Source: an uncultured Bacilli bacterium (lineage in GTDB: Bacteria > Bacillota_I > Bacilli_A > Izemoplasmatales > UBA1188). From it: a stretch of 64,000 nucleotides of DNA. Positions 1 through 64,000 of the stretch are shown piece after piece. The position numbers were made by a program, and so were the translations under genes. Below the pieces are notes generated by a model, which made no database searches, was not told the DNA's origin, and worked only from the letters and a program-made list of their open reading frames with translations. Each line of letters begins with the position of its first letter. Position 1 is the stretch's first letter. Location of the stretch: NCBI GenBank assembly GCA_905235635.1, contig CAJOMC010000002.1:76067-140066 (forward strand), in the 5' to 3' direction.

Positions 1-1608
1 AAATGGATAAAGGACAGGAACATTAAATGTATCATAATATCTATATCCAACGTATATACCTTCTTTATAGTTGTTGTTGGATGGTTTAAGGAAGTTATCT
101 TTTGTATTCACATCTTCATATGACATTGAATATGTTTCAGTTAGTTTACCAGATGGAGATACTTTACCAGTTAAAAGATCTAGGATTGCATCACTTGATG
201 CTTGGCCTGATAGGTTAGTGAGGAAGATCGCATCTGCGTCTAATATAGGTTTAAGTTCTAAGGCAGAGCCTGCCTCTATTACTACCACAATCTTTTTACC
301 TAGTGCTTTTAAATTATTGAATAGGTTAATTTGATTTTCTGGTAGTTTCATATCAACTCTATCATAACCCTCTGACTCCTTCTTCTCATCTAATCCTAAA
401 AAGAGAAGAATAGTATCTGATTTTTCGGCTAACTTAGTCGCAGCTTTTAAGTATTTATTTGAGTTATGTTTATATCTTGAATATCCTTCGTTATATCCCA
501 CATAATCAAGGTTATATCTACCAATAAGTTCTAAGATATTTGAAGTCATTATAGGATTAACTAAAGATGAACCAGCTCCTTGGAATCTAGGTTTCATCGC
601 AAATGAACCTATAACGCATACTCTTTCATTATCTTTTAATGGTAGTGCTTTGTTTTCGTTTTTAAGAAGAACCATTGTCTCAAGCGCAGCTTTATAGACA
701 ATATCATTTTGATCAATATAATTTAGTTCTTCCTTTGGTTTCACCATCTTATCAAGTCTTTCTCTTAAAGAAAGGATACGTTCAATGCATTCATCTACAT
801 ATTTAGAATCAAGACTACCATTATTTAGTGCTTCTTCGACTTCTTCTATACCGTACTTACAATTAGGCATTTCAAGGTCAGATGAAGCGAAAACTCCTTT
901 TAATCTATCGTTTGAACCGCCCCAGTCAGACATAACGAGTCCAGTGTAACCAAAATCTTTACGTAGTACTTCTTTTAATAAATATTCATTCTCATTAGAG
1001 TGAGTACCATTAATCATATTATAAGAAGACATAATAGATACAGGATTAGCGTTTCTAATTACCATCTCAAAGGCAGTTAAATAGATTTCCCTCATAGTCC
1101 TTTTTGAGGCGTTACTTGATGAAGTTAAGCGATTATATTCTTGGTTATTTAACGCAAAGTGTTTGATACATGAACCAATACCATTTTCTTGGATACCAGA
1201 GACTAGTTTAGATGCGAGTGTACCAGTAAGGTATGGGTCTTCGCTATAATACTCAAAATTACGTCCACAAAGTGGATTTCTTTTGATATTTAATCCTGGG
1301 CCTAAGATAATATCTACATCTAATTCTCTTGCCTCCTTCGCAAGGGCGTCTCCAACTTTTTCGCATAATTCCTTATTCCATGACATAGATAAGGCAGAAG
1401 ACGTTGGAAAACAGGTCGCGGGTATAGATTTACCTATACCTAGGTTATCTGAATCAGATATTTTTCTAAGGCCCGTTGGGCCATCTGAGACTACGATAGA
1501 TCTAATACCTAATCTATCAATAGAAAGAGTAGTCCAAAAATCCTTACCAGTAAGTAAAGAGGCCTTTTCATGATTTGTGAGTTCATTAATAATTGATTTA
1601 TACTTCAT
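1..1608 (-). CDS. Glycoside hydrolase family 3 (beta-glucosidase-like), C-terminus beyond left window edge
   Basis: Minus-strand reading from ATG at 1608 gives MKYKSIINELTNHEKASLLTGKDFWTT...VVSDGPTGLRK...LGPGLNIKRNPLCGRNFEYYSEDPYLTG...IKHFALNNQE...GLVMSDWGG, typical GH3. Absent from the ORF track because it runs off the edge. Confidence 0.93.
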   Translation of the reverse strand, partial: MKYKSIINELTNHEKASLLTGKDFWTTLSIDRLGIRSIVVSDGPTGLRKISDSDNLGIGKSIPATCFPTSSALSMSWNKELCEKVGDALAKEARELDVDIILGPGLNIKRNPLCGRNFEYYSEDPYLTGTLASKLVSGIQENGIGSCIKHFALNNQEYNRLTSSSNASKRTMREIYLTAFEMVIRNANPVSIMSSYNMINGTHSNENEYLLKEVLRKDFGYTGLVMSDWGGSNDRLKGVFASSDLEMPNCKYGIEEVEEALNNGSLDSKYVDECIERILSLRERLDKMVKPKEELNYIDQNDIVYKAALETMVLLKNENKALPLKDNERVCVIGSFAMKPRFQGAGSSLVNPIMTSNILELIGRYNLDYVGYNEGYSRYKHNSNKYLKAATKLAEKSDTILLFLGLDEKKESEGYDRVDMKLPENQINLFNNLKALGKKIVVVIEAGSALELKPILDADAIFLTNLSGQASSDAILDLLTGKVSPSGKLTETYSMSYEDVNTKDNFLKPSNNNYKEGIYVGYRYYDTFNVPVLYPF

Positions 1609-2027
1609 ACTATAATTTTAATATTATTGGGTAATAAACACAAATAAAAAAACTCCCAAAACCGCATTTCCATTAGGGATTTTACGATAAGGCTGACCTA
1701 TGAGAATCGTGCGTGGCGTGATGCCACGCCTGATCTCTTGTTTGCTCGTTTTAGCAAACACCTTAACATTTTTTCAACTTTTTTATTATCTATTTGCTTG
1801 GCTATCCGCTCTTCTAAGGAAGCAGGATAAGGATATAGCTAAATCCGCTATTTTGCATGGCGTCATCGTCGGCTCGACGAACAATCGGGAAACCCGATTT
1901 TAGTTATTCGTTTTATTAAAAACCTTTTTTTATTGTCTTTATGTCGAGCTACGGGAAATAACGGCGCTGTCGTAGAGGATATTGCAAACTGTCAAAAACG
2001 AATTGTTTTATTTGTTTATATACAAAT

Positions 2028-2070
2028 AAACAAAAAGGACTTGGAAATTAATCCAAATCCTTGTTTGTTG
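2028..2070 (-). terminator. Rho-independent terminator downstream of the lipoprotein gene
   Basis: Minus strand: AAGGATTTGGATTAATTTCCAAGTCCTTTTTG, imperfect stem followed by a T run. Confidence 0.6.
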
Positions 2071-2146
2071 ACCTCTCGTAATCGAATTTTTAGTTTTTCA
2101 TAAAACTCCAATAGAACATTTTTTTGCAAATCGAATAAGAGAACGG

Positions 2147-4495
2147 TTAAATCTCGGGAAAATCCCAATCTTCTACCAAGGTAACGTAAAAGATATATTC
2201 TCTCGTTTCGGTATGACAAACAAATTGAGTTATCGTGCCTTTGTATAACGTGTATTCGTAGTATTCATTGCCATCGTCGTCGGTTTCAAAACGCAATTTA
2301 ACGGTGTCGCCGGTGCCGTAGTTTTTGTCGGAGAAATAGTATCTGTCGGTGGACGGATTATCGATGAAGTTGAACATATTTTTGTATCTCGTATATGCTT
2401 GCTTTTTGTTGTTATACATATCCGTATTGTATTCGGATTTGACATATACGCCGCTGTTATTCTTGTAAATACAAACATGTTTGTCATCTTCATTGCTGAA
2501 GAAGCGTTTTTCGCCCAAGTGTGTTTCAACGATAAGATACTCGTAGTTTTTGGTTTTGTCGACCGTGATGGTATAGCCATCGTAACTTTCGTCTTCGACT
2601 AAATACTCCGCTAATTTGAGATCTTTTTGAATCTTGTTTTTAAGGTCGTAGCCAGAATAGCATTGGACTTCTCTAGCGCTTTCGACTGTGGGAAGATCGA
2701 AAGAGAAGGATTCTACAGTCGCGTGCAGGTTGAAGTAACCTCGTGTTTTGTCTGCGGGAACGTAGCCGTCAACTTCGACCAAGGCGGGATTTTGATAGGT
2801 GCCACCGAACAAGTAGGTATAGGATTCGTTGCTCGAATTTTTGAATGTGAATTTGCCCGTGATGTAGTCATATTCGAGAGATGCCAAACTGGCGTTGTCC
2901 GTTCCGCCTCTGACTTCGTTCATGAACATAAGCACAGGAGTGCCGTATTCGTCTTTGACATCGCCGAGGTAATCCGCGTCGACGGCGTGCAACCAGCAGC
3001 CGTAATCGGAATAGGTCTCGGTGCCTTCGTAAACGTAATAATCACTGACGTAGGAGGCAGTGATAGCCAAAAGGTCGAAATCACCCGTTCTCTTTCCCAT
3101 CATTCTGAGTATTTCTTTGCCGTTTTCGTAGTCACGCCAATATACGACGCGGCATCCGTTCGCGCTTTTATAAGCGTATCCGCTGATGGACAAAGTGTAC
3201 TTGGAAGGAATTTGTGCAACCGCTCTGCCTACTTCGTTAATTGCGGTGTTGAACTCGATAGAAGATGGAAGGTCTATACTTTCGACTTCGCCCACAGCTA
3301 TTTCGTAAGTTCTCTTGTTTCCGTCTCTATAGGAAACCACCATCTTGGAAATGATGTTGCCATCGACCCCCGCTTCGTACGTCGCTGCGTATTGGTCCAT
3401 TACGGTAAACGTGCCGTCATCGGTTTCCTCCCATTTTTTTTCTGCAAGGTTGGTAAGTATAGCCGCGTAAGATTGAGGAACGATGATCTCGCCCGATTTG
3501 CGGATATAGGTGTTGAGGAAAGGATAAGAAGTGTAATTCGTATCACCGAAAAATTCCGTGTAAGTAGTATAGTCTTGTCCGTTTCTCGTTTCGACAAGTT
3601 TGAGCAAGCCACCGTTACGATAGTACGTATCTTGATAGACCTTTGTTTGAGCAATGGTCACCTCGGATTCGGTCAAAATAAAGTTGACCTGACGTTCATT
3701 TTTGGTCGTAATGAGATCTTTGGTATTTGCAATCGCTTCGCCGATGGTCGCTTGTTTGACCTCGGGCAAAACACCGATGGAAGCTTTGCCGTAACTTATC
3801 TCCATATCGACGTTATTTCCCTCATAGTTGAAGAATATTTTAGTTATTCCCGAGTGTTGCAAAGAATAAATGATACGGAAAGTGAAGGGCAATTCTCTGT
3901 CGGTACGGGAGGTAATATTCACATCGACCTTTTCGCTGTCCTTTGTTATGGAACAATTTTCTCCCATCATGACTTCGGTGAAAAGATTGTAAAGTGATTT
4001 ACCAACATTCTCTTCGATCATAGTGAAAACAATCGCGGCGGGATTGGGACCCGTGTCTGTGCGTTGAGCGTAACGGTTCGTGCCGTCGGTATTCGTTCCC
4101 GTGGCATAAAAGACGACTCTTTGACCTCCGGTCTCGCTCGTATATGCAAAGTAAGCGTCGACAAAATCATCGTTCTCTTTCAAGAAAGAATGATAAGTCA
4201 ATCCGTCGCATACAACGTCGAAACTTCCCTTGTTAACGGCTCCGTTCATGCTGACGGTCAAGGAGTAATTGTTATCTTGGTGAAGGTCGATCTTGCTTTA
4301 AATGGAGTTCAACACGAGGTCCTTGACTTCACCTATAGTAGGGACGTCGTTTTTGTCGGAAGAACCGCCACCGTTTCCGTTGTCGGTCTGTAAGTTGTTA
4401 CCACCGCCACCTAAATGGGCGCAAGCCATAAGGGAAAGGCTCGATGCAACGATGAGGCAAAAGGATAAAATAATCAAAAGTACATTCTTTCTCAT
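2147..4495 (-). pseudogene. Large hypothetical lipoprotein interrupted by one in-frame TAA (4298-4300)
   Basis: ORF 4298..4495 encodes a lipoprotein signal peptide (MRKNVLLIILSFCLIVASSLSLMACAHLGGGG). ORF 2147..4261 continues in the same frame after the TAA: ...LVLNSI*SKIDLHQDNNYSLTVSMNGAV... Confidence 0.7.
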
Positions 4496-4546
4496 TTTTT
4501 TCTGTTCTCCTTATTTTGACTTTATATTAAAACAGCGCTACCTTTC

Positions 4547-4638
4547 AGACGGCATAAGGATGCATATCTTGCGAGTAATGCTGTGTTTTTCCGTGTTGAG
4601 TTGTAGAGTTACCAAAATCAGGCAGATTTATGCCGTCT
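4547..4638. repeat. 11-bp inverted repeat AGACGGCATAA / TTATGCCGTCT
   Basis: Exact arms at 4547-4557 and 4628-4638, separated by 70 bp. Confidence 0.7.
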
Positions 4639-4807
4639 ATCTGTCTGTCTGTCAAGATTGTCGCAAACTTCATTAGACTTGTAAGCTCCTCAAGGTAATT
4701 ATTTAATAATTTATGTTATAATATAAATCCATTAATTTTGCAACCTTTTCAGGAACTATTTTTTCATTTCCATTCAAATAACAACCTTTAACGAAAACAC
4801 ACAAATA

Positions 4808-4840
4808 AAAAAACACCCTTTAGAAGAGTGTTTTTATTAT
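4808..4840 (-). terminator. Terminator of rRNA/tRNA-Asn operon
   Basis: Minus strand: AAACACTCTTCTAAAGGGTGTTTTTTTATT. Confidence 0.7.
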
Positions 4841-4850
4841 AAGGGGGATG

Positions 4851-4924
4851 CGCCCAAAGTAGGACTCGAACCTACGACCCCCTGATTAACAGTCAGGTGC
4901 TCTAACCAACTGAGCTATTTAGCA
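4851..4924 (-). tRNA. tRNA-Asn (anticodon GTT), poorly paired acceptor stem
   Basis: TAGCTCAGTTGGTTAGAGCACCTGACTGTTAATCAGGGGGTCGTAGGTTCGAGTCCTAC; CCTGA/TCAGG anticodon stem with CTGTTAA loop. Confidence 0.85.
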
Positions 4925-4939
4925 TTTAATAAAGAAAGA

Positions 4940-5051
<112 letters not shown>

Positions 5052-5084
5052 AAATCTTTCAAAACTGGATACATACAAACAAAG

Positions 5085-7910
<2,826 letters not shown>

Positions 7911-8037
7911 TTTTTTAAATGTATATATCCACTTTTCAAAGATCTTTCCGATCAGTCTTTGAAAACTAAACACGAAGTAATATTGAATCAAACGTTGAAC
8001 ACTGTATTTATAAACAAATATAGGTCGTTTCTCCCTA

Positions 8038-9562
<1,525 letters not shown>

Positions 9563-9914
9563 AATATTTATAGAAATGTAATCTATTTTCTTTACTGAGG
9601 TTTCAATTGACTTGAAACATTAAAAATTGTTTGATTCACGCTTCATGTTTAGTTTTCAAAGACCAATCTTACACGCATTTCTTCTAACGCGTGCTTATTT
9701 AGTTTATCATTATATTTTTTTTATGTCAACATATTTTTTTTGATTTTTTTAAATATTTTTTTATTCCTTTTTAAACTATGTTTAAGTCTAAAAAAATTTC
9801 TCTAGATTTGGGTAAATTTTCAGTTCATTCGTTTTAATATATTGAAATAAATATAATGAAATACAAAATAAAAAGGACTAAATTGTCCTAATTATTTTTA
9901 ATTATTTTTTTAAT

Positions 9915-11558
9915 TTATTTTAATTGAATTACAAGTCTAATTAAATCTTGAACTAAAACGTAACCAATTAATATTAATAATAGGACAAATACAACGTTAA
10001 TAATTATTGATTCTACCTTAGGATTTATCTTCTTTCCGGTGATACCTTCTATAAAGAGGAAGAGTATTCTTCCACCATCAAGCGCAGGTATTGGAAGAAG
10101 GTTCACTATACCTAAGCTTATAGATAAGAATCCTATAAAATATAAGAGATTTATAAATCCCGCAGCTGAGGTAGATGCAACCTGATTTAAGATAGTAATA
10201 AATCCACCTAAACTATTTAAACCTACTTCTTTTGATGAGAATAGTAAGAATAAAGTTGAAAATACTGTCGCAATGGCTCTATAGAAGTATCTTAAGCCAT
10301 TAAGGAGGCCTTCACCTAGACTAAATTTAGTAGGCGCAGATATACCTATAAATTTAGTTACTATAGTATACCCCTGACTAAGTAATAGTTTTTCAGAGTA
10401 TATTTGGAATACTCCAGTAGTATGAGTTCCACCATCTCTTAAATATTCAAGCGCAACATTACCACCAGATAAGACAGATTCTGAAGTCGCAAATGAGCAT
10501 AGATCTGCCCAAGTTTCAATTATTTTAGTTTCTTGAATGGTTAATTCTGAATCACCATAGTAATATGCTTTAGTGATGATATCTCCATTTCTTAAACCAT
10601 TATTTGCTTGGTATGCGATTGTTTTATTAGTTCCCCCAAGCGCAGCCTTAGTTTCGACTATTACTTTCACAAGTTCTGCATTTTCACTTGTTATGTCATC
10701 GTCATATGACGATATACCTAAATTATTAAATGCATAACTTGCGAACGCTATTGTATTATATGTAACCCCATCTCTTAGATATGTGATAGGAAGCTCTCTT
10801 TTTTGTGATGAATATATGGCATACGCAAAGCTTCCTTCTTGGGTTTGGCCCCCGGAAAAACCATATTCACTATCTATATCGTATCCATCGATAACTAAAA
10901 TAGTATCGCCTTTTCTAAGTCCTGCCTTATAAGCAGAATCTGATGCATCACCTAAAGTACTAGTATTACCTATGCTTGTCCCCACAATTAATCCTAGAAT
11001 AATCATTGTGACAAATGCGAGTATAAGATTATTTAGTGGGCCACCTAAACAAATCAAGAATCTTTGCCATACTTTTTTCGCGAAGAATGTTTTCTCATAT
11101 GGAGATATTTGAACTTCATTCTTTTTTGAATAGTACACTAAGGCATCACGTTCCACTTCATATTCATTAATATAAAGAGGCGCCATATCTTTACCTAATA
11201 AATCAAATTTTTCTACTGTGATTAAAGGTGCATCTTTATATTCTTCATCGGTTGTTTTTAAGATGATTTTAGATATCCTATTTTGGTCGTTTAATACTAT
11301 TCTTATTTTATCCCCTTCATTTAATAAAGAAACAGCTTCATCTTCTCCTGCCATAGCGCAGAAACCGCCAATAGGGAAGGCTCTTATTGACCAATAAGTT
11401 TCACCTTTCTTTTTAGATAAAAGTTTTGGACCCATACCGAATGCGAATTCATTAACTTGAACTCCTGCTTTCTTTGCGAAAAAATAATGTCCAAATTCAT
11501 GGAAACAAACCAGTACGCCTAAAACTAATATAAATATAAGTATATATAATACAATCAT
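9915..11558 (-). CDS. rseP: RIP-type site-2 metalloprotease (RseP/RasP family)
   Basis: HEFGHY zinc motif, C-terminal NLLPIPALDGGR, PDZ-like regions, position after dxr. Confidence 0.93.
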   Translation of the reverse strand: MIVLYILIFILVLGVLVCFHEFGHYFFAKKAGVQVNEFAFGMGPKLLSKKKGETYWSIRAFPIGGFCAMAGEDEAVSLLNEGDKIRIVLNDQNRISKIILKTTDEEYKDAPLITVEKFDLLGKDMAPLYINEYEVERDALVYYSKKNEVQISPYEKTFFAKKVWQRFLICLGGPLNNLILAFVTMIILGLIVGTSIGNTSTLGDASDSAYKAGLRKGDTILVIDGYDIDSEYGFSGGQTQEGSFAYAIYSSQKRELPITYLRDGVTYNTIAFASYAFNNLGISSYDDDITSENAELVKVIVETKAALGGTNKTIAYQANNGLRNGDIITKAYYYGDSELTIQETKIIETWADLCSFATSESVLSGGNVALEYLRDGGTHTTGVFQIYSEKLLLSQGYTIVTKFIGISAPTKFSLGEGLLNGLRYFYRAIATVFSTLFLLFSSKEVGLNSLGGFITILNQVASTSAAGFINLLYFIGFLSISLGIVNLLPIPALDGGRILFLFIEGITGKKINPKVESIIINVVFVLLLILIGYVLVQDLIRLVIQLK

Positions 11559-12682
11559 CTTTCGCCTCTACCATAGGTTTTAATAACCCAGTCTTTAACT
11601 ATCTTATCATATTTTAAGATATTTTTGATACTAAGTGCTTCATCTACCTTAAAATAATCTAATGCTTTATTTACGATTTTATAGATATCAGTATATTTAA
11701 TTTCATCATTTAAGAATAAATATACTGCACTCTCGTTTGCTGCATTAAGAACTGTAGGGTATAGTCCTCCCATCTTAAGTGCTTTAATACCTAGGTTAAT
11801 AGATGGAAATTTATTTTCATCTATCTTTTCAAATATATAATTTCCCTCCATATGCCTCATAGGGTATCTTATTTCTGGATAATATAGGGCTCTTATAATA
11901 GGATCTCTCATAGATGGGATTGATGCCCTATATTTAATAGATCCATCTTTTAGTGTTACATATGAATGAACCATAGATTTTCTATTTACTACCGCATGGA
12001 TTTTATCTATTGGATAATCAAATAAATAATAAGCCTCAATTAACTCAAAAGTTTTGTTCATCATTGTTGAACTATCTATAGTTATTTTGGGTCCCATCTT
12101 CCAGTTTGGATGGGCTAGAGCCATCTCTTTACTAACATTTTCTAAATCTTCTATCTTGTAATCAAAAAATGGGCCACCAGATGCAGTAATAGTAATTTCA
12201 TCGACATTATCATTATATTCATCTAATAATTCCCAAAGGGATGAGTGTTCTGAATCGATTGGGTAAAGTGTTTCGTTATATCTTTTAAGATATTTTTTAA
12301 CTATTTCTCCCCCTATCACAAGGGTTTCTTTATTCGCAAGAAGAACTTTCTTATGATGCTTGATCGCATTTATAGTAGGATAAAATCCTGCTGATCCAAC
12401 TAAGCTATTTAATACTTCATAGTCTTCTTCTAAACTAGTAAGTTTTATAAGACCACTAGAGCCAAAAAAGAAAGTAATATTAGGATACATACTTTCAAGT
12501 TCTTTATTTCTTTTTTGGGTATATACATATTTTGGGTTAAACTCTTCTATCTGTTTTTTAAGTAGTGATACATTAGATTTACACGCAAGTCCTAAAACAT
12601 TAATATCTTTATATTCTTTAATTATTTCAAGAGTTTGTGTGCCGATAGATCCAGTTGACCCAAGTATTACAATGCTGCGCAT
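11555..12682 (-). CDS. dxr: 1-deoxy-D-xylulose-5-phosphate reductoisomerase
   Basis: N-terminal MRSIVILGSTGSIGTQTLEII, ANKETLVIGG, SEHSS, ATG-A overlap with rseP. Confidence 0.97.
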   Translation of the reverse strand: MRSIVILGSTGSIGTQTLEIIKEYKDINVLGLACKSNVSLLKKQIEEFNPKYVYTQKRNKELESMYPNITFFFGSSGLIKLTSLEEDYEVLNSLVGSAGFYPTINAIKHHKKVLLANKETLVIGGEIVKKYLKRYNETLYPIDSEHSSLWELLDEYNDNVDEITITASGGPFFDYKIEDLENVSKEMALAHPNWKMGPKITIDSSTMMNKTFELIEAYYLFDYPIDKIHAVVNRKSMVHSYVTLKDGSIKYRASIPSMRDPIIRALYYPEIRYPMRHMEGNYIFEKIDENKFPSINLGIKALKMGGLYPTVLNAANESAVYLFLNDEIKYTDIYKIVNKALDYFKVDEALSIKNILKYDKIVKDWVIKTYGRGER

Positions 12683-13527
12683 ACTGAAATTATTGTCACA
12701 TAAATAGTTAAGAAGAATGATACAAATAGGTAGGAATCAAATCTATCTAAGATACCGCCGTGGCCAGGGAAAATTTGTGAATAATCTTTAGCGTTATATC
12801 TTCTTTTGATGCTTGAAGCAAAAAGGTCACCTGTTTCATCAAGAATTGATAAAGAAATGGATAATATAGCGCATAAAAGAATCTGATACCATAACTTAAA
12901 TTCAGTACCAAATAAATATTTATTTGTGCCTGTCAAGAAAACAAATAATGTAGGTATAATTAGTGCCGCAATAGTTCCTGCGAGAGAACCTTCAATTGTC
13001 TTATTTGGAGATATTTTTGGAGCAAGCTTGTGTTTGCCAAACTTAGAACCGATAAAATAAGCTGCAGTATCGGTTGATACGCAAACAAGAAATAAGTATA
13101 CAACAACTAGTAATCCCCCTCTATAAAGACCTGTCTCAAGGCTTCTTAGATATGAGAAAGATGCAAAACCTATTGAAGGATAGAAGATTGTGAGTAAAAG
13201 ATTAGAACACTTTAGGTCACGTTTAATTATTTTAATTACCGACATTATCGCAAGCCCTATAGCTAATAGGATTAATATCCATAAGTATAGTTTAAATATC
13301 AAGAATACTAAAAGTCCAGTATACATAAGACCATTAATACTGATTAATACAATATTTACAATACCCCATTTTTCTTCTTGTTTAAATAATCTTTCAAGTT
13401 CCCACGCTGCACCAATAGACAACATACCAAATACAATATATAAAGGTATAGAACCAAAGAACGCAATAGGTAATAGTACAGCTAGTAAAACTATCGCAGT
13501 GATAGTTCTTTTCTTTAAATCTTTCAT
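12667..13527 (-). CDS. cdsA: Phosphatidate cytidylyltransferase
   Basis: Membrane protein with STDTAAYFIGSKFGKHKLAPKISPNKTIEGSLAG and HGGILDRFDS. Confidence 0.95.
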   Translation of the reverse strand: MKDLKKRTITAIVLLAVLLPIAFFGSIPLYIVFGMLSIGAAWELERLFKQEEKWGIVNIVLISINGLMYTGLLVFLIFKLYLWILILLAIGLAIMSVIKIIKRDLKCSNLLLTIFYPSIGFASFSYLRSLETGLYRGGLLVVVYLFLVCVSTDTAAYFIGSKFGKHKLAPKISPNKTIEGSLAGTIAALIIPTLFVFLTGTNKYLFGTEFKLWYQILLCAILSISLSILDETGDLFASSIKRRYNAKDYSQIFPGHGGILDRFDSYLFVSFFLTIYVTIISVCAAL

Positions 13528-14210
13528 TTTATCCCTCCGTATCGTCTTTCTCTTGTGTAATATTCTTCTATAATATTATCTAAATCTTTTTCAGTAAAAT
13601 CAGGCCAATATGTATCTATAAAGAATAGTTCTGCATAGGATGATTCAAGCAAAAGATAATTAGATAATCTTTTTTCTTTTCCTGTCCTTATTAGGATATC
13701 TACTTTAGGTAAATCTTTAGAAGATAGATAACTATATATAGTATTTTCATCTACTTCTTTAATACCTGCTTTAATGATTTCATTAATTGCGTTCTTAATA
13801 TCATCTAATGCCCCATAGTCAAAACAAATATTTAGAATTAATCCAGTACTATCTTTTGTTTCATTTATAAGATGATTTAAGGCATTAAGTGTATTAATTG
13901 GAATTCTATCTTTTCTCCCTGAAACTATTACTTTTATATTATTGGATTTATAATATTCAATGTCTTTTTCAAATGAAATTGGAATATTCATTAAAAAATC
14001 AACTTCCTCTTTAGGCCTTAACCAGTTTTCAGTAGAAAAACAGTATAGAGAAAGTGCTTTGAGATTAAGAGTAGATGCGTGTAACGCAATTTTCTTTATA
14101 TTATCAAAGCCAACCTTATGTCCGTATGTACGTGATTTTCCTTTTTCTTTTGCCCATCTTCCATTGCCATCAAGAATTAAGGCAATATGATTAATTCTTT
14201 CTTTTTCCAT
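13524..14210 (-). CDS. uppS: Isoprenyl transferase (undecaprenyl diphosphate synthase)
   Basis: HIALILDGNGRWAKEKG...RTYGHKVG...SLYCFSTENW. Confidence 0.96.
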   Translation of the reverse strand: MEKERINHIALILDGNGRWAKEKGKSRTYGHKVGFDNIKKIALHASTLNLKALSLYCFSTENWLRPKEEVDFLMNIPISFEKDIEYYKSNNIKVIVSGRKDRIPINTLNALNHLINETKDSTGLILNICFDYGALDDIKNAINEIIKAGIKEVDENTIYSYLSSKDLPKVDILIRTGKEKRLSNYLLLESSYAELFFIDTYWPDFTEKDLDNIIEEYYTRERRYGGIK

Positions 14211-14250
14211 AAGTAAATTATTAAAGGGGTGCACAACACCCCTTTAGAAA

Positions 14251-14811
14251 TTAAATTGTCATAATATCTTTAACTTTCTTATCAAGTTCTTCATCTATCT
14301 TAGATATGAACTTATCAGTTAAATCTTGAACATCTTTTAGATATGCTTCAAGCATATCTTCAGATATTTCTTTATCTTTTTCATTTTTCTTCAGTGATGC
14401 GTTTATATCTTGTCTAATATTTCTAATCGCAATCTTAGCGTCCTCAGAATTCTTTTTAACGTCTTTTACTACGTTTCTTCTGTTTTCTTCTGTCATTGGA
14501 GGTAAAACGAGTCTAACTCCAATACCATCATTTTGAGGTGTAACCCCTAGATTACATGAGTAGATTGCTTTTTCGATTTCTTTTAGAGTTGATTTATCAT
14601 ATGGTTTAATGTAAATTTGATTAGCTTCTGGGACAGTTATACCACTAATTTGATTGATTGGTGTTTGAGTTCCATAGTAATCAATTCTAACTGAATCAAG
14701 CATTTTAGGGTTTGCCCTGCCTGTCCTTGCCTTTTGAAGTGTGGATTTTAGATTATCTAAGACACCTTCCATTTTTTCTTCACATAAAAACATTAATTCA
14801 TCTGAATCCAT
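14251..14811 (-). CDS. frr: Ribosome recycling factor
   Basis: KARTGRANPKMLDSVRIDYYGTQTPINQISGITVPEANQIYIKPYD. Confidence 0.97.
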   Translation of the reverse strand: MDSDELMFLCEEKMEGVLDNLKSTLQKARTGRANPKMLDSVRIDYYGTQTPINQISGITVPEANQIYIKPYDKSTLKEIEKAIYSCNLGVTPQNDGIGVRLVLPPMTEENRRNVVKDVKKNSEDAKIAIRNIRQDINASLKKNEKDKEISEDMLEAYLKDVQDLTDKFISKIDEELDKKVKDIMTI

Positions 14812-14813
14812 AA

Positions 14814-15518
14814 TTAACCTCTCCTAGTAATTAAAGTGTGTGATATTTCACCTTTAATCGCTCTTTCAATTGAATTTTCTTCCAAGATATTGAAAACAAT
14901 GATATCGATATTATTATCATCTGCGATAACTGCCGCAGATAAATCCATAATAGCTAAGTTATTTTCAATTAATTCTCTATGATTAAGTATATCATACTTT
15001 TTCGCATTAGGATTTAATCTTGGGTCACTATCATAAACACCATCTACTCCAAGTTTTCCCATTAATACCTTAGATGCACCAATATCAGATGCCTTAAGTA
15101 GGGCTGCGGTATCAGTAGAATAATACGGTCTTCCTGTACCACCAGCAAAGATTACAACTTTATTTTCATCTAGTGCCTTAACTGCATCATCTTTATAATA
15201 GTTATTAATTGGCGCTATATCAAGTGATGAAAATAGTTCACATCCTACACCCTTACTTATAAGAACGCTCTTAAGCGCAAGAGAGTTCATTATAGTACCA
15301 ATCATACCCATATAGTCGCAATCTACTCTATCAAGGTTTAATATTTCTGCATCCCTTCCTCTAAAGAAGTTTCCACCACCAAGCACGATAGCGATAGATG
15401 CATTTTTCATATTCTTTATAATATCATCAGCGAGGTTGTTTAAGACTTCTGGGTCAATACCAAATTCTCTTTTGCCTCTTAAAGCTTCGCCAGATATTTT
15501 TAATAAGATTCTATCCAT
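14814..15518 (-). CDS. pyrH: UMP kinase
   Basis: MDRILLKISGEALRG...VLGGGNFFRGRDAE...FAGGTGRPYYSTDTAA. Confidence 0.97.
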   Translation of the reverse strand: MDRILLKISGEALRGKREFGIDPEVLNNLADDIIKNMKNASIAIVLGGGNFFRGRDAEILNLDRVDCDYMGMIGTIMNSLALKSVLISKGVGCELFSSLDIAPINNYYKDDAVKALDENKVVIFAGGTGRPYYSTDTAALLKASDIGASKVLMGKLGVDGVYDSDPRLNPNAKKYDILNHRELIENNLAIMDLSAAVIADDNNIDIIVFNILEENSIERAIKGEISHTLITRRG

Positions 15519-15572
15519 AGCACGCCTCCTTTTATGAAAAAAGAACACTAAAAGTGTTCATTTTTCAAGAAA

Positions 15573-16469
15573 TTAGTTCTTAACAGCGTTCATTACTTCG
15601 TTAACAAAGTCGTTTTCTTTCTTTTCAATACCAGCACCAACAACTACTCTTAAATAAGAGTGTACTTTAGTGTGGTTTGAGTCAAGATAAGCGCCTACAG
15701 TAGTGTTAGGGTCAGTAACTAAAGCTTGATTTACTAAACAGATTTCTTTTAACTCTTTATTTAATCTTCCTTGAACCATTTTTTCAACGATAACTTCTGG
15801 TTTTGGTTTAGGAAGGGCTGCGTTTTCAGCTAAAGCTTCCTTAAGAAGAGTTTCTCTTTCATTATTTAAGAATGCTTCATCAACATATGTTTCATCGATG
15901 TATTGAGGATCATTAGCACATACATGCATAGCTACAGCTTTAGCAACTTGTGCATCACAAGCATCCATTACAGTAACAACAGCGATCTTTCCACCGTTAT
16001 GTTTGTATACACCAAATACTTGACTATCTTCTTTAGTAACTACTTGAACGTTTCTTAATTCAATCTTTTCGCCAATTACACCACTAAATTCTAATACTTT
16101 GTCAGAAAGTTTAGCACCATCAGGTAGTACAGTGTTTAAAGCTTCTTCAGTATTATTAGGGTGATTAGCACTGATAACTTTAGCAACTTCAGCTTGGAAT
16201 GCTTTGAATTTAGCATTCATAGCAACGAAGTCAGTTTCACAGTTAATTTCAAATAGAGTGGCAGTATTACCATCAACTAAAACTTCAAATAAGCCTTCAG
16301 CAGAAGTTCTTCCAGCTTTCTTAACGGCTTTAGCGATTCCCTTTTCTCTTAACCATTTAACAGCTTCTTCTAGGTTTGAGTTACATTCAGCTAGTGCTTT
16401 TTTGCAGTCTAAAACGCCAGCACCAGTTCTTTCTCTTAATTCTTTTAGGTCTTTTAAATTGATTTCCAT
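15573..16469 (-). CDS. tsf: Elongation factor Ts
   Basis: LKELRERTGAGVLDCKKAL...AVKWLREKGIAKA. Confidence 0.97.
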   Translation of the reverse strand: MEINLKDLKELRERTGAGVLDCKKALAECNSNLEEAVKWLREKGIAKAVKKAGRTSAEGLFEVLVDGNTATLFEINCETDFVAMNAKFKAFQAEVAKVISANHPNNTEEALNTVLPDGAKLSDKVLEFSGVIGEKIELRNVQVVTKEDSQVFGVYKHNGGKIAVVTVMDACDAQVAKAVAMHVCANDPQYIDETYVDEAFLNNERETLLKEALAENAALPKPKPEVIVEKMVQGRLNKELKEICLVNQALVTDPNTTVGAYLDSNHTKVHSYLRVVVGAGIEKKENDFVNEVMNAVKN

Positions 16470-16480
16470 AGGTATACTCC

Positions 16481-17542
16481 TTATTTTCTTTCTGCAAGTA
16501 AAGCTACGAGGTCAGCCTTGAGTAGTTTAGAATAAGCGCTTGATTCAAGACCTCTTGATTTAGCGATTTCCTTTAAATCTTTAACAGTTTGTTTTGCTAA
16601 CCATTCTGGATCATATGATTGATCAGAAGATTCTTCAGCTTTTACTTCTTCAACCTTTACTTCTTCAGCTTTAGGTTCTTCAGCCTTAGCTTCTTTCTTT
16701 GGAGCAGCTTTCTTTTTAGGTTTAGCTTCTTCCTTAACTTCTTCTTCAGCTGGTTTTTCTTCTACTTTAACTTGTTCAACGAGAACAACTTCTTCTTCAG
16801 GAGCCTCTTCTTTCTTAGCAAGTCCTGATTCAGCAAGGATAGTTTCTGGAGATTCAACAACACCACCAGCTCCTTCGATTAATGCGTTTGCCATTGCAGA
16901 TACAATGAGTTTGAGTGATCCGATAGCGTCATCATTTGCAGGGATAACATAATCAACGTCATCTGGATCGCAGTTTGTATCAACGATTCCAAATACTGGA
17001 ATGTGAAGTTTCTTAGCTTCTAAAACTGCAGTTCTTTCTTCATGTGGATCGATTACGAAGATTGCTTGAGGTAGTGATGTCATATCAAGAATACCACCTA
17101 AGAATTTTTCGCTACGAGCCATTTTGTTTCTAATTTCAGCAACTTCTTGTTTAGGTAAAGCTTCAAAAGTACCATCTTGTTCCATTTGTTTATATTGGAG
17201 ATACTTGTTTACTGACTTTCTGATAGTGCCGTAATTAGTTAGAGTACCACCCAACCATCTTTGGTTAACGTAGTAATGACCACATCTAATAGCTTCATCT
17301 TGGATAACCTTTTGAGCTTGTTTCTTAGTACCTACGAATAGTACTTTTCCGCCAAGTTCTCCGATTTCCTTGAATACTGTATAAGCTTGGTCAATACACT
17401 CAGAAGTTTTTTCGAGGTCAATAATATGTGTGCCTGCTCTTTGAGTGTAGATATATGGTGCCATCTTTGGATTCCATCTACCTGTTTGATGTCCGAAATG
17501 TACACCGGCTTCAAGTAAAGCCTTCATTTGAATAACTGCCAT
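16481..17542 (-). CDS. rpsB: 30S ribosomal protein S2 with long charged C-terminal extension ending in a SAP/Rho-N-like segment
   Basis: [27 protein letters not shown]...; after about residue 240 an E/K/A/P-rich linker, then [43 protein letters not shown]. Confidence 0.96.
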
Positions 17543-17598
17543 AAAAAATATTTCCTCCTTATTATCTGATTTACTCCTCCACGTGCATCTACGCATCC

Positions 17599-17624
17599 GG
17601 GCACCTATATTTAGGCTCTTGCCC
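17599..17624 (-). promoter_or_regulatory. Candidate structured 5' leader of rpsB
   Basis: Nested stem GGGC-aaga-g-CCTA-aata-TAGG-t-GCCC on the minus strand, ~60 nt upstream of rpsB ATG. Confidence 0.4.
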
Positions 17625-17712
17625 TCCGCTCCGCAGTGTGTGTATTTTTATAGCCTTGTTTATTTTATCAAAACGAAATCGAAAATACAAGTATTTTCTT
17701 AAGCGATTTATT

Positions 17713-18462
17713 TTATGGGTTAAAAAGTAGAACGACAGGACAATGATCTGAGCCGTAAACATCGTTTAAGATGAGTGAATCTTCTATATGATTTCTGTAG
17801 TCATTGTCTACTACAAAATAGTCGATTCTCCACCCTACATTGTTTGCCCTAGCGTTTGCTCTATAACTCCACCAAGAGTATTTAACTTGATCAGGATAAA
17901 GATATCTAAATGTATCGGTAAATCCTGAATCTAATAGTAATCCAAACTTTTCTCTTTCTTCATCGCTAAATCCTGCATCAAAATGGTGAATTGATGGATT
18001 CTTTAAATCTATTTCGTTGTGCGCAACATTTAAATCACCACAATATACAACGTGTTTCTTTTCTTTTAGCGATGAAAGATACTCTCTCATGGCATCCTCA
18101 AATTCCATTCTGTATGGAAGACGTAATAATCCATCTTTAGAGTTTGGTACATAACAGGTTACAAAATAGAATGTTTCATATTCAAGAGTAATAATACGAC
18201 CCTCGTCATTGTGAAGACCATTCATGCCATATATAACATTTAAAGGTTTATTTTTTGCGAATATCATTGTACCTGAATAACCTTTTCTTTCAGCACTATT
18301 CCAGTAAAGGTTGTATCCGTGATCATCTATATAGACTTGGTCTTCCGTCGCTTTTATTTCTTGTAGAGCTAAAAAATCGGGTTCTTCTTTTTCTAAAAAA
18401 TCATAAAAACCTTTAGTTAATACCGCTCTTAATCCATTCACATTCCATGATATAGCCTTCAT
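17713..18462 (-). CDS. xth: Exodeoxyribonuclease III
   Basis: MKAISWNVNGLRAVLTKGF...FLALQEIKATEDQ...GDLNVAHNEIDL...GSDHCPVVL. Confidence 0.96.
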   Translation of the reverse strand: MKAISWNVNGLRAVLTKGFYDFLEKEEPDFLALQEIKATEDQVYIDDHGYNLYWNSAERKGYSGTMIFAKNKPLNVIYGMNGLHNDEGRIITLEYETFYFVTCYVPNSKDGLLRLPYRMEFEDAMREYLSSLKEKKHVVYCGDLNVAHNEIDLKNPSIHHFDAGFSDEEREKFGLLLDSGFTDTFRYLYPDQVKYSWWSYRANARANNVGWRIDYFVVDNDYRNHIEDSLILNDVYGSDHCPVVLLFNP

Positions 18463-20567
18463 TTTCTTCCTCTTTTTAATAAATATTTATTCGCAGCTTT
18501 AAGCACCTCTTTATCTGATTTATGAGTAATTTCTCTAAGTGCTTTTTTACAACTTAACCATTTATAATCAATTACTTCAGCATTATCAACCTTTATATCA
18601 CCATCTACTGTTCCTATAAAGAAAGTGACATCTTTTAATACCCCTTCTTCAGGCGAATAAGTAATTGTTTTCTTAAATGAATAATCGATGTTTAATTCTA
18701 ATCCTAACTCTTCCTTAATTTCACGTTTAACGCATTCTTTTATAGTTTCATTTTTTTCAATATGACCCTTAGGAAGTGAGTTATGACCTAATCCCATACA
18801 TTCAACTAAATATTCAAAATTTCCTTTAGAATCTTTTCTATATAGCACCGCACCATAACTTCTTTCTTTTTTAAGCCCAAGTACTGGTTTTAATTTAAAT
18901 ACTATAGCCTCATATGGCTTAAGCGGTATCATCATATCAAGTTGACATGCATCTGGATAGGTAGATAATACTGGTTCAAACTCATAATTTAATAGTTCAT
19001 CAGGAATTACATAGTTTATTTCTTTGTCCTTAAAATTTCCTATGATAAATAGTGTTTCATCTTTATAAGTTCTGGTGTATGAAATAGTACTTTTATCCTT
19101 ATGATTATATTCTCTGATATCGCCATAAATAGCGGTTTCAGATGATTTCTTAAGATTAATTAATTTCTTATAATATTGATAAACACCATCTTTATCTTTT
19201 AAATCATGATCAACATTTATCATCTTGTAATCAGGATTTACTTTTTGCCACGGAATAGCACTTGAAAATCCTCCATTATCGCTTCCATCCCACTGCATAG
19301 GGCGTCTCGCATTATCTCGGGCACCATTTGAAATCATCTTCATACGATGTTTTTCTGGCATAGGAATCTTCTTAAATATTTTATAGATGAAGTGAGATAC
19401 AGGATCCATACATTCATCTATTGTTTCAAATGGATGGTTATCAATTCCTATTTCTTCGCCTTCATAAATGAATGGGATTCCATAACCCATAAAAGTGATT
19501 GTTGAAAGCATCTTTGCGATTTCTTTTCTATATTCAGTTGAATTTAATCCAAATCTAGATACTGACCTTGGTACATCGTGGTTTTCAAGTACAAGTGTAT
19601 GCCACCCATTTAAGTAATCTTTGATTTGAGGATTTATTAATCCTTTTTTAAACTGTATAATATTAAACTTCTTCTTTAAAAATGGAAACATTATACAGTC
19701 ACTTTGAAGATGGGTAAAATTGAATAAGGCATCTATTTCATTATTGTCTTCGTTTACGTATTTTGCGGACTCTTCCTCATTAGATTGGTATGACTCACCC
19801 ACAATAAATGTGTCATATTTAGAAAAAGCTTTTTCATTTAATTCGTGAAGGAATTCATGCATACGTGGTCCATCGACAAAGTATTCCATACCACCAGAGG
19901 CAACTACATTGTGTTTTGCGTTAGGAAGGCCTGGGACTTTAGAGAAGACGTTAAATACGTCCATTCTAAATCCATCAACACCCATCTCACAATAAAACTT
20001 AAATATATTGGCTACTTCTTCCCTAACTTTAAGGTTTTCCCAGTTTAAGTCAGGCTGTTCCTTAGTGAATAAATGAAGATAAAATTCATCTGTATCTTCA
20101 ATTCTCTCCCAAGCTGAACCAGTAAAAGACGATGTCCAGTTATTTGGAGGAAGTAATTTGTCTTTATCTTTTATTCCCTCTTTAATGATGTAGTAGTCTC
20201 TATAAGGACTATTTTTATCACTTAATGCTTTCTTAAACCATTCATGCTTGTCAGATGTATGATTAAATACTGCATCCATTATGACTTTTAAATCTCTTTT
20301 ATGACATTCGTCTATTAATCTCTTAAAATCTTCCATTGAGCCATAATCACTACTCATATCAAGATAATCTTCAATGTCATAACCAAAATCTTTATTAGGT
20401 GATTTATAAAGAGGCGAGAACCAAATAGCGGTTACGCCTAATTCTTTAACATAATCTAGTTTCGATATAATACCATCTATATCACCAATTCCATCATTAT
20501 TGGAATCCATAAAGCTTCTTGGATATATTTGGTATATTATCGCATTTTTATACCATCTAGTTTTCAT
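18459..20567 (-). CDS. GH13 alpha-glucosidase fused to a C-terminal Nudix hydrolase domain
   Basis: GH13: NAIIYQIYPRSFMDSNNDGIGDIDGI...DAVFNHTS...GVDGFRMDVFN...LENHDVPRSVSRFG. C-terminal Nudix box GHIEKNETIKECVKREIKEELGL fits Gx5Ex7REUxEExGU. Confidence 0.93.
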   Translation of the reverse strand: MKTRWYKNAIIYQIYPRSFMDSNNDGIGDIDGIISKLDYVKELGVTAIWFSPLYKSPNKDFGYDIEDYLDMSSDYGSMEDFKRLIDECHKRDLKVIMDAVFNHTSDKHEWFKKALSDKNSPYRDYYIIKEGIKDKDKLLPPNNWTSSFTGSAWERIEDTDEFYLHLFTKEQPDLNWENLKVREEVANIFKFYCEMGVDGFRMDVFNVFSKVPGLPNAKHNVVASGGMEYFVDGPRMHEFLHELNEKAFSKYDTFIVGESYQSNEEESAKYVNEDNNEIDALFNFTHLQSDCIMFPFLKKKFNIIQFKKGLINPQIKDYLNGWHTLVLENHDVPRSVSRFGLNSTEYRKEIAKMLSTITFMGYGIPFIYEGEEIGIDNHPFETIDECMDPVSHFIYKIFKKIPMPEKHRMKMISNGARDNARRPMQWDGSDNGGFSSAIPWQKVNPDYKMINVDHDLKDKDGVYQYYKKLINLKKSSETAIYGDIREYNHKDKSTISYTRTYKDETLFIIGNFKDKEINYVIPDELLNYEFEPVLSTYPDACQLDMMIPLKPYEAIVFKLKPVLGLKKERSYGAVLYRKDSKGNFEYLVECMGLGHNSLPKGHIEKNETIKECVKREIKEELGLELNIDYSFKKTITYSPEEGVLKDVTFFIGTVDGDIKVDNAEVIDYKWLSCKKALREITHKSDKEVLKAANKYLLKRGRK

Positions 20568-21034
20568 AGAAGTTCTTTAATCTTATCTTCAAATGATCTT
20601 GGTTTATCAGTTGGTTCAAATCTATTAACCACATTACCATTTCTATCAACCAAGAATTTAGTAAAGTTCCACTTAACCTTCTTTCCCTTATTTTCAGGAG
20701 CGTTATCTTTTAAGAACTTAAATAATGGATCTTCATCTTTTCCGTTGACATTAATTTTATCAAATCTAGGGAATAGAGTTTTATACCTCATAGTACAGAA
20801 CTCATGAATTTCTTCATTAGTTCCAGGTGCTTGACCTAAAAATTGGTTGCATGGGAAATCTAGAATCTCAAAGCCTTTATCTTTTAACTCTTCATACATA
20901 GCTTCAAGTTCTTCATATTGTGGGGTAAAACCACATTTTGTAGCGGTATTAACGATTAATAATACCTTGCCTTCAAATTCTTTTAGTGAAGTGTCAACTC
21001 CATTCTTTTTAACCATAAAATCAAATACTGTCAT
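20564..21034 (-). CDS. Glutathione peroxidase family protein
   Basis: FEGKVLLIVNTATKCGFTPQYEELEAMYEELKDKGFEILDFPCNQFLGQAPGTNEEI...KWNFTKFLVDRNG. Confidence 0.94.
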   Translation of the reverse strand: MTVFDFMVKKNGVDTSLKEFEGKVLLIVNTATKCGFTPQYEELEAMYEELKDKGFEILDFPCNQFLGQAPGTNEEIHEFCTMRYKTLFPRFDKINVNGKDEDPLFKFLKDNAPENKGKKVKWNFTKFLVDRNGNVVNRFEPTDKPRSFEDKIKELL

Positions 21035-21169
21035 TTCTGCCTCCGTGTTAATTAAATTATCAATGATTTATATAAATAAATCAATAATTATATATTTTAT
21101 TGTGTTATTTTTTCTTAAACCTACACTCATAGATTTAATTATGATACAATCTATTTAAGAGGTGAAGAT

Positions 21170-22858
21170 ATGCCGTTTAATACCACAATAAACACAATGA
21201 AAATGTTACTTAATCTATATAAAACAGGAAATATCACTGAAGTCGTTATTAAAAATGACAAAGCTAGTAAACCTGTAATTAATGAAAGAAAGGAAAGTCC
21301 TATGCTTGATAGGGTAAGCCCTATTTTTGTTGGGTTTGACCTTCTTTATGTAGATAGCTTTTTAAATGAATTATTAAATGAACCATCAATACATATTAAT
21401 AGGCTTATGGTATTAAAAGGAAATAAAGTTGTAAAAGAGTACTATAAAGCACCATATAAAAGTGATAATTGGGACTCTTGTTACTCCCTCACAAAGACAG
21501 TTGTAGCTTTAGGAATTGGTCTTTTAGTTGATGATGGACTATTAGATTTAGACGAATATGCCTACGATATCTTAATGAAAGATAAACCAATAATGGTTTT
21601 ATCAAATAAAAAGATCAAGGTTAGAGATTTACTCACAATGTCTACTGGTAATAAATTCAACGAGGTATCTACATCGGGTAGTAGCAACTGGGTTAAAGAT
21701 TTCTTTAACACAGATAGTAAGTTCCCTATAGGTAGTCAATTTGAGTATAATTCACTTAACACTTACATCTTAAGCGCTATTGTGAAAGAAAAAGCGGGAA
21801 TATGTTTAAGCGAACTTGTTGGCGAAAGAATATTTAAGAAACTAGGCATCGTAAACTATTATTTTGAAACTTCCCTTGAAGGCATTGAAAAGGGGGGATG
21901 GGGCTTATACCTCACTATTGAGGATATGGCTAAACTTGGCATTTTAATAAAAGATAGAGGTATATATAATAATGAAAGAATAATCTCCGAATACTGGGTT
22001 AGTGAAATGACTAAAACTCAAAATGAAGCCACTAAGTTCTTCCATAGATATGACTATGGATATCAAATGTGGGTTAATGAAGAAAAGAACGTGTCTTTAT
22101 TTAATGGTTTATTTGACCAAGATATATTAATTTATAGAAATGAAGATGTCATCATTGTGGTTAATTCGTCTAATCCTGAGGCATTCCACGGATCTAAATT
22201 CTATGATATCGCTGATAAATATTTCCTTGATGGTATAAACAAGAAGATCAAATATACAAAATATTATGGAGAAAGAAAACTAGATAGTGTTAAGTCTTTG
22301 CTTAATATAGTTCCAATACTTTTAAATAGGGAATTTATGGCTTTAGGTGACCAGAGGGCATCTACTTCTATTCTTCCCTTAATTCTTCAGGCAACCTTTT
22401 CTACTTACTCAACTGGATTAAATAGTATGATGTTTAAAAAAGAAAAAGATGCATACACCCTATGTATTAAGGAAAATGATGCATCATTCGAAATACGGTT
22501 TAATTTTAAAGATGGTATATACCAAACCCTTGATATTTATGGAAATAAATTTGAATTGAACTCTAGTGCCGTATTCACTCTTGATGAAAAAGGTAGACCC
22601 GAATTAATTATTACTATTAACTTTTTAGAGTTTGCATCTACTAGATATATTAAATTTAAAATTGTTGATTCTGATGAAACTATGGATGCAATATTCACAG
22701 AGTTCCCTGATGAAGAATTTGCCTTAAAACTCGCAAATTATCAAGATGAAAAAACTAAGAAAGCTCTTGATAGAGTTAAAAAACTTGTGGACCAAGATTT
22801 CGTGAAAGGAAAGGTAAAAGGAATATTTAGCCCTTCACTAACTTTAAACGATAAATAA
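21170..22858 (+). CDS. Serine hydrolase (class C beta-lactamase-like fold)
   Basis: SCYSLTKTVVALGIGLLVDDGLLDLDEYA (SxxK), YNSLNTYILSAIV (YxN), followed by C-terminal domain. Confidence 0.85.
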   Translation: MPFNTTINTMKMLLNLYKTGNITEVVIKNDKASKPVINERKESPMLDRVSPIFVGFDLLYVDSFLNELLNEPSIHINRLMVLKGNKVVKEYYKAPYKSDNWDSCYSLTKTVVALGIGLLVDDGLLDLDEYAYDILMKDKPIMVLSNKKIKVRDLLTMSTGNKFNEVSTSGSSNWVKDFFNTDSKFPIGSQFEYNSLNTYILSAIVKEKAGICLSELVGERIFKKLGIVNYYFETSLEGIEKGGWGLYLTIEDMAKLGILIKDRGIYNNERIISEYWVSEMTKTQNEATKFFHRYDYGYQMWVNEEKNVSLFNGLFDQDILIYRNEDVIIVVNSSNPEAFHGSKFYDIADKYFLDGINKKIKYTKYYGERKLDSVKSLLNIVPILLNREFMALGDQRASTSILPLILQATFSTYSTGLNSMMFKKEKDAYTLCIKENDASFEIRFNFKDGIYQTLDIYGNKFELNSSAVFTLDEKGRPELIITINFLEFASTRYIKFKIVDSDETMDAIFTEFPDEEFALKLANYQDEKTKKALDRVKKLVDQDFVKGKVKGIFSPSLTLNDK

Positions 22859-22877
22859 TGATGAAAAAACGCTATTT

Positions 22878-23594
22878 CTAGCGTTTTTCTATTTTAGATG
22901 AATATTCATATAAAGCGATTGATACTGCATTAGTAATATTTAGAGAATCTATCTTATCTGAATGTTTAATTATTAATGAGTTCTCATCTAAATATTTCTG
23001 GTCAATTCCTGTGGCTTCGTTTCCAAATACAAGTGATATAGGATATTTATTAAATTCTTCATCTCTTAATGATTTTGATGCTTGAAGCATAAATTTATAT
23101 AGAGTATGCTTAGGATATTTTTTAATATATTCTTCTAAAGAATCAAAATATTCAACATTTACACTAAAGATTGAACCCATGGATGATCTAATTACCTTAG
23201 GGTCAAACATATCAACGCCAGGCCTTATTATCGCAATATTATGAATATTGAATCCAAGTGAACTTCTTATAATAGTTCCAAGATTGCCCATATTAGATGG
23301 TCTATCAAGAACTAGATGGTTATCATTATCTAGTTCTATTTTGTATTTTCTAAATATACCTATTACGAAGATATTTTCTTTATCAGATAATTTATTAATT
23401 AACTTATCATTGATAAATATCTTATCTTTAGATACTAAACCATTAATTTCATTTAGTACTTCTTCGTTAGTAAAAGTGGAATGAATTAATACCTTTTCAA
23501 CATATTCATTCTTATTTCTTAATAATTCAATTGTGGGGAATGCGCCTAATGAATATGAATATTCTAAAACTTTTTTATATTTTATTATTTCCAT
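22878..23594 (-). CDS. TrmH/SpoU-family RNA methyltransferase
   Basis: LDRPSNMGNLGTIIRSSLGFNIHNIAIIRPGVDMFDPKVIRSSMGSIFSVNV...LVFGNEATGI...SLNITNAVSIALYE. Confidence 0.9.
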   Translation of the reverse strand: MEIIKYKKVLEYSYSLGAFPTIELLRNKNEYVEKVLIHSTFTNEEVLNEINGLVSKDKIFINDKLINKLSDKENIFVIGIFRKYKIELDNDNHLVLDRPSNMGNLGTIIRSSLGFNIHNIAIIRPGVDMFDPKVIRSSMGSIFSVNVEYFDSLEEYIKKYPKHTLYKFMLQASKSLRDEEFNKYPISLVFGNEATGIDQKYLDENSLIIKHSDKIDSLNITNAVSIALYEYSSKIEKR

Positions 23595-23604
23595 AAACAC
23601 CCTC

Positions 23605-23829
23605 TTACTTAGTTATTCTTGATTGAATATATAAATCAATATCATCAACGATATATTTCATTCCAAAAATATGTAAAGCATCATAGAACGAAACAATGTA
23701 CTCCATAACTGAATACTTATTAAATAAATCTACAACTTCTTTTCCGGTCATATTTTTGGTATTTTTATATTCTTCAATACATGAAATTAAGAATAGTAGT
23801 TCTTTTGGAATATTGTTATGTAGATTCAT
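23605..23829 (-). CDS. Hypothetical protein
   Basis: MNLHNNIPKELLFLISCIEEYKN...; start overlaps the 3' end of the interrupted upstream gene. Confidence 0.6.
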   Translation of the reverse strand: MNLHNNIPKELLFLISCIEEYKNTKNMTGKEVVDLFNKYSVMEYIVSFYDALHIFGMKYIVDDIDLYIQSRITK

Positions 23830-24132
23830 TACTTTTTTTACTTTCCTCGTCTTGTTTGATTCTTTCAATCTCACTATTAGTGATATCACTCAAATTCTTA
23901 TCATTAATCTCTACTAATTCTTTAGCTTCTGATTTATCCGCAAATGCATCAAAGATAGATTGTTTTTCTTTTAATAGTTTAAGTAAGCCTTTAGATACAA
24001 GTTCATTAACCGCATCTTTTGAAGTACTCTTATCTATTCAATAAGAAGATAAAGAGGATAGGTCTTTTTCTATATTTTTTATTTGTTTAATTAAATCACT
24101 AGCTTGGCTAAATTTAAAATTTCTCTCCATCC
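23816..24132 (-). pseudogene. Small coiled-coil-like hypothetical protein with an in-frame TGA at 24038-24040
   Basis: MERNFKFSQASDLIKQIKNIEKDLSSLSSY*IDKSTSKDAVNELVSKGLLKLLKEKQSIFDAFADKSEAKELVEINDKNLSDITNSEIERIKQDEESKKSNEST; same frame across TGA. Confidence 0.55.
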
Positions 24133-24236
24133 TCTTAATTATATCATTTATAACTCTAATATATTTGAATATATTAAGATAGGGCGAACAATTGCTCGCC
24201 CTATAAAAACTTATTATTTAGAACATTCTATTTGTT

Positions 24237-24797
24237 TTATGCATCATGATTTAATGTTTTATATTCTATAATCAGTTCCCTCACGGCTTTTTCAAATATA
24301 TCTAAGTCAATTAATGCACACCCTTCTTTATTTAAATAATCTACTCCAAACTCGTCATATAGATTATTATTATTCCAAGAAACCTCTATTTTTTCTGCAT
24401 GGCGTCTAAATGTAACATTTGGATAAAAAGCGCCAACAACATAAAAGTTCCAATTATGTTTTCTTCTCCAATCTTCAACTTTAGACATATACTCCTCAGC
24501 CTTGGCAAGTTCAGCATCATCATCAAGTTTATCGAAATCAACTAGGATATCTTTTTCGTTAGGGAAACATGAACCAATCGTATCTTCAGAACCAAATGGG
24601 TACGGGTCCTCTAGGATTATATCTTTTAAATGGTCAACAAAAAAATCAATTACAGTTATATTAGACCATCTTGTTACTCTTTCCTCACCATTATAGGTAA
24701 AACTAGATATGTTTTTTCCTTCCACGTTAACAGTAAATTCGAATAATGAGTCATTTATTCTATTCACTAAAAAACTAAAATTATTTGTTACTGCCAT
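24237..24797 (-). CDS. Hypothetical protein, candidate immunity/antitoxin partner
   Basis: Overlaps the 3' end of the upstream toxin-like ORF; acidic, cytosolic-looking. Confidence 0.6.
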   Translation of the reverse strand: MAVTNNFSFLVNRINDSLFEFTVNVEGKNISSFTYNGEERVTRWSNITVIDFFVDHLKDIILEDPYPFGSEDTIGSCFPNEKDILVDFDKLDDDAELAKAEEYMSKVEDWRRKHNWNFYVVGAFYPNVTFRRHAEKIEVSWNNNNLYDEFGVDYLNKEGCALIDLDIFEKAVRELIIEYKTLNHDA

Positions 24798-25182
24798 TAT
24801 TACTGCCTCCAATTTTATTCCTAATAACTTTCATATAGAACTTTCTGTCAATTTTTTCCAATTTGTACATTTCTTTTAATACAGAACTAGGTATTTCGCT
24901 GTGTTTTGTTACTTCATATGAATGATACCCGTTTTGAGGAGTGTTATCAGGCATAAACACAACTATCTTTCCGTCCCCGGTTACATTATATACTCGTTTT
25001 CCGTAAGAAATACCACTATTTAGTAATTTATTTCCTTCTTTCGTACTTTTTATTGGGTTTGGCGTTCCCCAACCTCCTACATCATGTTTTTTAGATGGAG
25101 CATATACTTTTTTTGTAACAAGTAGTTCTTCAATATTGCCTTTTGTTGGTGGACCACCAACATAGCCCTTAGGATTTCCCAT
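24781..25182 (-). CDS. Toxin-domain-like hypothetical protein
   Basis: MGNPKGYVGGPPTKGN linker, then ...YGKRVYNVTGDGKIVVFMPDNTPQNGYHSYEVTKH..., resembles C-terminal tips of polymorphic toxins. Confidence 0.5.
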   Translation of the reverse strand: MGNPKGYVGGPPTKGNIEELLVTKKVYAPSKKHDVGGWGTPNPIKSTKEGNKLLNSGISYGKRVYNVTGDGKIVVFMPDNTPQNGYHSYEVTKHSEIPSSVLKEMYKLEKIDRKFYMKVIRNKIGGSNNGSNK

Positions 25183-25891
25183 TTTTGCCTCCGTAATGCT
25201 TCGATGTCTCGCTCTCAAAATTTATTATTTTTGTTCTAGTGTTATCGACGACATCAAAAATATCTTTTGGCATTAAACCGTATACAACTATTACTGTCGG
25301 GTCAACTCTTTTAAGTAGTTCAACTAGGCCTAATTTAAAGTATTTTCTTTGTATTTTGTGATTTAGTACTCCCAAGGTAGATATAGCAACAACTCCTCTT
25401 TTAGGCAATCCAAGGAAGCAAAAGTCATAACTTCTTTCATCTGTCCACCTAACGTTAGGAATAACTTGGACTCCTAGTGAAGCCATCCACGATTCAAAAT
25501 ATCTTGTCCTCCTAACGCTATCTAGCTGTTTGCACAAGGGGAAACCAAAGCCCAATGAAAAGTCTGGCCCTATTATTCCTCCATATTTTTTAATTGACGA
25601 TAAGGAAAAACCTCTTTTATTTTCTAAGTTTCTTGTGGCACCTATCCAAATACCAAATGGACCATCGAATTTTTGATCATCTATATAAAAATGTATAAAT
25701 GTATCTTTAAGGTCCCCTTTTACGTTTTTTCTTTGGTCATATGGTATTATTCTTTTTGGAGTTCTGTATACATTATTTGGTACAACCGGAATCTCCCAAA
25801 AACCATCAAATGTCGATTTTTGTATCATAAATTCTTGAAAAACATCAACAAAACCGCGTCTTCTTCCATTAATAAATTCTTTTTTTGACAT
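25169..25891 (-). CDS. DUF4417-like protein
   Basis: IHFYIDDQKFDGPFGIWIGATRNLEN...GPDFSLGFGFPLCKQLDSVRRTRYFESWMASLGVQVIPNVRWTDERSYDFCFLGLPKRGVVAISTLGV. Confidence 0.75.
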   Translation of the reverse strand: MSKKEFINGRRRGFVDVFQEFMIQKSTFDGFWEIPVVPNNVYRTPKRIIPYDQRKNVKGDLKDTFIHFYIDDQKFDGPFGIWIGATRNLENKRGFSLSSIKKYGGIIGPDFSLGFGFPLCKQLDSVRRTRYFESWMASLGVQVIPNVRWTDERSYDFCFLGLPKRGVVAISTLGVLNHKIQRKYFKLGLVELLKRVDPTVIVVYGLMPKDIFDVVDNTRTKIINFESETSKHYGGKNGKS

Positions 25892-25996
25892 ATTATTTTC
25901 CTCCTTATTAGATTTAAAAAGAAAATACTAATAGAACATCACGCTTTTTCAAAATTATCCAAATAAAAAATCATGGAACACCTCCTTTTTCATAAG

Positions 25997-26026
25997 TTGA
26001 CAGCAAGGTTTTCTCCATGATATAAT
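25997..26026 (+). promoter_or_regulatory. Consensus sigma-70 promoter
   Basis: TTGACA (25997-26002), 18 nt spacer, TATAAT (26021-26026). Confidence 0.6.
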
Positions 26027-26032
26027 CTAAGC

Positions 26033-26081
26033 GCCAACATGATTAAATTCATGGAGAGCGGGTTTTTCCCCCGCTTTTTTT
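26033..26081 (+). ncRNA. Candidate ~50-nt small RNA
   Basis: Starts ~7 nt after the consensus -10; CATGA-ttaaat-TCATG hairpin then AGCGGG-tttttcc-CCCGCT-TTTTTT terminator; no ORF. Confidence 0.5.
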
Positions 26082-26100
26082 ATTTTCCTTATCTATATTA

Positions 26101-26772
26101 TTAAAAATTGTTCATAAAATCATCAATAGATTCTTTTACCTTTGGTTCGATATATATTCTCTTTATAGAGTTGGATACTTCTTGTATTAATTGTTTTATA
26201 TATACGTTTAATTCGCTATCTTCATAATTGTTTATTTCGCACACCTTAGAAAATTCATGTGTACTTCTAACAGCAAGCGTAATAATATTTTGAGGTTGAA
26301 CACTTAACGAATTGTATCTAGAACTAATAATTAGTATCTCTTCAATAGAATTGCATTCTTCTATCTCAGCAGAATAATAATAATCCATCGTTGCTATTTT
26401 AAGTTGTGCCTTTATCCAAGAGTACTCTAACGAACTATGATTAACGGAACTTAATAGAGTTTTTGACCAGCGAATTGTTCCATCATTTGTCTTGCGATTT
26501 ATTTTATTAATAAAAGAAATAATATACGCTTCAGTTTCTTTGTCACTTCCATAATCAAAATGAACAATACTATCCAAGCCAACGTTAAATATCGAAGAAA
26601 CACGTAATAACACATCAATATTAGGAAAAGAGAACTCCTCATTTTTATTCAATCTAGAAAAATAGCCAGGGCTTACATTACATTTAGCCTCTAAATCACC
26701 TATTTTGATGTTATTAAACTTACATAAAGCATATATATTGTCTACACATTTTTTGGCACTGAAATCTCTCAT
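26101..26772 (-). CDS. XRE-family HTH transcriptional regulator
   Basis: NNIKIGDLEAKCNVSPGYFSRLNKNEEFSFPNIDVLLRVSSIFNVGLDSIV; SD AAGGAGCAAAACATG. Confidence 0.8.
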   Translation of the reverse strand: MRDFSAKKCVDNIYALCKFNNIKIGDLEAKCNVSPGYFSRLNKNEEFSFPNIDVLLRVSSIFNVGLDSIVHFDYGSDKETEAYIISFINKINRKTNDGTIRWSKTLLSSVNHSSLEYSWIKAQLKIATMDYYYSAEIEECNSIEEILIISSRYNSLSVQPQNIITLAVRSTHEFSKVCEINNYEDSELNVYIKQLIQEVSNSIKRIYIEPKVKESIDDFMNNF

Positions 26773-26994
26773 GTTTTGCTCCTTTTCAATTACTACACTA
26801 TTATTATAGTTCATTTTACTAAAAATTCAATTTTTTCTCAAAAAATATTTTAATTTTGCCTATATCAAATAATTTTTTAGAACTTGTGATTAATTTCATT
26901 AATTGGTAATTTTATGTATTTTTATTCATTTTTATATTATTTTATATATTTTTATTTAATTATTATTAAAATTAGAGTTAGTTCAAGGAGAAAA

Positions 26995-27130
26995 ACTTCT
27001 CGGTTTCTTCAATAATGAATTTATTTTTTATGATAGTTGGTTTATAAAATACATAATATTCAACACCTGTATGAGTAGCATAATTAACTGCATATCTTTA
27101 ATATAATGCTTGCATACCCTTTAGTGAGAT
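26995..27130 (-). pseudogene. Decayed coding fragment
   Basis: Minus strand reads KGMQALY*RYAVNYATHTGVEYYVFYKPTIIKNKFIIEETEKFFS. Confidence 0.4.
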
Positions 27131-27262
27131 ATGAAAATCTATATTTAAAAACTTATTTTCACACATAATACACACAAATGATAGAGTAATATTAGGAGTT
27201 TTATCGCTTAGATATTAAGTAGTGTATAATATACTAAATTGAACTTTAAAGGAGGTAGATTC

Positions 27263-28042
27263 ATGTTTTGGGAAATAATATCGAAAACAATGGATGAACC
27301 TCAAATGTTTGGTTTATACCATTTTATATGGTTATTTATTATATTAGTAGTTTCAGTAATACTAAGTATTGTTCTTAAAAATGCTAGTCTTAAGAGATAT
27401 AAACTAGTTATTTTTATTATGTGGATTATTATTATAGGACTAGAAGTAATAAAAGAATTATCTCTTGCCTATAGAAACTCTTGGGAATATGTTTGGAGTG
27501 CATTTCCTTTTCAGTTCTGTTCGACAATATTCTATGTAATACCACTCCTTTTAATCTCGAGTCCAAATAAAGGAAAATTATCTAAGTTTGTCTTTTATTC
27601 AACAGTAGGTTTTACCGCAACATACCTCTTCTTTGGTGGACTTATAACTATAATAAATGCACAAACAATATTTTCTACATATATCTTCATTAATATTCAA
27701 ACAATGATTCACCATGGATCACAAGTAGTGCTCGGCATTATCACAATGGTTTATTTTAGAAAGGAGTTAAATTTTAAAATATTTTTAAGGGGATCAGTTT
27801 TGTTCTTAGTATTTGTCCTTATAGCTTTTATTATGAATGAGACATTTATTTTATTTCTCCCAGATAATTCATATTTCAATATGTTTTTTATCAGTAGGTT
27901 CTATGACCCACCAAAAGTGGCTCTATCTTTTTATAATATGGTTCCATACCCAGTTTATTTAATTGGATATATTTTAGGATTTAGTCTTTCAGCGTTTGTG
28001 ATTTACGTAATACCTAGATTGATAATAAAAGCGCGTTCTTGA
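27263..28042 (+). CDS. YwaF/TIGR02206-like integral membrane protein
   Basis: Polytopic; FGLYHFIWL, WSAFPFQFCSTIFYVIPLLL, MIHHGSQVVLGI. Confidence 0.7.
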   Translation: MFWEIISKTMDEPQMFGLYHFIWLFIILVVSVILSIVLKNASLKRYKLVIFIMWIIIIGLEVIKELSLAYRNSWEYVWSAFPFQFCSTIFYVIPLLLISSPNKGKLSKFVFYSTVGFTATYLFFGGLITIINAQTIFSTYIFINIQTMIHHGSQVVLGIITMVYFRKELNFKIFLRGSVLFLVFVLIAFIMNETFILFLPDNSYFNMFFISRFYDPPKVALSFYNMVPYPVYLIGYILGFSLSAFVIYVIPRLIIKARS

Positions 28043-28063
28043 TGACGCGCTTTACTTTAATAA

Positions 28064-28318
28064 TTATTCTTTCTTTACTATTCCTAAGACTAAAAAGAAT
28101 ATGGATAGCGCGAGGAGTATCATAGATAAATCTCCAAACAGCTCCGAGACAAAGGGTTTAGCGGGTGTTGCGTTAAACTCACTATGGAATAATAAATCAC
28201 TCCCTAGGTAATGATAAATAAAATATGTGAGTATAAGCAATACTATAGATATTATAAATATTATTAGTGATGGTTTTAAATATTCTCTCTTCCTCATAGT
28301 TAAATTATATATGAACAA
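28064..28318 (-). CDS. Small membrane protein
   Basis: Two predicted TM segments. Confidence 0.45.
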   Translation of the reverse strand: MFIYNLTMRKREYLKPSLIIFIISIVLLILTYFIYHYLGSDLLFHSEFNATPAKPFVSELFGDLSMILLALSIFFLVLGIVKKE

Positions 28319-28366
28319 TATAAGTTTTCCAATAATAAGATAAGAATATATGCGATAATAGATATT

Positions 28367-29044
28367 ATGAAGATTAAAGATGTTTTTGTTTCAATATTAA
28401 AAGGTATACTTGCGGGATTATCCATCGCCTTCGGTGGATTCTTATTTATTGTATCCACCACATATATTAAGGGTGATATAGGTAAAGCATTAGGTGCTAC
28501 TCTTTTCCCTATTGGTCTTTTTATAGTATGCACTTTCTCACTATTTTTATTCACAGGAAAGATTGGTCTCATATTTGAAGAAAAACAATCTAAAGAGTTT
28601 TATATCTCAATACCTTTAATGCTTATAGGAAATGCCATAGGAGCTATATCTTTAGGATATATCTTATTCTTCATTTTTAAGGATACAGATATTATGGATA
28701 GGGCTATAGAAGTATCAAATCTAAGGCTTAAATTTGATTCGTTTAGTGATTATTTAGCTTGTTTTATTAAATCTTCTCTTTGTGGGTTATGTGTATACCT
28801 TGCGGTAAAAGCATTCAATCAGAATAGATTAAAGCCTGTAGGTATATTCTTATTATTCTTCTTTATATTCTTATTTGTATATGCAGGGTTTGAACACTCA
28901 ATTGCGAATATGTATTATTTTTCTATGTCTAATAGTTGGAGTATTTATGCAATTATTGATTTAGTTCTTTGTATACTAGGAAATATCCTAGGTACTATAC
29001 CTGGCGTATTACTACTAAAACTATTTAATAAAAATAATAAATAA
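28367..29044 (+). CDS. Formate/nitrite transporter (FNT)-like membrane protein
   Basis: SILKGILAGLSIAFGGFLFIVSTTYIKG...GATLFPIGLFIVC...SSLCGLCVYLAV. Confidence 0.75.
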   Translation: MKIKDVFVSILKGILAGLSIAFGGFLFIVSTTYIKGDIGKALGATLFPIGLFIVCTFSLFLFTGKIGLIFEEKQSKEFYISIPLMLIGNAIGAISLGYILFFIFKDTDIMDRAIEVSNLRLKFDSFSDYLACFIKSSLCGLCVYLAVKAFNQNRLKPVGIFLLFFFIFLFVYAGFEHSIANMYYFSMSNSWSIYAIIDLVLCILGNILGTIPGVLLLKLFNKNNK

Positions 29045-29097
29045 TTATTCACTTTTATAAAATGAGAGTATAATTACTTCGTTTAGAAGTGAATTAT

Positions 29098-30396
29098 ATG
29101 GTCTTCTCAATTATTGTCGCAATAGTATCTATTGCATTAATGATGGTTCTAATACTATATTATCCAAGTATCAAAATTAAGGGTCATTCTTTTGATACTT
29201 TTTATTTACCTATATTACTTGGGGCAATTATATTACTGGTATCAAATACATTTGATAAAAGAGAACTTATTAATATACTATTCTCTAATAGTAAGATGAA
29301 TCCACTAAAGATTTTATCTTTATTTATTTCTATATCTTTTATATCAATATCACTAGATGAAGCAGGTTTCTTTGCGTATATGGCTCATAAGTTTATTAAT
29401 AAATATAAAAGCAATCAGTATAAACTATTCTTTGCCTTATACGCAATAGTGTCTATTTTAACTATTTTCACATCAAACGATATTGTAGTATTATCATTTA
29501 CGCCATTTATCTTATATTTTTGCGCACACGCCAAAATAAATCCTATTCCATATCTAGTTACGGAATTTGTGGCAGCGAATACTTATTCAATTCTTCTTCC
29601 CATAGGTAACCCTACAAATATATACTTAACAACAATATTTAATTTAAATTTCATAGATTATGTATTACATATGATTATACCAGTACTAGTCATAGGTATA
29701 GTTTCTCTTCTTGCATTATTACTACTATTTCATAAAAGTTTAAGTAAAGAAATTGAATCTAGTAGTGATGTAGAAGTATCTATTAAAAATAAACCTTTAT
29801 GTATTATATCTTTAGTAATACTCATAATAACTACTATCATGTTGGTTATTAGTAATTATATAGATATAGAGATGTGGTTAATAGCCACATCTAGCGCTTT
29901 TATATTATTAATAATATTATTAATTTATTCTATTGGGAATCGTAATAATAGTTATATCTTAAAACCAGTAAAGAGAGTGCCATATTCATTAATTCCATTT
30001 ATACTATCAATGTTTGTGATTATTATGGCAATAGATAGCTTTAATATATTTAGTAATCTTAGTTTACTAATTGAAAGAATTAATAATATAAAAGTAAGGG
30101 AATTAGTATATTTATATTCGTCTACTCTCACATGCAATTTAACTAATAATATTCCAATGACTATTGCCTTTAGTGAATTACTAAATAATACAATTAATTT
30201 AAATTATGTGTATTTAACTGTGATAGGATCAAATATTGGTGCACTACTTACGCCTGTAGGGGCACTCGCAGGTATTATGTGGATGAGTATCTTAAAACAC
30301 AATAATATAGACTATGGGTTTAAGGATTTCTTTAATAATGGTTTTGTGATTGTGAGTATGATATTACTAGGCACTACAGTGTATGTGTTACTCTAG
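29098..30396 (+). CDS. SLC13/ArsB-NhaD type ion permease
   Basis: FTSNDIVVLSFTPFILYFC...LLPIGNPTNIYL...TCNLTNNIPMTIAFSELL...GSNIGALLTPVGALAGIMW. Confidence 0.85.
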   Translation: MVFSIIVAIVSIALMMVLILYYPSIKIKGHSFDTFYLPILLGAIILLVSNTFDKRELINILFSNSKMNPLKILSLFISISFISISLDEAGFFAYMAHKFINKYKSNQYKLFFALYAIVSILTIFTSNDIVVLSFTPFILYFCAHAKINPIPYLVTEFVAANTYSILLPIGNPTNIYLTTIFNLNFIDYVLHMIIPVLVIGIVSLLALLLLFHKSLSKEIESSSDVEVSIKNKPLCIISLVILIITTIMLVISNYIDIEMWLIATSSAFILLIILLIYSIGNRNNSYILKPVKRVPYSLIPFILSMFVIIMAIDSFNIFSNLSLLIERINNIKVRELVYLYSSTLTCNLTNNIPMTIAFSELLNNTINLNYVYLTVIGSNIGALLTPVGALAGIMWMSILKHNNIDYGFKDFFNNGFVIVSMILLGTTVYVLL

Positions 30397-30476
30397 TATT
30401 TGATACTTAATATATAGTTTTTTTACAATAAATTATTGTATCCTAAGATAACCGAAAATATAAATATATAAGAAAA

Positions 30477-30503
30477 AAGTCGATAACTAAGTATCGACTT
30501 GTT
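30477..30503 (-). terminator. Terminator downstream of 30582..31121
   Basis: Minus strand AAGTCGATACTTAGTTATCGACTTTTTT, 9-bp stem. Confidence 0.7.
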
Positions 30504-30581
30504 CTGTAGCTCTATCAAAGTAGAAATGTTTTGATACATTTTAGCAACCTACCTTGTAATCGTGTAAAATTTTTAGCACCC

Positions 30582-31121
30582 TTATATCAAATCGTGTTGA
30601 CTTTTTGCGCCTCGATATTTTTTATAATTTAACATAAACAAGAACAAAGATAAAATTGATGTAATTACAATAGTGCAGGAACAAATTGTTTTACTAATTC
30701 TATCATTTTGTTTCATATCTTCTATAATGTCATCAACTTTAAGATAACTAATACCTTCGTACTCTATTGACATAATATCATTCGGAGACCAAAATCCTCC
30801 ATCAATATACGTTATTTTGATTTCCTTTCTTAACTCAATCACATCGAATAGTTCATGATTTATATTGTCATAATTAATTCCTGTTGCTTTATAAAAACCA
30901 CCATTAACTAATGTTATATTGAAACACGGTCCTTCATCGTTAAATAAATAAGAATACCATTTTTTATCTTTTTGCTCATATTTTTCAATGATACCATTTG
31001 TTGTTTTTAACGATTCCACTTTAGGAGGCACGTATGTAAACATTCCAATAAAACAAATAAGAATCAAGAAGAAAGATATTATAGCAATCATAAAATTGTT
31101 TTTTTCATATTTGCTCTTCAT
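30582..31121 (-). CDS. Hypothetical membrane protein (two TM segments)
   Basis: N- and C-terminal TM helices flanking a soluble domain. Confidence 0.65.
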   Translation of the reverse strand: MKSKYEKNNFMIAIISFFLILICFIGMFTYVPPKVESLKTTNGIIEKYEQKDKKWYSYLFNDEGPCFNITLVNGGFYKATGINYDNINHELFDVIELRKEIKITYIDGGFWSPNDIMSIEYEGISYLKVDDIIEDMKQNDRISKTICSCTIVITSILSLFLFMLNYKKYRGAKSQHDLI

Positions 31122-31204
31122 AAAACGATACCTCCAACTTTTACTACAATTATAAATTTCATAACTGGAATATCATAACAGTAAGTTTTTCTATTAACCT
31201 ATTT

Positions 31205-31500
31205 TTATTTTACTTTCCAATATCCTGTTTTTCCTGAACCAATCCTCTCAATTACGAATAATTCTTGCATTTTATTTAAATTGTTTTGAATGGCTGTATG
31301 ACCAAGACCAGTTTCTAAACCTAGTTCTGCGATTGTAATATTAGGATTATTTCTTATTGCTTTAATGATGGATAATTGTGATTTATTTAATAATTTATTA
31401 ACCATTTTTTCACCACTTTTATTAACCATTTTTTTCTCAATTTGGTAATCAACCGCATTGATAAAATTTAAATGTGCTAATACAATGCACCTTTTATAGA
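31205..31500 (-). pseudogene. C-terminal winged-helix remnant of an AlbA_2/AAA_4-type regulator
   Basis: ...INAVDYQIEKKMVNKSGEKMVNKLLNKSQLSIIKAIRNNPNITIAELGLETGLGHTAIQNNLNKMQELFVIERIGSGKTGYWKVK; open frame runs into direct repeat copy 1. Confidence 0.55.
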
Positions 31501-31634
31501 TGAAGGTGCACCCTTAAAGCCATATTTCTAGATATATACGCTATGTGACACGTGACTGGCGTGACAAACGTAACACTTAGGTATGATATGCATGTTTTAT
31601 ACAACAAAAGTTTTTAAAAACATGTTTAATACAA
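31478..31634. repeat. Direct repeat copy 1 (~155 bp, diverged)
   Basis: aatacaatgcacc...atagatgaaggtgcaccc...gtgacacgtgactggcgtgaca...acttaggtatgatatgcat...tttaatacaa, matches 33453-33611. Confidence 0.85.
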
Positions 31635-31650
31635 AGCCAAGTTAAGAATG

Positions 31651-32709
31651 TTATTTTAATCTAATATAATATGTTGACTTACCAACGCCTTCTTTTCTTA
31701 TTTCGCCTGAATCACATAATTCTTTTAAACTTCTTTCAATACTAGTTGATGATAATGAAGGCACTAGTTCTAGTATATCCCTCTTTGTGAATTTTCCCAG
31801 TTTAGAATTAACTGCCATTCTTACCACTTCAATACTAGGTTTCTTATCTAACACTAATTCTACTCTTTCTTCAAAATCATTATATGCACTAACAATTGTA
31901 CTTAACAAATATTTAATAAATGGAGTAGCGTCATCTTCATTTTCGTGCCACCCAATTTGAGAATCATATAATACATCATAATATAAATCTTTATTCTTAG
32001 CTATCTTAGCTTCAAGTGATATATACTTTCCTACATAATAACCAGAACGATATAGAAGCAGTGTCGTTAATAATCTAGACATTCTTCCGTTTCCATCAAT
32101 AAAAGGGTGGATACATAAAAAGTCATGAATGAACAGCGGAATTAAAATAAGCGGATCTACTACTCCTTCACCAAGAGTTCTATTGTATTCATCACATAAT
32201 TCTTGCATTGCGATTGGTGTCTCAAATGGTGATAATGGAGTAAATAAAGTATAAGATTTTCCATTTTCATTAGTTGCACTAATATAATTTTGGACATTCT
32301 TATATTTTCCACCATATGAAGTTGATGTATGAGATAATAATACTTTATGTAATTGAAGAATAAAATTAGGAGTTATAGGTATTGAATCAAAATTTTCATG
32401 TACAATGTTTAGTGCATCTCTATATCCTGCAATTTCTTCTTCAGCTCTATTTTTAGGAGCTGTTTTTTCATTCACTAATTGTTTTAGTCTAGTATTAGTT
32501 GTCCTAATACCCTCAATTTCATTAGATGATTCTGTACTTTGTATTTTAGCAATAATAACTAATTTCTCTAATTCTTCAGGCTTTTGTTTTAAAAATAATT
32601 GTTGTTTGCCTTTTTCTTCATGGATTTGAGTCAAATAATTGATTATCTTGATATCCCAAGTTTTATTTTTTAAGTTTGAGTAGTTAAATTTCTTCATTTT
32701 TCTCACCAT
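31651..32709 (-). CDS. Fic family protein (class II-like)
   Basis: HPFIDGNGRMSRLL Fic core; N-terminal inhibitory-helix motif SSNEIEG; C-terminal winged helix. Confidence 0.93.
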   Translation of the reverse strand: MVRKMKKFNYSNLKNKTWDIKIINYLTQIHEEKGKQQLFLKQKPEELEKLVIIAKIQSTESSNEIEGIRTTNTRLKQLVNEKTAPKNRAEEEIAGYRDALNIVHENFDSIPITPNFILQLHKVLLSHTSTSYGGKYKNVQNYISATNENGKSYTLFTPLSPFETPIAMQELCDEYNRTLGEGVVDPLILIPLFIHDFLCIHPFIDGNGRMSRLLTTLLLYRSGYYVGKYISLEAKIAKNKDLYYDVLYDSQIGWHENEDDATPFIKYLLSTIVSAYNDFEERVELVLDKKPSIEVVRMAVNSKLGKFTKRDILELVPSLSSTSIERSLKELCDSGEIRKEGVGKSTYYIRLK

Positions 32710-32901
32710 CCTTATTGTTTACGCACCAATTATATCACTTTTGGTGAGAAAAATCAAATTTTTGCGTCTGTTTGCTTATGATTTACTATATAGATTCTCT
32801 CATTTTTACAATCTTTCTCGTAAAACTGAATACCAAATGAGAGAATGATATTTAATCCTATCATCATAAATATCAAGACAAACTTCACTACCAAGTTCTG
32901 T

Positions 32902-32990
32902 AGCATGGTAAATTCACAATACATACTGAGCATTTATTAGGATTTAAAAAAAGCAGCAGGTAAAATTATAATTGATAAAGAACAAGCAAA
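32902..32990 (+). pseudogene. Internal fragment of a serine recombinase
   Basis: DNA closely matches 34335-34425 (catggtaaattcacaatacatactgagcatttattaggattt...gcaggtaaaattataattgataaagaacaagc). Confidence 0.85.
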
Positions 32991-33066
32991 CCTTCACTGA
33001 ATATTTCTCTAGGCTCAATTAATTCATTTTTATTTACGTAATAACACATAAAAATCAATCCTCCTT
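32991..33066 (-). pseudogene. 5' fragment of a second copy of the nucleotidyltransferase at 36802-37461
   Basis: AAGGAGGATTGATTTTTATG then MCYYVNKNELIEPREIFSE; intact gene MCDYVNKNELIEPREIFSEW. Confidence 0.85.
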
Positions 33067-33067
33067 C

Positions 33068-33290
33068 TTGTCCTTTTAATTTGATAAAGCTAATGATGAA
33101 TGGGAATTTGTAAATGTTTATACTGATGAAGGTATTAGTGGTACATCTACTAAAAGAAGTGATTGATTAAAGCAAATTATTAATGATGCCCTAATTGATA
33201 AAATTGATTTAATTGTTACTAAATCAATATCACGTTTTGCAAGAAACACTGTTGATGCCTTAGTTAATATAAGAAAGCTAATTTAACGAT
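33068..33290 (+). pseudogene. N-terminal fragment of a serine recombinase
   Basis: [63 protein letters not shown]. Confidence 0.85.
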
Positions 33291-33452
33291 TTAATTTTAT
33301 AAATAAATACTCTATATACTACTACTGCTATATTTATTGTAGAAATACCTTATAAATCATTAATATTTGCAGTATTTATTCCAATACAAAGAAAAATAGC
33401 CGATACTTTCGTATCAGCTATGCTTAACTATAATGTGAAAGGTAAGTATTGT

Positions 33453-33611
33453 TAATACAATGCACCCTCTATAGATGAAGGTGCACCCTCTAAACCTATA
33501 TTTTTAGGTATATGCACTTAGTGACACGTGACTGGCGTGACAGGTGTGACACTTAGGTATGATATGCATATTTCATACAACAAAAATTTTAAAATAACAA
33601 GTTTAATACAA
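33453..33611. repeat. Direct repeat copy 2, immediately upstream of the recombinase module
   Basis: See copy 1. Confidence 0.85.
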
Positions 33612-33623
33612 CTTGACTTTAAG

Positions 33624-33670
33624 CCTCTTTAGAGTGATAGATAGACACAACTTTAAGGAGGTTTTTATTA
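33624..33670 (+). promoter_or_regulatory. Leader with CCTCTTTAGAG / AAGGAGG SD-sequestering complementarity
   Basis: CCTCTTTAGAGTGATAGATAGACACAACTTTAAGGAGGTTTTTATTATG; near-identical block at 62931-62979. Confidence 0.5.
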
Positions 33671-33849
33671 TGCGTCATAAACAAATTGAAGGCGAAATAA
33701 AGTATAGATTTGCATGTCTTCTTCTAAATCAAATGCTTGAAGATAAAATTATAACAAAAGGTGATCTTATATCATTTAAGAAAAAGCTCATTAAAAAATA
33801 TAAGCCTATAATTAGTGTGTTGGAGGAAATCGATGAAAAAGATAATTAA
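33670..33849 (+). CDS. Small protein of recombinase module (SHOCT-like)
   Basis: MRHKQIEGEIKYRFACLLLNQMLEDKIITKGDLISFKKKLIKKYKPIISVLEEIDEKDN, SD AAGGAGG, overlaps recombinase. Confidence 0.6.
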   Translation: MRHKQIEGEIKYRFACLLLNQMLEDKIITKGDLISFKKKLIKKYKPIISVLEEIDEKDN

Positions 33850-35278
33850 AGAAATTACTCCAATAAAGAAAAAGGTTGAAAATGTACCTACTAAAAAACG
33901 AGTCGCAGCATATGCAAGAGTATCAACTGAACAAGATGAGCAGCTTCATTCTTTACAGGTTCAAAGAGATTATTATGAAAATTATATTAAATCTAATCCT
34001 GATTGGGAACTCGTTAATATTTATTATGATGAGGGAATTACCGGTACTTCATTAAAACGTAGAAAAGGATTTAATCAAATGATAACAGATGCCCTTGATG
34101 GGAAGATAGATGTTATATTAGTTAAGTCAGTATCTAGATTTGCTAGAAATACAATTGATGCTCTTCAAACAACAAGAGATTTAAAATTAAAAGGTGTACC
34201 TGTATTCTTTGAAAAAGAAAATATTGATAGTATGGACCCTAAAGGTGAATTCATGCTTACACTCTTCTGTTCTTTCGCTCAAGAAGAATCTAAATCAATA
34301 TCCGATAATATTAAATGGTCAATTAGAAACGGATATAAGCATGGAAAATTCACAATGCATACTGAACATTTATTGGGTTTCAAGAAAACATCAGCTGGTA
34401 AAATTATAATTGATAAGGAACAAGCTAAACTCGTTAAAATGATTCATAAACTTTTCTTAGAAGGTTTAAATAATCATCAATTACAAGTATATTTAGAAAA
34501 CCATAATATCTTAACACCACTAGGTTCTAAAAAATGGACTTATGCTGTTATTAATTCAATTCTTACTAATGAAAAATATTGTGGAGATGCAATACTACAA
34601 AAGAAATTTTCAATTGATGTAGTACTCCATACATTAAAAAAGAATGAAGGTGAATTACCACAATATAAAATATATAATAATCATCCTGCAATTATACCAA
34701 AGCCAACATGGGAATATGTTCAAGAATTATATTCAATTAAATATACTAACAACTCATATCCACTAAGTAACAAAATTGAATGTGGACTATGTCATAAGTT
34801 TTATCAGCCTAGAAGAAACGATAGAAAAAAGGATTATGGCAAAGTTCTTCTATATTGGGTTTGCAATTCAAGATACAAAAGAAAATGTAACGGAATTCTT
34901 ATTCATGATGAGCAAATGACTGAAGCATCCACTCTAGCATTTGAAAATTTATATAGCTCTTATAAAGATGAAATTATAAATGATTTAAGATTAATTGCAT
35001 CTAAAACAATAACCACAAAAACCAAACAAAAAGAATTTAGTAACAAGTTATTTTCTATCTATCCCTTAAATAAGGATATTATAGATTACTTTACTAAATT
35101 CTTAATTAGAAAAATATATGTTGTTGATAATGATTATCTTCTATATGAATTTATTGACGATACCTTATATCGTTATGAACTAGGTACATGGTCTATAAAA
35201 GAAAATAGAAAGATTAATCGTAAACGCAGAGAGTTTAAGAATAAAGACTATTGGGGAAAGAAACCTGAAGAAGATTAA
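33833..35278 (+). CDS. Large serine recombinase
   Basis: VAAYARVSTEQDEQLHSLQVQRDYY...DEGITGTSLKRRKGFNQM...VKSVSRFARNTIDAL, recombinase and zinc-ribbon domains. Confidence 0.95.
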   Translation: MKKIIKEITPIKKKVENVPTKKRVAAYARVSTEQDEQLHSLQVQRDYYENYIKSNPDWELVNIYYDEGITGTSLKRRKGFNQMITDALDGKIDVILVKSVSRFARNTIDALQTTRDLKLKGVPVFFEKENIDSMDPKGEFMLTLFCSFAQEESKSISDNIKWSIRNGYKHGKFTMHTEHLLGFKKTSAGKIIIDKEQAKLVKMIHKLFLEGLNNHQLQVYLENHNILTPLGSKKWTYAVINSILTNEKYCGDAILQKKFSIDVVLHTLKKNEGELPQYKIYNNHPAIIPKPTWEYVQELYSIKYTNNSYPLSNKIECGLCHKFYQPRRNDRKKDYGKVLLYWVCNSRYKRKCNGILIHDEQMTEASTLAFENLYSSYKDEIINDLRLIASKTITTKTKQKEFSNKLFSIYPLNKDIIDYFTKFLIRKIYVVDNDYLLYEFIDDTLYRYELGTWSIKENRKINRKRREFKNKDYWGKKPEED

Positions 35279-35586
35279 TCCTCAATAATTTCATAAGCAA
35301 CTCTAGAGCCTTTTACTCTTACTGCATGGAATCTTCTATTATTTGCTTCCCAATGAGGAAACTTATCAGCTTTTTCTTCATTAGTATCACGATGGCAAAT
35401 TATAATATTATCTAAAACATCAGCTCCACCTTTTGATAGTGGTCTAATGTGATCTAATGTGGGATGATAATTACTATTTGGATTTCCACAAGCAGATTTT
35501 TTCATTGATCTACCAGCATAGTCCTTTACATCTTCTTTTTTACCATAATAATGATTCCAGACATCAATTGTATTGTACTTTGACAT
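35275..35586 (-). CDS. HNH endonuclease domain protein
   Basis: YHPTLDHIRPLSKGGADVLDNIIICHRDTNEEKAD; SD AAAGGAGGTATTCAAAATG. Confidence 0.85.
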   Translation of the reverse strand: MSKYNTIDVWNHYYGKKEDVKDYAGRSMKKSACGNPNSNYHPTLDHIRPLSKGGADVLDNIIICHRDTNEEKADKFPHWEANNRRFHAVRVKGSRVAYEIIED

Positions 35587-35611
35587 TTTGAATACCTCCT
35601 TTCTAAAGTGA

Positions 35612-36421
35612 TTAAATGTATCTTTTAATATAATTGGCATAATCAATATTCAATAGATTAATTGCTTCTTCTAAATCATAATCAAATATTGAAATATTGC
35701 TTATATGTGCATTATTTGTTGAAATATTACCTTGTGAGTCAATAATTATATATGAGTTTTTCATCTCATCAGAACTTTCATATATATGGTCAAATTTGAT
35801 TTTTGATAAGAAGGCTTCTGCTTCTTCTTTACTAACCATATTATTTTTATTTTTTAGGTCATTATCATCACAATGCATTTGTAGAATTTTATATCTATCT
35901 GGTTTTATTTCGCTTATAAACGAATTAAAATCTTCATCTATATTTAGTTTTGAAAGGCAAGTATTTATTTTTAATCTAATACCTGCTTTTTTAATACTAT
36001 TACAGATGTGAATTAATTGTTCTTTAGATAAAGTATTAGCTTTAAAACATCTTCCAATTAAAACATTTGTATCATAATCTAAAGAATCTACACTAATTCC
36101 AATTGTACTTATCTGATTTTTGTGCCTTTCAATAAATGAATCATCCAAATAATAACCATTAGTAATAATAGATACTTCAATACCTTTTGATGCAATATAA
36201 TCGATTAATCTATCAATATTTCTAGACATTAAGGGCTCCCCTCCTGCGAGATTGATTCTTCCCTTAATTTCATTATCATTAAAATATTTATAAATTTTAT
36301 CTACTGCAACCTTTAGTTCATCAAATGACAACTCACAATTTTCTTTTTTAACAAAGCAATGCTTACAATGAAAATTACAGAAATCTGTAAAATGAAGATT
36401 TATACAAGAATACATTTCCAT
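35612..36421 (-). CDS. Prokaryotic-viperin-like radical SAM protein
   Basis: NLHFTDFCNFHCKHCFV (CxxxCxxC), INLAGGEPLM, RYKILQMHCDDND, and C-terminal MKNSYIIIDSQGNI...SISIFDYDLEEAINL-like segment parallel to viperin MKDSYLILDEYMRF...SILDVGVEEAI. Confidence 0.7.
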   Translation of the reverse strand: MEMYSCINLHFTDFCNFHCKHCFVKKENCELSFDELKVAVDKIYKYFNDNEIKGRINLAGGEPLMSRNIDRLIDYIASKGIEVSIITNGYYLDDSFIERHKNQISTIGISVDSLDYDTNVLIGRCFKANTLSKEQLIHICNSIKKAGIRLKINTCLSKLNIDEDFNSFISEIKPDRYKILQMHCDDNDLKNKNNMVSKEEAEAFLSKIKFDHIYESSDEMKNSYIIIDSQGNISTNNAHISNISIFDYDLEEAINLLNIDYANYIKRYI

Positions 36422-36485
36422 CACCTCGGGCTTCATTATATATTAATAAATAAATTAATATCGGGCCTTCAGGCGAAAATAAAAA

Positions 36486-36515
36486 CATCAGCTAAATTAA
36501 TAACTGATGCTTCAA
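36486..36515 (-). terminator. Terminator of HTH gene
   Basis: Minus strand GCATCAGTTATTAATTTAGCTGATGTTTTTATTT. Confidence 0.7.
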
Positions 36516-36520
36516 TCACT

Positions 36521-36724
36521 CTATTTCATTAGAGTATTATGTAAAATTTGTAAATTAAGGAAATTATCAGCTTTTGGTATATATCCTGAACGCCATTTGT
36601 AGATTGTTTTTTCATTAACATCTAGTAGAATTGACATTTCATAATAAGAATACTTAACTGTTAAATCTCCTATTAATCCGATTACAATTTTACGAATTTC
36701 TTCCTTTGATATTAAATCAAACAT
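36521..36724 (-). CDS. Small HTH protein
   Basis: YSYYEMSILLDVNEKTIYKWRSGYIPKADNFLNLQ. Confidence 0.65.
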   Translation of the reverse strand: MFDLISKEEIRKIVIGLIGDLTVKYSYYEMSILLDVNEKTIYKWRSGYIPKADNFLNLQILHNTLMK

Positions 36725-36779
36725 TGTAACAACCTCCTCTGGTCAAACCAGGACGGTCAACAATCAGAAAATTGTTACA
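36725..36779. promoter_or_regulatory. Inverted repeats in 5' leader of HTH gene
   Basis: TGTAACAA...TTGTTACA outer arms overlap SD/start; inner AACAAT-ATTGTT and CTGGT-ACCAG hairpins. Confidence 0.5.
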
Positions 36780-36801
36780 CGTATATTATATCATATAATT
36801 A

Positions 36802-37461
36802 TTATCTCGGATAGTTCTTAATTCCAAAAGCTACTAGTGTCTCAACTACAGCCTCATTAAGCAACTGATAAGAGTGCTTTTTTGGTTCCTGATCATGCAT
36901 ATGCTTATGTCTCTTATTCTTGTATATGTTACGAAGATAATTCCACATTTCAGGGCCTTCAACTAGGCTTAATCTTTCACGATATTTATTCATATCTTTT
37001 CTTATAGCCCACTCATAGTCTTCATTATTGGCCCCATTAGTATCTTTTTTATTAAATAAAATATAGAAATTATCATTATTATCGAAACACGTAATGATTA
37101 TATCAAAGCCAAAACCTAAATTAAGATTCTTTGTTCTTAAGGATTGAGATCGATCTTTACAATCTTTAAATCCTTGAGGCTTATATTTGTTGAAGGTATT
37201 TCTAAATATATCCTTAAATTTCTTACAATCACCATCCCAATCCATATCATCGGGGATTGTTTGCATCACAATTTGGAAATCTAAATCAAAATAATCGTTA
37301 TCACATCTTCTAATAACCATATTCCTGCTTCCACTTCCAATGGGATTATAAGAAAATGTAATTCCGTACTCTTCTCTGATCTCACTTTGAACATTAGAAA
37401 TCCATTCACTAAATATTTCTCTAGGTTCAATCAATTCATTTTTATTTACGTAATCACACAT
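36802..37461 (-). CDS. Nucleotidyltransferase-fold protein (partner of upstream HEPN protein)
   Basis: GSGSRNMVIRRCDNDYFDLDFQIVM fits GS-x(n)-DxD; SD lies within 3' end of HEPN gene. Confidence 0.75.
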   Translation of the reverse strand: MCDYVNKNELIEPREIFSEWISNVQSEIREEYGITFSYNPIGSGSRNMVIRRCDNDYFDLDFQIVMQTIPDDMDWDGDCKKFKDIFRNTFNKYKPQGFKDCKDRSQSLRTKNLNLGFGFDIIITCFDNNDNFYILFNKKDTNGANNEDYEWAIRKDMNKYRERLSLVEGPEMWNYLRNIYKNKRHKHMHDQEPKKHSYQLLNEAVVETLVAFGIKNYPR

Positions 37462-37466
37462 ATAAA

Positions 37467-38132
37467 TCAATCCTCCTTATATAGTAAGAACTTATAATAA
37501 GTACTTGCTATATTTTCTTTCGTCTTTTGGTTAGGTGCTTTAAGATTTTTGATACATCCATCTTTATAATCAGATGGTAGCATTTCAACTAATGCATTTA
37601 TTCCTTTTAGTGTTTCATCAACAGTCGATTCAAAATTATAATCAAATAATAAAGGTGAGTGATGCATTACACTATTTCTTAGATTTATTATTATATCTAA
37701 TTTGCTAGTATAATAAGTTTGTGAATCATAATCTTTTATAAAAGACACTAAATCTCCAAAGTTTAAAGCAAACTTTTTATAAAACTCTGTTATTTCTTCC
37801 GCTGGATTAGTCTTTCTAATACACTTTGGCAGTCCCTTAAAATAATGATATTCTGGTTTCTTTAGTTCAGCTTCTGGATCAAAATCAAACCTCAGTAAAA
37901 TATCATTTCTAATATATTCCTCTAAAGTACCTAAATATTTAAATAGAACATCTTTTATTGCCTTATCGAGGATAACAAATGAATTGACGTCAGCAAATTT
38001 AACATTAGAATCAACTTTATTCAATGCTTCAAATATAATTCTATATTGCTGAACGCCTCTAATTTTAGAATACTTCTCAAATGTGCTTTTATCATCGCTA
38101 TTAAGTTTTTCAATAAATTCTTTAAATCCCAT
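37467..38132 (-). CDS. Abi_2-like HEPN-domain protein
   Basis: IINLRNSVMHHSPLLFD (RX4H HEPN motif), FEKYSKIRGVQQYRIIFEALN, Abi-like. Confidence 0.7.
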   Translation of the reverse strand: MGFKEFIEKLNSDDKSTFEKYSKIRGVQQYRIIFEALNKVDSNVKFADVNSFVILDKAIKDVLFKYLGTLEEYIRNDILLRFDFDPEAELKKPEYHYFKGLPKCIRKTNPAEEITEFYKKFALNFGDLVSFIKDYDSQTYYTSKLDIIINLRNSVMHHSPLLFDYNFESTVDETLKGINALVEMLPSDYKDGCIKNLKAPNQKTKENIASTYYKFLLYKED

Positions 38133-38229
38133 GTTATTCCTCCTAAGTATCTAGTTACATCAAAATAGAGACTAACGAACAATCATATAAGTCATAGGCC
38201 TTTTTTAAAATCATAAAAAAATCTAAATA

Positions 38230-39213
38230 TTAATCATTTTCCTTGTTTTTTGAAGCAGGCATTAAAATATATGGAGTCATTCGTAAAAGCTTGACTAATT
38301 CATTTAACCAAATGTTAATTTTATCCCTGTTATCTTTTTTAGAAATCATTTTCAAAAACGAATTGTACTTGTTTTTTAGTGATGTCCCACTCATTTCTGA
38401 AATGGTAGTTTTGATTATATCTAGAGAACAAAACGAATTATTAGAATCAAGTTCATAAATTGTTTTAGTCGTAAAATCATTGATTTTTAGATTTTTTCTA
38501 GAACAACGAAGTCTTATTTCAGCAGATAATAGCACCAAAGGTAAGCCGTTATTATCAGTAGTTGTAACCTCTTTCACTAATTTATCATTAACATAAAATT
38601 CTTCCTTTATTAAATATGAATCAGTTTCTATATCTTTTATTCCAAGATTCTCGTGTGATGAATCACTTGAGTATGTTGAAATAAATTTAATCTTATTTGT
38701 AGACATAAAGTAAACAATATTAAACACTTCTGATAATAAGGATTCGGGAAAATTATTTAATGTAATCTTACGATTCCACTGTATTAATTGGTCTGCTGAA
38801 TATAATGCCCAATAATTAAATAAATTAATTGCAAAATATAATTCGTAACCATTTTTTCTAGCCCACTCAACTCTACTATTAAAATTACCGCTAGAAATAC
38901 TATATTCATCTTTTGATGTCGATTTTATTTCAACCATTATTTTTTTATCATTTTTTAAAGTAATAATTGCATCGCACGATTTTTCTCCAATATTTGTAGT
39001 GAATTCTTCATCGATTGGAATTATATCTTTGCAAACATTGCATATGTATAAATCTCCAATAAATTCATATTCGCGCTCAAGCCCTTTAATTCTATCTTCA
39101 AAGCTATTCGAATCTACCCCTAAGCCATTTAAAACGTTATTGAATTGATCTGCTGGTATTTCATCTTTTAGGGCTTTTAAAGCCTTAATTAATTCTATGC
39201 TAGGTTCCTTCAT
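38230..39213 (-). CDS. PD-(D/E)XK nuclease-like hypothetical protein
   Basis: SCDAIITLKNDKKIMVEIKSTS (D...ExK) preceded by CxxC. Confidence 0.55.
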   Translation of the reverse strand: MKEPSIELIKALKALKDEIPADQFNNVLNGLGVDSNSFEDRIKGLEREYEFIGDLYICNVCKDIIPIDEEFTTNIGEKSCDAIITLKNDKKIMVEIKSTSKDEYSISSGNFNSRVEWARKNGYELYFAINLFNYWALYSADQLIQWNRKITLNNFPESLLSEVFNIVYFMSTNKIKFISTYSSDSSHENLGIKDIETDSYLIKEEFYVNDKLVKEVTTTDNNGLPLVLLSAEIRLRCSRKNLKINDFTTKTIYELDSNNSFCSLDIIKTTISEMSGTSLKNKYNSFLKMISKKDNRDKINIWLNELVKLLRMTPYILMPASKNKEND

Positions 39214-39240
39214 ACCTTCCCCCCTTAGTTCTGTTATCGT

Positions 39241-39762
39241 TTATTTCAAGTTTAGTAAGACTACAACATCTTTATCACCAAGTAAATCAGTTAATTCGCT
39301 TTTAGATAAATTGATGTGTCCTAATTTCGTATAAGACCATGTATTTGAATCATAAAATATTACTATTTGATTAGCCGAATATAAAACTATATCTCCTGGA
39401 TTAGTAGTTATTCTAGTATCAGAGGATGGCAATGTAGAACCAATTGATCCTACCTGTTCAAACCCACCATACTTACTCATATTTATAGTTAATCCATCTT
39501 TAGCAAGATTCTTCAAAGCTTTTACTGAATCATTATCAGACCATATTACATCTACTTCCATGTCATCTATTTTCAATGTTAATTTCATAGTTTCAGTTTC
39601 ATCTTCCTTAGTTGTTGAATTATCATCTGATGGAGTAGTAATTGTTGTACTAGGCTCATCAGTATTTGATGGATTTGATGAATTATTATTCATGTTACAG
39701 CTAACTAAACAAAAAATTGCAATAAAGCATGCAATAATGATGCTATCTTTAAACAATCTCAT
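39241..39762 (-). CDS. Lipoprotein with cyclophilin-like domain
   Basis: Signal/lipobox LVSCN; MKLTLKIDDMEVDVIWSDNDSVKAL...YGGFEQVGSIGSTLPSSDTRITTNPGDIVLYSANQIVIFY. Confidence 0.75.
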   Translation of the reverse strand: MRLFKDSIIIACFIAIFCLVSCNMNNNSSNPSNTDEPSTTITTPSDDNSTTKEDETETMKLTLKIDDMEVDVIWSDNDSVKALKNLAKDGLTINMSKYGGFEQVGSIGSTLPSSDTRITTNPGDIVLYSANQIVIFYDSNTWSYTKLGHINLSKSELTDLLGDKDVVVLLNLK

Positions 39763-41568
39763 TTATTTTATTATTCCTTTCATAATTCCAATCAACTGTC
39801 TAGTTTTATCAGGATTTGGGAATGTTTCACTAAATCTTCTCTCAATAACTTCTTTAAAGTTAACATTATTTTTATTAATAAAAATGAATAACCTCTTTTT
39901 TGCGCGCGAAGCTGCAACATAAAATGATTTATTATTTTCATCGAAAATGTCGTTATTTATATCTGTAATAATAACATCATCAGCCTCTAATCCCTTAAAA
40001 GTAGGACACGTAAAAACTTTTGTTTTCTTGCCATTCATTTTAACAGTATTAGTGCCAGAATCATTAATGATTACATCTTTCAAATCTGATACCTTCAATG
40101 AATCAGCGCAAGAAATAATTACTCTGTCATTACTTGTTTCTTTTGATAATTTGTCGACAAGATTACCTATTTTTGTTTTTAATTCATCATCAGTATTATA
40201 GATATAAAAATTTGATGGTTCACCAGTCCAAGCCTTATCATATAAGACAGGCTTTAATTCAATTAGTGAATATGCTGTAGCAGCTATATTTTTTGTATTT
40301 CTACAATTTTTATATAAAGTCAATTTAGAATCAACATTTTGTATGTATGTAGGAAGCTTTTTAGAATTTACCAATTGGTTCTTATCATAGAAGATGAAAA
40401 AAGATGTATTTTTCTTATCATCAATAGGATTTTCTCCATATTCATAAAATAATTCTAGTATCTTTGAATCATCAGTTCTTTCACGCCCGAAGTCTTGACC
40501 TTCGTCAACGATAATATGTTGATACTCGAATTTATCTTCGATTATTTCCGTTTCAAGAATATCTTTTAAATCATAATAACTTAAAGATTCTAGCGATGTT
40601 TTACATTTCTTACATCCAAATGCATCTAAAGTATAAAAATCAACATTCTTTAAATCACTTGAATAACATTTGTGTAACCACTCTCGAAGATTTTTGTTAT
40701 AACAAAGAAATAAAACTCTTTCTCCACTATTAGATAGCCTTCTGGCTCTTTCGACAGCTACCAATGTTTTACCAGTACCACTTGCACCGCTTATAGCTGC
40801 AGTTCTTTGGTGTCTCAAGAAATCAAGAATTACGAACTGCTCATCTAGTAATTCTATATAAGTTTGTTCATAATCTTTTTTTACATTTACAATAGCTTTA
40901 AATGTTGGGCATAATACTTTACTATATAAATTCATAGCATCAGAATAGGACAATGAATGTTTATAACCAGGACCATCTTCGATAAGTTCTTCTTCATATT
41001 TACATACAATATGAACTTTATTCATACGTTCCATCAAAGTTTTTACTTGTGAGATTGTTTCATCTTTATACAACAATGCCTCACGAGTCATTATTATTTC
41101 TTTTACCACATTTGGACCAAAATCTGTATTTTGTATTTCTTCTTTAGTATATTTTGGAAACCACACTGCGACCATGAATTTACAACTATTAATATTATCT
41201 TTATATTCAGGATATGTTTCTCTTAACTTATTAAATAAATTATGTTGTCCAGAAAACGCCTGATCGAATGGATCTTTCATATTTATTTCTTTTACAGTTC
41301 CATTCTCATTTTTAACATACTTCCATTGTCCGTTTTCATTTCTAGAAACTCTAGCATTCTTACATTCTATAAAAAGGCAACCATAATTCGGGTTGAAAAT
41401 AAGAAAATCTATTTCATTTTCATTTAAGCCTTTATCTGGTATTAATTGAACTAATCTATACGAATGAAAGACATAGTAATCATTTGGCAATTTTTGAAGG
41501 GCCTCAAACATATCTTTTTCGCCACTTTTTGGTTCAAAATAACCATCTGTCGGAATCATAATAGCCAT
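39763..41568 (-). CDS. NERD nuclease-domain / UvrD-like SF1 helicase fusion
   Basis: N-terminal NEIDFLIFNPNYGCLFIECKN (NERD); GASGTGKTLVAVERARRL Walker A; VDEGQDF; VAASRAKKRLFI. Confidence 0.85.
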   Translation of the reverse strand: MAIMIPTDGYFEPKSGEKDMFEALQKLPNDYYVFHSYRLVQLIPDKGLNENEIDFLIFNPNYGCLFIECKNARVSRNENGQWKYVKNENGTVKEINMKDPFDQAFSGQHNLFNKLRETYPEYKDNINSCKFMVAVWFPKYTKEEIQNTDFGPNVVKEIIMTREALLYKDETISQVKTLMERMNKVHIVCKYEEELIEDGPGYKHSLSYSDAMNLYSKVLCPTFKAIVNVKKDYEQTYIELLDEQFVILDFLRHQRTAAISGASGTGKTLVAVERARRLSNSGERVLFLCYNKNLREWLHKCYSSDLKNVDFYTLDAFGCKKCKTSLESLSYYDLKDILETEIIEDKFEYQHIIVDEGQDFGRERTDDSKILELFYEYGENPIDDKKNTSFFIFYDKNQLVNSKKLPTYIQNVDSKLTLYKNCRNTKNIAATAYSLIELKPVLYDKAWTGEPSNFYIYNTDDELKTKIGNLVDKLSKETSNDRVIISCADSLKVSDLKDVIINDSGTNTVKMNGKKTKVFTCPTFKGLEADDVIITDINNDIFDENNKSFYVAASRAKKRLFIFINKNNVNFKEVIERRFSETFPNPDKTRQLIGIMKGIIK

Positions 41569-41572
41569 AATC

Positions 41573-44500
41573 TCACCTCAACAATTCTTTTACAAATTCT
41601 ACATAATCAAAAGAATCTGTTAATAAATAGCAATCAAATTTATTTTGAGAATTCACTAAATTATCATATGATTTTTTATTTTCAATAGTAAACAATAGAA
41701 TATTTCTATCCTTCCAAGCAAAATCAGCATATTCAACTTGACTACCATCATTAGGATTTAACACATAACCGTAACCATCTGGAGTTTCTGCTCGCTTAAT
41801 GCTTATTTCACTTATTAAACTAACTAGAGAGCTATTTGATTCACTTCCATCAATTGTTCCACTATTTATAAATTCATTTATATCTACCATTGTAAAATCA
41901 TATTGTGGATCTGATAATGCAAAATTTTTATTTTTATTCTTGATATTACTAATTATTACTGACAAAGCATTCTTTGCTAAGCCTCTTTTTATATGCTTAT
42001 GCAAACGTTGATTATTATATGTTCTTAAACAGTTATAACAAGATGTATCTTCATCGCAACAGTTTTGAGATACTTTAGCAAGTGCATTTTTTAATACTTC
42101 CATCAAAGACTTATCATCTTTTAATCTCTTAACATGACCTGCACCTCCAGCCACAGTATCAAATAATATAAATGAGTAAGGCTTTGCTAAATTTGTTTTA
42201 TAAATCATGCCTCCAATATCATTTCGTTCAATGTTGTAAGTCATACTAATTCCTTCAAGAAGAGCAAACAATACTGAAATTGCAGTGTCTTCATCAAACA
42301 TTTCATTAACTTTATTGAATGAAATCTTTACGATATCAGTTCTGTAGGAATGCCCTAAATGTATCAATTCAAGCTTGTTACCACACTTACAAAGCTTTCC
42401 TCTATATTCTCTATGTTCTAAAGTTTTAGTAGGCAATTGGTTTTTCTTATCAAGATCTGTATAACCACAATGTGGACAGAAATAAAATCTACTTTCATTC
42501 AATACTAGCAACTGTTCGTCCTTATGCTCAGATACATTCACGACATTATTTAGTTCATCGTTACTAGATAGATTATCACCTATATAATAAACATCACTCG
42601 CATATGTCTTAAATGGCTTAATTCTCCTTGATTCTTTATTCTTTCTATCTGCAACAAAACCATAAATAGGTGTTAAATAAGACTTAAGCTTGCCCATTGA
42701 AGTATCTAGTGTGGCACCACAATACTTACATGTATTATTAGAAACAAAATAGTTTTTATCTTCACTTGTATTTATAGTATGACATTTTTCACATTCGCAG
42801 TAAAAAGTTGCAGGCAACGAATAGCCATTATGAGGCAAGAATAAATATCTTGAAGTATATTTTCTTTCATCAACAATGACTTCAGAACCTGGAGCATATT
42901 CAGAAATTGCAACAGATAAATTTCTTGAAAGATTATAATCTTCGTTCATTTGTTCCTTATCATAGTCATAAATATAAAGTTCGACATTATCTACTGGGAA
43001 ACCATATCCTGGAATTACATTATATTTAGTAAAATATGTAATTAATGAATTTGGAGTATTCAATCTTCTAAGAGATTCTTTATATGAATTCGCCAATGAA
43101 TAATCTCTTTGATTTCTAGCGTATTCTTCTGCTTCTTTGTAAAGCTCAACAAGTCCATTTAAACCTTCAGTCATTTTGTTTAATGAACTTTCAGACATAT
43201 CAAGATAATTGATCCACTTAAAGCCACCATATTTACTAATCAATTGACTATCTTTAAGAACATACTTATCTACCATAGTACCTAATTTTGCAGGTTTAGA
43301 TTTAATATAATTTATAAATTTATTTGCGACATCATCTGATAAGAAATGCTCAACAGAATCAAAATCCTCAGTAAATTCAGGCTCTTTGAAGTACATTGAA
43401 AGAGCTGTTGCAGTTATATGTCTCATAATAATCTTATCATTGTCAACAACAAAATATGGAGGTTTAACAAGTCCTCTTATCATTTCAGCTGGATTTGAAA
43501 AATAAGTATAGTCATGTGAAGAAGTTCCACAGAATGTTAATACAAATGCAGAGGTTTCAGCCCTTCTACCTGCACGACCAGCTCTTTGCGCATAATTAGA
43601 AGGTGTAGGTGGGACATTTCTCATAAATATAGTATTCAAACCACCTAAATCAATACCCATTTCAAACGTAGTAGAACAGCTTATAAAATTAATTTTTCCA
43701 TTTTCACTCTTGAAATCATCTTGTATTTCTTTAGCCTCGTTTGCATTCATTTGAGCTGTATGCTCTCTACATACAAGTTTTTCAACAGGACGGTTCATAT
43801 ATTCATTACGATAATAGTTATCTTTATAGAATGCATCGTTATCTACATCGCACTCTATCAATTCACCATCGCAGTCTGCCTCAGTACATTTATTATTAAC
43901 GTTATAAAGAGTTAATTTATTACATTTTTGGCATTTATAAAATTTTAATTTTTTGTATGAAAACAAATCATAATTATTTGCTTTTATTACATATGTATTT
44001 GGATACTCAGGAGCTTCTGTATTTGGAATTAAAATTTCTTCTTCAATTGCAGTTTCAAAAATAGTTGTCATTAACAACTTTGCTTTATTATAATCATACC
44101 CTAAAGTTTTCATTATATATTTAAGGCCATTATTTGTTCTTCCGTCATCAACTGGTAAAAATGATTTAACTGGATAATATTTTGGCTTATCAGAATCTTT
44201 TGTTTTCTTTGTATCCTGCTCCATGATATACATTTTTCTTTGACGATATCCCAATAATTCTTTTTTCTCTTCAGGATCATCACAAAGAATGGTTTCATAT
44301 TCAATAGCAGGAGCCATCCTAAATAATGTAAATAACTGAGTAGTAATATCTTTAAATTGTTTTCCAGTAATATTATCGAAACCTGCACCTTGAAGTGCTT
44401 CAGTCAGTGCGTCTTCATCAGCATAATTGCCTTTATTTAAATTTAATTTAAAAGCAAATAAGCCAATACCTTCTCCACTATTTCTACCATCAACTAATAA

Positions 44501-46714
44501 TAATTCCCATAAAGCTGTTGCTTTGGCATGCTTTATTGCTTCTTCTTCAGTATAGTGGAGTTTATTTCTAAAAACATCATCCAATTTTGTTACAAGTTGC
44601 AGATATGATATTTTTTCATGGTTGTTTTCTTTTAACAGTTCCCAGATCAATGTTTTCTTTAAGAATCTATCATTATTAGAATTCAAGAATTTTGAAAAGA
44701 ATGCTGCTTGTTGTCTAGAGTCAGAAAAGGCAAGAAATTGTTTTCTTCCGGCCACCTCTTTAGGTTTGCTCTTAAATAATGAGTTTGTTTGAGCTGCTTT
44801 CTTAATTACAGGATAATTCATAGACTCATAAAGAATTTGGGAAATTAAAGTAGTGGCTCTATCTTTACCAACGTGGAATCCCATAATAACTCCACCATTA
44901 TTTGCTTTATATTCACAAATAGGGCATCTATGAATATTGTTCGTCACAATATCTTCATCATCTAAATCTTGTTCATCTTTTCCAATAAATTTATATACAA
45001 CAGTTTTATATGTATCAAAGCACTCACAATCAGATGTTGTAATAGCTGATTTTGCACTCTTTATATATCCACATTTTGCACACAAATAATACTTTTCAAA
45101 GTTTTGATCTGTATCAAGATCATTTTTCTCTTCATCCGTCAAACAATCACCAATTAGATAATATTCAAGTCTTTTAGCCTTATCAGCATATGATTCATCG
45201 ATATCTATTTCATCATCAATACATAAATAATTATTTTCTGTAATACCCATAATATATGGAACTTTACAGTTTTGGCAAATACCGATTTTAAATGCTTTAA
45301 ATCCATCTATTTGATTAACCGTTAACAGAGATAGATTTTTTTTGTTTCCAAGTGTAATGAATGCACCATCTGGAGCCTTCATAAACATATGGTATTTAAT
45401 ATCATATAGTTTTAAAGGGTACTTGCTATCATTTGATTGTGACTTAGTTATTAACTCGACTAATGAAGTCAAATCATCTATTTTAAAATTATAAAAATTC
45501 CTAAATACATCAAAAAAATCTCCAACTCTATTAGTCCAATGGTAAAGATTTTGAGTATTCTCATCCTTAATCAATAAATTATATAAATTTACTTTAACAG
45601 AAACCGAATCATCGTATTGATTGTATTTTTGATACACCTGTTTAAATTCTTCTATATTTTCAATATTATCTAATAATATTTTATAGTCTGAAGCTTCAAT
45701 TTCGTATTTTGGAGTAATATTATTTGAGTGCCTAATTGCAAATATAATATCATCATCAGTAAATTTAGATGAAGTAAGTCTTGATGCAAAATCGATAATA
45801 TCAGGCAAATCTTCTTTTCCCCTGCCTAATGTAGCACTGGTTAATACAAATTGAACATTTTTATTGGCTGTTCCTAATAAGCGTCTCAATAGCAAAGAAA
45901 TTTCAATGCCAAGAGCTCCACGATATATGTGTGCCTCATCAAGCACGATAAATTTTAAATGTTTCAAAGCATCTTGAGATATCAAACTTTCATCTGAAGG
46001 TCTAATTAATAAATACTCAAGCATTGAATAGTTTGTAAAGAGAATTTGAGGAGGATTAGCACGCATTTCTTCACGTGTTAAAATTTCATTCTTAGATGGC
46101 TCTCCATACTTTCTTTTATATAATTCTATTTGTTTTTTACCATCAATAGATTTTCTATCTTCAGGAGTTCTTCCAGTATAAAAACCAAATTTGATTTCCT
46201 CATAGTTTTTTAAAAAAGATCTTAGTCTATCGATTTGGTCGTATACTAATGCATTTAATGGAAACAAGAATATTGCTCTAATACCTGGTTCTTTATCTCC
46301 TTTATTTAATTCCTTAATAAGTTCATTAATAATTGGCAGCATAAAACATTCAGTTTTACCTGAACCAGTACCTGTTGTAACAACTATGTTTTTACCATTG
46401 CCTATTCTTGTAAAAGCATTTACTTGATGAGCATAGCATGGTCTATCAAAGTCCAAATCTCCGACCTTCAAAAATTCTTTTTCAAAAACATTATCCTTAA
46501 TTAACTCATTAATAGACTTAGAGGGTTCAAAAGGAAGAGTTGAAGATAAATAAGGGCCTTTATATAATTTTGATTCTAATTCTGTAAGTCTATCATTATA
46601 AAGTTTTTTATATGTTTTATCCCTAATATCAAATGTTGATCTTAGATATGTAGAAAACTTTGACTTTATAAAATTAGTCTGATCAATTTGATTATTGAAT
46701 TTCTTTTCCATCAT
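41573..46714 (-). CDS. 1713-aa SF2 (DEAD/DEAH) helicase with zinc clusters and DUF1998-like C-terminus
   Basis: TTGTGSGKTECFMLPI, DEAHIYRGALGIE, SATLGR, QRAGRAGRR; C-terminal DTVAGGAGHVKRL...CCDEDTSCYNCLRTYNNQ. Confidence 0.9.
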   Translation of the reverse strand: MMEKKFNNQIDQTNFIKSKFSTYLRSTFDIRDKTYKKLYNDRLTELESKLYKGPYLSSTLPFEPSKSINELIKDNVFEKEFLKVGDLDFDRPCYAHQVNAFTRIGNGKNIVVTTGTGSGKTECFMLPIINELIKELNKGDKEPGIRAIFLFPLNALVYDQIDRLRSFLKNYEEIKFGFYTGRTPEDRKSIDGKKQIELYKRKYGEPSKNEILTREEMRANPPQILFTNYSMLEYLLIRPSDESLISQDALKHLKFIVLDEAHIYRGALGIEISLLLRRLLGTANKNVQFVLTSATLGRGKEDLPDIIDFASRLTSSKFTDDDIIFAIRHSNNITPKYEIEASDYKILLDNIENIEEFKQVYQKYNQYDDSVSVKVNLYNLLIKDENTQNLYHWTNRVGDFFDVFRNFYNFKIDDLTSLVELITKSQSNDSKYPLKLYDIKYHMFMKAPDGAFITLGNKKNLSLLTVNQIDGFKAFKIGICQNCKVPYIMGITENNYLCIDDEIDIDESYADKAKRLEYYLIGDCLTDEEKNDLDTDQNFEKYYLCAKCGYIKSAKSAITTSDCECFDTYKTVVYKFIGKDEQDLDDEDIVTNNIHRCPICEYKANNGGVIMGFHVGKDRATTLISQILYESMNYPVIKKAAQTNSLFKSKPKEVAGRKQFLAFSDSRQQAAFFSKFLNSNNDRFLKKTLIWELLKENNHEKISYLQLVTKLDDVFRNKLHYTEEEAIKHAKATALWELLLVDGRNSGEGIGLFAFKLNLNKGNYADEDALTEALQGAGFDNITGKQFKDITTQLFTLFRMAPAIEYETILCDDPEEKKELLGYRQRKMYIMEQDTKKTKDSDKPKYYPVKSFLPVDDGRTNNGLKYIMKTLGYDYNKAKLLMTTIFETAIEEEILIPNTEAPEYPNTYVIKANNYDLFSYKKLKFYKCQKCNKLTLYNVNNKCTEADCDGELIECDVDNDAFYKDNYYRNEYMNRPVEKLVCREHTAQMNANEAKEIQDDFKSENGKINFISCSTTFEMGIDLGGLNTIFMRNVPPTPSNYAQRAGRAGRRAETSAFVLTFCGTSSHDYTYFSNPAEMIRGLVKPPYFVVDNDKIIMRHITATALSMYFKEPEFTEDFDSVEHFLSDDVANKFINYIKSKPAKLGTMVDKYVLKDSQLISKYGGFKWINYLDMSESSLNKMTEGLNGLVELYKEAEEYARNQRDYSLANSYKESLRRLNTPNSLITYFTKYNVIPGYGFPVDNVELYIYDYDKEQMNEDYNLSRNLSVAISEYAPGSEVIVDERKYTSRYLFLPHNGYSLPATFYCECEKCHTINTSEDKNYFVSNNTCKYCGATLDTSMGKLKSYLTPIYGFVADRKNKESRRIKPFKTYASDVYYIGDNLSSNDELNNVVNVSEHKDEQLLVLNESRFYFCPHCGYTDLDKKNQLPTKTLEHREYRGKLCKCGNKLELIHLGHSYRTDIVKISFNKVNEMFDEDTAISVLFALLEGISMTYNIERNDIGGMIYKTNLAKPYSFILFDTVAGGAGHVKRLKDDKSLMEVLKNALAKVSQNCCDEDTSCYNCLRTYNNQRLHKHIKRGLAKNALSVIISNIKNKNKNFALSDPQYDFTMVDINEFINSGTIDGSESNSSLVSLISEISIKRAETPDGYGYVLNPNDGSQVEYADFAWKDRNILLFTIENKKSYDNLVNSQNKFDCYLLTDSFDYVEFVKELLR

Positions 46715-46722
46715 CTATCCTC

Positions 46723-49700
46723 CTACTTCATACTCAAAATTGCACTCAAAATTTTTAATCCATTTTTTAGTTTTAAATTATATTTTTTGTTATCTTTAAT
46801 CCTATAAATCTTTATAGCACTTTCTTCAGAATTTAAAGTTATAGGACTAACATATACATTTTCTAACACAATTTTATTTCCCATTCCAACAATGTTCCCT
46901 AATAAATAATATTCATCATCTAACTGTTCTATTCTTATAAAATTAATCCAATTATTGTTAGGCTGATATTTAGAATTATCATCTAAAATGAAATCTTTTA
47001 TTTGTAATCTTCTTTTTAAAAAATAAGACGTAGTTCTAATTGGTTTTGAAGTATAAAACGACTTTTCCTCATAGCCACCGTTGATTTTAGGTTTAAATAA
47101 TAAAATCGTAAATGAATTAAAGATGCTTTTATTAATTTTTATATTAATCGCTTTTCCACTTGTTATCTCATCATTATAAATTATTTTGTTAAATCCAGAT
47201 GGACATATCTCCATTTTCAATTTGTTTGTACCTATAAATACCGTATTAACAACTATTTCACTAGTAACATCATTAAAATATATATTTTGTTTTTCAACTT
47301 TCACTTCCAAATCATCAATGCACACCTTAGGAAAAGTCTTAAATGGCACTTCGTCGTATTTCTTAAACAATGATATACCTGAAGCTGGCATGTGTAGTGA
47401 GGCAGTTATATAATGAACACCATCATAATGATTAATAAGGCTATTTTTATCTAATTCTATTGATTCCCCACTAGATATTTGAACTTTGTGTAATATATTT
47501 TCTGTATTAGTTATTGACAACAAAAGCCACAATTTAATCTTTCCTTCAAAAAGGATATTTGCCTTTATTTTTCCAGAGGATTTATCATATTCAATAATAG
47601 AATCGTTCTTAATAAAAGGCTTATACCAAACTTTTAAATATTTGCTTCTTGTTCCATATTCAAAACTTATCTTCAAAGAAATTGCATCTTTTAATGTCTT
47701 TAAATAATCAACATTGATCTCATATTTAAATTGATCTAAATCGTTTTGAACATAATTTAGTTTTCTTTTTCTTATTGTTGATTTTTCATCAATGACATAA
47801 GGAATTAAATTGTCTGGGCCACATACAAAAATTGAATTTTTAGTTTGATTCAATTCAAATAAATAAAATTTCCAATCAATGTCATGCCATACTAGCCCAT
47901 CAATACTATAAGAAATTGTTGATGGATAAATATTTAATTTTCCATGCCCTAAACCTTTAACAAAAGCGTCATACTCTAATTTTGATGTTCCGTATGGATA
48001 ATCAAATGATATTGTTTCATTTAAAAATTTAGATGAAGTTTCATAAATAATTGATTCATTTGTTTTTGAAACGAAGCACTTCGATAAAGTATCATCATAA
48101 ACAAATACTAGATCAGAATTCTTGATCATTTTATTTGTTTTTATGTTATATATTTTAATATTATGTAACCCTGAATCTAAACCATAAATCTTAATTAAGT
48201 ATGCAAACAAACCGTTATACTCGTTAGAGAATAAATATATTCTATAATTAATATCGTTGTCTTCGCCAAAAGTTATAATGTTATCATCTACTGATATGTA
48301 AATATCTTCCTTATCACAAGATGCTTGGAATAATACAGAAATATCCTTATAAATTTTTTCTTCTTTTCCTTCCATAGTTGTAAAAGAAGCCCAAGGAACT
48401 TGATAACCTATTAATTTAGGATCTTTAATTTTGAAGAATACATAAGGTTCATTATCAAATCTAAAGACTTCTTTTGAATTAACTTCAAAAATAGATATAT
48501 AGTAATCTTCTTTTTTAGATACAATTACAGCACTACTTCCACTCTCGTCATTGCTATCTAAAGTATGAGATACAACAAATATATCTCCATCATATTCCGT
48601 ACCAGGTTTAACTTCATTTCCATTTTTATCAAAGAATAATACTTTTCTAAATAATCTTTCCTTAGATGAGTATATTTCTTCACCATCACAAACTATTTTG
48701 TAGGAAAGTTTATCAATTGGTGAACAATCCAACAAGTATTTTTGTCTTTTAATAATGTATCCACCCATAGAAACATCATCATTAAAAAGAACATCGTCTG
48801 GTCCATCGACATCATATGATTTAATTAATTTTGAATCAGAATATATCTCAATTTGAACTTTTTGAGGATCATATGAATCATCCATACAATACTCACCAGT
48901 GTTAAGATACAAATACTTTTGATTTTGAAGCTTAAAATATGGTCTAGATAATAATCTACTTTGCTCATATTTTGTTTTTTCCTTAGTATTATTATCAAAC
49001 TCATCAACCCATGAATCATATCCTTCTCTATAATATGGTTCTACAATAAAAGAATCCTCATGTCTTGTTAAATGATTTATTATTAATCTAATACAATGTG
49101 ATATTATTTTTATAAGAGCCTCTAGATTAAAACCACTATAAATACAAGATTGAGTATATTTTGACATTAAATACTCAGTACCTTTTATACTATCAGAATC
49201 ACTCAATAAATCTTTTCTCTTTAAAGCACGTAGACATTCTTCAACTTTTGCCTCAATTTGGTCATTTGAAACATCCTCATCAAATAAAAGTTTTTTCTTA
49301 TAAATATCATATGATATTTTGTATAGTTGTGAAACTCTATAATGAGGGACTGAAGCATAAATAATTGGAACTGCATTATACGAACTATCATGGAAATATT
49401 GAACTTCTTTTCTATAAGGTTCCAATATCTTATACATTGAATTTCGAATAGAATTATCTGTAAATTGGTATTCAGTCTCACTTCTATGTTTTCTATAATT
49501 GCTAAAAATTTGTGTATGTAAATCTCCATCATAATATTTTAGAGCTAGGTATGATAAAAGAATAATGACTTCTATTTTACAGTCATCTTTTAAATAATAC
49601 CCATTCATTGCTTTTTCTAAATAGCGAAAACCTTCAGCACATAATGTTTCCTCAAATGTTTGATTATCAAAATTATTAATAAGTAATTGAGTAATACTTT

Positions 49701-50052
49701 CATTATTTTTGAAAAGTTTAATAACACTATTTATATCTTTTAGTGATGAAACATCATCGGAAATAATTTTCTTTTCAATTATAGGAACTTCTACTTTAAC
49801 GCTTGGAACTAAGGTGTTTTTTAATTCATTATAAAAAGAGACGGTTTCTTCATTTTCAAATTCAAGAACATTTTTTTCAACTGCTATAGTTGCAGAAAAT
49901 GACTTGTTCACTTGAATACCATTAACAATAAAAACAATATCAAAATAAATGGTACTTCCAGATAATCTTACTTTACTAATCGTTCCTTTGCCATACATTT
50001 GGCTAATAATAGATTGGTTTTCTATTTTTGATATTAGTTCTTGTTGTGTCAT
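46723..50052 (-). CDS. 1109-aa protein of unknown function, operonic with helicase
   Basis: 8 bp upstream of helicase start; no domain recognised; beta-rich-looking middle region. Confidence 0.85.
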   Translation of the reverse strand: MTQQELISKIENQSIISQMYGKGTISKVRLSGSTIYFDIVFIVNGIQVNKSFSATIAVEKNVLEFENEETVSFYNELKNTLVPSVKVEVPIIEKKIISDDVSSLKDINSVIKLFKNNESITQLLINNFDNQTFEETLCAEGFRYLEKAMNGYYLKDDCKIEVIILLSYLALKYYDGDLHTQIFSNYRKHRSETEYQFTDNSIRNSMYKILEPYRKEVQYFHDSSYNAVPIIYASVPHYRVSQLYKISYDIYKKKLLFDEDVSNDQIEAKVEECLRALKRKDLLSDSDSIKGTEYLMSKYTQSCIYSGFNLEALIKIISHCIRLIINHLTRHEDSFIVEPYYREGYDSWVDEFDNNTKEKTKYEQSRLLSRPYFKLQNQKYLYLNTGEYCMDDSYDPQKVQIEIYSDSKLIKSYDVDGPDDVLFNDDVSMGGYIIKRQKYLLDCSPIDKLSYKIVCDGEEIYSSKERLFRKVLFFDKNGNEVKPGTEYDGDIFVVSHTLDSNDESGSSAVIVSKKEDYYISIFEVNSKEVFRFDNEPYVFFKIKDPKLIGYQVPWASFTTMEGKEEKIYKDISVLFQASCDKEDIYISVDDNIITFGEDNDINYRIYLFSNEYNGLFAYLIKIYGLDSGLHNIKIYNIKTNKMIKNSDLVFVYDDTLSKCFVSKTNESIIYETSSKFLNETISFDYPYGTSKLEYDAFVKGLGHGKLNIYPSTISYSIDGLVWHDIDWKFYLFELNQTKNSIFVCGPDNLIPYVIDEKSTIRKRKLNYVQNDLDQFKYEINVDYLKTLKDAISLKISFEYGTRSKYLKVWYKPFIKNDSIIEYDKSSGKIKANILFEGKIKLWLLLSITNTENILHKVQISSGESIELDKNSLINHYDGVHYITASLHMPASGISLFKKYDEVPFKTFPKVCIDDLEVKVEKQNIYFNDVTSEIVVNTVFIGTNKLKMEICPSGFNKIIYNDEITSGKAINIKINKSIFNSFTILLFKPKINGGYEEKSFYTSKPIRTTSYFLKRRLQIKDFILDDNSKYQPNNNWINFIRIEQLDDEYYLLGNIVGMGNKIVLENVYVSPITLNSEESAIKIYRIKDNKKYNLKLKNGLKILSAILSMK

Positions 50053-50102
50053 AGTTTTCGCCTCTCTTTATATGATGTTGTTATATCGTATTTTAATTTA
50101 TC

Positions 50103-53100
50103 TTATTTTCCTGACACTAATGTCTTATATAGTTCTTTTGCCATAATATCCATTACAGCCTTTTGGAATTGATCGTTTCCAAGTAATCTTTGGAAAGCAT
50201 CATCGTTCTTTGTGTAACATTCAACTAATACTCTTTCAAATTCTTTAGGGAATATTGATTTAATAAACATTTGAGCATCATTAGTTTTGGCATACTCAGT
50301 AAGTTTTTTCTTAACAACAGGATCTCCCATAAGCATCTGGAATACACTATCAAGTGCTACCTTATCAGCTGCTGAAAAATCATCTTGATATTTCTCGTTA
50401 ACCTTTTCAACAATTCTTTCTAAAGTATCAGTCTTATTACTCTTTTTAGCTGGCTTAGCTCCTTTACCAGGAATAACTTCGCCACCTTCTTTTTTAAGCT
50501 CAATAGCGCCTTTAAAAGTTTCTTTTAATTTAGCGTATTCAAGTGATACTTTACCTGTTAAATCAAACACAGGATATTGTGTCTTAGGTAATAATCTAAT
50601 TAAATGAGAAATATATAAATAATCTTTAAATAAGTCTTCATCATTAATTCTTACAAGCTGAGTTACAAATCCATATGAACGAATAAACTTCATCATTGTA
50701 TCTCTAGCAAGTAGTCTCTTATCATCATCTAAATCAGCGTAATTATCTACAGCTGGTTTCATAACACTTACAAGTTTTCCAATTGCGGAGTCATCTTGTT
50801 TTTTCTTATCAGAATTAACTTTCATAATTGCATAGAATTTATCTATATCCTCATCATTAAAGATTGCAAACTCATTTAATTTGCTTCTTAAATCATAAAC
50901 TCTATTTACATCACTACTTCCAACTAATGTAGTCTCTTCATAGAAAGGTTGGAATGATTCTTTAATGCTGTCTGATGTATTAGCAAAATCAAGCACGAAA
51001 GTATCATTTTTAAATGGACAAGTTCTATTTAATCTAGATAATGTTTGAACCGCATTAACTCCTTTTAATTTTTTATCTACAAACATTGAATGAAGTAATG
51101 GTTCATCATAACCTGTTTGATATTTATCAGCAACAACCATAATGTTGAAATCATCACTCTTAAAGGCTTTTCTAAACTTAGCATCAGAGTTGATTTTCTT
51201 ACCATCAGGATATTCATTCATTTCAGCTTCGATATATTCAGTATCATCACCATCAAATTTGACTTTACCTGAGAATGCAACTAAAACACCACATCCTTTT
51301 GTTTCATCTGGATGCTTCGATAAATACTCTTTAACTGCTTGATAATATAAAACGGCACTTTGTCTAGAGTCAGTAACAATCATAGCCTTACCATGACCGT
51401 TAATCTTCTTTCTACCATTATTAAGGAAGTTATCCATAATCATATCTACCTTTTGAGAAATGGTAAATTCATGTTGTTTATAATATTTAAATAATGCACG
51501 TTTAGCTTTTTCTTCTAATAATTCAGGATTATCTTCTGTATTAGTGATTAACTTAAATGCTTCTTTAATAGTTACATATGTACTTAAAACATCTAAAATA
51601 AAGCCTTCCTCTATTGCTTGTCTCATAGAATAAGTATGGAATGGCTTTTTCTTTTCATCACCAATACTAGTTCCAAATAACTCTAGTGTTTTATTAATTG
51701 GTGTTGCAGTAAACGCAAAGAATGATTGATTCTCATGATGTCCTTGACCTAAGATATTTAATAATTCTTCAGTCTCTTCTATTGCATCAGGATTCATATC
51801 ATTTTCTTCTGCAAATTCCTTCTTTTCTTTTTCTACATCAATTAAAGAACTTCTTAATGTTCTTGCAGATTCTCCACTTTGACCTTGATGTGCTTCATCA
51901 ATGATAACAGCAAAGTTCCTGCCTTTTAATTCATCAAAATCTTTATAAGCATATAAGAACTTTTGAATAGTACAAATAATAATCTTTTTCTTATCATTAA
52001 TAGCATCAACAAGACCTCTAGAGCCTTTCTTTTGGGTAATACACTCAACTAATCCAGCTTTATGGTCAAATGAATTAATTGTATCTTGTAATTGTGAATC
52101 TAAAACTATTCTATTAGTGACAATAATTACTGAATCAAAAATATATTTATCATCTTTATCAAATGCAGATGCTAGTCTATAGGCTATCCAAGCAATAGAA
52201 TTAGATTTACCTGATCCAGCTGAATGCTCAATTAAATAATTTACACCAGCACCTTTTTCTTTAACATCTGCTAAAATCTTTTTAACTACATCATATTGAT
52301 GATATCTTGGAAATATAATTTTCTTTGTAATATAGGATTTACCATTCTTTTCTTCTTTTTCTTCTGTGATAGTAATAAATTTAGCAATTAAATCTATCAT
52401 TGAATCAACGCTGAAGACTCTTTCCCAGATATAAGAAGTTGGATATCCTTCATCATTTTTAGGATTTCCTTTTCCTCCTGGATTACCAGCACCATTTGAA
52501 CCTTGATTGAATGGTAAGAATCTTGTATATTCACCTTTTAATTCAGTTGTCATAAATGCATCATATAAATCAATTGCAAAGTAACATAAGAATCTTTGAC
52601 CGAACTTAAAAATAGGTTCTTTAGGATCTCTATCCTCTTTCCATTGTCTCATCGCATTATTGACATCTTGGCCTTTTAATTGGTCCTTTAATTCGAATGC
52701 AAATAAAGGAATACCATTAATAGATAGAACAGTATCTATTGTGTTATTGTTGTTTTTTGAATAAGGGAATTGTCTTGTAATACCACAGATATTTCCCTCA
52801 TATAATTTTACTAAATCTTGATTTAAATTAGATGATGGTTTGAAATAGCATAATTTAATTTCAATACCCATATCCTTAATTCCTTTTTTAAGGACATCAA
52901 GAACATTACTTTCTGATATAGCTGTATTTACTCTTCTAGTTAATTTATCTACAGCTGAAGCACCATATAACTTAGTATATCTTGCCCATGCTTTAGGTTG
53001 AGTCGTAGAAACAAATTCTTCTAAAACATCAGAAAATAACATTTTTTCTTTATCGTACGTTGAAGGCAAAACCTTTCTAAAACCATGATTTAAAAAATGT

Positions 53101-53141
53101 GTTTCGATATCTTGTTCAAATCTTTTTTCACTTGTATCCAT
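50103..53141 (-). CDS. hsdR: Type I restriction endonuclease subunit R
   Basis: TIDTVLSINGIPLFAFELKDQ (nuclease), EHSAGSGKSNSIAWIA, DEAHQGQSGESA, TATPINKTLELFG. Confidence 0.96.
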   Translation of the reverse strand: MDTSEKRFEQDIETHFLNHGFRKVLPSTYDKEKMLFSDVLEEFVSTTQPKAWARYTKLYGASAVDKLTRRVNTAISESNVLDVLKKGIKDMGIEIKLCYFKPSSNLNQDLVKLYEGNICGITRQFPYSKNNNNTIDTVLSINGIPLFAFELKDQLKGQDVNNAMRQWKEDRDPKEPIFKFGQRFLCYFAIDLYDAFMTTELKGEYTRFLPFNQGSNGAGNPGGKGNPKNDEGYPTSYIWERVFSVDSMIDLIAKFITITEEKEEKNGKSYITKKIIFPRYHQYDVVKKILADVKEKGAGVNYLIEHSAGSGKSNSIAWIAYRLASAFDKDDKYIFDSVIIVTNRIVLDSQLQDTINSFDHKAGLVECITQKKGSRGLVDAINDKKKIIICTIQKFLYAYKDFDELKGRNFAVIIDEAHQGQSGESARTLRSSLIDVEKEKKEFAEENDMNPDAIEETEELLNILGQGHHENQSFFAFTATPINKTLELFGTSIGDEKKKPFHTYSMRQAIEEGFILDVLSTYVTIKEAFKLITNTEDNPELLEEKAKRALFKYYKQHEFTISQKVDMIMDNFLNNGRKKINGHGKAMIVTDSRQSAVLYYQAVKEYLSKHPDETKGCGVLVAFSGKVKFDGDDTEYIEAEMNEYPDGKKINSDAKFRKAFKSDDFNIMVVADKYQTGYDEPLLHSMFVDKKLKGVNAVQTLSRLNRTCPFKNDTFVLDFANTSDSIKESFQPFYEETTLVGSSDVNRVYDLRSKLNEFAIFNDEDIDKFYAIMKVNSDKKKQDDSAIGKLVSVMKPAVDNYADLDDDKRLLARDTMMKFIRSYGFVTQLVRINDEDLFKDYLYISHLIRLLPKTQYPVFDLTGKVSLEYAKLKETFKGAIELKKEGGEVIPGKGAKPAKKSNKTDTLERIVEKVNEKYQDDFSAADKVALDSVFQMLMGDPVVKKKLTEYAKTNDAQMFIKSIFPKEFERVLVECYTKNDDAFQRLLGNDQFQKAVMDIMAKELYKTLVSGK

Positions 53142-53142
53142 A

Positions 53143-54069
53143 TTATTTTGCCTCCTTCATAATCATTTCTATTTCTTCTTTTGTAATATTTTTAATTTCT
53201 CTAACAGTGTGAAGAGCCATACCATTAGATGACTTTGTGCCTAAAAACAAAACAAATAATTGATAATAATAGTTATTTCCTAGTTGATCCTCAACTTCTA
53301 AAAACAATGAATTAGGATTATCAATAAATCTAAAATTTAATAAACATTTAGCACTTGGCAAAACTGTTGTGTTACCTTCCATTTTTACCCATGTAGAATC
53401 ATGATTTACCCTTTTAATTTCAAAAGCAGATAAGTTTGAATTTTCAAGTTCTACATAAACATCGCATGCATCTTGTAACTGTTCAGACGAATCAGAAATG
53501 CAAACTCTTTGTACTACTGAATCGAGTTTAGGTTCTTGTCTTAGCATATTATATGCAAATAATGGTCTAGCCTTCTTTATTTCATCTTCTTTCCTATCTT
53601 TATCAGATTTTTTAATTGTTAGAATAACTCCAACTAAAGTCAATAATCCACCATATACGGCAGCTACTATAGGAATAACAATTTCTTTAACATCAGCATT
53701 GGGTATAATATAAATCAAGTATACAGTTAAAACAGTTCCGACGATAAAATCTTGAACCATCAGCCATCTTTCTAGCCAATTTCTTTGTCTAGGATATGAC
53801 ATGGCATTTCCAAGATCCATAAAAATTATTATCATAATTAATCCGCCGAATATATACTTGCAAATCATATTATTAGTAAACATGGCCATATAGAAAAAAT
53901 TCCATAGCCATAAGTAAAGAATCATAATTACTACTCGCATGTTTGCAACTTTATCCATCTCTGGCGTTAGTTTAATTTTAAACATTTTTACAGACTGAAT
54001 CTTGCTATATGGTACTGCAAAAAGTATAAACGGAAATAAAAGAGCAAAAGATATCCAATAACCTATCAT
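53143..54069 (-). CDS. Multi-TM membrane protein embedded in type I R-M operon
   Basis: Several hydrophobic helices in the first half, soluble C-terminal domain; ATG-A overlap with hsdS, 1-bp gap to hsdR. Confidence 0.8.
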   Translation of the reverse strand: MIGYWISFALLFPFILFAVPYSKIQSVKMFKIKLTPEMDKVANMRVVIMILYLWLWNFFYMAMFTNNMICKYIFGGLIMIIIFMDLGNAMSYPRQRNWLERWLMVQDFIVGTVLTVYLIYIIPNADVKEIVIPIVAAVYGGLLTLVGVILTIKKSDKDRKEDEIKKARPLFAYNMLRQEPKLDSVVQRVCISDSSEQLQDACDVYVELENSNLSAFEIKRVNHDSTWVKMEGNTTVLPSAKCLLNFRFIDNPNSLFLEVEDQLGNNYYYQLFVLFLGTKSSNGMALHTVREIKNITKEEIEMIMKEAK

Positions 54070-55358
54070 GCATTTACCTCCTTTTTCCCCGTAATATATT
54101 CATAAATAAGAGATTTTTTATATTCTTCAAGTTTCTCTATTTTTTCTTTTTTTATTTCAATAATGCTATCAATTGTCTTGCATTTTTCATTTAGTCTTTG
54201 CACAATCTGATTTTGGACATCAATAGGTGGTAAAATAACATGTCCTTGGCTAAGAAGTTTTTTAGTCAAGCTAAACAACTTTACGCCACCAACTCTACAT
54301 CTAAAAAACTCTCTCCAGTCGTCAGACAAAAATTGGTATGAAAGATAGTATGGATTAAAATTGCCTTTATTTTTTAAAATAATACAATGATAACCCGCAA
54401 ATATTATTTCATCACTATCAATATGAATAAAATCACATGTCCCTTTTAGGTCTTCAGATGTATCAGCAAAAATATAATCATGTTTTTTAACAATACATTC
54501 GGGATTATTTTCTAAATATTTATCTTCCACAAATCTATATAACTTTTCATCAATGGATACAGATTTATTGAATTTAGCATGAATTTGCCCATAACTTATT
54601 ACTTTAACACCTGAATCTACTAAATTTTCTTTTGTAATAGGCAACCCCTTACCAAAATCAAATAAACTTTTCATTGGTAGAACATTCCAATTTGAAGGTA
54701 TTTTTACAATCCTATTTGCAGTTGAACCCAATGATCCATTTTTTTCTTTTTGAAAAACCTCATCGCCAATTAAACTCAATCTATACTCTTCAAGTTTTTC
54801 AATTTGTAGATTTTCAATGTTTATTAGAGAATTGATTTCATCGCTTTTTCTTTTCAAATAATCAACTATTTTTTCTTGCTCATTGCTCGGTGGAAATGCG
54901 ACAATTCTTTTTAAAATGTCTGCTGAAGACAATCTTAAACGAATTTCCAAAATACCATTTGCATACCTTCTAAGTTCTCTTTGAAATTGATTTAATTGAA
55001 ATATGTAGTTTAGAAAGTCAATGTTTTCATTTTCTTTTGGCTTAAAAACATAATAAACTGGGCTAACACAGCCATAATAATCGCATCGGCCTACAGAACC
55101 AATAAGGATATTCATGCTATTAGCAACTATTGTATTAGGGTAAGCCAATTTATATTCAGCAATATTTTCTTTTGCCTTATTACCTTGTTCCCCCTTTTCC
55201 TCATATGGTATAACGCCTAATTTATTAGTTAGTGACAATACTTTTTCAGTTTTTATTGGGTTATTTGACTCTTTTATCTCATCAAGATGCCATTGAATTC
55301 TTTCTAATACCCAATTATCAGGGATTTCACCAATCCATTCAATTCCACTATATTTCAT
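54066..55358 (-). CDS. hsdS: Type I restriction specificity subunit S (two TRDs)
   Basis: YSGIEWIGEIPDNWVLERI...FPPSNEQEKIVDYLKRKSDEI...IPSNWNVLPMKSLFDFGKG...LPPIDVQNQIVQRLNEK. Confidence 0.95.
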   Translation of the reverse strand: MKYSGIEWIGEIPDNWVLERIQWHLDEIKESNNPIKTEKVLSLTNKLGVIPYEEKGEQGNKAKENIAEYKLAYPNTIVANSMNILIGSVGRCDYYGCVSPVYYVFKPKENENIDFLNYIFQLNQFQRELRRYANGILEIRLRLSSADILKRIVAFPPSNEQEKIVDYLKRKSDEINSLINIENLQIEKLEEYRLSLIGDEVFQKEKNGSLGSTANRIVKIPSNWNVLPMKSLFDFGKGLPITKENLVDSGVKVISYGQIHAKFNKSVSIDEKLYRFVEDKYLENNPECIVKKHDYIFADTSEDLKGTCDFIHIDSDEIIFAGYHCIILKNKGNFNPYYLSYQFLSDDWREFFRCRVGGVKLFSLTKKLLSQGHVILPPIDVQNQIVQRLNEKCKTIDSIIEIKKEKIEKLEEYKKSLIYEYITGKKEVNA

Positions 55359-55361
55359 GGT

Positions 55362-57146
55362 CTATTCCCCCAATATCTTCTTCATTAAATCTTGCTCTTG
55401 ATTAGAAAGCTCTTTAAATTCAGCAAAAATATCATCACTTCTTCTAGGTTCAACAAACTTATAGAAGATTCTTGTAAATGGTATTTCATAACCAATCTTA
55501 TCTTTTGTTCTATCCATAAAGGCGTGTTCGTTGAAAGGTAAAACATTCTTATCAAAATATTTCTCTACATCCTCGGTTAACGGTATTGTTTCATTATCTG
55601 TCTTGCCTTTAATTGCCTGTTTCTTACCCTTCTTTAATACTTCATTGCCTTTATCATCAGTTTCAGCAGTTTCAACAGTAACTTTTGTATACCCAAAATA
55701 AGCATTATCAAAAACCTTAGATTCAACAAATAATTCATCTTCATTGAATTCTAAGTTATCGAAACTATTATATGCTTTTACAATTAGACTAATCGCTTCA
55801 TCAGAAAGATCTACTCTCTTATTACCGATATTCTTTCTTCTTTTTACATAACACTTAGAAGCATCAATCAACTGAACTTTACCTAATCTTCTATCTTCTT
55901 TGCCTTCTTTACCTGTGATTACCCAGATATATGTAGCAATACCAGTATTGTAAAATAAATCATTAGGTAATTGAATAATCGCTTCTAATCTATCATTTTC
56001 AATTATGAATTTTCTGATATTAGATGGTCCAGAACCTGCATCACCATTAAATAATGATGAACCGTTTTGAATAATAGCCATTCTACCAGTAGGTTTTAAT
56101 TTCTTTAAACCATTTTGTAAGAATAGCATTTGTCCATCACCAATTGCTGGTAATCCAGCCTCAAATCTACCTGATTCACCAAGTTTAGCTTCCTTTTCAA
56201 CTGAATCTTTTTCTTTCTTCCAGTCAATGCCAAAAGGTGGATTAGAAATAATATAGTCAAATGTATAACCTTCAAATTGGTCATTAGATAATGTATCGCC
56301 GAACTTCATATTGTCAGCATCGCCACCACGAATTAAAGTATCTGCTTTAGCAATAGCATATGTTTCGGGATTAAACTCCTGACCAAAGCAAGTCAAGTTA
56401 ATAGATTCATTAATATCTTGTAATCTTTCATCAAGACATGTAAGCATCTGAGATGTACCCATTGTCATATCATATGCAGTCTTAGACCCACCATTTTTCT
56501 TCAATTCTTCTTTATCGTTTACAACAAGTAATTCAGTCATTAAATAAATAATATCTCTTGCTGTAAAGTGAGCTCCGGCTTGTTCATCGTATGACTCTGA
56601 GAATTTTCTAATTAACTCTTCAAAGATATAGCCCATATCTTGAGCCGTTACTACATTAGGTGAAAAATCAGCTTTCTTAGCATTAAACTCATTAATAATT
56701 GTATATAAAAGATCATTCTCACTCATCTTATCTATTTCTTTAAAGAAATCAAAACGTTGAATGATATCTTTAACATTATCACTAAAAGCTTGTAGATAAG
56801 ATGTGAAGTTTTCTTTAATATTATCTGCATCAGCAATTAATCCAGCAAAATCAAACTTTGATGTATTATAAAAATCATGCTTTGCAACATTTTTTAAAAT
56901 AGCATGTCTAGTCTTATCATTTACTTCCTTATTTGAACTATTAAGCTCGTTATTCTTTTCAACAACTGCCTTCTTAGTATCTCTTAGAGCATCATCAAAT
57001 CTTTTAATAACGGTCATAGGTAAAATGACTTTACCATATTCATGTGGTTTATATTCACCATACAAATGAGTAGCAATTTCCCAAATAAGATTTGCTTTCT
57101 CTTGTATATTAATATTTGTTTGTTTTTGTAATTTATCTATAGCCAT
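55362..57146 (-). CDS. hsdM: Type I DNA methyltransferase subunit M
   Basis: FTARDIIYLMTELLV, YDMTMGTSQML, ISNPPFGIDWK (NPPF). Confidence 0.96.
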   Translation of the reverse strand: MAIDKLQKQTNINIQEKANLIWEIATHLYGEYKPHEYGKVILPMTVIKRFDDALRDTKKAVVEKNNELNSSNKEVNDKTRHAILKNVAKHDFYNTSKFDFAGLIADADNIKENFTSYLQAFSDNVKDIIQRFDFFKEIDKMSENDLLYTIINEFNAKKADFSPNVVTAQDMGYIFEELIRKFSESYDEQAGAHFTARDIIYLMTELLVVNDKEELKKNGGSKTAYDMTMGTSQMLTCLDERLQDINESINLTCFGQEFNPETYAIAKADTLIRGGDADNMKFGDTLSNDQFEGYTFDYIISNPPFGIDWKKEKDSVEKEAKLGESGRFEAGLPAIGDGQMLFLQNGLKKLKPTGRMAIIQNGSSLFNGDAGSGPSNIRKFIIENDRLEAIIQLPNDLFYNTGIATYIWVITGKEGKEDRRLGKVQLIDASKCYVKRRKNIGNKRVDLSDEAISLIVKAYNSFDNLEFNEDELFVESKVFDNAYFGYTKVTVETAETDDKGNEVLKKGKKQAIKGKTDNETIPLTEDVEKYFDKNVLPFNEHAFMDRTKDKIGYEIPFTRIFYKFVEPRRSDDIFAEFKELSNQEQDLMKKILGE

Positions 57147-57355
57147 TATTCATTTACCTCTTTCACTTCAATATTATTTTCTTCAAATAACTGTAAAAGC
57201 TTAACCTTTACAAGTTTTGTAGGAGCGTACTTATCGTTTTCCCATCTGTTAACAGACATAAAAGAAACTCCTAATAATTTAGCAAGTTCCTCTTGAGAAA
57301 GATTAAGTTTAGCCCTTAATTTTAAAATGCCGTCGGCATAGTCAATTTTAGCCAT
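57146..57355 (-). CDS. XRE HTH regulator overlapping hsdM
   Basis: LRAKLNLSQEELAKLLGVSFMSVNRWENDKYAPT. Confidence 0.85.
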   Translation of the reverse strand: MAKIDYADGILKLRAKLNLSQEELAKLLGVSFMSVNRWENDKYAPTKLVKVKLLQLFEENNIEVKEVNE

Positions 57356-57533
57356 ATTATTTACCTCTCTTAAATCGCTAACATTCTATAAAACATTATA
57401 ACACTTTTTTATAAAAATCTCTAGTATATGGCAAATATTTCCATGTTGTTTTTCATTTTTTCTCAAATTCTTATATTACATATAAAAAGAGCAACTATTA
57501 CATTGCTCCTAATAAAGTGAATTTTTGCCATTA

Positions 57534-58664
57534 TTAATTGGCTTTTTCTCTTTTTCTTTGTTGAAAATCTTTTTGCTTTCTTCTGTTTCTATCTTTTTGA
57601 CAATCATCTCTTTTACAGTATAATTGCCTATTAGATTTCATTTCCATGTATCTTCCGCAGCTTCTACAAACGCCAATATGTGTTGACCTAAAATCTTCAG
57701 TATCAATGCTTAGATCTAAATCTAATGAACCTGAATTAGTTGCTATAAATCTAGATAACGTATACCAACAAATATCAAATACTGAATTAATGTTTGCTGT
57801 AAAAACCGCTTTTGAATTTTTATAAATCAAGCACATTTTTAAATCTGGAATCATTGATGATAAAAACGTTAATATTTCATCTTTATCCTTTATAATTGCT
57901 TTTCTAAATTCATCAATTGAATTTTGTTTTGTATGCTCATGCTTATTAGCTTCTTGCATCGCTTTAACTATATCCCATGATGGATCTTCTTCATATTCAT
58001 CATAGGTAGTTGTGGTTTTATACTTTTCAAAAATATCTAAAGTATCGAAATAAATACCTTCTTCATATAAATTATAAGCAGTTGCTGGATTACCATTAAT
58101 CGCATCTATAAAAGCATAATAAACAGTAAATACAGCATATACATAGCTTAGTTCTTTCATGAAGTCTGATAACTTGAAAGTACCATCATAGCCATCATTA
58201 TAGATAGCTGGTTTTTCTTCTTTCTTTTCAACATGATATTTTTCAAATAAATCTTCAATATCATATGGATGCATATTGTTTTTGCACCAATCGATTATTG
58301 AATCAACGCATCCTTTTCTTTGAGCATCTCTGATGCTTTTTTTATTTTCAGCAGGAAGTGTGTTATCAACATTATATTTATTAATATCTCTTGCTAGATT
58401 ACATAATTCAACTAGCAATGCTTCGCCTGTTAAATCATAGTCTTCTTGTGGATTGATTACTGGTTCACTAACAGTAGGACGAATAATTGCTCCTTCGTCG
58501 GTTAAGGCATACTCATAATTAGAATAAACAACCTTTTTATATGTAATATTACCAATTCCACCAATATCTGCCATTTGGAGTTTTTCTTTATAAATCTTAG
58601 GAAATTTGACTTTCCATTTGTTGTCCATGTACTTACCATCTCTTGCCAAAAGTAACACCTCCAT
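57534..58664 (-). CDS. Hypothetical protein with C-terminal zinc finger
   Basis: C-terminal CRSCGRYMEMKSNRQLYCKRDDCQKDRNRRKQK (CGNR-like). Confidence 0.75.
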   Translation of the reverse strand: MEVLLLARDGKYMDNKWKVKFPKIYKEKLQMADIGGIGNITYKKVVYSNYEYALTDEGAIIRPTVSEPVINPQEDYDLTGEALLVELCNLARDINKYNVDNTLPAENKKSIRDAQRKGCVDSIIDWCKNNMHPYDIEDLFEKYHVEKKEEKPAIYNDGYDGTFKLSDFMKELSYVYAVFTVYYAFIDAINGNPATAYNLYEEGIYFDTLDIFEKYKTTTTYDEYEEDPSWDIVKAMQEANKHEHTKQNSIDEFRKAIIKDKDEILTFLSSMIPDLKMCLIYKNSKAVFTANINSVFDICWYTLSRFIATNSGSLDLDLSIDTEDFRSTHIGVCRSCGRYMEMKSNRQLYCKRDDCQKDRNRRKQKDFQQRKREKAN

Positions 58665-58891
58665 TTATAACCATTAAGCTAACCGTTAGAACGGATTTTG
58701 TTTGGTTATATTATATGCTAAAATGCAATCGAAAACAAGAGATTTAACGGATTTTAGTTTCATTTAATTGATAGCCGTTTAATCAGGTTTCACCCAATTG
58801 CTTGTTTAACGATTAGAAATTATTTTGATTCTAAATTGGGTAAGTCCTTAAGTCTCTTGAATTCAAATCTAAATTATGGAGGAAAACAAAA

Positions 58892-59080
58892 ATGGAAAAA
58901 CAAACTATTAGTGTTCAAGAACTAGCAAGCCAACTTGGTATCTCAGTTCCTAAAGCATATGAACTAACTAAGACTCCTGGATTCCCTTCAATAAGAATTG
59001 GGACAAGAATCATCATTCCTATTGATGAGTTCAAGAGATGGTTAAAAGAAAATAGTTCTAATAAAGAAGGTGTGAAGTAA
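58892..59080 (+). CDS. Excisionase-type HTH protein
   Basis: ISVQELASQLGISVPKAYELTKTPGFPSIRIGTRIIIPIDEFKRWL. Confidence 0.88.
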   Translation: MEKQTISVQELASQLGISVPKAYELTKTPGFPSIRIGTRIIIPIDEFKRWLKENSSNKEGVK

Positions 59081-61350
59081 TGAATATACCATTTAAAATC
59101 TATTATTCTAACTGCATTCAACAATATAATAACTGTCTTTATCCCAATGAGGTTGATGTTACTGATATCGAATCATTAAAGAAGGCTGTATCACATGATT
59201 ACGTATGCGCGAAATATAAGGATAATTATAGGTCAATCGATAACTTCATTTCTTCTAACTGTGTTGGTGTAGATTTTGATAATGATCATTCAAATAATCC
59301 AGATGACTGGGTTACATCCTCTTCTATTAAAGAAATGTTTAGTGGAGTTCCTTATTTAGTTCATTATTCTAAATCACATATGAAACCTAAAATAGGAAAA
59401 AGTAAAACCGAATACGGTCCTCGTCCTAGATTTCATGTCATCTTCTTAATTGATGAAATAACTAATGCTGATGAATATAAAGCAATAAAGGAAAGATTAT
59501 ATGACTATTGTCCTTTAATTGATCCTAACGCCAAAGATTCAGCAAGATTTCTAGCAGGCACAACTGAGCCTCTAGTTGAGTATCATGAAGGCACTATTAC
59601 ATTAAATAAATTTTTAGATGATGTAATAAGCGAAAAAGCGTTTAGTGAGCTTGGTGAAGTCATACCAGAAGGATCAAGAAATGCAACGATGCATAAGATT
59701 GCTTGTTCTCTACTAGTGAAATATGGAATTAGTGATGAATCTAAATCTAAATATAGAGATGCATCTTCTAAATGCAATCCACCACTAGAAAAGGATGAAT
59801 TGAATCTAATTTGGAAAAGTGCTGCTAAATTCTATAAGAATAAAGTTGTAACTAATCCAAGTTATACGAAGCCTGAAGAATATAATAAGCCAGCTGAAAT
59901 CAAATGGGATACACCTATTCCTTTTGAAAAGCCTACGCTTCCTACATTTCCTGTAGATGCATTACCTAAAATCATAAAAGATTATGTAGTTGCTGTAGCG
60001 GAAACTACACAAACACCAGTTGATATGGCTGCTACTGCTTCTTTAGCTATTATGTCTTTATGTATGCAAGGTAGATATCGTATTGATGGTAAAGCTGACT
60101 GGAATGAACCAGTTAATCTTTATACATTAATTATTGCTGAGCCTAGTGAAAGAAAATCAGCTATCATCAGCTTTATGACAAGGCCAGTTAACGAATATGA
60201 GCTTAATTACAACAATACAAATGCAGGAAGATTTGAAGCTTCTCGTATGCGTAAATCAGCCCTAGAAAGCAAAAAGAAGAATATTGAAACTCAATATGCT
60301 AAAGGTAAAGCATCAGAAACTGATCTAACTGAAATAGCCGAAAAGGTAGCTAACTTTAAAGAGGAAAAGCCTAAGAAATTATATGTTGATGACATTACAA
60401 CTGAAAAGCTAACATCCATTCTATCTGATTCGGGTGGTAAGACTGCAATTATATCAACTGAAGGTGGTATCTTTGATGTTCTTGCTGGGATGTATAACAA
60501 GAGTGTAAATATCGATGTGTTCTTAAAAGGATATTCAGGAGACACAATTAGAGTCGATAGAATCGGCCGACCATCAGAACTAATTCAAAAGCCTGCACTA
60601 ACCATACTTCTTTCAGTGCAGCCTTCAGTATTATCTCAACTTATAAGTAATTCAACTTTTGAAGGTAAAGGCTTAACAACGAGATTCTTATATGCACTAC
60701 CTGAATCCTTAATCGGAAAAAGAAAGTTTCATACTTCTCCTATTCCACCAGAGGTCTCAAGACTCTACGATATGAAAATCAAAGATGTATTAAATGAGGA
60801 AGAAAATCTTATTGATAATCAAATCGTTAGATTAAGTAGTGATGCAAGTTCTTTATTTGAAGCATTCCATGATGAAAACGAAAAAATCATGGGCGAAAAC
60901 ACTGAGATTAAGACTTGGAGAGGAAAACTTGTAGGTAATGTACTTCGTATATCTGCTCTACTAGCAAGATTCAATAAAGATCAATTTAATCCTTTCTTTG
61001 ATATAACACCACCCTTAGTTGTATCTAAAGATGATATGGCTAACGCTATCTTAATCGGTAGATATTACATTGAACACGCAAAAGCATCTTATTCACTTAT
61101 GGGAATTGATCCAATCAATAAACAAGCTGAATATGTGCTAGCAAATATTAAAAAGAATGGTTTTTATGAATTCAGCAAAAGGGATATTCTTCGAGCAAGT
61201 AGATCCTTTAAAACTGTTGAATCTCTAACACCAGTTCTTAATCGATTAGTCGAATATGGATACATTCAAGTTAAACAAACTAATAAGAAAACCGAATCAT
61301 ATTTATCTAATCCAATAATCTTTAATCAAAATAACAAGGAGGAAAAATAA
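59080..61350 (+). CDS. Mobile-element replication protein: primase C-terminal plus DUF3987-like ATPase
   Basis: GVDFDNDHSNNPDDW..., EGSRNATMHKIACSLL, then DUF3987-like LYTLIIAEPSERKSAIISFMTRP...STEGGIFDVLAGMY. Confidence 0.8.
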   Translation: MNIPFKIYYSNCIQQYNNCLYPNEVDVTDIESLKKAVSHDYVCAKYKDNYRSIDNFISSNCVGVDFDNDHSNNPDDWVTSSSIKEMFSGVPYLVHYSKSHMKPKIGKSKTEYGPRPRFHVIFLIDEITNADEYKAIKERLYDYCPLIDPNAKDSARFLAGTTEPLVEYHEGTITLNKFLDDVISEKAFSELGEVIPEGSRNATMHKIACSLLVKYGISDESKSKYRDASSKCNPPLEKDELNLIWKSAAKFYKNKVVTNPSYTKPEEYNKPAEIKWDTPIPFEKPTLPTFPVDALPKIIKDYVVAVAETTQTPVDMAATASLAIMSLCMQGRYRIDGKADWNEPVNLYTLIIAEPSERKSAIISFMTRPVNEYELNYNNTNAGRFEASRMRKSALESKKKNIETQYAKGKASETDLTEIAEKVANFKEEKPKKLYVDDITTEKLTSILSDSGGKTAIISTEGGIFDVLAGMYNKSVNIDVFLKGYSGDTIRVDRIGRPSELIQKPALTILLSVQPSVLSQLISNSTFEGKGLTTRFLYALPESLIGKRKFHTSPIPPEVSRLYDMKIKDVLNEEENLIDNQIVRLSSDASSLFEAFHDENEKIMGENTEIKTWRGKLVGNVLRISALLARFNKDQFNPFFDITPPLVVSKDDMANAILIGRYYIEHAKASYSLMGIDPINKQAEYVLANIKKNGFYEFSKRDILRASRSFKTVESLTPVLNRLVEYGYIQVKQTNKKTESYLSNPIIFNQNNKEEK

Positions 61351-61351
61351 A

Positions 61352-61741
61352 ATGAGTAAAAAGATTAAACCTATACAACGTTCAATTATGAATCAATTGG
61401 ACAAACATAAACTTAATACAAAGGACCATTCTACTGACCTTTGGTACATAATTAATGAAAAATATGATATTGAAATTGACGGAATCAACACTTTAAGGAC
61501 ATCTAAAAAAGCAAAGATGTGGGTGTGGATTAATAAGAAATCTGTGATTCTAGAAATTTCTAATGTCCCACATGAAGATGTGGTTAAAGCTATTCATATC
61601 ATTGAGAAATTTACAATGAGATTAACTGATGATGATTTTGAAGGAAATTCAATCGCAGCATTTGGCTTTGGTCCTACCAATATCAATTATGAAGTTGGAG
61701 GATTAAACCAACTAATTAATTTTAAAGGAGGAAAACACTAA
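61352..61741 (+). CDS. Hypothetical protein
   Basis: Intact ORF with SD GGAGGAAAA, coupled to neighbours. Confidence 0.7.
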   Translation: MSKKIKPIQRSIMNQLDKHKLNTKDHSTDLWYIINEKYDIEIDGINTLRTSKKAKMWVWINKKSVILEISNVPHEDVVKAIHIIEKFTMRLTDDDFEGNSIAAFGFGPTNINYEVGGLNQLINFKGGKH

Positions 61742-62043
61742 TGGATAAAATCGATGCTTTTTATGAACTAGAAAAATTATACGAAGACATGAAATTAAAC
61801 TATGATTTCTCAATTAAAATTAATAGTCATTTTAAAATTAATATTGATTTTTACAATGAGCTAAATAATAAAATGTCGTTTGAGATGGCACTTAGTAAAG
61901 ATGATTCACTAGAACTAATTCATGTTATGGCAGTACCAAAAAACAAAATGAATGCAATTATTGAAGGTTTAAAACGTTTAGTTAATTGTATTGAATCCAA
62001 ACTAACAACTGTCATAGATGAAGAACTAATTAATCTATCTTGA
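61741..62043 (+). CDS. Hypothetical protein
   Basis: ATG overlaps stop of previous ORF; SD GGAGG. Confidence 0.65.
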   Translation: MDKIDAFYELEKLYEDMKLNYDFSIKINSHFKINIDFYNELNNKMSFEMALSKDDSLELIHVMAVPKNKMNAIIEGLKRLVNCIESKLTTVIDEELINLS

Positions 62044-62080
62044 ATATGCCTGTGATGGATTCTTAGAAGATTTACCAATT

Positions 62081-62105
62081 CTGTCACGCTTGTCACGTGT
62101 CACAC
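62081..62105 (-). repeat. Third, inverted copy of the GTGAC-repeat core
   Basis: Minus strand GTGTGACACGTGACAAGCGTGACAG; cf. GTGACACGTGACTGGCGTGACA at 31545 and 33521. Confidence 0.7.
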
Positions 62106-62233
62106 AGGATTACTAATATAAGTACTACCTCTTCCCTCAGAGTTTATTTTCTAGGGGGTAGGGAATCTAAATCTCTACAACTAATCAAGTCGGACACCGA
62201 GCTGGGGTTTCACGCAAAAAATTGCGAATTCAA

Positions 62234-62250
62234 AGGGGGTATATCCCCCT
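62234..62250. repeat. Palindrome AGGGGG-TATAT-CCCCCT
   Basis: Exact 6-bp arms, 5-bp spacer, in an intergenic conserved-looking G-rich block. Confidence 0.7.
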
Positions 62251-62388
62251 ATCCATTAAAATACTAAATTCCAATAACAAAAGCCCCAATAAACGCCGTT
62301 AAACCACTTGTTTTAGCTGTAGCAATAAATTAACCAACAAACTAATAAATCGTGAAATAACGCAATAAAAAGGAGGAATTTTAAGGTT

Positions 62389-62772
62389 ATGACTGATAAA
62401 GAACGTATTGAAATAAGAAAATTAAGAGCTCAAGGTATTATGCCTACAAAAATATCAAAGATTACTGGTATTAAGCTTGAAACAATCAAATCTTATTTCA
62501 AAAGACATAAAAATATGATGCCTAAATCAATTAAATGTTTGAATTGTGGTAAGACACTAACTACCACTAAAGGAAAGAAAAATAAAAAGTTTTGTTGTGA
62601 TAAATGCAGGAATCAATATTGGAATTCTCATTTAGATCAAGTTAACAAACAAGCATACTACAAATTAGTATGTGAACACTGTGGAAAGGAGTTTTTAAGT
62701 TATGGAAACAAACGTCGCAAATTCTGCTCAAGGGAATGTTACAAGAAATCTCTTAGAAAAATACAAATCTAA
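62389..62772 (+). CDS. HTH plus double zinc-ribbon protein
   Basis: MTDKERIEIRKLRAQGIMPTKISKITGIKLETIKSYF...CLNCGKTL...CCDKCRNQYW...CEHCGKEF...CSRECYKKS. Confidence 0.7.
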   Translation: MTDKERIEIRKLRAQGIMPTKISKITGIKLETIKSYFKRHKNMMPKSIKCLNCGKTLTTTKGKKNKKFCCDKCRNQYWNSHLDQVNKQAYYKLVCEHCGKEFLSYGNKRRKFCSRECYKKSLRKIQI

Positions 62773-62920
62773 TAATCTTATTGTTTATAACTTAAGTGTT
62801 TCAATATTAGAAATGCTCCATGAAAATGGTGTTCTAACCGATAAAGATTATATGGAAGCATCTTCTATTATTGCAGCAAATCATGGCTTAAATAGCACCT
62901 CTATTTTCGTATCAAATTAA
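62702..62920 (+). CDS. Small recombinase-module protein
   Basis: ...NNLIVYNLSVSILEMLHENGVLTDKDYMEASSIIAANHGLNSTSIF; overlaps upstream ORF. Confidence 0.6.
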   Translation: METNVANSAQGNVTRNLLEKYKSNNLIVYNLSVSILEMLHENGVLTDKDYMEASSIIAANHGLNSTSIFVSN

Positions 62921-62976
62921 CTTGATATAAATCCTCTTTAGAGTGATATATATGTATGACCTAAAGGAGGTTTATC

Positions 62977-63180
62977 ATGAATAATTTAAAAGAAAAATTA
63001 CTTAAGTTATGTGAACAACATAAGACCAGCACTGAGGGGATTAATTACTTAATCAACTACTATATTAATTCCCTCGGTTGGACTGAGGAGGAAGCCATCA
63101 AATACACAATAAAGCTATTTGATAATGGCACTATTGATGAAATCAAAATTATAGGAGGAAATGATGGAAAGGATAATTAA
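62977..63180 (+). CDS. Small protein preceding recombinase
   Basis: ORF with SD AAAGGAGG, overlaps next recombinase start. Confidence 0.55.
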   Translation: MNNLKEKLLKLCEQHKTSTEGINYLINYYINSLGWTEEEAIKYTIKLFDNGTIDEIKIIGGNDGKDN

Positions 63181-64000
63181 CCAAGTTATATTTATTAATC
63201 ATAATGAAACTAAATTAATCAATGTTGCAGCATATGCTCGTGTATCAGTTGATAAAGAAACAATGCACCATTCATTAATGGCTCAAATTGATTATTATAA
63301 ACATTTAATTGAAGATAATCCCAAATGGAAACTTGTAGATATTTATGTTGATGAAGGTATCACAGGTACAACAGAATCAAGAGATTCATTTCAAAGAATG
63401 ATTGATGATGCCATGTCTGGCAATATAGATTTAATTATTACTAAATCAATTACCAGATTTGCTAGAAACACAGTTACTCTCCTAGAGACTGTTAGAAAAC
63501 TTAAAGAAAACAATATTGATGTTTATTTTGAAGAACAAAATATTCACACTATATCAAAAGATGGTGAACTTCTTCTTACAATCCTTGCTTCATATGCTCA
63601 AGAAGAATCTAGATCAGTTTCTGAAAATATGAAATGGAGAGTAAAAAAGAATTTTGAAGAAGGCTTATCTTGGGGTACTCATCTATATGGCTATAAATAT
63701 AAAAACAACCAATATGAGATTATTCCTGAAGAAGCTAGGGTTGTTAAAAAGATATTTGATTTATACTTAGAAGGTAATGGGGTTCAAGCAATATGTAAAA
63801 TACTTGAAGCTGAAGGAATAAAAACTAGAAACAACATCTTCTTCTCTAAATCAACAATAAGAGGAATGTTATCAAACGAATATTATACTGGCGATAAGAT
63901 ACTTCAAAAGACTTACTGCAAAGATTTTATTTCTAAAAGAACACTTATTAACAATGGTGAACTTACTAAATATTATGTTGAAGATTCACACGAAGGCATT
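63164..64000 (+). CDS. Large serine recombinase (truncated by right window edge)
   Basis: MERIINQVIFINHNETKLINVAAYARVSVDKETMHHSLMAQIDYY...DEGITGTTESRDSFQRM...TKSITRFARNTVTLLE; open to window end. Confidence 0.93.
   Translation, partial: MERIINQVIFINHNETKLINVAAYARVSVDKETMHHSLMAQIDYYKHLIEDNPKWKLVDIYVDEGITGTTESRDSFQRMIDDAMSGNIDLIITKSITRFARNTVTLLETVRKLKENNIDVYFEEQNIHTISKDGELLLTILASYAQEESRSVSENMKWRVKKNFEEGLSWGTHLYGYKYKNNQYEIIPEEARVVKKIFDLYLEGNGVQAICKILEAEGIKTRNNIFFSKSTIRGMLSNEYYTGDKILQKTYCKDFISKRTLINNGELTKYYVEDSHEGI

Follow-up and report, generated by a model that had tools for sequence, protein, structure and literature searches.

DruE is the component common to all Druantia types (PMC13192584); type IV, for example, is defined by DruE, DruF, and DruL (PMC8565338). 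Druantia type III is described as having two components, with the nuclease provided by DruE itself. The E. coli partner protein DruH, which comprises helical regions and three Ig-like domains, is a probable sensor that diverges faster than DruE (PMC13192584). DruH (1132 aa) and DruE (1667 aa) of M. smegmatis have been studied experimentally (PMC13316683). A study of the YprA family, which names ARMADA, BRIGADE, and TALON as well as Druantia types III-A and III-B, describes a Druantia type III-like branch, whose helicases mostly lack a nuclease domain and sometimes carry a Vsr domain (PMC12458937). The locus analyzed here, from a 64,000-nucleotide stretch of DNA of an uncultured Bacilli bacterium (the window), is closest to this type III-like branch. 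As in the branch, in which most members have no DruE nuclease domain and some have a Vsr-like one, a DruH-position gene directly precedes DruE; unlike the branch as portrayed in parts of the main text of the study, the window adds a third gene, an SF1 helicase with a NERD or, in other loci, an ArmD-like head, that is coupled to a tail on DruE (PMC12458937).

The operon consists of three intact ORFs, all on the minus strand and separated by 8 nt and then 4 nt, with the following genes and neighbors.

50103..57146, minus strand: type I R-M operon (HsdM, HsdS, a 308-aa protein, HsdR), directly upstream of the three-gene operon, as genomic context
46723..50052, minus strand: DruH-position protein P0003, 1109 aa, defined by an iterative HMM family, AlphaFold, and Foldseek, without a library match
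41573..46714, minus strand: DruE, a YprA-family SF2 helicase of 1713 aa with many CxxC pairs, from PADLOC, Pfam, and PDB relatives
39763..41568, minus strand: NERD-SF1 helicase-nuclease, 601 aa, the third component, from Pfam NERD and UvrD_C and from PADLOC
39241..39762, minus strand: cyclophilin-like lipoprotein, directly downstream of the third gene

A purine-rich, RBS-like stretch precedes the start of both the DruE gene and the NERD-SF1 gene. HsdR lies upstream of the P0003 gene and ends 50 bp from it, and the two operons are possibly cotranscribed; a 308-aa protein of unknown function is encoded between hsdS and hsdR (53143-54069, minus strand). The lipoprotein start codon abuts the third-gene stop codon with no gap. 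The lipoprotein gene also follows a Druantia I-type operon in another locus (L041) and is part of the mobile chassis, not a system component. Much of what the initial annotation had read from the letters was borne out: three large, tightly spaced genes directly behind a type I R-M operon, a 1109-aa protein without recognized domains (no Pfam, PADLOC, or PHROGs match at the cut-offs used), an SF2 helicase with CxxC clusters and a DUF1998-like region (an MZB/DUF1998 match, with CxxC pairs conserved), a NERD/SF1 helicase (Pfam NERD and a UvrD-type SF1 core), and no visible DrmB, DrmC, or DISARM methylase. Conserved co-occurrence of the three genes had been named beforehand as a test; the order P0003 family, DruE, SF1 helicase was found again in divergent genomes, and the association of the three genes thus exceeds chance.

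The PADLOC search that had been suggested returned nothing for the 1109-aa protein, while the 1713-aa protein matched DruE3 (E=1.3e-172) and DruE1 (E=1.3e-170), with DISARM DrmA (E=6e-16) and Dpd DpdJ more than 140 orders of magnitude weaker than the DruE models. Pfam detected DEAD, Helicase_C, and MZB, and the relatives with solved structures were 9tu7 (2108 aa, E=3e-79), 9wae (1970 aa), and MrfA/YprA (6znp, E=1e-19). The PADLOC models, Pfam domains, and solved relatives together identify the protein as the DruE of a Druantia system. Its predicted domains are as follows.

45815..46432, minus strand: RecA1/DEAD domain, residues 95-300, with GTGSGKT and DEAH (Pfam; motifs invariant in seven DruE proteins)
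43562..43786, minus strand: helicase C-terminal (RecA2) core, residues 977-1051, with QRAGRAGR (Pfam; comparison of the seven DruE proteins)
42026..42265, minus strand: MZB/DUF1998 zinc domain, residues 1484-1563 (Pfam PF09369, E=5.4e-12)
41576..41932, minus strand: C-terminal tail, residues 1595-1713, predicted to be degenerate PD-(D/E)xK/Vsr-like (census, AlphaFold model, hhalign)

Many of the CxxC pairs are kept across relatives. A C-terminal PLD-like nuclease was not found on the window DruE, in which the MZB domain is followed by only about 120-150 aa with a PD-(D/E)xK-like model. The comparison with DISARM made in the initial annotation was not supported (DrmA E=6e-16 against DruE 1e-172). 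The locus resembles DISARM in placing a YprA-family helicase beside R-M genes; unlike DISARM, with its split DrmA-DrmB, the window helicase is unsplit and far closer to DruE than to DrmA, and neither DrmB, DrmC, nor the DISARM methylase had a PADLOC match among the scanned genes (38230-57146). The partners of Druantia I, II, and IV (DruA-D, DruM/F/G, DruF/DruL) also had no PADLOC match among the genes of this interval. Since the helicase is a DruE, the system is a Druantia variant and not a kind of its own, and the earlier claim of an undescribed defense operon is only partly borne out. The locus is very probably a multi-gene defense operon.

The first gene had no match in Pfam (E<=1) and none in PADLOC or PHROGs (both E<=0.1), and a single sub-threshold match in NCBIfam (E=0.04). 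A single match of P0003 to Glr2806 was dropped as it had no significant stretch. Direct searches found no relatives in genome_contigs, in plasmids, or in 90 genomes of the same order, and P0003 was not found in six genomes of the same genus. The family surfaced only via the neighbors of DruE relatives, which were gathered as 11 regions of the same class and 80 loci from genome_contigs (91 loci, designated by L numbers); in most of these, a gene encoding 770-1970 aa immediately precedes druE. An iterative profile started from P0003 converged on 67 proteins upstream of DruE, with no match to reversed sequences. In the reciprocal direction, runs seeded with a mycobacterial or bacillar member recovered P0003 in all but one case, a strict run from L104 (E<=1e-6) that lost the window protein; the other nine runs retained it. 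The mycobacterial proteins of 1123-1134 aa that precede DruE are members of this family, and by similar size and place the experimentally studied M. smegmatis DruH likely belongs to it as well. Unlike the window, mycobacterial DruH-DruE loci (PMC13316683) consist of two genes, with no tail and no third gene directly after DruE.

No similarity between the P0003 family and E. coli DruH (STY4851/ECs_5259 family) was detected by HMMER or hhalign. PADLOC matched nothing for P0003 and for nearly all relatives tested, none of which matched DruH, and a PDB profile search with the family was without a match. The AlphaFold model of P0003 (pLDDT 75, pTM 0.49) comprises, from N to C terminus, a small beta domain, a helical region (approximately 100-370), tandem Ig/FnIII-like beta domains (approximately 370-900), and a poorly modeled C terminus. 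Foldseek matches were to Ig/FnIII arrays and phage tail proteins; their TM-scores were low, and they are informative for the overall architecture only. P0003 is the fastest diverging of the three proteins (tree distance between the window and L043 of 1.39, as compared to 0.47 for DruE and 0.71 for the NERD-helicase). According to these models, P0003 fills the DruH position as a member of a different family with a similar predicted architecture. The arrangement is reminiscent of E. coli Druantia type III (PMC13192584), in which a large helical and Ig-like partner is followed by DruE and the genes overlap or nearly touch; unlike that system, the window partner is not homologous by HMMER or hhalign, DruE has no PLD nuclease, and a third gene is present.

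The 601-aa product of the third gene joins a NERD domain (Pfam, 2.2e-11) to a UvrD-type SF1 helicase (UvrD_C).

41206..41526, minus strand: NERD nuclease head, residues 15-121 (Pfam)
39868..40872, minus strand: SF1 helicase core, residues approximately 233-567, with GASGTGKT, DEGQD, NCRNT, and YVAASRA (sequence, Pfam)

Its best PADLOC match is RTasNERD-Hel (3.5e-43), and Nhi is absent from the 16 PADLOC families that it matched, so that the Nhi-like character first suggested for it was not upheld; unlike stand-alone Nhi, the window gene is part of an operon. Residues D54, E68, and K70 do not vary in any of the NERD-headed proteins (that of the window and its 13 aligned relatives). In three loci (L072, L105, and L077) the NERD head is missing and an ArmD-like head is present instead; the third genes of L072 and L105 show 42% full-length identity to ArmD, and that of L077 shows 35%. 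ArmD is described as a GajB-like helicase with a RelE-like head that is essential for ARMADA defense (PMC12458937). The window third gene has the position and SF1 core of ArmD with a NERD head, and ArmD homologues occupy the same slot in L105, L072, and L077. As compared to ARMADA type II (PMC12458937), the window shares a YprA helicase with an additional degenerate C-terminal domain and, directly after it, an effector-headed SF1 helicase; it differs in having no BrxHII-like helicase and no PglX-like methylase among the flanking genes, and NERD as the head. As in TALON (PMC12458937), a YprA helicase is combined with a NERD nuclease; unlike TALON, NERD is fused to an SF1 helicase, and Pfam scans of most ORFs in 38230-61350 found no TPR-CSD or TATA-binding-protein genes. 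A further combination of the same parts is present on a viral contig (L138, IMGVR_UViG_3300028591_007675, 4824-14318), with DISARM-like DrmA, DrmB, a NERD-helicase, and a P0003-family protein, followed by a serine recombinase.

Most relatives of the locus consist of two genes, with DruE ending within 33 residues of window position 1580, just past the zinc domain. In a minority, DruE is extended by 120-153 residues (392-394 in two loci) and is followed by an SF1 helicase, the gene for which lies at -8 to +13 nt from druE in all 18 third-gene loci. One candidate (L080) was rejected as a third-gene locus, its gene resembling the DruE-type helicases of other loci and not SF1, and the third gene of L122 encodes a different, PbeA-like helicase. 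Among the 70 loci with enough flanking sequence, the tail was present in 17 of the 18 third-gene loci and in 0 of the 52 others (Fisher p=2e-15, from counts that lack phylogenetic independence). The one exception, L085, has the third gene and a tail-less DruE. On the DruE tree, parsimony placed nine changes for the third gene and eight for the tail; among close relatives, L051 and L057 have both, and their sister L050 has neither, its DruE stopping inside the linker that precedes the tail.

The tail, which the initial annotation had overlooked, is modeled in the window with an alpha-beta-beta-beta-alpha-beta order, as in the PD-(D/E)xK core (pLDDT 82-93). Foldseek returned no significant fold match for it, the best being PvuRts1I (E=0.39). 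A first tail profile recovered nine members only, and the remaining tails were therefore compared by hhalign against 300 random controls, which scored at most 20.6. The C-terminal 75 residues of ArmC from E. coli (ARMADA II) scored 34.3 against the tail family, and the tails of L094, L072, and L055 scored 28.6, 26.6, and 22.5. The scores of the L077 (20.1) and L084 (15.4) tails fall inside the control range, and by sequence these two are not clearly homologous to the window tail. For the long tails of L072 and L105, the alignment to ArmC spans 364 columns (hhalign E=2e-17) and includes a Vsr-like PDF...DG..FH motif.

Distances among DruE cores correlated at 0.90 with those of the DruH-position proteins, as compared to 0.63 with those of the NERD-helicases. 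The NERD-helicases of L065, L068, and L075 cluster with those of L047, L103, L051, and L057, while the corresponding DruE cores are spread over separate major clades; the DruE-core split, when imposed on the alignment of NERD-helicases, was rejected (deltaL 69, AU p=5.9e-6). Over 14 loci with short tails, and with modest support in the tail tree, tail distances followed those of the NERD-helicase given the DruE core (partial rank correlation 0.72, p=0.0002) and only weakly those of the DruE core given the NERD-helicase (0.21, p=0.02). The tree conflict and partial correlations indicate that the tail traveled or co-evolved with the helicase and not only with the rest of DruE. Because the tail and third gene are neighboring DNA, joint transfer without contact could explain part of their co-occurrence.

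The operon lies in an island that also contains the type I R-M operon, an Abi_2 protein, a viperin, and cassette-chromosome-type recombinases, and that looks like an SCC-type element. Window positions 33433-39686 are 94.1% identical at the DNA level, over 6.3 kb, to positions 18-6265 of L041, whose genome belongs to a different family of that class. The identity ends within the 5' part of the lipoprotein gene, upstream of which L041 carries a Druantia I-type operon (DruE1, split DruD) in the slot of the window operon; Druantia types therefore replace each other at one site. In L039 (251-3244), an HsdR 58% identical to that of the window directly precedes a Druantia I-type operon, and Druantia behind type I R-M is seen repeatedly in the class of the window. 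Features of the island observed alongside the operon were as follows.

31651-32709, minus strand: Fic/DOC family protein at the island edge, 68% identical to a protein near the L035 Druantia locus
33815-35278, plus strand: cassette-chromosome-type serine recombinase
35612-36436, minus strand: prokaryotic viperin near the operon (NCBIfam viperin_w_prok, above cut-off)
37467-38132, minus strand: Abi_2 protein, whose gene shares 4 nt with a gene of 222 aa; the latter has a GSGSRN stretch and is nucleotidyltransferase-like by eye only; the pair (36802-38132) is a possible two-gene abortive-infection unit
38230-39213, minus strand: protein of 327 aa, weakly matching an Hjc-like nuclease of the PD-(D/E)xK type (E=6e-5) and 98% identical to its L041 counterpart
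59080-61350: DUF3987/PriCT_1 primase-like gene adjoining the two ORFs that follow (L149 is also cited for the island)
63161 to past the window end, plus strand: pair of large, overlapping ORFs at the opposite side of the island, of which the first resembles the serine recombinase at 33815-35278

A copy spanning the end of DruE and the genes for the NERD-helicase and the lipoprotein was also seen in L123 (NZ_LR215045.1, Mycoplasmopsis arginini NCTC10129 'plasmid 2'). It is fragmentary and frame-broken, 96-98% identical at the DNA level to window 39263-42362, and has IS transposase genes nearby; it is either a recent transfer or a contaminating contig in the record.

The gene identities and order, the co-occurrence of tail and third gene, the incongruent third-gene history, and the kinship with ArmD and ArmC were computed here; the sensing role, docking, DNA cleavage, and phage defense we infer. 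The locus is probably a three-gene Druantia variant of DruH-like protein, DruE, and NERD-SF1 helicase, in which the DruE tail docks an exchangeable nuclease-helicase module. By analogy with the described systems (PMC13192584, PMC13316683), the DruH-like protein, with its helical and tandem Ig-like regions, would sense infection, probably via late phage structural proteins, and DruE would load onto intermediates of phage DNA whose 3' single strands are exposed, and would then translocate. The window DruE, having no C-terminal nuclease of the kind found in E. coli DruE, would use its degenerate tail, proposed here as a docking platform for the third protein, to hold the separate SF1 helicase, and the NERD head of the docked helicase (D54, E68, K70) would cut DNA. 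The tail and SF1 gene would form an exchangeable module passed between DruE lineages, whose ArmD-like version also serves ARMADA type II. The chances are about even that a portable effector cartridge of this kind, a degenerate Vsr-like tail docking an SF1 helicase with an exchangeable NERD- or ArmD-type head, is common to ARMADA II and several Druantia III-like lineages among the YprA-family defense helicases and has moved as a unit.

The same three proteins could instead include, as the third, a back-up effector that cuts host DNA (or RNA, with the ArmD-like head) and so causes death or arrest of infected cells in which DruE has failed. Exchange of the NERD head for a RelE-like predicted RNase head (head type after PMC12458937) fits a general toxic effector, and for BREX and Dnd systems a suicidal back-up role of NERD has been suggested (PMC12839542, PMC10853773). 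We nonetheless consider this role rather unlikely, as ARMADA II, with its ArmD homologue, is reported to protect without host death, and ArmD there is essential and not a back-up (PMC12458937).

The locus might also combine two independent neighboring units, a Druantia III-like system of two genes and a NERD-helicase that acts autonomously. NERD-helicases without DruE do exist, in three loci of the same class (L146-L148), in L139, and in L137, where a TmtA homologue (1907 aa) is directly followed by a NERD-SF1 helicase (4271-11722), and the NERD-helicase of L085 adjoins a tail-less DruE. Against independence, the gene keeps its close spacing to druE in 18 of 18 loci and tracks the DruE tail, tail distances follow those of the NERD-helicase beyond the DruE core, and the closest NERD-helicases in the class sample (E<1e-40) all adjoin DruE; this reading appears unlikely. 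An MrfAB-like DNA-repair operon is highly improbable: DruE is related to YprA/MrfA (6znp), but the DruE models are the best matches by a wide margin, the locus sits in a defense island with type I R-M, viperin, and Abi_2, and P0003 was not found in the six same-genus genomes.

A third SF1 gene was not found in parts of the main text of the YprA-family study (PMC12458937), and a literature text search for Druantia with NERD or UvrD yielded no account of the three-gene arrangement. Because no description was found in the literature searched, including those parts, we conclude that the arrangement is a new Druantia variant with an exchangeable module of tail and helicase-nuclease. As the PADLOC DruH models miss the first gene, such loci are probably overlooked by current annotation. 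For a Druantia variant in which the tail docks the third protein, deletion of the tail is predicted to match loss of the third gene in its effect. A nuclease domain is absent from many DruE proteins of the III-like branch; in the window variant, phage DNA may be destroyed by a separate helicase-nuclease plugged onto the dead nuclease domain of DruE. Docking would explain what the inactive nuclease tails of YprA-family helicases, otherwise puzzling, are for, and the shared part ties Druantia to ARMADA II.
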